In this document: one piece after another, positions 1-29,084 of the stretch
Layout of the letters: each line of letters opens with the position of its first letter
Numbering within the stretch: position 1 is the first letter of the stretch
The notes under the pieces: generated by a model
What the model was told of the DNA's origin: nothing
The model's input: the letters and a program-made list of their open reading frames with translations, nothing else
Databases searched by the model: none
DNA from: Elusimicrobia bacterium RIFOXYA2_FULL_47_53
Lineage (GTDB): Bacteria > Elusimicrobiota > Endomicrobiia > Endomicrobiales > XYA2-FULL-47-53
DNA length: 29,084 nucleotides
Direction: 5' to 3'
NCBI GenBank assembly: GCA_001800315.1
Contig: MGVE01000002.1
Location: 1-29,084 of the forward strand
Program-made: the position numbers and the translations under genes

Positions 1-110
1 CAATAGCATTTCATCAATGTCTCTAAGAAGTGGATCCCAGACTACTACCTCTGGGATGACGACACAGAAAAAGTCTGTCATTCCCGACTGTATCCGCTAG
101 TATGACGACA
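1..110. repeat. Dispersed hairpin repeat, truncated by window edge
   Basis: The stretch matches 16449-16558 almost base for base. It holds the hairpin with arms ATCCCAGA and TCTGGGAT (about 36-58), followed by a second GTCATTCC...TATGAC element (78-107). The same composite recurs at 7970, 8331, 14155, 15759 and 16103. It is intergenic repeat DNA, not coding. Confidence 0.85.
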
Positions 111-128
111 CAAATAAGCTGTCGTTCA

Positions 129-212
129 CTTATCCCTTACCACTTACCGCTTATCCCTTACCACTTACCCCTTATCCCTTACCACTTACCACTTATCCCT
201 TACCCCTTACCA
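129..212. repeat. Heptanucleotide tandem array (CTTANNN)12
   Basis: Twelve consecutive 7-base units of form CTTANNN (CTTATCC, CTTACCA, CTTACCG and variants) also make four copies of a 21-base higher-order unit. The array directly follows GTCGTTCA, the same anchor used at 9508, 13122, 14742 and 16579. It lies between the dispersed repeat and the promoter candidate at 232. Confidence 0.85.
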
Positions 213-231
213 CTGAAAAATACTTTTCCAC

Positions 232-260
232 TTGACAGCATTTTTAAAATTTGTTAAATT
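232..260 (+). promoter_or_regulatory. Sigma-70-type promoter candidate for the 392-7525 operon
   Basis: A consensus -35 box TTGACA (232-237) is followed after 17 bases by TAAATT (255-260), which matches four of six bases of the -10 consensus. It sits 131 bases before the first gene of the operon, and no other good -35 box was seen nearby. The -10 is weak, so this is a candidate only. Confidence 0.45.
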
Positions 261-292
261 CTCGGCATTGCAGTTGTTGTCCATTCCAAACA

Positions 293-323
293 GGGGGTAA
301 CGGGGTTGGGGGAAACGCGGGGG
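293..323 (+). promoter_or_regulatory. G-quadruplex motif in operon leader
   Basis: Four runs of G occur in a row: five (293-297), four (302-305), five (308-312) and five (319-323). The loops are TAAC, TT and AAACGC. This satisfies the usual G4 rule on the sense strand. It lies between the promoter candidate and the start codon at 392, so it would be in the mRNA leader. A role in control is inference. Confidence 0.5.
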
Positions 324-391
324 CGCGGAGTCGCAGCATATCTGTCAGGCTCACCTTCTAAATTTCATTCAGTAAAACCCAAGATTATTTC

Positions 392-1555
392 ATGGGTAAA
401 CGCTTTGCGGCAATACTAATTGCTTTGCCGCTATTTTTTTCGTTTGCGATTTCCGCGGAACAGATCTCTGCAGATTCCAGCATTTCTGTTTTCAGCGACC
501 TCGGCCCGTTTGAAGTAGCCGTATCGTCTGACTGGCTAACCGCGACCATACTATTTGCGCCTTCGGACACGGGTGAAAAGAAATCCGCTGACACCATAAT
601 CGCTCTTCAGCGGGGGCTCTTCTACCTGCTTGACCCAAACCTCTCTTCTCTGCCGAAATTTCTGACATGGATGCATACCCCGTATTTTGTAAACATACCC
701 GACGAAGCAAATATTGATTTCAGCGTAGTCTATTATGACCAGTACGGCAACGCGCCTTCAGCCGGCTATCCGAAAGCCGTATACTGGCCTGTCGGAACTC
801 TGGACTATACAACGCTTCAGCTTGAGGATGCCGGAACAAGCGGGACCGGCACTCTGTATAAAATAACTGCCTCTCTGCCGGTGGGGGCGTATTACTACAA
901 ATACTGCGTGAGAAATGACCAGCTCGCGAACGATTATGAGCTTGCGATAAGTTCTTTTGTGGTTTCTAAAAGGCCCCGCAACATTGAAAGCATATCGCTC
1001 TCAAAAGACGCTGTTATCTCTAACGCGAAACTGCTGATAAGCTGGCAGGCCCAGGACCCGCAGGGCGCCGAACTGACTTATAAACTATATCTTGGCAAAT
1101 CACCTGAAACAATGACCCTCTTATATGAGGGAACAACGGCCTGCTACGAAATCTGCGAACTACTCTACGCCCAGGACTATTACTGGCAGGTTGAGGCGGT
1201 AAACTCCTTTGGAGTATCCTCCAAAAGCCAGGTCTACAAGTTTTCCACGATCCTTAAAGTAAGCAAAGCTTTTAACTATCCTAATCCGTTCAACCCTCAC
1301 AGAGAAATAACTAATTTCGTTTTTAATATGGTCCTCTCCGGATACGCGGAAATAAGCGTATTCACCGAGCTCGGCGACCTGTGCTGGCAGAAAACCTTTG
1401 AAAATCTCTCCGCCGGCGCCAACGAAGCCCCCTATGACGGGAAGGATGATTTTCAGAAGGTTTTGTTCAACGGCAGCTATGTGTGTGTTATCAAAAAAAA
1501 CTACAACGACGGAACCGGGGAAACAGATAAATGCAGGCTCTTAATAATAAAATAA
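392..1555 (+). CDS. Exported Fn3 protein with FlgD-like C-terminal domain
   Basis: Hypothetical exported protein of 387 residues. A signal peptide is clear: MGKR, a hydrophobic core, then likely cleavage after AISA (residue 22). Residues 25-190 match nothing I recognise but look all-beta. Residues about 195-288 look like a fibronectin type III domain (LLISWQAQDPQGAELTYKLY, later YYWQVEAVNSFG). Residues 292-387 contain NYPNPFNP and a GTY-like ending, the pattern of FlgD Ig-like or Por-secretion-tail domains in surface proteins of many diderm phyla. It is first in the operon and overlaps the next gene by 25 bases. No strong ribosome binding site precedes ATG 392. Its link to the pilus genes is positional only. 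Confidence 0.75.
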   Translation: MGKRFAAILIALPLFFSFAISAEQISADSSISVFSDLGPFEVAVSSDWLTATILFAPSDTGEKKSADTIIALQRGLFYLLDPNLSSLPKFLTWMHTPYFVNIPDEANIDFSVVYYDQYGNAPSAGYPKAVYWPVGTLDYTTLQLEDAGTSGTGTLYKITASLPVGAYYYKYCVRNDQLANDYELAISSFVVSKRPRNIESISLSKDAVISNAKLLISWQAQDPQGAELTYKLYLGKSPETMTLLYEGTTACYEICELLYAQDYYWQVEAVNSFGVSSKSQVYKFSTILKVSKAFNYPNPFNPHREITNFVFNMVLSGYAEISVFTELGDLCWQKTFENLSAGANEAPYDGKDDFQKVLFNGSYVCVIKKNYNDGTGETDKCRLLIIK

Positions 1556-3351
1556 AACATATTGTTCCGGTCCTGGCATTCCTGCTTGCGGCCGCGGCGC
1601 CTCACTCTCTGGCCCTTGGGGGCAGAGCCAATTATCTCTCTCACGGCCCTTCGGCCGCGGCTTTCGGACGCGGTGAAACAGCCTGCTCGGCTATCGGAGA
1701 GCAGGCCGCCTGGTTTTACAATCCTTCCCTGTTGACGCCGGCATCAGGGCCGGCGGCCTATCTGTCCCATTTTCTTCTCTATGAGGGCAGTTATTACAGC
1801 TTTGCTTCGGCAAGCCTGCCGGTAAAAAAATTCGGCTTTGCTGTTTCAGCTTTAAATTTAAGAAGCGGCGATATTGAATTGAGAAATAATATATACGACC
1901 TGCCGGTTGTCATTCAAACAAACCAGTCCGCGTTTATGCTTTCTTTTTCAGGTGAACTTAAAAAGCATTTTGCCGTCAGGTACGGCGTCAACGCAAAATA
2001 TTTGTATATGAATTTAAACAATAAAACCGCCGGAGCTATAGCCGCGGACGCAGGCGTATCAAAAAGGGTGGAATCTCTTAAAATATTTGGGTCCAAATGC
2101 GTTCTTGACTCCGGTATTTCGGTTTCCAATGCTCTCGCGCCAACGCTTACCCTGATAAACGATTCCGAAACCTATCCCGCAATCTATAAAGCGGGCGCGG
2201 CGCTTAAAATACCTACAATCCTGCGTGTTTACAGCTTTGATTATCTTTCAGTATACGCGGATCTGGCCCTGGAAGAGAATCTCTTAAACTACTATGCCGG
2301 ATTGGAATACTCTTTAAGCGGAATGCTGTTCCTGAGAGGCGGAACATACAAAAATCACTATACCGCGGGGCTTGGCTACAAAAATGGCAGCATACAGTTA
2401 GATTATTCTTTTGACCTCGGGCCGTTCGCGGGTTTTAATAAATTGTCGCTGGCATACCTGTTTAAGTCAAATGCCTCAAAAAAGGAAATTCCGCGCCTCA
2501 AAACGAAAGGGGAACTGCTTTTAATGAAAGAGGCCAAAAAAGCTCTCAAGGAAGCGGAAAAAATAAAAGCCGGCCAGGATAGAGACATAAACTCAATGTT
2601 CAGATCAGCCAGGAAGGATTACGATAACAAGCGCTACCTTAAAGCGGGCGATAAATTCAGCGAAATTGTGATAAAGTACCCGGACTGCGAGAGCGCTAAG
2701 GAGTACTTTGAAAAAATTAACAGCCAGATGGAAGACAAATCACGAGACATGGGTACCAGCAACTTTGAAGAGCTTTCGTACGCCAAGGGGTATTTAAATT
2801 ATCGCCGCAAACAGCTCAGCGAGGCGATAAACGAATGGGAAAAGGTTTTACAGATCAATTTTAAGAGAACCGAACTTGACGAATACCTTCTGCAGGCAAA
2901 AGCTTTCCTGAAAGACGCTGAAAAACAGGCTCTTGAAAAGCAAGCGGAAGATGCCGTCTCCGCGCTTTATAACGACGGTACCGCAGAATTTGATAAAAAT
3001 AACTACATAGCCTGCATTAAAAAAATGGAGGCGATTGAAACCCTCTGCAGGGAAAAACCGTTTGCAAAGGCGGTTGACTGGAGCAGGCAGGCTCATGACC
3101 TTATAAACAAATGTCTCACTCTGCTTTCCAAAACGGTTGCGAAAAAAACAAAATCACCGTCAGAATCGGAGCAGGTACAGCCGGAAACCGAGATAGACAC
3201 GGCGGGCGCGGACAAAAAATATAACGAGGGGCTGGTTTTCTACGCGCAGGGCAAGCTTTTTGAGGCTCAGAAAGCCTGGGAGATAGCTCTGCGGATGAAC
3301 CCAGCCCATGAAAAAGCCGCCAAGGCCATAGACAGGATTCAGCAGCAATAA
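1531..3351 (+). CDS. PorV/UPF0164-like outer-membrane barrel with C-terminal TPRs
   Basis: 606 residues. A signal peptide ends near SLA (residue 29). The mature start, with GGRANYLSHGPSAAAFGRG and then WFYNPSLL, follows the pattern of PorV/UPF0164/OMPP1-type outer-membrane barrels (small-residue-rich GAR...A.GG...YNPA start). Alternating aromatic strands continue to about residue 320. A Lys/Glu-rich helical hinge (330-355) leads into TPR-like helices (about 360-606), ending in YNEGLVFYAQGKLFEAQKAW and ALRMNPAHEKA. Tad loci usually encode a TPR lipoprotein (TadD) that assists the secretin; this barrel-TPR protein could fill that role, but that is inference. The start at 1531 lies inside the end of the previous gene, which suggests translational coupling. 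Confidence 0.7.
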   Translation: MQALNNKIKHIVPVLAFLLAAAAPHSLALGGRANYLSHGPSAAAFGRGETACSAIGEQAAWFYNPSLLTPASGPAAYLSHFLLYEGSYYSFASASLPVKKFGFAVSALNLRSGDIELRNNIYDLPVVIQTNQSAFMLSFSGELKKHFAVRYGVNAKYLYMNLNNKTAGAIAADAGVSKRVESLKIFGSKCVLDSGISVSNALAPTLTLINDSETYPAIYKAGAALKIPTILRVYSFDYLSVYADLALEENLLNYYAGLEYSLSGMLFLRGGTYKNHYTAGLGYKNGSIQLDYSFDLGPFAGFNKLSLAYLFKSNASKKEIPRLKTKGELLLMKEAKKALKEAEKIKAGQDRDINSMFRSARKDYDNKRYLKAGDKFSEIVIKYPDCESAKEYFEKINSQMEDKSRDMGTSNFEELSYAKGYLNYRRKQLSEAINEWEKVLQINFKRTELDEYLLQAKAFLKDAEKQALEKQAEDAVSALYNDGTAEFDKNNYIACIKKMEAIETLCREKPFAKAVDWSRQAHDLINKCLTLLSKTVAKKTKSPSESEQVQPETEIDTAGADKKYNEGLVFYAQGKLFEAQKAWEIALRMNPAHEKAAKAIDRIQQQ

Positions 3352-3365
3352 TTATCGGAGGAGCG

Positions 3366-3779
3366 ATGAAAAAATACTTTTATTTTTGCGTAACCGCGCT
3401 GGTTTCAGCGCTGATATTTGCTGGCTGCCAGAACAATAATTCCACGCTTGAGGATACCGTGACCTTCAAAGGATCAGTTTCTCTTGGACAAGTTATCGTT
3501 GACGCAAACGGCAACCAGACAATTACCGTAACAGGCGCGGCGCCAAACGCCGCTGTTGTGTGCGAAAATACCGGTGACTCGGTAAAATCAGCCTCTGACG
3601 GGAGCTACACGCTGAAGGCGAAAGCGGTAAGGCAGTTCACGGCGCTTAATGCCGAAACCTACACGCTCTCGGCTTTTGATCAAAATGGCGGAGACGAGAA
3701 GATAACAGTTTCAGGAAAACCCGGCGAGACTGTAAATGTGCGCGGTTTTATTTTATACAAGCATACGGAGGATAAATGA
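3366..3779 (+). CDS. Small lipoprotein with beta-sandwich-like domain
   Basis: 137 residues. The signal sequence ends in the lipobox FAGC, with Cys at about residue 20, so it should be lipid-anchored. The rest (VTFKGSVSLGQVIVDANG, then DGSYTLKAKAV and GETVNVRGFILYK) resembles a carboxypeptidase-regulatory or Ig-like beta sandwich, but I do not recognise a named family. A strong Shine-Dalgarno, GGAGGAG, precedes ATG 3366. The stop overlaps the ATG of the secretin gene (ATGA), so the two are probably translated together. A pilotin-like job for the neighbouring secretin is plausible but not shown. Confidence 0.75.
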   Translation: MKKYFYFCVTALVSALIFAGCQNNNSTLEDTVTFKGSVSLGQVIVDANGNQTITVTGAAPNAAVVCENTGDSVKSASDGSYTLKAKAVRQFTALNAETYTLSAFDQNGGDEKITVSGKPGETVNVRGFILYKHTEDK

Positions 3780-4528
3780 AATTCCGCTATATCTGTGTTA
3801 CCGCGGCGATAATACTTTTGCCCTTAAAAACCCAAAAAGCTTACTGCGAGGAGATGGTTGAAGTCTCCGTTGAAATAACCGAAGTTAACAACAATAAAGC
3901 CCATGAGCTGGGCGTTGAGTGGCCCTCTGCGATTAAAACTGGCGAAGTCATGTGGAGTGCTTCCAATAGGCTGCCGGCGGCTCTTCCGGAGGTGCCTTCA
4001 ATTATAAAAGTCGGCGACTGGGCCAGGTTTACCGAGCTGACCGCAACGCTTAATTTCCTTCAGCAGAAGGGCGCGGCGCAGATTCTTTCCAAGCCCAAGA
4101 TTCTGACAAAATCCGGAACGACCGCGAAGTTTCTTGTGGGAGGACAGTTCCCGGTCACGGCCGTGGGAGCAACCACAAGCAGCATAGAGTGGAAAGACTT
4201 CGGAATAAAAACCGAAGTCACTCCCAGAATTATGGCTGATCAGCAGATAGACCTGGTGCTGACAACCGAAGTAAGCAGGATAGACGCGTCCCAGATGGTC
4301 AATAATTATCCGGTAATAACAACCAGGCAGTCCACATCAAGCGTGAAAGTGAAAAGCGGGCAGACGATATCTCTCGCGGGAATGATTGAGACAAAAAATG
4401 AAAATTTCAGGTCCGGTATTCCGCTTCTTTGCGACCTTCCGGTTTTAGGATACCTGTTCAGCAAGGAAACCTCAAAAGAAACAAAGACAAATGTAATTAT
4501 TTTCGTGACTCCGAGAATTGTGGACTAA
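3776..4528 (+). CDS. Short secretin (type II/III secretin C-domain), Tad pilus
   Basis: 250 residues with a signal peptide (MKFRYICVTAAIILLPLK, cleavage near residue 25). The mature protein begins almost at once with VEVSVEITEVNNNKAHELG, the opening of the secretin core domain. It runs through LSKPKILTKSG and TEVTPRIM to the family signature, PLLCDLPVLGYLFS and NVIIFVTPRIVD. It should form the outer-membrane pore of the Tad pilus, like CpaC/RcpA. It is short: CpaC/RcpA proteins are usually about 400-500 residues, with N-terminal periplasmic ring domains that are absent here. The start overlaps the lipoprotein stop, and the end abuts the CpaF gene. CpaC is the nearest named family. Confidence 0.85.
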   Translation: MKFRYICVTAAIILLPLKTQKAYCEEMVEVSVEITEVNNNKAHELGVEWPSAIKTGEVMWSASNRLPAALPEVPSIIKVGDWARFTELTATLNFLQQKGAAQILSKPKILTKSGTTAKFLVGGQFPVTAVGATTSSIEWKDFGIKTEVTPRIMADQQIDLVLTTEVSRIDASQMVNNYPVITTRQSTSSVKVKSGQTISLAGMIETKNENFRSGIPLLCDLPVLGYLFSKETSKETKTNVIIFVTPRIVD

Positions 4529-4529
4529 T

Positions 4530-5567
4530 ATGAAAGAACTGGCTGTAATCAACGAGCTTTTAAACGACGATAGCGTCACAGAAATAATGATAAACGGACT
4601 TTCGGGCGTTTACATTGAAAGAGCCGGCAAACTGCTGTTAAGCGATGTTTGTTTTTCAGATTCAAAAGCGATAAATGAGCTCGCGCAGGGGATATTAGCT
4701 TCGTGCGGCAAAGCGCTTAACCCTTCCAAACCTTTTGCCGACGCAAGGCTTGCGGACGGTTCCAGGGTAAATATCGTCCTGCCTCCTCTTTCCGTGAGCG
4801 GGCCGCTGATCACCATAAGAAAGTTCTCAAAGAATATGCTCTCCGCCGACGATCTGGTCAACCGGTCGGCCTGCAGCGCGAATATGCTTGAGTTTCTGAA
4901 GTTCTGCGTCTCCTCAAGACAGAACATAGTTGTTTCCGGAAGCACGGGCTCAGGCAAAACCACTTTATTAAACCTGCTTTCCTCGTTTATAAGCGAAGGC
5001 CAGAGAATAATAACCATAGAAGACACCGCGGAACTCCAAATCAGGCAGAAACATACCTGTCGTCTTGAGTCAAAAACTTCCGCTGAAAACGGAACCGGTG
5101 TATCCATAAGGGAACTGGTAGTAAACGCTCTGCGCATGAGGCCGGACAGAATTATTGTGGGAGAGTGCCGCGCCGGCGAAGCCCTTGATATGCTGCAGGC
5201 AATGAACACAGGCCACGATGGCTCTATGACTACCGCGCACGCGAACTCGCCGAGAGACTGCCTTAAAAGGCTTGAGATAATGACTTTGATGGCCGGCTAC
5301 GACCTGCCTGTTAAGGCGGTGCGCGAAATCATTTCGTCAGCGGTTGACATTATTGTGCAGACGGCCCGCGCAAAGGACGGTTCCAGAAAAATAATAAGCG
5401 TCTCTGAAGTAACCGGCATGGAGGGAGATACCGTCACCTTATCCAAAATATTTGAGTTCAAAGACGAAGATGGTGTGGGATCTTTCGCCGCCACCGGAAC
5501 TATTCCTTCCTTTCTTGAAGCCCAGAGGCAAAAAGGAACGGCGATAGATATGGCGGTGTTCAGGTGA
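4530..5567 (+). CDS. CpaF/TadA-type secretion ATPase (stand-alone copy)
   Basis: 345 residues from ATG 4530, one base after the secretin stop. A TTG four codons earlier is less likely. It belongs to the CpaF/TadA branch of VirB11-like hexameric ATPases that power Tad pilus assembly at the inner membrane. Walker A is GSTGSGKT (137-144). The acidic and Walker B region is MRPDRIIVGECRAGE (about 203-217), followed by the histidine box AMNTGHDGSMTTAHANS. The N-terminal extension common in CpaF is missing; the protein begins at the LLNDDSVTEIMINGLS segment. It is a paralogue of the C-terminal half of the fused protein at 10415. The stop overlaps the GTG start of the next gene. Confidence 0.9.
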   Translation: MKELAVINELLNDDSVTEIMINGLSGVYIERAGKLLLSDVCFSDSKAINELAQGILASCGKALNPSKPFADARLADGSRVNIVLPPLSVSGPLITIRKFSKNMLSADDLVNRSACSANMLEFLKFCVSSRQNIVVSGSTGSGKTTLLNLLSSFISEGQRIITIEDTAELQIRQKHTCRLESKTSAENGTGVSIRELVVNALRMRPDRIIVGECRAGEALDMLQAMNTGHDGSMTTAHANSPRDCLKRLEIMTLMAGYDLPVKAVREIISSAVDIIVQTARAKDGSRKIISVSEVTGMEGDTVTLSKIFEFKDEDGVGSFAATGTIPSFLEAQRQKGTAIDMAVFR

Positions 5568-5746
5568 ACGCGCTAAAGCGTTTTATTTATGAAGAGGATG
5601 CCCAGGCCATGGTTGAATTCGCTCTGGTCGCCCTGATTCTTGTTTCTGCCTCCTACGGCGCGATTAAACTTTTTTCCGGCGCGTGGAAGGGAAAATACAA
5701 TTTAATCAAAAATACAAGAAGCGGAAGCGCGGGAGCCCTGCCTTGA
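5564..5746 (+). CDS. Flp-type minor pilin
   Basis: 60 residues, starting at GTG 5564 inside GTGA with the upstream stop. A short charged leader ends EEDA, followed by QAMVEFALVALILV and a single hydrophobic helix. This matches the Flp prepilin pattern (cleavage before X4-E-Y/F), with Glu at +5 and Phe at +6. The residue before the cleavage site is Ala rather than the usual Gly. It is longer at the C-terminus and more basic than the second pilin at 9000, so I call it a minor or variant pilin. It would need a prepilin peptidase not seen in this window. Confidence 0.75.
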   Translation: MNALKRFIYEEDAQAMVEFALVALILVSASYGAIKLFSGAWKGKYNLIKNTRSGSAGALP

Positions 5747-6270
5747 AACGCGCGAACAGCAGAGGGCAGGCATTAGTGGAATCCCTTTTAATTGCCGTAA
5801 TCCTGACGGCAGCCGTTTTCGCGGCGTTTCAGCTCTGCGTGATCGCCGTAAACGATATGATATTTAACGAGGCTGCCTTCGCTGCCATGAGGTCAGCTGC
5901 CGTCTCGCAGGGCCATGAGCATGCTGAAAAACAGGCTCGCGCGACGGCAAAAATGATTCTACTGCCTCATTTTGCCGCCTCGTCAAACAACCTGGTGAAC
6001 TATTCCGTCCGGCTTTGGGACAACGAGCCGCTCGGGAAAAATATGCTTGACCATTCGGGAACACCGGTGATTAAGTGCAACACGAATATAGAATACTCAA
6101 CAAAAATAATGTTCGCGTCCCTTATTAAGCCGTTCCACAATTTCAGTTTTTTCAGCGGAGGAAATCCGCTGATTTCGCAGACAGCGCGGGCGCGGCTTAT
6201 ACAGTCGCCGGATAGAGATTATTATTATAAAGCCTTCCCGGGCGCGGATAATTTCACCAATGAAAAATAG
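5743..6270 (+). CDS. TadE-like pseudopilin
   Basis: 175 residues if it starts at TTG 5743, which overlaps the previous stop as TTGA and has GGGAG about eight bases upstream. An in-frame ATG at 5683 would add a Lys/Arg-rich segment read from inside the pilin gene and is less likely. The N-terminus SRGQALVESLLIAVILTA has Gly at -1 and Glu at +5 of a type-IVc prepilin-like site, then one membrane helix. The periplasmic part (AAMRSAAVSQGHEHAEKQAR onward) resembles TadE proteins, minor pseudopilins of the Tad system. It overlaps the next gene by 11 bases. Confidence 0.8.
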   Translation: MKRANSRGQALVESLLIAVILTAAVFAAFQLCVIAVNDMIFNEAAFAAMRSAAVSQGHEHAEKQARATAKMILLPHFAASSNNLVNYSVRLWDNEPLGKNMLDHSGTPVIKCNTNIEYSTKIMFASLIKPFHNFSFFSGGNPLISQTARARLIQSPDRDYYYKAFPGADNFTNEK

Positions 6271-7525
6271 TCTTATTCCGTTGAACAAATACATTATGGC
6301 AGTCATTAAGAAGCGCTACCGGTTATGCAACGACGAAGAATCATTTTTATCGCTGAATTGCAAAATTCCTCAAAGCGGCAAAAAATGCGAGTTGCCAGGT
6401 ACTGCGAAAATTAAAAATAAGGGTTCGGGCCAGGTTATGCCCTATTTTCTCATTATGATGGTTGTTCTCATAATTTCCTGGGCCATGCTTTTAAACATCG
6501 CTAAACTGCTTCGCGACAGAATGGTTATGCAGAACGCCGCGGATAACGCCGCCATTTCCGTAGCGGTTTACAAGGCGCGCGTACTAAACACCCTGGGCAA
6601 AATGAACTATCTTATAGCCTGCGCTCTTTACGGCGGCGAAAACGGACTGTTGTCGTACCATGAATACGCGGCGCTCGTAACACCTACAGGCTGGCCGGCG
6701 GGCCTGCCGCTACCGGCTTATCCCATGGGCGGCTTTACGCCGGATTACGATCCGCCCGGCAGCGGGGCTCCGGACAGCCAGAAAAAAGTCACAGGACTGC
6801 TGGATGCCTCAGGGGTATGGGGAGATACAACACAGGTTTCAATAGTAAGAAAATCCGTAAAGTCCATCGTCAGCCTGCAGAATACCCTCATGGCGCCGTT
6901 TGACAAAAAAGGTGTTTTTCTAAGCATTTTAGCCTCAGAGATCGCCCGAAGGCAGGAAAAAAACTCATCCGGCGCTTTTGTTGCCTGCGATTTCGCGGTT
7001 GTCAACAAAGGGTATGAACTGGGCCTTTTGAGAAATAGAAACGGTATTGAATACAACCGCTCAAAAAAACTTGAATCTATTGAAGCTTTTCTGGCGAAAA
7101 AAGCTATCACCTTTGTCCTTAACGCCATAAATATTCCGGTTGAAGTTAAAGAGGTGTTTAAGTCAGAGTCCTGGGCGCAGGATAGGGATTCATGGCTTTA
7201 CGCTGACAGGGAATCATTCGCGAGGAATCAAAAGGTTGTCGTCACGGCCTTCAAGAAGAGTTCTTCTGAATCCTCCAATGGCTACCCGATATTCGGCAGT
7301 TGGCTTGGCATCAGCAATCCATTTTATACTACTAATGCGGCGGCCGGGCTTTATAACACCGGGTACAAAGCAAAAGGAAAAGACACGGGCGGCTCAATGT
7401 TCCCGCTTGAGAAAAACGGACAGCCATCAAACAAGATTTCGCGTGTCATTATAGATTACAAACGGGCGGAAAAAGGCGGCTGGGATGCCCATCTTGTTCC
7501 CATAGGCGGGATTTTCAAGCATTAA
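6260..7525 (+). CDS. TadG-like pilus assembly protein
   Basis: 421 residues. A cytoplasmic segment of about 55 residues precedes SGQVMPYFLIMMVVLIISWA and the conserved stretch MQNAADNAAISVAVYKARVL, typical of TadG-like proteins. The Glu +5 of true prepilins is absent here (QVMPY), as in many TadG-like proteins. The C-terminal 300 residues are periplasmic and resemble no domain I can name; no von Willebrand A motif was seen, although some TadG proteins have one. It is the last gene of the tight operon; repeat DNA begins straight after the stop. An alternative start is ATG 6296. Confidence 0.75.
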   Translation: MKNSLIPLNKYIMAVIKKRYRLCNDEESFLSLNCKIPQSGKKCELPGTAKIKNKGSGQVMPYFLIMMVVLIISWAMLLNIAKLLRDRMVMQNAADNAAISVAVYKARVLNTLGKMNYLIACALYGGENGLLSYHEYAALVTPTGWPAGLPLPAYPMGGFTPDYDPPGSGAPDSQKKVTGLLDASGVWGDTTQVSIVRKSVKSIVSLQNTLMAPFDKKGVFLSILASEIARRQEKNSSGAFVACDFAVVNKGYELGLLRNRNGIEYNRSKKLESIEAFLAKKAITFVLNAINIPVEVKEVFKSESWAQDRDSWLYADRESFARNQKVVVTAFKKSSSESSNGYPIFGSWLGISNPFYTTNAAAGLYNTGYKAKGKDTGGSMFPLEKNGQPSNKISRVIIDYKRAEKGGWDAHLVPIGGIFKH

Positions 7526-7668
7526 CAGTCCAGGCGTGGCAAGCGCCGATGACACAGTGGCTGAAAGCAATCTCGCAGTTAAATGGTTTTGTAGCTGCGC
7601 AGCTTGCTGCGCGTTCCGTAAAGTTCGTCGTTCCCGAACCGTTCTGTCGGGAATCCCGACACCTGATT

Positions 7669-7700
7669 TTAACTTTCTTTGGGTGCGCAAAGAAAGTTAA
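7669..7700. repeat. Perfect 12-bp hairpin
   Basis: The arms TTAACTTTCTTT (7669-7680) and AAAGAAAGTTAA (7689-7700) pair without mismatch around an 8-base loop, GGGTGCGC. No T-run follows, so it is not a standard terminator on the plus strand. From memory, it resembles a widespread bacterial dispersed element. Confidence 0.7.
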
Positions 7701-7786
7701 TAAAGAAAGGCGACGCCTCACCATCTCGGCGTCCTCATGGAAGTCCGCACTTATTCGTGCGGACATTCGCCACCCGCGAGCCATTC

Positions 7787-7874
7787 GCAAAAGTATTTTA
7801 GGCAGTCTTGCAAACTCCCTGCCTTGCCGGCAGGTCAAACAGGCAAGACTGAAGGCCTCCAAAAATACTTTTGC
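7787..7874. repeat. Long imperfect inverted repeat
   Basis: GCAAAAGTATTTT plus CAGTCTTGC (7787-7811) is mirrored by GCAAGACTG plus AAAAATACTTTTGC (7843-7874), with a 7-base bulge in the right arm. A smaller CCTGCC/GGCAGG hairpin lies in the loop. The whole could fold as a cruciform. Confidence 0.65.
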
Positions 7875-7936
7875 TCATAATCGGCTCGGAAGGGGGTATA
7901 AAAACAAAAAGCACCTTATAAACTTAAAGTCACAAA
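7875..7936. repeat. Dispersed element E, copy 1
   Basis: About 60 bases with GGCTCGGAAGGGGGTATAAA near the start and AGTCACAAA at the end. They match 14417-14477 with few differences. Both copies are followed at once by a GTCAT element, so it is a conserved neighbour within the repeat clusters. Confidence 0.65.
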
Positions 7937-8185
7937 AGCCGTCATTCCAGAGTGGTTCTGCCTGGAATCCATAACAATGGCATTTTGTTAATGACTTAAA
8001 GAAATGGATCCCAGACTACTGCCTCTGGGATGACGCAAAATAAAAAAAGGCTGTCGTTGCGAGGAGTGCAACGACGAAGCAATCTCGGCGTAAACTGCGA
8101 GATCGCCACGCTACGCTCGCGAAGACAACAAAAGTGTCGTCATCCTGGAGCGAAGCGAAGGATCTCTTTTGTTGTCATTCCTGCA

Positions 8186-8253
8186 GTTGCAGTGCGGCGA
8201 ATAAGCCGCACAAGATTGCAACGGGTGCGAGATGTGAGCACACACCGGAATCC
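8186..8253. repeat. Nested hairpin repeat C, copy 1
   Basis: GTTGCA-GTGCGGC pairs with GCCGCAC-x5-TGCAAC around a GAATAA loop. A small GTGC...GCAC hairpin and GGAATCC follow. Other copies are at 12999 and 14248. It lies within the GTCATTCC...GGAATCC frame of the commoner hairpin. Confidence 0.8.
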
Positions 8254-8439
8254 ATAAAAGCTGTCATCCCAGAAAGGGATATGACGACACAAAAGCGCAC
8301 ACGCTGTCATTCCGGAATTGTTCTGTCCGGAATCCACAACAATGGCATTTTATCAATGACTCTAAGAAGTGGATCCCAGACTGAACCCTCTGGGATGACG
8401 ACAAAAACTCAACCGTCTCAGATTGCATCTGTTATCATC

Positions 8440-8967
8440 ATGAAAAAAATATCTAAAGGACAGGCGCTAACCGAAAGCATAATAATGATCCCCGTTATGG
8501 TTATGATTTTCGTGTCCATAGTCTGGTTCGCGCGAATCCTCATAACCCGACAACAGCTTGTGACAGCGGCAAGGTATGGGACTGACCTCATTCTTTACAC
8601 AAATTTAAACGAAGGCGAAATCAGGCAGGAAATAAGAAATTATCTCACTCATCACTGGATAAAAGGAAGAAAACTTGAAGCCTCAAAACTTGGAGAAGAA
8701 AATATCAAAATAAAAATTGAGGGGTATTCCATACCGGATTTTAACTTTGATGACCTGATGAACCCCGCGCGCATTTATGACAGCCTGAAACTTACCGTTG
8801 AAGGCCTTTTAGCGCCGCATAACCATACTTCATGGGTTGAGATTTCTTATTATTTTGAAATACCACGGATTCTATCGTTTATGAGCAATTCAGATAAGTT
8901 TTATATTTCTGGCCGTTCCGAAGTGCTCGCGGGAACGGGGTGTAAAGGCGGTAATCACAGAAAATAG
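8440..8967 (+). CDS. TadE-like pseudopilin, second copy
   Basis: 175 residues from ATG 8440. Upstream in-frame codons read through dispersed repeats and are not part of the gene. KGQALTESIIMIPVMVMIFV has the same layout as the TadE-like protein at 5743: Gly, then QAL-T-E with Glu at +5, then a hydrophobic helix. The periplasmic part (QLVTAARYGTDLILYTN onward, ending SEVLAGTGCKGGN) fits TadE pseudopilins. No clear Shine-Dalgarno precedes the ATG, and repeat DNA ends about 30 bases upstream. The Flp pilin follows after 32 bases, so the two are probably co-transcribed. Confidence 0.8.
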   Translation: MKKISKGQALTESIIMIPVMVMIFVSIVWFARILITRQQLVTAARYGTDLILYTNLNEGEIRQEIRNYLTHHWIKGRKLEASKLGEENIKIKIEGYSIPDFNFDDLMNPARIYDSLKLTVEGLLAPHNHTSWVEISYYFEIPRILSFMSNSDKFYISGRSEVLAGTGCKGGNHRK

Positions 8968-8999
8968 CTGCATAAATAAAACAAGAGGAGGTGAACACA

Positions 9000-9176
9000 A
9001 TGATTAAGAAGTTTTTGAAAGATGAAAGCGGACAGGGAATGGTTGAGTATATTCTTATAGTCGCGCTAATAGCAATTGCTGCCATTGGCGCGCTTAAGGC
9101 CTTTAATACAAACCTCTCAGGCTTATTCGGAAAAGCAGGAAAAAAGCTTGCGAGTGAGGGAAACGAAATAAAATAA
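9000..9176 (+). CDS. Flp major pilin
   Basis: 58 residues. ATG 9000 is chosen because AGAGGAGGTG lies about nine bases upstream, the strongest ribosome binding site in the window. The precursor MIKKFLKDESG is followed by QGMVEYILIVALIAIAAIGA, a textbook Flp prepilin: cleavage after Gly, with Glu +5 and Tyr +6. A basic C-terminus follows (LFGKAGKKLASEGNEIK). It would be processed by a CpaA/TadV peptidase, not seen here, and polymerised into the Tad pilus. The strong ribosome site and a possible terminator after the stop suggest higher expression than its neighbours, as expected for a major pilin. Confidence 0.92.
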   Translation: MIKKFLKDESGQGMVEYILIVALIAIAAIGALKAFNTNLSGLFGKAGKKLASEGNEIK

Positions 9177-9191
9177 AAAGTAATTCGTTAA

Positions 9192-9250
9192 TCCACCTTC
9201 TCCCTTGATGTTACTGAGGGGGAGGGAGAGGGTGGAAACTTTTTGCAGCC
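9192..9250 (+). terminator. Terminator-like inverted repeat after Flp pilin
   Basis: TCCACCTTCTCCCT (9192-9205) pairs imperfectly with GGAGGGAGAGGGTGGA (9221-9236), and AAACTTTTTG follows. It begins 16 bases after the pilin stop. The same kind of sequence is also a common dispersed repeat, so termination is uncertain. Confidence 0.4.
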
Positions 9251-9505
9251 ACAGCGGACGGACTATCTGGAATCCATCAGGCCTGTCAGGCCCGACTATG
9301 GCCTCTGGGATGACGACACAGAAGCCGTCATTGCGACGGCTTTGAGCTGTTGTCATGCTGAACGCAGTGAAGCATCTCTACGGTAACAATAACTTCGCGA
9401 TCCTTCGCTAACGCTCAGGATGACATTGCCAGACAGTCTGAAAAGCAGGAATCCAGAAAAGCCGTCATTCCAGAATGGTTCTGTCTGGAATCCACAAACT
9501 GTCGT
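9250..9505. repeat. Intergenic repeat cluster before cpaB
   Basis: Holds a partial GGAATCC...CTCTGGGATGACGAC element (about 9268-9317), an inverted repeat with GTCATGCTGAACGCAGTGAAG and AGGATGACA ends (about 9353-9425), and ATTCCAGA/TCTGGAAT (about 9470-9493). It ends at the GTCGTTCA heptamer array. No gene. Confidence 0.8.
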
Positions 9506-9507
9506 TC

Positions 9508-9530
9508 ACTTAGAACTTATAACTTAAACC
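9508..9530. repeat. Heptamer array (CTTANNN)3
   Basis: CTTAGAA, CTTATAA and CTTAAAC follow GTCGTTCA directly. The array ends just before the cpaB ribosome binding site region (CCGGAGA). Confidence 0.7.
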
Positions 9531-9549
9531 GAACCGGAGAATTAAAGAA

Positions 9550-10413
9550 ATGAAAAAACCAATACTGCTTGCCGTCCTGAGCGCCGGATTTGCCGCGCTA
9601 TTTACAATGCTCTACCTGAATTCTCTTGAAATGACTTATAAAAAAGGGGCCGATAAAGCTCCGGTTCTGATAGCCAAACAGTATATTGAACAGGGGATGA
9701 TGCTTGACGAAACATTAATTGAGGAAAGTTCGGCGCCAAAAAACTATATTCAACCAAAAGCCCTGAGCGCGATAAAAGAACTAACCAACTCAGAAGGCAG
9801 AAAGAATTTTATGGCGCTCGCCCCGATAGAAAAAGGCGAGCAGATAACAGCCACAAAACTTGCCGTGCTGGGCTTAGACACCGGCCTTTCGGCGGTTATT
9901 CCAAACGATAAACGGGCGGTTACGCTGGTTCTCAACAACGAAGATGTCGCCGGCATAATTAAACCCGGAAACAGGGTGGATATTATCGCTGTTGTGGATT
10001 ATTCCAATAAAGAGGGTAAAATGCAGGAAGCCTCAGCCACAATTTTGCAGAATATACTCATCCTTTCGGTTGGCAGTAACATTCTTGGAACCGCCGCCAA
10101 CACGGATTCAAATGAAAAGCAGGACGGGCTCTCCTCTATATCGCAATCAAGGATTCCGGTGGGGCTTTCGGTCACTCAGCAGGAAGCCGAGCTTCTGGTA
10201 TTATCGTCAGAAAAGGGAGTTATCAAGTTTTCGCTCCGCCCGATAGGCGACGACAGGATTTCGCAGATTCAGCCCGCGAGGATGCAGGACATTTTTAAGG
10301 ACATCTCCGTTGTGACCTCTAACCGCGGCGCAGAAGCCGTGTTGGGGGCAAAAGATATGCAGTCAAAACAAAATGAAGCACTTGAAATACTGAAAAAATA
10401 CAAAAAGGACTGA
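9550..10413 (+). CDS. cpaB: Pilus assembly protein CpaB/RcpC
   Basis: 287 residues. One N-terminal membrane helix (ILLAVLSAGFAALFTMLYL, residues 4-22) is followed by a SAF/AFP-like domain (VLIAKQYIEQGMMLDETLI, then FMALAPIEKGEQITATKL) and the CpaB C-terminal region (DKRAVTLVLNNEDVAGIIKPGNRVDIIAVV, then LILSVG, then VTQQEAELLVLSSEKGVIKFSLRP). CpaB/RcpC proteins sit in the periplasm and work with the Tad secretin. CCGGAGA lies about nine bases upstream of ATG 9550. It abuts the TadZ-CpaF gene (one base between stop and ATG), so those two form an operon. Confidence 0.9.
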   Translation: MKKPILLAVLSAGFAALFTMLYLNSLEMTYKKGADKAPVLIAKQYIEQGMMLDETLIEESSAPKNYIQPKALSAIKELTNSEGRKNFMALAPIEKGEQITATKLAVLGLDTGLSAVIPNDKRAVTLVLNNEDVAGIIKPGNRVDIIAVVDYSNKEGKMQEASATILQNILILSVGSNILGTAANTDSNEKQDGLSSISQSRIPVGLSVTQQEAELLVLSSEKGVIKFSLRPIGDDRISQIQPARMQDIFKDISVVTSNRGAEAVLGAKDMQSKQNEALEILKKYKKD

Positions 10414-10414
10414 T

Positions 10415-12457
10415 ATGGCGGGAACCTACGCAGTTATTTCATTTTCCGCTGAACGGGAAATAATAGCGTCAAATTTTGCTTTGGCGCTCGCGGCCGAAGC
10501 GAAAACAAAAACCGTATACATAGATTTCTTCTCGCGGGAAGATAATTCAACGGAAACCTTATTCGGATTTAAACCCTCCAAAACGCTGGGAGAACTTATT
10601 AAGACAGTGCCAAAAATTGATCCGGAATTGTTAAACGGTTACCTGCCGGAGCACTCTTCCGGGCTTGCTATTGCCGCCGGTTATACGCCCGGAGAAAATG
10701 AGGATTTTGCCGCGATAGCGCCGCTTTTCTTAAATAGTATATCTTCCGCGTATCCGAATATCGTATTCTCTCTGCAAGCCGAAAATTACACCGCTCATCC
10801 GGAACTAATTAACAACAGCGATGTTGCGCTTATTTTCTGCGAGCCTCAGGCCATGGCGCTCTCAAAGGCCGGCGCATACATTGATTACCTGAAATCTCAT
10901 TTATATGGGGAAGAGCGAATAAAAATAATTTTACTGAGGCAAAAATCCCTGTCCTACATAAAAAATGAATCGGCCTCCAGATTTCTGTCAGTGAAAATAT
11001 TCTCCGAAGCTCAGTACAATCCGGAAGTCTTTGTAACAGCTATAAACAATTCCAAACCTGTTGTTTTATCTGACCCGCGCGATATTTTTTCCGCTTCTCT
11101 TAAGAATATCGCGAAATCTCTTCTGGAACTGAATTTAAAACAGCCGAGGGAAACCACCGCGCGCACCGCGGCCGAATTCTCTGACGCAAAGGAGCCCGCG
11201 GCAGACATGGCCGCGCTCAAGGAAAGCATTCATTCAGATCTTATCAAAACCATAGGCGCCGGCTCGGGAGTTTTTGACGATAAATCGGAAGAGACAAAAA
11301 ACAGGATTCGGTCAGTTTTAAAAGAACTTGTATCAAAATATGCCGGCGCTTTCCCAGTTGAGAAAAGACAGAAACTCCTTGAAGAGGTTTACAACGAGGC
11401 GCTCGGCCTGGGCTGCCTTGAAGACTTGTTAAAAGACAACGATGTGACTGAAATAATGGTAAATGGCGCGGACAAAATTTATGTTGAGAAAAAGGGAAAG
11501 ATCCAGTTAAGCGCGCAGGCATTTTCTTCCGATTCGCGCCTTAGAACCATTATTGACAGGATAGTCACTCCGCTGGGCAGAAGAGTTGACGAGGCTTCCC
11601 CGCTTGTGGACGCGAGGCTCTCTGACGGCTCGCGCGTGAATGTAATAATACCGCCGATCGCGCTAAACGGCTCGGCAATTACTATACGCAAGTTTTCCAA
11701 AAACAAGCTCAGTATAGAAGACTTGATTAAGTTCGGCGCTCTCAACGGTATTATGGCGGATTTTTTGAAAACCTGCGTGCTTCTGCGTAAAAATATTGTT
11801 ATATCCGGCGGCACGGGCTCGGGCAAGACCACTCTGCTCAATGTGGTTTCGTCATTTATACCTCCGGATGAAAGAATTGTAACCATTGAAGACTCAGCCG
11901 AACTTAAACTGCCACAGGAACATGTGGTGCGGCTTGAGTCAAGGCCGCCCTCGGTTGAGGGCTCCGGTGAGGTTTCAATAAGGCGTCTTGTAATAAACGC
12001 TCTGCGCATGCGTCCCGACAGAATAGTGGTGGGAGAATGCCGAAGCGGAGAAACTCTTGATATGCTCCAGGCAATGAACACAGGCCATGACGGATCACTT
12101 ACCACAATTCATTCAAACAGCCCGAAAGACGGAATTGGCAGAATAACAACCATGGCCATGATGTCAGGAACTGAACTGCCTGAAAAAGCTATAAGGGAGC
12201 AGATAGCCGCGGCGGTTCATCTCATTGTGCAGCTCACAAGGCTTTCGGACGGTTCAAGGAAAATAGTTGATATATCGGAAATCGCCGGCATAAAAAATGA
12301 TTCCGTTGTCATTATCCCGATATTTAAGTTTGAACAAACCGGCGTAAAAGACGGCAAGGTTGAGGGAAAATTCAAGGCAACAGGGAATATCCCGACATTT
12401 TTTGAAGAAATAGAAAAGCACGGCCTTAGCCTCAGCAAAACCATTTTTCAGCAGTAG
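10415..12457 (+). CDS. Fused TadZ/CpaE-like and CpaF/TadA ATPase
   Basis: 680 residues. Residues 1-240 resemble the MinD/ParA-like fold of CpaE/TadZ, the Tad localisation factor: ASNFALALAAEAKTKTVYID, then NNSDVALIFCEPQAMALSKA. The P-loop is degenerate, with FSAEREIIAS where GGVGKT would be expected, so ATP binding there is doubtful. A Lys/Glu/Ala-rich linker (240-300) leads to a full CpaF ATPase: LLKDNDVTEIMVNGADKIYV, Walker A GGTGSGKT (465-472), Walker B region MRPDRIVVGECRSGE (D535, E541) and the His box MNTGHDGSLTTIHSNS. CpaE and CpaF are normally separate adjacent genes. It is a paralogue of the ATPase at 4530. Confidence 0.88.
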   Translation: MAGTYAVISFSAEREIIASNFALALAAEAKTKTVYIDFFSREDNSTETLFGFKPSKTLGELIKTVPKIDPELLNGYLPEHSSGLAIAAGYTPGENEDFAAIAPLFLNSISSAYPNIVFSLQAENYTAHPELINNSDVALIFCEPQAMALSKAGAYIDYLKSHLYGEERIKIILLRQKSLSYIKNESASRFLSVKIFSEAQYNPEVFVTAINNSKPVVLSDPRDIFSASLKNIAKSLLELNLKQPRETTARTAAEFSDAKEPAADMAALKESIHSDLIKTIGAGSGVFDDKSEETKNRIRSVLKELVSKYAGAFPVEKRQKLLEEVYNEALGLGCLEDLLKDNDVTEIMVNGADKIYVEKKGKIQLSAQAFSSDSRLRTIIDRIVTPLGRRVDEASPLVDARLSDGSRVNVIIPPIALNGSAITIRKFSKNKLSIEDLIKFGALNGIMADFLKTCVLLRKNIVISGGTGSGKTTLLNVVSSFIPPDERIVTIEDSAELKLPQEHVVRLESRPPSVEGSGEVSIRRLVINALRMRPDRIVVGECRSGETLDMLQAMNTGHDGSLTTIHSNSPKDGIGRITTMAMMSGTELPEKAIREQIAAAVHLIVQLTRLSDGSRKIVDISEIAGIKNDSVVIIPIFKFEQTGVKDGKVEGKFKATGNIPTFFEEIEKHGLSLSKTIFQQ

Positions 12458-12469
12458 CAGTTTTTAGAA

Positions 12470-12640
12470 TCTGCGAAGTGGATCCCAGGCTGCTACCTCT
12501 GGGATGACGACACAGAAAAAGTCTGTCATTCCTGCGAAAGCAGGAATCCAGAAAAATCTCTGGATACCAGCTTCCGCTGGTATGACGATCCAAAAGCCCC
12601 ACACGCCGTCATCCCAGAAATGTTCTGTCTGGGATCCAGA
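12470..12640. repeat. Repeat cluster with tetraloop hairpins
   Basis: In order: ATCCCAGG/CTCTGGGAT (about 12482-12505); ATTCCTGC-GAAA-GCAGGAAT (12528-12547), a perfect stem with a GNRA-type loop; ATACCAGC-TTCC-GCTGGTAT (12564-12583); and ATCCCAGA/TCTGGGAT (12611-12635). Read as protein this gives VIPAKAGIQ...WIPASAGMT, a familiar spurious signature of dispersed repeats. It leads straight into the GIY-YIG gene. Confidence 0.88.
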
Positions 12641-12647
12641 AAATATT

Positions 12648-12935
12648 ATGAAAGAATACTATATATACATGTTAGCCAGCAATAAAAATGGCACACTGTA
12701 CATTGGAGTAACCGGTAACTTGCAAAAACGCATCTATGAACATAAAAATAAAATGATCTATGGATTTACAAAAAAATATAACATTGACAAATTAGTATGG
12801 TTTGAAAAAGCAGATGAAGCGATAACAGCCATAGCACGAGAGAAACAGATTAAGAGCTGGCATAGGGCATGGAAAATTAGATTAATAAACAAACATAATC
12901 CGAACTGGATGGACTTGTATTATGATTTGTTTTAG
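12648..12935 (+). CDS. Small GIY-YIG nuclease domain protein
   Basis: 95 residues from ATG 12648; the longer open frame upstream is repeat DNA. It is a single-domain GIY-YIG protein of the UPF0213/YhbQ-like type. It has YYIYMLASNKNGTLYIGVTG (the GIY and YIG strands), NLQKRIYEHK with the conserved Arg and His, and AREKQIKSWHRAWK carrying the conserved Glu, ending NPNWMDLYYDLF. Such proteins are predicted endonucleases; the cellular role of this group is not settled. It sits alone between repeat clusters and interrupts the Tad gene set, lacks a clear Shine-Dalgarno, and is more A/T-rich than its neighbours. Acquisition together with the repeats is possible. Confidence 0.88.
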   Translation: MKEYYIYMLASNKNGTLYIGVTGNLQKRIYEHKNKMIYGFTKKYNIDKLVWFEKADEAITAIAREKQIKSWHRAWKIRLINKHNPNWMDLYYDLF

Positions 12936-12939
12936 ACAT

Positions 12940-13155
12940 GGATCCCAGACTGAGCCCTCTGGGATGACGACTCAAAAAGGCCGCGCACTGTCATTCCAGT
13001 TGCAGTGCGGCGAATGAGCCGCACAAGCTTGCAACGGGTGCGAGATGTGAGCACACACAGGAATCCAGAAAAACCGATACCAGCTTCCACTGGCATGACG
13101 ACTATATAAAGCCGTCGTTCACTTATAACTTACAACTTAAAACTTATAACTTTAC
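12940..13155. repeat. Repeat cluster between GIY-YIG gene and tadB
   Basis: Contains ATCCCAGA/TCTGGGAT (about 12942-12966), nested hairpin C copy 2 (12999-13066), an ATACCAG...CTGGCAT hairpin (about 13075-13096), and the heptamer array CTTATAA, CTTACAA, CTTAAAA, CTTATAA (13120-13149) after GTCGTTCA. No gene is seen. Confidence 0.82.
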
Positions 13156-13194
13156 AAGTTGCTTGGGATCCAAATATCTCATAAAGGTGGAATG

Positions 13195-14070
13195 ATGACT
13201 ATAATATTTAAACTCTTGGCCGTATCGCTTACAGGAATCGTTTTCTTTTACGCAATAAAGATTTTATCTTCCCGAATGGCGATGAACACAAAAGACAAGG
13301 CAATCGGCAAAAACTCTGTTGCCTGGTTTAACCTTGATTTCAAAAAAATATATCCGGAACTCCTGAAAGACCATAACTCCGGAAAATCAAAAAACATCAA
13401 ACTGCTTGTGGCTTGCGCCGTTACGGTGTTGTCATTTATTGTAATCGGTAAAATTCTTTTCGCTCTAATATGCGGTTTTGCGGTATATACCGCTATCAAT
13501 ATGTATTTCAATAAAATAAGGAACAGAAAAATTAAACTTTTTGACGACCAGATTATTGAGGCGCTCGGCATGATAACTTCATCGGTCAGGGCCGGGCAGT
13601 CGCTTATTCAGGCAGTTGAAAACATGGTCAAAAACATGAAACCTCCGGTTTCAGATGTTTTCGGGGAAGCTTTAAACAATATTAAGATGGGCATGCCGGT
13701 AAACGATGCTTTCATGAAAATTTCTGAAAAATTTGACAGCAAAGACCTGCGCCTGGCGGTACTTTCAATGAATCTGGCCCGGGAATCCGGCGGCAATATA
13801 GGTGAGATTTTAACCAGGCTCTGCGACACTATGCGCGAAAGAAAGAAAATACAGGGCAAAGTTGAAGCGCTGACGGCGCAGGGCAAAGCTTCGGGCATGG
13901 TTATGAGCGCGGTTCCGTTTTTGCTTCTGCTTGTGTTGTATGCCATGGAACCGGGCATGACAGGCCTTCTCTTCAGCACATTTTTAGGAAACATTCTGCT
14001 TACGATTGTTATCGCAATGATTTCCCTGGGCTATTTTGTCATAAACAAAATAGTGCAAATAGATATTTAA
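13195..14070 (+). CDS. tadB: Tad pilus inner-membrane protein TadB (T2SSF family)
   Basis: 291 residues from ATG 13195, four bases after AAGGTGG; ATG 13192 and TTG 13159 are alternatives. It is an inner-membrane platform protein of the type II secretion F family. A membrane helix at the N-terminus is followed by helices around residues 68-100 (LLVACAVTVLSFIVIGKILF), the cytoplasmic T2SSF domain (FDDQIIEALGMITSSVRAGQ, NIKMGMPVNDAFMKISEKF, LARESGGNIGEILTRLCDTM) and two C-terminal helices. Its partner TadC lies 713 bases downstream across repeat DNA; in most Tad loci the two are adjacent. Confidence 0.9.
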   Translation: MTIIFKLLAVSLTGIVFFYAIKILSSRMAMNTKDKAIGKNSVAWFNLDFKKIYPELLKDHNSGKSKNIKLLVACAVTVLSFIVIGKILFALICGFAVYTAINMYFNKIRNRKIKLFDDQIIEALGMITSSVRAGQSLIQAVENMVKNMKPPVSDVFGEALNNIKMGMPVNDAFMKISEKFDSKDLRLAVLSMNLARESGGNIGEILTRLCDTMRERKKIQGKVEALTAQGKASGMVMSAVPFLLLLVLYAMEPGMTGLLFSTFLGNILLTIVIAMISLGYFVINKIVQIDI

Positions 14071-14084
14071 AATTTTCGGCCACT

Positions 14085-14730
14085 TGCTGTCATTCTCGGA
14101 ATGCTCTGTCTGGAGTCCAGCAAAGCCCGTCATTCCGGAAATGTTCAGTCCGGAATCCATAACAATGGCATTTAGTAAATGTCTCTAAGAAGTGGATCCC
14201 AGACTGCGTCCTCTGGGATGACGACACAGAAAAAGTCCGTCATTCCAGTTGCAGTGCGGCGAATAAGCCGCACAAGCTTGCAACGGGTACGAGATGTGAG
14301 TACACACAGGAATTCAGAAAAGCTGTCATCACAGAAATGTTCTGTCTGGGATCCAGAAGTAAAACAAAAACCTCTGGATACCAGCTTCCACTGGCATGAC
14401 GACAAAAAAAGACCTATCATAGCCGGCTCAGAAGGGGTATAAAAACGAAAAGCCCCTTAAAGACTTACAGTCACAAACAAGCCGTCATACTGAGCGTAGC
14501 GAAGGATCTCGCTTTGTCGTCATTCCGGAAATGTTCTGTCCGAAATCCACAAAAGGTTGTCATTGCGAGGAATGCGGCGACGCGGCAGTCCGCCAACGAC
14601 ACAGTGGCGGAAAGCAATCTCGTAGTTAAATGGTTTTGTAGCTGCGCAGCTTGCTGCGCGTTCCGTAAAATCTGTCATTCCAGAAATACCTCTGGATACC
14701 AGCTTCCGCTGGTATGACGACACAGAAGCC
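14085..14730. repeat. Repeat cluster between tadB and tadC
   Basis: About 650 bases without a gene. It includes an imperfect CATTCTCGG...CTGGAGTCC (14093-14120); ATTCCGGA/TCCGGAAT (about 14133-14157) with the CAATGGCATTT spacer and ATCCCAGA/TCTGGGAT (about 14196-14221); nested hairpin C copy 3 (14248-14315); ATCACAGA/TCTGGGAT (about 14329-14353); ATACCAG...CTGGCAT (about 14376-14398); element E copy 2 (14417-14477); a GAGCGTAGCGAAGGATCT element (about 14491-14510); ATTCCGGA...TCCGAAAT (about 14522-14547); the GTGGCGG..AGCAATCTCG element (14557-14670); and ATACCAGC/GCTGGTAT (about 14696-14716). Confidence 0.82.
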
Positions 14731-14732
14731 CG

Positions 14733-14772
14733 TCGTTCACTTATAACTTACAACTTAAAACTTATAACTTTA
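14733..14772. repeat. Heptamer array (CTTANNN)4 before tadC
   Basis: GTCGTTCA is followed by CTTATAA, CTTACAA, CTTAAAA and CTTATAA, then CTTTAAAGGAGC, which carries the tadC ribosome binding site. The array at 13120 has the same unit order. Confidence 0.78.
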
Positions 14773-14783
14773 AAGGAGCTTTC

Positions 14784-15680
14784 ATGGAACTTATTTTAAT
14801 CTCTTTGTTTTCCGGCATAGCGGTATATTTTATTGCCACTGAACTTTTAAGGCATGCTGCCAGCTTAAAGCTTGAAAAACAGGTTAAGGAAAAAACGGAA
14901 GCGGCCAAAGGAAGCAGGCAGATAAAAGGCTTAACCGGCACGCTGATTTTCTTCTCCGAAAAAATAGGAGAAATATTTAAAAGTCATAAGTACCGTTTCC
15001 TTGACGAAATGGCAGCCAAAAGTTCGGCCAGTCTTTCAATTCTTTCTAATCCTTCCTTAAATTTTGACGGGCATACCTTTCTTGGAATCCAGTTTTTCGC
15101 CGGACTCGGCGCCGTAATATTTTTTGCTCTGTTGATGGATATGTATAACTTTATTATTCTTTGCGCGGTATTTGCCTTAGGATTTTACGCGCCCGTCATG
15201 CTGTTGGAATCTAAAGTCAAAGAAAAACACAAGAGCATATTCCGACAGATACCCGACTGCCTTGACCTGCTTACTCTCATGATGGAGGCCGGAATAGATT
15301 TCAGCGCCGCGCTCAATAAACTTATTGAATCCGAAAAAGGCTCTTTGATTGACGAATTCGCGAAAACCCAGGGGGAAATAAAATTAGGAAAACCAAGGGT
15401 AAACGCCTTCAACGATATGGCTGAACGGATAAAATATCTGCCGCTGAACTCAGTAATAAACGCGCTTACTACGGCTTTCCAAACCGGAGGAAGCCTCGCA
15501 CCGACACTTAAAACCATTTCAGAGCAGTTCCGCGTTGAAAGAGCGCAGGCCGCCGAGAAGTTGGCGCAGGAAGCTCCTTTAAAGCTTATGGCTCCGCTTG
15601 TCCTGCTTATTTTTCCTACCATTTTCATCATCTTATTTGGACCTATAATTCTTACCTTCGCCGCCGGGAGCCTCTTCTAA
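14784..15680 (+). CDS. tadC: Tad pilus inner-membrane protein TadC (T2SSF family)
   Basis: 298 residues. AAAGGAGC lies about eight bases before ATG 14784. It is the second T2SSF-family platform protein of the Tad system. A membrane helix covers residues 2-22, two helices cover about 103-140 (FFAGLGAVIFFALLMDMYNF, IILCAVFALGFYAPVMLLE), and the cytoplasmic T2SSF domain (IFRQIPDCLDLLTLMMEAGI, FSAALNKLIE, LPLNSVINALTTAFQTGGSL) ends in a hydrophobic hairpin (LMAPLVLLIFPTIFIILFGP). TadB and TadC are thought to form the inner-membrane core above the CpaF hexamer. The gene is isolated by repeats on both sides but keeps a good ribosome site. Confidence 0.9.
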   Translation: MELILISLFSGIAVYFIATELLRHAASLKLEKQVKEKTEAAKGSRQIKGLTGTLIFFSEKIGEIFKSHKYRFLDEMAAKSSASLSILSNPSLNFDGHTFLGIQFFAGLGAVIFFALLMDMYNFIILCAVFALGFYAPVMLLESKVKEKHKSIFRQIPDCLDLLTLMMEAGIDFSAALNKLIESEKGSLIDEFAKTQGEIKLGKPRVNAFNDMAERIKYLPLNSVINALTTAFQTGGSLAPTLKTISEQFRVERAQAAEKLAQEAPLKLMAPLVLLIFPTIFIILFGPIILTFAAGSLF

Positions 15681-15689
15681 CCATTCCCT

Positions 15690-16570
15690 CAGCCCCGAAG
15701 TGTCAAACCTGGAATCCAGCAAGGCCCGTCATTCCAGAATGGTTCTGTCTGGAATCCACAACAATGGCATTTCATCAATGTCTCAAAGAAGTGGATCCCA
15801 GACTACTACCTCTGGGATGACAACAAAAGAAGCCGTCATTGCGAGGAACGCGGCGGCGCGTCAACACGCCAACGGTTAAGTAAGTGGCGGGAGAGTCCGC
15901 CAAAGGTTCAGTGGCGGGAGAGTCCGCCGAAGACACAGTGGCGGGAAGCAATCTCGCGGTTAGTTGGTTTTGTAGCTGCGCAGCTTGCTCAGCGTCCGTA
16001 AATCCGTCATTCCGGAAAAACCACTGGATACCAGCTTCCGCTGGTATGACGACACTGAAGCGCCACACGCCGTCATTCCAGAATGGTTCTGTCTGGAATC
16101 CACAACAATAGCATTTCATCAATGTCTCTAAGAAGTGGATCCCAGACTACTACCTCTGGGATGACAACAAAAGAAGCCGTCATTGCGAGGAACGCGGCGG
16201 CGCGTCAACACGCCAACGGTTAAGTAAGTGGCGGGAGAGTCCGCCAAAGGTTCAGTGGCGGGAGAGTCCGCCGAAGACACAGTGGCGGGAAGCAATCTCG
16301 CGGTTAGTTGGTTTTGTAGCTGCGCAGCTTGCTCAGCGTCCGTAAATCCGTCATTCCGGAAAAACCACTGGATACCAGCTTCCGCTGGTATGACGACACT
16401 GAAGCGCCACACGCCGTCATTCCAGAATGGTTCTGTCTGGAATCCACAACAATAGCATTTCATCAATGTCTCTAAGAAGTGGATCCCAGACTACTACCTC
16501 TGGGATGACGACACAGAAAAAGTCTGTCATTCCCGACTGTATCCGCTGGTATGACGACTCACAGAAGTCC
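15690..16570. repeat. Repeat cluster containing a 344-bp tandem duplication
   Basis: Two near-identical 344-bp units start at 15727 and 16071, and a partial third (about 95 bases) starts at 16415. Each unit has ATTCCAGA/TCTGGAAT, the CAATAGCATTT spacer, ATCCCAGA/TCTGGGAT, a GCGAGGAACGCGGCGG element with three GTGGCGGGA segments, GCTGCGCAGC, and ATACCAGC/GCTGGTAT. I see two differences between the full copies (CAATGG/CAATAG and TCTCAAAG/TCTCTAAG). Identical 75-codon open frames in both copies are repeat artefacts. Confidence 0.9.
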
Positions 16571-16636
16571 GTCGTTCACTTATCCCTTACCACTTACCGC
16601 TTATCCCTTACCACTTACCGCTTATCCCTTACCACC
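16571..16636. repeat. Heptamer array (CTTANNN)8
   Basis: GTCGTTCA is followed by eight CTTANNN units with the same 21-base higher-order pattern as 129-212 (CTTATCC, CTTACCA, CTTACCG). The array ends at CTTACCACCGTAG. Confidence 0.82.
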
Positions 16637-16771
16637 GTAGTTCCGTGTGCTTTTTGTCACATGCCATTGATTTTTCAGATAAAACAAGCAATAGTATTAG
16701 TGGCCCGCTAAGGTAGTTTATCAAATCATTTTCATTTACTATTTTTCACAATAACTATCCCAATTTTTTAG

Positions 16772-16800
16772 TTGACAAGCCGAATAATTATAATTATAAT
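16772..16800 (+). promoter_or_regulatory. Consensus sigma-70 promoter
   Basis: TTGACA (16772-16777), exactly 17 bases, then TATAAT (16795-16800): a full consensus match in an A/T-rich stretch. It points to the genes at 16950 and 17137. Transcription would begin near 16807. Confidence 0.8.
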
Positions 16801-16836
16801 TGTATTGAAATTTAATTGCATTTTTTGAAATTCTAT

Positions 16837-16953
16837 ATGAAAAACAAATCCCGTCTCTATTATGGCGCCGGCACCAGCGACAGTCCGAAACTGTTCATGG
16901 TGTTTTTTTATTTAGAAAAATGCAGACCCAAGCTTAAAACGGAGAGAAAATGA
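16837..16953 (+). CDS. Possible 38-residue leader ORF
   Basis: ATG 16837 opens a 38-codon frame (MKNKSRLYYGAGTSDSPKLF...). Its TGA overlaps the ATG of the gene at 16950 (ATGA), an arrangement typical of coupled translation. No clear Shine-Dalgarno was found before it. A hairpin with a T-run lies within the frame. It may be a regulatory leader or chance. No family is recognised. Confidence 0.3.
   Translation: MKNKSRLYYGAGTSDSPKLFMVFFYLEKCRPKLKTERK
16872..16909 (+). terminator. Terminator- or attenuator-like hairpin
   Basis: CACCA..GACAG pairs with CTGTT..TGGTG (16872-16902) around a 7-base loop, with a 2x2 internal mismatch, and seven T residues follow (16903-16909). It lies between the consensus promoter and the gene at 16950. 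It could stop transcription early and yield an RNA of about 100 bases. Confidence 0.5.
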
Positions 16954-17159
16954 TTGTAAATAAAGTTAAAATAAATGGAAGAATAATTACCTACGGGAAA
17001 GCAACACATAAAGAACTTGAGCGGATGAATATTGAAAAAGACTTCAATTCTGCCTTAAAAGTTATGTCCCAGATAAGGGCAACAAGAATGTCCTTATTCG
17101 GAGTTAATAACAACACTTCAATCAATACAAAAATTTATGGCAAAAGAAAAGCAAATTAA
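16950..17159 (+). CDS. Small hypothetical protein upstream of nucleotidyltransferase
   Basis: 69 residues, mainly charged and helical (GKATHKELERMNIEKDFNSALKVM), starting VNKVKINGRIITYGKA. GGAG lies five bases before ATG 16950. I do not recognise a family. It overlaps the nucleotidyltransferase gene by 23 bases, so the pair is co-translated. Size, order and overlap are like the antitoxin partner in a toxin-antitoxin pair, but no DNA-binding motif is evident and that reading is inference. Confidence 0.6.
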   Translation: MIVNKVKINGRIITYGKATHKELERMNIEKDFNSALKVMSQIRATRMSLFGVNNNTSINTKIYGKRKAN

Positions 17160-17610
17160 CGACGATTACAAAGATTTTATAAACCTGCTTAATAAGTTCG
17201 GGGTGAAATATCTTATAGTTGGCGCTTATTCGGTTATTTTTCACACCAACATTCCAAGAGAGACAAGGGACATTGACTTCTGGATAGAAAAGAACAGCAA
17301 AAATGCAGAAAAATGCGCGAAGGCTATCCATGAGTTTTGCGGAATACTAATTGACAAGAATGATTTGTTGGGTGAAAAAGAAATATTTTTTATCGGAGAG
17401 GAACCTAACAGGATTGATATATTTAACACTCAAAAACATATCTCCTTTGAATCTGCTTTTAAAAATAGAAAAGTCGGCGACTTTCAGGGAATAAAAGCCT
17501 ATTTTATCTCGGCTCCCGATCTGGTAAAACTCATGGAGAACTTTAGAAGAGACATTGACTTAAAAGATGTCAAGAGGATTAAAACCTCACTTAAAAACCA
17601 TCATGAATAA
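17137..17610 (+). CDS. Nucleotidyltransferase-fold protein
   Basis: 157 residues. FGVKYLIVGAYSVIFHTNIP leads to RETRDIDFWIE, the hG(G/A/S)...DhD pattern of minimal nucleotidyltransferases (related to DUF6036/DUF1814-type or AbiEii-like NTases), with Asp-Ile-Asp as the likely metal-binding pair. Later NRIDIFNTQ may hold the third acidic residue. The C-terminus (LVKLMENFRRDIDLKDVKRIK) is helical and of the type often annotated as 'DLI.NK...R.KDl.Dl..L'. Such proteins act alone or as parts of toxin-antitoxin pairs. Its start lies inside the upstream small gene, and it has no separate ribosome site. Confidence 0.8.
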   Translation: MAKEKQINDDYKDFINLLNKFGVKYLIVGAYSVIFHTNIPRETRDIDFWIEKNSKNAEKCAKAIHEFCGILIDKNDLLGEKEIFFIGEEPNRIDIFNTQKHISFESAFKNRKVGDFQGIKAYFISAPDLVKLMENFRRDIDLKDVKRIKTSLKNHHE

Positions 17611-17634
17611 AATATTCTCAAAACTACTATCCTC

Positions 17635-17960
17635 TGTCATTCCCGAGCGGGGCTGTCGGGAATCCATCAAGGCCTGTCATTCCTGTGCAAACAGGAATCC
17701 AGAAGTAAACCTAAAGGCTGGATCCCAGACTACTACCTCTGGGATGACGACTCAAAAAAACCACACGCTGTCATTCCGGAATTGTTCTGTCCGGAATCAA
17801 AACAAGCCTGTCATTGCGAGCGAAGGGACGCGTCAGCCCGCCAAAGGTTCAGTGGCGGGGGAATCCAAACAAGTCCGTCATTCTTTCATAGCACATACCC
17901 TAAAACTTATAACCGACAATTTCCGTTCACTTATCCCTTACCCCTTAGCCCTTACCACTG
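17635..17960. repeat. Repeat cluster before the giant gene
   Basis: In order: ATTCCCGA/TCGGGAAT (17639-17663); ATTCCTGT-GCAA-ACAGGAAT (17679-17698); ATCCCAGA/TCTGGGAT (about 17723-17746); ATTCCGGA/TCCGGAAT (about 17773-17798); a GTGGCGGGGGAATCC fragment (about 17812-17866); and a heptamer array CTTATCC, CTTACCC, CTTAGCC, CTTACCA (17930-17957) after CCGTTCA. The open frame at 17782 is read through repeats. Confidence 0.85.
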
Positions 17961-17965
17961 TCTTT

Positions 17966-20900
17966 ATGGCATTTTCTCTCGCGCACGCGGGCCCGGCTGC
18001 GATAACGAGCCTTACGGCCTCAACTACATGCCAATTACAGGTTATGCTCACCTGGACAGCTCCCGACAACGGAGCCGCGGGAGCATGCAGTTCATACCTT
18101 GTCAAGTACTCAACTATTTCTGACATTGTGGATGATGCGGCATTTACAACGGCGACGACTTACCCTCAAAGCTGGTCGCCTCGCACGCCGGGCCTTGTAG
18201 AAAAGAAGTTCCTTACAGGCCTTATTCCAAGCGTCACTCATTACTTTTCAATAAAAGGGGAATACAGCGGCCAATACGCGGCTCCGTCAACGACAGGAAC
18301 CAATGTTGGCTATACAGGTTTTTTCTACGCAAAAGTATCACTGCAGGCGCTGGGACAGACTGGTGTAGCCTGGGGCGACTACGACAACGATGGCGACTTA
18401 GACATCGCCGCTATTGGAAACAATTCGGCAAATATCTATAGAAACGATAACGGAACTTATAACAATATCAACGCGGGCCTGACAGGAGTATATTATGTAA
18501 ATGATCCGGACTGGGGCGACTACGACAACGACGGTGACCTGGACTTATTTGTTCCATATTATAATTATATCTACCGCAATGATTCAAATGTGTTCCACAA
18601 TATTAATGCCGGGTTTCCCACAACTTATGGCGCCTCAACCGGTGCATGGGGTGACTACGACAATGATGGCGACCTGGATATAGCAGTTTCTGGGGGAAGC
18701 CCTGCTTTTTCAGCCATCTACCGTAATGATTCAGGAATATTTAATAATATTAACGCCGACTTATCTGGATTATATGGTGGCTCAACTTCTGACAGAACTT
18801 GCGTGGTATGGGGGGATTACGACAACGACGGCGACCTGGATCTTGCTGCCTGCGGAAAATATAATAGCAATCCTTTGACTGTATTATACCGCAACGATTC
18901 AGGCGTTTTTAATAAAATATCCGCGGGCTTGGCTAATGTTTACAGTTCCGGAGGCGGCTTTGCCTGGGGCGACTACGATAACGACGGCGACCTGGATATT
19001 GCTTTAACCGGCAATAACATATCAGCGATCTACCGCAATGACGCTGGTACATTTATCAACATTAATGCCGGCCTGATTGCCTCACTTGGAGGTTCCGTTA
19101 TTTGGGGTGATTATAATAACGATGGAAATTTAGACCTGGCGCTTTTAGGTGCTTTGGGAAGCAATTATTTTTTATACTTCTATAAAAATATTTCCGGAAC
19201 TTTTGTCAATGACGGTGTTAATTATGAAAGTTTTTATCAAGGCAGTATAGCCTGGGGCGATTACGACAATGACAACGACCTGGATATTGCTGTCTTTGGA
19301 CAATCCCCTTATGGAATAAATTCCTCATACATATATCGTTCATGTATTGCCGAATATGGATTGATAAATACTGCCCCGACAGCCCCCTCAAGCGGATTCG
19401 GCTCTGATTATAACAGTACGACCGGCATTTTGAAGCTCTGGTGGGATTACGGCTCCGATGCCGAGACAACCGAACAGAAAGGCTTGTATTATACTGTGCG
19501 CATTGGCACGACTACCCCTATGACTGACGCAAATGCCAATAAAGTTTCCTGGAAGTCCGGCTCATCGCTTCTTGGCAATTATCCTCATGGGTACATAGTG
19601 GCCCAGTCAACACAATGCGGTTTCAACTATCACCCGAGGCTCACGGACGCCACCTATTACTGGCAGGTGCGCACAATTGACACCTCTTTGAAAGAATCGG
19701 CATGGTCAAGCGAGCAGTCAACCTATGTTCCGGCAGGTGTTCCTCCGATATATGACCTTGCCGCCACAAAAGATTATCAGATCAAGCTTGCGTGGACATC
19801 TCCTGGGGGAGCCGCCGGCTATGTTGTGAAGTATTCCACATCCAACAATATTACCAATGAAACGGAATTTACTAACGCCACGACTTACTACCAGAGCTGG
19901 GCGCCGGCGGCTGCAGGAGCGGGGGAAAGCAAACTTCTGACCGGACTTATTTTTAACACCACTTATTGGTTCTCAATTAAAAGTTATAGCGGTTCAAACT
20001 ATTCGGCGATTTCTTCAACAGCGAACAACAGGGCCGTTGCCAGTTTATTCAGCATTAACGAGTCAACCCTGACGGCTATCGCCGATGCCTATCTTGCGTG
20101 GGGCGATTACGACAACGACGCCGACCTGGATCTGGCTGTCTGCGGTGGAGCGACTTCCTTTATTTACCGCAACGATTCCGGCGCTTTTAAAAACATCAAC
20201 GCCGGACTGACGGGCTTTAGTAATTCCGCGCTCGCCTGGGGAGATTACGACAACGACGGTGACCTGGACCTTGCCGTGGGCTACCTCATTTACCGCAACG
20301 ACTCCGGCGCTTTTAACAACATAAACGCGGGCCTGACAGCCGTGACAAGATCCTCTCTTGGCTGGGGCGACTACGACAACGACGGCGACCTTGACTTAGC
20401 TGTCTTAGGCACTACAAACGGCGCTGACTCCGGCGGCACAACATACATCTACCGCAACGACTCGGGCGCTTTTGGCAACATAAACGCAGGACTCCAAGGT
20501 TTTAACATGGGCAGGCTCGCCTGGGGCGATTACGACAACGACGGCGACCTGGACCTTGTTGTCAATGGTAACGGTAAAACATCAACTTATTCAACCGACC
20601 TGTACCGCAACGATGCGGGTGCGTTCAATAAAGTAAATTCGGGGTTAACGGGGCTGTCCAATTATTCCACACTCACCTGGGGCGACTACGACAACGACGG
20701 CGACCTGGATTTAGCTGTCTGCGGCTACGCATTTCCTGAAACCCTTTCCCGTATTTTCAGAAACGACACAGGTTACTTTAATAACATAAGCGCACCTTTA
20801 GTGGGAATACGATTCGGTAATGTGGCTTGGGGCGACTATGACAACGATGGCGACCTGGACCTTATAATTTCCGGACAATACTACTATTGGCCTACAACTT

Positions 20901-23900
20901 CAGTTTACAACTTATCCTACCTATACAGAAACGACTCGGGAAGTTTCATTAATATTTACGCAGGACTTCCGGCCCTGAGTTATTCCTCGCCTGCCTGGGG
21001 CGATTACGACAACGACGGTGACCTGGACCTGGCTTTGGCGGGCGGTAGCACGGCCAAAATATATGTATCTCACCAGGCAGAATTAGTATCCGCAAACTCT
21101 ACACCCTCGGCTCCCTCAAGCGGTTTCGGCGGCGACTTCAACGCTGACACCGGTGTTTTGCAACTCCGTTGGGATTATGGTTCCGATGTTGATATGCCGG
21201 CAAAAGAAAAAGGGTTAAATTATACGGTGCGCCTTTCAACAATCACGCCCATTAGCGATACAAATTCAAGATTTGTTTCATGGCGGCCGGCAACGCCATT
21301 TATGGGCAACTACCCGCACGGCTATATTATCGCCGCCTCAACACAGTGCGGTTTTAACTTTAAGCCTACACTGACCGGCGTTACATACTACTGGCAGGTG
21401 CGCTCTATTGATACCTCCTTAAAAGAATCGGCATGGTGCGTTGAGCAGTCAACCTATGTGCCCTACATCCCACCCACCATTCAAACTCTTTCCGCTGTGC
21501 AGGACAGCCAGTTGAAACTAACCTGGACAGCGCCTGACGGTATAGAGGGATACCTGCTAAAATATTCAACTTCGGCAAACATTACAACCGAATCGGCGTT
21601 TACAAACGCCGCCACCTGGTATCAGGCCTGGACACCCGCCGCCGGAGGCTCCGCCGAAACAAAAATACTGACGGGTCTATTTCCGGATACAACATATTTC
21701 TTTTCCATTAAGGCCAAAAGCGGCGCAAGTTACGGCAGGCTTTCAAACACGACTAGCAATTACGCTATTCCAAGAACTTTTATCGTTTACGGATCTACCT
21801 CAATGCTTCAAGGACTTGATTATGCCTCGCTTGCCTGGGGCGATTATGATAACGACGGAGACCTGGACCTGGCTGTATGCGGCAGAAATGCCTCAACCCA
21901 ATATAAAACCTATATATATCGCAACGACTCAGGAACTTTTAATAACATTAATGCAGCCATAACCGGATTATATATGGGTTCTATCACCTGGGGAGATTAC
22001 GACAGCGACGGGGATCTGGATCTGGCCTTATCTGGTGTTGATGCAACAACCCGCTATACTTTTATTTACCGCAACAATTCCGGTATTTTTAACAACATCA
22101 ACGCTGGCCTGACAGGTTTATATAATTCTTCGCTTTCCTGGGGCGACTATGACAATGACGGCGACTTGGATCTCGCCGCTTCCGGATTGGATTCCGGAAA
22201 TAACCCAAAAAGCTACATTTACCGCAATGATTCGGGAGCTTTTTACGACATTAACTCAGGTATAACAGGAGTTGGTTATTCATCATCCGCCTGGGGCGAC
22301 TACGATAACGACGGCGATTTGGATTTAGCAATTTCAGGATGGAGCGGATCTTTTCTCTCACGAATATACCGCAATGATTCCGGAGCATTTAATAACATTG
22401 GCGCCGCTCTCGCCGGAGTATATTTGGGTGCAATTGCCTGGGGCGACTACGACAACGACGGCGACCTGGACCTCGCGCTCACAGGAACAGACGGAACCAG
22501 GAGGGCTTTTGTTTACAGAAATACCGCGGGAAACTTCGCAAGTGTTGCCACTCTGACCGGTGTGGATTATTCCTCACTTTCCTGGGGCGACTTTGACAAC
22601 GACGGCGATCTGGATCTCGCCATATCCGGCAACAATACTCTTAATATTTATAGAAATAATGCCGGCACATTTTCAAACATTAATGCCGGGCTAACGGGAA
22701 TTAGCACTACCAATTCAATAGCCTGGGGCGACTTTGACAATGACGGTGACATTGATCTTGCCGTTGCCGGCGGAGGCACCTACCCTTATAGCAATATTAT
22801 CTACCTGAACTACTACTCGGTAAGCGTGCCCAACACAGCGCCCGCGGCTCCCGCAGGCGGCTTTTCTTCAAGCTTTGAACAATCAACAATGAAGGTTACA
22901 CTCAACTGGTCCTACGGCTCCGACGCTGAAACAACGGTGCAAAAGGGCCTCTACTACGCCGTAAGGGCCTCAACTGAAACCCCGATAACCGACGCTAACG
23001 CTAATCTAATTTCGTGGCGCCCCTCATCGCCAATGCTCGGCAACTACCCGCACGGGTATGTGGTTGCCGCATCAACACAAAGCGGCGCTATAATTGTTGC
23101 CAAAACTGAAGGCTCAACCTTCTACTGGCAGGTACGAACCATTGATACAGCGCTTAAAGAATCGCCCTGGTCAAGCGAACAATATATCTTCGTCCCTCCG
23201 ATAAAACCGGGCGCTGTAACAACGCTTGAAGCCGCGACCTGGACCCCCGAAGACAGCATAAAACTTAGCTGGATAAGCCCCGGCGACGACGGCTATGTAA
23301 ACACCATAACAGGGGGGAAATACAAGGTTCGGTACTCATCTATCGCGGCTCAGCCCTGGGACTCTATGCCCTACGAAATCGCCTGGGACACAAACACTAC
23401 TCCAGGCTCCTGGCGCAACCGCGTAATTTCCGGCCTCGCCGATTCAACAACATACTACTTTAACATTAAAACACAAGACGAAATACCCGAAAACTGGTCT
23501 GACCTCTCAAGCGGCGCGACAGCTTACACCCTTGACACCGAAGCGCCCGGCAAAATAACAAGCCTCGCCGCTAACTTTAGCAACAGGGATGTCTTTCTCT
23601 CATGGGTCTCACCAGGCGATAACAGCTACCTCCACGACATTGAATCAGGCCAATACGAAATTTCATACTCGTCGGTACCAAGCTTCGCCTCAGATACCGT
23701 CACAATCACCTTCTCTACAGCTATTGCCCCGGGCCTGTTCCAAACCTCGCTCATCACAGGGCTCTCGGGCTTTACCTCCTACTACTTCCGCATTCGCGCA
23801 GCCGACGAAGTGCCGTTCTGGTCAACTATATCGGATAATGCCACAGGCTACTGCCACGGCACACCCATAGCCGCTTCGCCAACCTTCACGCATATAAGCA

Positions 23901-26900
23901 CCGCCTCCGTAAACGCTCACTGGACAATTAACGGCAACACACTGGCCCAGTATGTCTGCGAACTATCAACCGCGGCTGACTACTCTCTGCAATACACCTC
24001 ATCAAACTGGCTGCCGGCAAACTCTGAAGCTTTCACATTCAACCCGCTAAGCATCAACACCACCTTCTACTTCCGCGCTAAAGCTAAAGATAACGCCGAC
24101 GCCGAAAGCCCGTGGCTGGTTATGGGCGCAACTTCAACCCTCGCTATTCAAGTCAATGCGCCGGCCCTTGAAGGAATAGACGACGACACCTACGGAACAT
24201 ACATGCTCGTAACCATTAGCAGTGTCGGCGCTCTAGGCATAAACCCGGCCTGGACCGAATACGCAATTCTTAACATTGAAACAGGCGGCTTCCTACAAGG
24301 CGACGGATCCACCTCAACAGCTTCCGTATGGAAAACAAAAGCCGCCTGGGAAACTAACTACGCCAACAGACACGCAGGCCTTGAACCTTATTCCTCTTAC
24401 AGCTACCGCGTCAAAGCCCGCGGAAACGGGCTGGCCGAAACATCTATCAGCTCGCCGGCTTCAGCATTAACACCTTCAGGCCCGCCCTCAACTGTCACCG
24501 TCACCGAGGAAAACGACGATAAACTAAATATCACCTGGTCAGCCGTAGGGCCGGCTATTACCTATAATGTCTACTACGCCACCGCAACCGACGGCGTATG
24601 GACAAGCTCGTTTACCGGTATCGCCGACACAACCTACTCCGACGACATAAACGGCGGCGTCAGCCAGACCACTGGCGTAGCCCTGACCCCGCTTTCTACA
24701 ACTCAAATCACCATAGACTGGGCCACCTGCGGCGTTATAGACAGCGCCACACGCTACTACAAAATTACCACCGTATCCGCCGGCGGCGAGTCACGCAAAA
24801 GTTCCATAGGTTCAGGCACCCGTTTTGTAACGCCCATTATAACCACCTATAACATTTACCGCGACTCCGTATTCCTTACATCGGTTTCAAGCGATACTTT
24901 AACCTTCACTGACTCTAACCTTACTCCTAACACATCCTACTCTTATCAGCTGGCAGGCTACTCAAGCGATTCTATTGAAGGCCAGCTCTCAGTATCAACC
25001 TCTGCCTGGACTCGCGCTCAAACTTCAGGCGCGCCGGCTATCTATGCCGTTGACACAAGACAGGCTAACTTTACCATTGATATCTCTGGCAACTCCCAGC
25101 TGACCGAATATGTTGTCGCCATATCCTCCGATAACTGGAACTCAATAAGATACCTCCAAAATTCCGCCTTCACCGCTTACTCAGCCGTGGTGTGGCACAC
25201 CACTGATACCTGGCACTCCGTCACAACCGATACCATTAAAGGACTTAACTGCGGAACCGCATATAAAGCTAAAGTCAAATCCCGCAATGTTGACGGCGTA
25301 GAACAGCCATTCGGCGAAGAAACCTCGTTTACCACACTGCTCGCCACAGCTCCGTTCGTCACTGCCGTCACAACCGGCTCAATTTCCTTTGAATTTATCC
25401 GCGCTAACGACCGCCAGGACACAGAATACACTCTTGCTCTCTCTACCGACAGCTGGGCAACTTTTAAATACCTCCAATTGGGCGGCTCAACCTCCGTTAA
25501 CTCGGAAATGTGGCAGACTACCACCGCATGGAACGCTTCAATGTCTAACATAATCACAGGCCTTGTGCCAAATTATAACTACCTCCTTAAAACAAAAAGC
25601 AGAAACTCTACGCTTGAAACCGATAACATCTACGGCTACGCCGCCTCAACCTATACCCTGGCAAATACGCCCGTCGCCGCCGCATATTCCAACTTAGCTC
25701 CAAATGTCATCCAGGCTAACTGGAACGCTAACCTTAACTCCAATTTCACCGAATACTACGCCGAAAATATTACTAAAACAACTAACTCCGGCTGGTCTAA
25801 CTCGCTATCCTGGCAGGAACTAGGCCTCGCCCCAAATACCAGCTTCTACTATCAGGTGCGCGCCAGAAACTATGACGCCATACAAACCTCAACCGCTTCA
25901 CTCGGCTATAAATATACCTACGCTCACACGCCCTCAACCCCTACTCTTACAGCAGACTACGACGCTATAAACGAATACTTCGTTGATATTACCATTAACT
26001 CAGACGCCAACCCCGATTACACCGAATACGCCATTTACGGCGGAAACGACGGCGAAGGACGCGGCTGGCTCCAGGGCGACGGCACAAGAGGATCACCGGG
26101 TTCCCCTGTCTGGAAAACCAAAGCCCTCTGGGAACTGCCGGGCATTAACCGCAATAACCACCTCTCGGCTTCCACAGACTACGATTTCGCTATTCGCGCA
26201 AGAAATGTTGAAGGCGTTGAAACCGCTAACGGTGTCGCCACACACCTCATAACCCTGCCGCCTAAAGTCACCCTCGGCGGCGTTAACGAAATGTCCGACG
26301 ACTTCCTGCGCGCTTCCTGGGCGCCGGTCACCAATATCATCTATTACAGAGTTTATCGCTCCTCAGCCTCAGACGGCACCTTCACACAGCTCTCTACCAC
26401 TACAGCTACTACCTACGACGACGATGTCAACGGCAACGCGCCCTCCTATACGCCGACACTATCGTTCTCTAATGTAACTAACACTTCCATACAGCTCAAC
26501 TGGGACATTGACTCAGAACTCCTTACACCCAGCACTTCCAACTACTATCAGGTCTCTGCCGTAACAACAGGCGGCGAAGGACCAAAAAGCGATGTCATAG
26601 GCAACTATGTCACACCCATTATATCAGGATACAGGGTTTACCGGTTCGGCGTTATCATTTCAACTTCGCCTAACCTTAACACCACCTCTTATATCAATAC
26701 GCCCCTTGCTCCCAACACAAGTTCCGTCTACGAAATATCCGCCATCACCTCAGACTCCCTGGAAGGCGCTAAGTCGCCACAGCAAACTAAGTGGTCCCTG
26801 GCTAATACACCGCTCGCTCCTTCCGTGGAAGCTAACTGGGACGAAATTAACCTCTACCGCTGCTATGTCACCGTCAACACAAATTCTAATTCACCGGAAA

Positions 26901-29084
26901 CCGAGTACGCCGTCACTATCGCATCTATGGGCGTTTTCGGCAACTGGTGGGTCGGCGCTGACAACCTTATAACACAAACCACCTACTGGTCCACCAATAC
27001 CCTCTGGCTTAACAAAGGGCTCACCGGCTCCACAAGCTATTACTATAAAGTCACCGCAAGAAATATGGAAGGCGTTGCAACCGTACTGTCACCTCAAACC
27101 CTTGGCCGCACACCGCCTATACCGGGGCCCAAGTTCTTTGCCATGACTTCTCGCGCTCCAACCTATTTGTCCTGGACCTGGACCGATCCCGGCAACGATG
27201 AAACAGGCTTTAAAGTTTATTCCACTACAGGCGGCACCGTTTCACCGGTCCTTCTTCCTAACACCACCTTCTGGACCGAATATGGCCTCCTGCCTAACAC
27301 CACCTACGCAAGGTATGCCAAGGCTATCGGCCCGGGCCCCGACTTTGAAGAAAGCTTCCCGTCTAACGCTACGGATTTCTATACCCTTATGACTAACCCG
27401 ACTGATCTCACTTTTGTCAGCTTTACTACAACCACTATTACCGTGGCAAACTCTTTCGCGCCGCCTAACATATCTTCAGCCGCCTCAGGCGTTTATTTCT
27501 ACAATACCACAAGTTCTACCGTCTCAGGCTGGCTGCAGAATAACTCCTGGACCTCCTCAAATCTCGGCCTTAACAAACAGTACGCTTTCAAACTTAAACT
27601 CCGCAACGGTAACGCCGTTGAAACTCCCGAAACCGCTCAGTTCCAAAAATATACCGCCGCTGAAACTCCCAGGGCGCCTACACTGTTTAAACCTACAGCC
27701 ACCGGATTTCAAATCATTTTTAAAAACGATAACAACCCGGACTACACCACCTATTCCATTAAAGTATCTACCCTCGGCAATACCGACCTGTTCGTTCAGC
27801 AGGGCGGTACCGTCGCGCCCTCCGCCTTCTTCCAGACTAAGGCATCCTGGGGCGTCGTAACTTCAAGCGGCCTTAGCCCTATGACCACTTATTATGTTTC
27901 CGTCAACGCGCGCAACGGCGATAACGACCAGACTACCTACTCGGCTGTATCTACCGTCCGCACCTGGGGCTTTGCGCCAACACTGGCAGGCGGCTACGAC
28001 TCTACCCTCGGATACTACATCACTATCACCATCAATCAGGGCGATAATACAACAGATACTAAATATGCTATAGCCAACGCTGACAGCGGATGGTATTTAG
28101 ACGGGAACGGCCAAACGCTGCCAACCGCTACTTACGAAACTAAATCCTGGTGGGATGAAGTTACTTATAGAAACGCTCATCTTTCGTTAAACCCAGCTAA
28201 ACTTTACAGTTACCGCGTCTTTTCATTTGATCCCGTCAGTTCCAATACCGTGGTCTCGGCACAGATATCTATTCACACGCCGCCGTCTAATCCGCTGTTT
28301 AACTCGGTGTCTGAAAAGAATTCCGATTACCTTGAACTGAAATGGTCTCTGCCCTCGGTGGGGGAAACTCTGCCGGAATTCTACAACATATATTCAGCCG
28401 CATCGTCCAGCGGCACACTTGTATTTGTTTCAAGCACAACCGAGCTTAGCTTCGCCCACGATATTGACGGCTCGGTGCCCGAAAAAGTCGCGTCCCTCGC
28501 GCCGGTCGTTCAAAGCTCCACCACCGTTGCCTTGTCCTGGGGCGCTGTCACACTGCCTTCTTCAAGCTCTACCAGATATTACCGCATAAAAGCAGGCAAC
28601 GACGGCGGCGAAGGCCCGCAGTCTACCGAACTTTCCGGCTTTGTCACGCCTGCACTTAAAGCTTACAAGCTTTACAGGGACAATCTCCTGCTTGTAACAC
28701 TTTCAAGCTCCTCGTTAAGTTATACCGATTCATCGCTTTTACCCGACACCACCTACTCGTACAGGGTCGCGGCTCTATCCACAGACGACCTGGAAGGCTC
28801 ACAGTCCGATGCCGCTACCGTGCTCTCGTTCCCTAAAGGCATTCCGCTTCCGGACGATGTCGTCGGCCTTAAACTCGTATCCTCCGACGGCGCTACAGCC
28901 TCTTTTAGCTTCTCGCCGGTAACAAAACGCGTTGACGGCAAAGATATCGGTAACAAGCTTAAAGGATACACCGTTTACCGCTCAAATACCCTCGCGGGGC
29001 CCTGGACCTTAATCAAATTTATACCTTACGGCTCTGCCGCCGAGTTCTCGGACGCTTACGCCGGCGCCCTCTACTATTACCGCG
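17966..29084 (+). CDS. Giant exported FG-GAP/Fn3 protein, 3' end outside window
   Basis: One open frame, with no stop from before 17852 to the window end, gives over 3,706 residues from ATG 17966. AFSLAHA looks like the end of a signal peptide. Residues about 5-110 are Fn3-like. Three blocks of seven WGDYDNDGDLDLAV repeats start at residues 136, 712 and 1291. D-x-D-x-D-G-x-L-D is the calcium loop of FG-GAP/VCBS repeats, and seven per block suggests three seven-bladed propellers. Each block is followed by a module with GNYPHGY and then TYYWQVRTIDTSLKES; an Fn3 domain follows the first two. From about residue 1755 on there are many Fn3-like modules. It is probably a secreted or surface protein. 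The start is uncertain: ATG 17966 alone leaves no hydrophobic core, and an in-frame GTG 17852 would read through the heptamer array. Confidence 0.85.
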   Translation, partial: MAFSLAHAGPAAITSLTASTTCQLQVMLTWTAPDNGAAGACSSYLVKYSTISDIVDDAAFTTATTYPQSWSPRTPGLVEKKFLTGLIPSVTHYFSIKGEYSGQYAAPSTTGTNVGYTGFFYAKVSLQALGQTGVAWGDYDNDGDLDIAAIGNNSANIYRNDNGTYNNINAGLTGVYYVNDPDWGDYDNDGDLDLFVPYYNYIYRNDSNVFHNINAGFPTTYGASTGAWGDYDNDGDLDIAVSGGSPAFSAIYRNDSGIFNNINADLSGLYGGSTSDRTCVVWGDYDNDGDLDLAACGKYNSNPLTVLYRNDSGVFNKISAGLANVYSSGGGFAWGDYDNDGDLDIALTGNNISAIYRNDAGTFININAGLIASLGGSVIWGDYNNDGNLDLALLGALGSNYFLYFYKNISGTFVNDGVNYESFYQGSIAWGDYDNDNDLDIAVFGQSPYGINSSYIYRSCIAEYGLINTAPTAPSSGFGSDYNSTTGILKLWWDYGSDAETTEQKGLYYTVRIGTTTPMTDANANKVSWKSGSSLLGNYPHGYIVAQSTQCGFNYHPRLTDATYYWQVRTIDTSLKESAWSSEQSTYVPAGVPPIYDLAATKDYQIKLAWTSPGGAAGYVVKYSTSNNITNETEFTNATTYYQSWAPAAAGAGESKLLTGLIFNTTYWFSIKSYSGSNYSAISSTANNRAVASLFSINESTLTAIADAYLAWGDYDNDADLDLAVCGGATSFIYRNDSGAFKNINAGLTGFSNSALAWGDYDNDGDLDLAVGYLIYRNDSGAFNNINAGLTAVTRSSLGWGDYDNDGDLDLAVLGTTNGADSGGTTYIYRNDSGAFGNINAGLQGFNMGRLAWGDYDNDGDLDLVVNGNGKTSTYSTDLYRNDAGAFNKVNSGLTGLSNYSTLTWGDYDNDGDLDLAVCGYAFPETLSRIFRNDTGYFNNISAPLVGIRFGNVAWGDYDNDGDLDLIISGQYYYWPTTSVYNLSYLYRNDSGSFINIYAGLPALSYSSPAWGDYDNDGDLDLALAGGSTAKIYVSHQAELVSANSTPSAPSSGFGGDFNADTGVLQLRWDYGSDVDMPAKEKGLNYTVRLSTITPISDTNSRFVSWRPATPFMGNYPHGYIIAASTQCGFNFKPTLTGVTYYWQVRSIDTSLKESAWCVEQSTYVPYIPPTIQTLSAVQDSQLKLTWTAPDGIEGYLLKYSTSANITTESAFTNAATWYQAWTPAAGGSAETKILTGLFPDTTYFFSIKAKSGASYGRLSNTTSNYAIPRTFIVYGSTSMLQGLDYASLAWGDYDNDGDLDLAVCGRNASTQYKTYIYRNDSGTFNNINAAITGLYMGSITWGDYDSDGDLDLALSGVDATTRYTFIYRNNSGIFNNINAGLTGLYNSSLSWGDYDNDGDLDLAASGLDSGNNPKSYIYRNDSGAFYDINSGITGVGYSSSAWGDYDNDGDLDLAISGWSGSFLSRIYRNDSGAFNNIGAALAGVYLGAIAWGDYDNDGDLDLALTGTDGTRRAFVYRNTAGNFASVATLTGVDYSSLSWGDFDNDGDLDLAISGNNTLNIYRNNAGTFSNINAGLTGISTTNSIAWGDFDNDGDIDLAVAGGGTYPYSNIIYLNYYSVSVPNTAPAAPAGGFSSSFEQSTMKVTLNWSYGSDAETTVQKGLYYAVRASTETPITDANANLISWRPSSPMLGNYPHGYVVAASTQSGAIIVAKTEGSTFYWQVRTIDTALKESPWSSEQYIFVPPIKPGAVTTLEAATWTPEDSIKLSWISPGDDGYVNTITGGKYKVRYSSIAAQPWDSMPYEIAWDTNTTPGSWRNRVISGLADSTTYYFNIKTQDEIPENWSDLSSGATAYTLDTEAPGKITSLAANFSNRDVFLSWVSPGDNSYLHDIESGQYEISYSSVPSFASDTVTITFSTAIAPGLFQTSLITGLSGFTSYYFRIRAADEVPFWSTISDNATGYCHGTPIAASPTFTHISTASVNAHWTINGNTLAQYVCELSTAADYSLQYTSSNWLPANSEAFTFNPLSINTTFYFRAKAKDNADAESPWLVMGATSTLAIQVNAPALEGIDDDTYGTYMLVTISSVGALGINPAWTEYAILNIETGGFLQGDGSTSTASVWKTKAAWETNYANRHAGLEPYSSYSYRVKARGNGLAETSISSPASALTPSGPPSTVTVTEENDDKLNITWSAVGPAITYNVYYATATDGVWTSSFTGIADTTYSDDINGGVSQTTGVALTPLSTTQITIDWATCGVIDSATRYYKITTVSAGGESRKSSIGSGTRFVTPIITTYNIYRDSVFLTSVSSDTLTFTDSNLTPNTSYSYQLAGYSSDSIEGQLSVSTSAWTRAQTSGAPAIYAVDTRQANFTIDISGNSQLTEYVVAISSDNWNSIRYLQNSAFTAYSAVVWHTTDTWHSVTTDTIKGLNCGTAYKAKVKSRNVDGVEQPFGEETSFTTLLATAPFVTAVTTGSISFEFIRANDRQDTEYTLALSTDSWATFKYLQLGGSTSVNSEMWQTTTAWNASMSNIITGLVPNYNYLLKTKSRNSTLETDNIYGYAASTYTLANTPVAAAYSNLAPNVIQANWNANLNSNFTEYYAENITKTTNSGWSNSLSWQELGLAPNTSFYYQVRARNYDAIQTSTASLGYKYTYAHTPSTPTLTADYDAINEYFVDITINSDANPDYTEYAIYGGNDGEGRGWLQGDGTRGSPGSPVWKTKALWELPGINRNNHLSASTDYDFAIRARNVEGVETANGVATHLITLPPKVTLGGVNEMSDDFLRASWAPVTNIIYYRVYRSSASDGTFTQLSTTTATTYDDDVNGNAPSYTPTLSFSNVTNTSIQLNWDIDSELLTPSTSNYYQVSAVTTGGEGPKSDVIGNYVTPIISGYRVYRFGVIISTSPNLNTTSYINTPLAPNTSSVYEISAITSDSLEGAKSPQQTKWSLANTPLAPSVEANWDEINLYRCYVTVNTNSNSPETEYAVTIASMGVFGNWWVGADNLITQTTYWSTNTLWLNKGLTGSTSYYYKVTARNMEGVATVLSPQTLGRTPPIPGPKFFAMTSRAPTYLSWTWTDPGNDETGFKVYSTTGGTVSPVLLPNTTFWTEYGLLPNTTYARYAKAIGPGPDFEESFPSNATDFYTLMTNPTDLTFVSFTTTTITVANSFAPPNISSAASGVYFYNTTSSTVSGWLQNNSWTSSNLGLNKQYAFKLKLRNGNAVETPETAQFQKYTAAETPRAPTLFKPTATGFQIIFKNDNNPDYTTYSIKVSTLGNTDLFVQQGGTVAPSAFFQTKASWGVVTSSGLSPMTTYYVSVNARNGDNDQTTYSAVSTVRTWGFAPTLAGGYDSTLGYYITITINQGDNTTDTKYAIANADSGWYLDGNGQTLPTATYETKSWWDEVTYRNAHLSLNPAKLYSYRVFSFDPVSSNTVVSAQISIHTPPSNPLFNSVSEKNSDYLELKWSLPSVGETLPEFYNIYSAASSSGTLVFVSSTTELSFAHDIDGSVPEKVASLAPVVQSSTTVALSWGAVTLPSSSSTRYYRIKAGNDGGEGPQSTELSGFVTPALKAYKLYRDNLLLVTLSSSSLSYTDSSLLPDTTYSYRVAALSTDDLEGSQSDAATVLSFPKGIPLPDDVVGLKLVSSDGATASFSFSPVTKRVDGKDIGNKLKGYTVYRSNTLAGPWTLIKFIPYGSAAEFSDAYAGALYYYR
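18371..19300 (+). other. FG-GAP block 1 (seven repeats)
   Basis: Repeats begin (Trp codon) at 18371, 18512, 18647, 18809, 18965, 19103 and 19253, spaced 45-54 residues. Each has WGDY(D/N)ND.(D/N)LD followed by IYRND and NINAGL. The sixth (NNDGNLD) and seventh (NDNDLD) are the most divergent. Confidence 0.85.
20099..21060 (+). other. FG-GAP block 2 (seven repeats)
   Basis: Repeats begin at 20099, 20237, 20363, 20522, 20678, 20828 and 20996, in the same frame as block 1. The first has DADLD in place of DGDLD. Spacing is 42-56 residues. Confidence 0.85.
21836..22815 (+). other. FG-GAP block 3 (seven repeats)
   Basis: Repeats begin at 21836, 21989, 22139, 22292, 22439, 22583 and 22724. The last two have WGDFDNDGD. 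The GNYPHGY module follows at 23039. Confidence 0.85.
23220..29084 (+). other. Fn3-like module array of the giant protein
   Basis: About 1,950 residues of Thr/Ser/Asn-rich Fn3-like modules. Two kinds alternate: an 'interleaved' pair with a (S/D)D(I/V)(N/D)G motif (tryptophans at 24536, 26318 and 28343), and a variant with TEYAI..., an insert such as WLQGDG...VWKTKA.W, then Y.YRVKARN..G.ET (near 24250, 25100, 25420, 25750, 26010, 26900, 27740 and 28050). The frame remains open at the window edge. Confidence 0.7.

What the first reader, a model, noticed from the sequence alone, without database searches (positions are those of the whole stretch)
17966..29084. A >3,700-codon open frame with 21 FG-GAP repeats grouped as exactly 3 x 7
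All 21 WGD(Y/F)DNDGDLD-type motifs are in one frame and fall into three blocks of seven, separated by other domains. Seven is the blade number of integrin-type FG-GAP propellers, so the layout argues for three complete calcium-binding propellers rather than a loose array. The frame runs off the window, so the full protein is larger.
Basis: partly seen in the sequence, partly recalled or inferred. Interest (0 to 1): 0.75.

Follow-up and report, generated by a model that had tools for sequence, protein, structure and literature searches.

The report
Giant three-propeller bacterial surface protein
The long gene really encodes three seven-bladed calcium-type propellers on a long stalk, like three sister genes in the same genome, but seven blades per ring is the general rule for this known bacterial protein family.

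Summary
One frame (17567-29083, open at the contig end) holds 21 WGDxDND motifs in three blocks of exactly seven, and a blade HMM finds no missed or extra blades. AlphaFold2 models of ring 1 and ring 3 superpose end to end on closed seven-bladed propellers (CRTAC1 Z 31-32, LGI1 EPTP Z ~30, integrin alpha Z 25-28). Ring 2 has the same motifs and modelled strand pattern but was not matched separately. The window is a whole contig, so the frame cannot be extended. A 69%-identical sister gene (4,120 aa) suggests that only ~265 residues are missing, including a C-terminal tail near the type IX secretion tail cut-off. The genome has three more such genes, with 3x7, 4x7 and 5x7 blades on a ~578-residue Fn3-propeller-linker module. 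In 80 relatives from many phyla, 105 of 113 internal blocks have exactly seven blades and two more have 14. Seven is therefore a family rule, and published work already describes bacterial integrin-type and tandem propellers. Most likely this is a secreted or surface-anchored giant adhesin or lectin-like protein: propeller heads on an Fn3 stalk, perhaps exported by a type IX-like route. New member of a known kind; modest interest.

The parts
17567..17992 (+). 5' leader of the frame: start candidates ATG 17567 or ATG 17603 (MNKIFSKLLSS), a stretch of dispersed-repeat sequence, then the signal-peptide-like LIPYPLALTTVFMAFSLAHAG
   Evidence: repeat copies at 17633-17986; the LIPYPLALTTVFMAFSLAHAG block is shared by the WIN, C4 and C8 genes. 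The true start is unresolved.
17993..18310 (+). Fn3-like domain 1 (module 1)
   Evidence: Weak Pfam fn3 match (E 0.12); beta domain in model; Fn3 of modules 2 and 3 score better.
18311..19366 (+). Propeller 1, seven FG-GAP blades (motifs at residues 269-563)
   Evidence: model; whole-ring superposition.
19367..19732 (+). Linker 1 (NTAPTAPSSGF...YWQVRTIDTSLKESAW...YVP), Fn3/Ig-like
   Evidence: Recurs after every ring in the own-genome paralogs.
19733..20044 (+). Fn3-like domain 2
   Evidence: Pfam fn3 E 0.0023, below cut-off.
20045..21100 (+). Propeller 2, seven FG-GAP blades (motifs at residues 845-1144)
   Evidence: strand pattern in model (not matched separately).
21101..21466 (+). Linker 2
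21467..21772 (+). Fn3 domain 3
   Evidence: Pfam fn3 E 1.2e-8, over cut-off.
21773..22822 (+). Propeller 3, seven FG-GAP blades (motifs at residues 1424-1720)
   Evidence: model; whole-ring superposition.
22823..23191 (+). Linker 3
   Evidence: 58% identical to linker 1.
23192..29083 (+). Ser/Thr-rich array of Fn3-like domains (stalk), cut by the contig end
   Evidence: Pfam fn3 E 1.5e-18 (6 stretches) and 1.1e-17 (3 stretches); no transmembrane segment.

Best explanation
This is one of a four-member family of giant secreted modular proteins. Each has a leader peptide, then 3 to 5 copies of a ~578-residue module (Fn3-like domain, closed seven-bladed FG-GAP propeller with up to one calcium site per blade, Fn3/Ig-like linker), then a long Ser/Thr-rich Fn3 stalk and, in the complete sister, a short C-terminal sorting-type domain. 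Shown: sequence architecture, exact blade count, predicted ring fold for rings 1 and 3, paralogy. Inferred: the protein is carried to the outside, possibly by a type IX-like system. There calcium stiffens the rings and the stalk holds them away from the cell, so that several propeller faces bind ligands (carbohydrate or protein) multivalently, as an adhesin or lectin.
For: Exact 3x7. Sister genes 3x7, 4x7, 5x7 with the same module. Pfam FG-GAP_3/FG-GAP/fn3. Models and fold matches to CRTAC1, LGI1 EPTP and integrin alpha, with fungal lectins PVL/AAL also in the Foldseek list. Full-length sister C8 (69% identical over the whole frame) ends in a domain at the TIGR04183 T9SS-tail cut-off. The genome has other tails over that cut-off and a SprA-like translocon candidate. 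The window itself has a weak PorV-family match at 1531-3351. Acidic protein (pI 4.3) with no transmembrane helix. The VCBS family is described as signal-bearing prokaryotic proteins, often with several propellers, linked to carbohydrate or protein recognition (PMC8023676, PMC9218822).
Against: No ligand, calcium or localisation evidence. The window protein's own C-terminus is missing. SprA-like hits are below the curated cut-off, and no PorU sortase was found beyond tail-like matches. The start codon and signal peptide are unresolved because repeat sequence lies in the leader. Three of 21 calcium loops are altered.
Confidence: 0.65

Rival explanations
1. The propellers are structural spacers only: the whole molecule is an S-layer or matrix fibre, and the rings have no specific ligand.
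For: The ~50-residue blades are highly alike within and between rings (mean identity 56-59%), so no ring shows an obviously specialised site. The long Fn3 stalk dominates the length.
Against: Loops between the motif strand and the YRN strand vary in length and sequence from blade to blade. The nearest solved folds are interaction domains.
Confidence: 0.2
2. The rings are enzymes or enzyme partners, as in aldos-2-ulose dehydratase and family 11 rhamnogalacturonan lyase propellers.
For: Aldos-2-ulose dehydratase matches the ring models at Z 28-30.
Against: Only 11-13% identity; no catalytic domain found by Pfam or NCBIfam; near-symmetrical blades without a unique pocket signature.
Confidence: 0.05
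3. The frame is an assembly or recombination artefact of repeat copies.
For: The contig ends inside the gene, and the 3' part is 96-97% identical in protein to a sister gene (DNA 90-94%). A sister contig has an N run in the same region.
Against: The frame is open for 3,839 codons. Propeller regions are only about 50-69% identical in protein to the sister. A complete sister gene with the same 3x7 layout lies on a 319-kb contig.
Confidence: 0.04
4. A loose FG-GAP array that does not form discrete rings.
For: None found; considered as the null.
Against: 105 of 113 internal blocks in relatives have exactly seven repeats and two have 14. Models close over the full length of seven-bladed references.
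Confidence: 0.02

Closest known systems
VCBS / FG-GAP_3 (PF13517) propellers of the VCBS-integrin supercluster (PMC8023676)
   Same: DxDxDG loop in the blades, seven blades, signal-bearing prokaryotic proteins with several propellers and interaction domains
   Different: Three rings (sisters 3-5) in one giant Fn3-stalked chain with a fixed ~578-residue module
Bacterial integrin-type seven-bladed propellers of Chouhan et al. 2011 (PMC3192720)
   Same: Seven sequential FG-GAP/calcium repeats with one calcium motif per repeat, regular spacing, tandem sets of seven
   Different: That paper reports single and double (14-repeat) cases; here 3, 3, 4 and 5 rings separated by Fn3 and linker domains
Metazoan integrin alpha head
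   Same: Ring fold superposes end to end (Z 25-28)
   Different: No transmembrane segment in the sister's complete chain; calcium motifs in nearly all blades rather than three or four; Fn3 stalk
CRTAC1 (9etn)
   Same: Best solved relative by sequence profile (E 3e-15) and by fold (Z 31-32)
   Different: Animal protein with a single ring; 15-18% identity
Fungal PVL/AAL lectins
   Same: Listed among Foldseek matches (17-18% identity); known seven-bladed propellers that bind GlcNAc
   Different: Sugar pockets not tested here

Membership tests
FG-GAP/VCBS seven-bladed propeller (PF13517) | Profile match over curated cut-off in each block | tested here: met
   115.9, 112.7 and 127.0 bits against 26.9
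FG-GAP/VCBS seven-bladed propeller (PF13517) | Seven blades per ring | tested here: met
   7+7+7 by regex and HMM
FG-GAP/VCBS seven-bladed propeller (PF13517) | Closed ring fold | tested here: met
   Rings 1 and 3 superpose on whole seven-bladed chains; ring 2 not matched separately
FG-GAP/VCBS seven-bladed propeller (PF13517) | Calcium bound in the AB loops | not testable with these tools
   Motif canonical in 18 of 21 blades; binding not measurable
Integrin alpha subunit | Transmembrane segment near the C-terminus | tested here: not met
   No hydrophobic 19-residue segment in the complete sister C8 or in the window frame
Integrin alpha subunit | Thigh and calf domains | tested here: inconclusive
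   Pfam lists fn3-type domains and no integrin leg domain, but a fold comparison of the stalk was not run
Type IX secretion substrate | C-terminal sorting domain (TIGR04183) | tested here: inconclusive
   Window C-terminus missing; sister C8 at 23.0 bits with neighbours, cut-off 23, but 20.5 bits when the tail was scanned alone
Type IX secretion substrate | SprA translocon in the genome | tested here: inconclusive
   Three pieces of the SprA model in one 1,768-aa frame, best 76 bits, below the 200-bit cut-off
Type IX secretion substrate | PorU sortase in the genome | tested here: inconclusive
   All listed matches cover only the C-terminal end of the model and are far below cut-off

The most novel reading that the evidence does not exclude
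A paralogous family of giant adhesins in which the ring is kept at exactly seven blades while the number of whole ring modules varies (3, 3, 4, 5) on a shared stalk. Genes may lie in tandem and exchange modules and 3' ends by recombination, with export by a divergent type IX-like system outside Bacteroidota.
Probability: 0.35. Interest if true: 0.45.

Novelty: new member of a known kind. Interest (0 to 1): 0.3.

Why it matters
It gives a clean, countable case that selection or folding holds bacterial FG-GAP rings at seven blades while whole rings are added or lost: 15 of 15 own-genome rings, and 105 of 113 internal blocks in a cross-phylum sample. It also gives a natural series of 3-, 4- and 5-ring proteins in one genome for studying multivalent binding and module duplication. 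The basic fold and its presence in bacteria are already described.

Tried and rejected
A link to Elusimicrobiota is therefore only a guess from genome sizes and from the reported excess of huge proteins in that phylum (PMC11573180). No exact overlap joins the window end to other contig ends. Blade phylogeny: nearest blades are mostly at other positions (57 of 70), so blade-by-blade descent is not resolved. The module tree pairs WIN and C8 modules by position with modest to good support. Ring 2 did not appear in the fold list of the two-module model, which ring 3 filled. NCBIfam gave no match for the whole protein; no Rfam family or tRNA in the window; no paper in the held library has FG-GAP repeat, T9SS and adhesin together.

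Full report
Observation. The window is the whole of contig G000:C2 (29,084 b). A single frame runs from ATG 17567 to the contig end, 3,839 codons without a stop. All 21 WGDxDND-type motifs are in this frame and none in the other five. They fall at residues 269-563, 845-1144 and 1424-1720, with 42-56 residues between motifs and 280-282 between blocks. A blade HMM run without filters also returns 7+7+7 and no weak extra blade. Eighteen of 21 loops are canonical DxDxDGxxD.

Architecture. Pfam FG-GAP_3 scores 115.9, 112.7 and 127.0 bits in the three blocks (cut-off 26.9), FG-GAP also passes, and fn3 passes before ring 3 and in the C-terminal 2,000 residues. The repeating unit is about 578 residues: Fn3-like domain, seven blades, Fn3/Ig-like linker. 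The rest is a Ser/Thr-rich Fn3-like stalk. No transmembrane segment was found.

Fold. Module 1, folded with an alignment of own-genome and cross-phylum rings, gives pLDDT 86.8 and pTM 0.86. Its residues 109-458 superpose on complete seven-bladed chains: CRTAC1 Z 31.4, LGI1 EPTP Z about 29.5, aldos-2-ulose dehydratase Z 28.5, integrin alpha Z 25-26 over chain residues 1-452. A model of modules 2 and 3 together is weaker overall (pLDDT 75, pTM 0.48), but ring 3 again superposes on whole chains (CRTAC1 Z 32.1, integrin alphaIIb Z about 28). Ring 2 has the same motif spacing and modelled strand pattern but was not listed separately.

Sister genes. The genome has three more: C8 (4,120 aa, 3x7, 69% identical over the whole window frame), C4 (4x7, cut by its contig end) and C14 (4,660 aa, 5x7, 36-37% identical). 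All 15 rings have seven blades. In a module tree the WIN and C8 modules pair by position. Protein identity between WIN and C8 is about 50-69% in the rings and 96-97% at the 3' end. At the DNA level the 3' ends of these genes are 90-94% identical, which may explain why contigs C2 and C4 break there. The first 291 bases of C4 carry a second copy of the 3' end, 98.6% identical to C8's, 1.3 kb before the C4 gene. One reading is that it is the missing end of the window gene, with about 530 bases lost between, so that the window and C4 genes are in tandem. This is inference.

Is seven special? No. In 80 loci from a genome-collection scan, spanning more than ten phyla, 105 of 113 internal blocks of three or more blades have exactly seven and two have 14; blocks of 4, 5, 6 and 8 account for the rest. 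The loci were ranked by similarity to a roughly seven-blade query, which biases against short blocks but not against long ones, and secondary blocks in the same proteins were not selected. Proteins with two to seven rings occur in that set. Chouhan et al. 2011 already described bacterial seven-repeat propellers with one calcium motif per repeat and tandem sets (PMC3192720), and Pereira and Lupas placed PF13517 in a VCBS supercluster of signal-bearing prokaryotic proteins that may carry several propellers (PMC8023676).

How it probably works. Most likely a secreted or surface-anchored giant binding protein: calcium-stabilised rings as heads, Fn3 stalk as spacer. The complete sister C8 ends in a domain that reaches the TIGR04183 cut-off only with its neighbours in the frame (23.0 of 23 bits), and scores 20.5 bits when scanned alone. 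The genome has other tails over the cut-off and a SprA-like frame below the curated cut-off. The window holds a weak PorV-family match. No convincing PorU was found. Export by a type IX-like route is therefore plausible but not shown. The ligand is unknown; VCBS propellers are typically tied to carbohydrate or protein recognition (PMC9218822).

Neighbourhood. Upstream on the same strand lie Tad/Flp pilus genes (secretin 3776, ATPases 4518 and 10415, RcpC/CpaB 9550, TadB/C-like 13159 and 14784) and a small nucleotidyltransferase (17137). Nothing here ties the giant protein to the pilus beyond position.

Verdict. Observation confirmed and interpretation supported, with ring 2 and calcium binding not tested directly. 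New member of a known kind; interest 0.3.

Noticed in passing
G000:C6:90173-142201 (minus strand; loci L131, L133, L134): A stop-free frame of 17,343 residues without N, Ig-like in appearance, whose end weakly resembles the T9SS-type tail.
   Followed up: partly
window 1-220, 7544-9500, 12449-14770, 15685-16656, 17617-17986: Dense dispersed repeats (GTCATTCC..GGAATCC, TTCCGCTGGTATGACGAC and others) between genes. The 18-mer has 59 matches genome-wide with up to two mismatches, against 0 for the reversed control.
   Followed up: partly
window 17603-17992: Dispersed-repeat sequence fills the 5' leader of the giant gene and of its C4 and C8 sisters, and the signal-peptide-like LIPYPLALTTV is read from a repeat-like TTCACTTATCCCTTACC unit. 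No ATG, GTG or TTG lies in frame between 17852 and 17966.
   Followed up: partly
window 15726-16369: A 344-base tandem duplication of intergenic repeat sequence, 99% identical over 300 bases.
   Followed up: no
window 4518-5567 and 10415-12457: Two TadA/CpaF-type ATPase genes in one Tad cluster, the second fused to an N-terminal ~290-residue region.
   Followed up: no
G000:C1:16026-19043 (minus strand; loci L125, L126): A 1,768-aa frame with three pieces of the SprA (type IX translocon) model, below the curated cut-off.
   Followed up: partly
L082: A Bacteroidetes MAG protein with seven separate seven-blade blocks in one frame.
   Followed up: no
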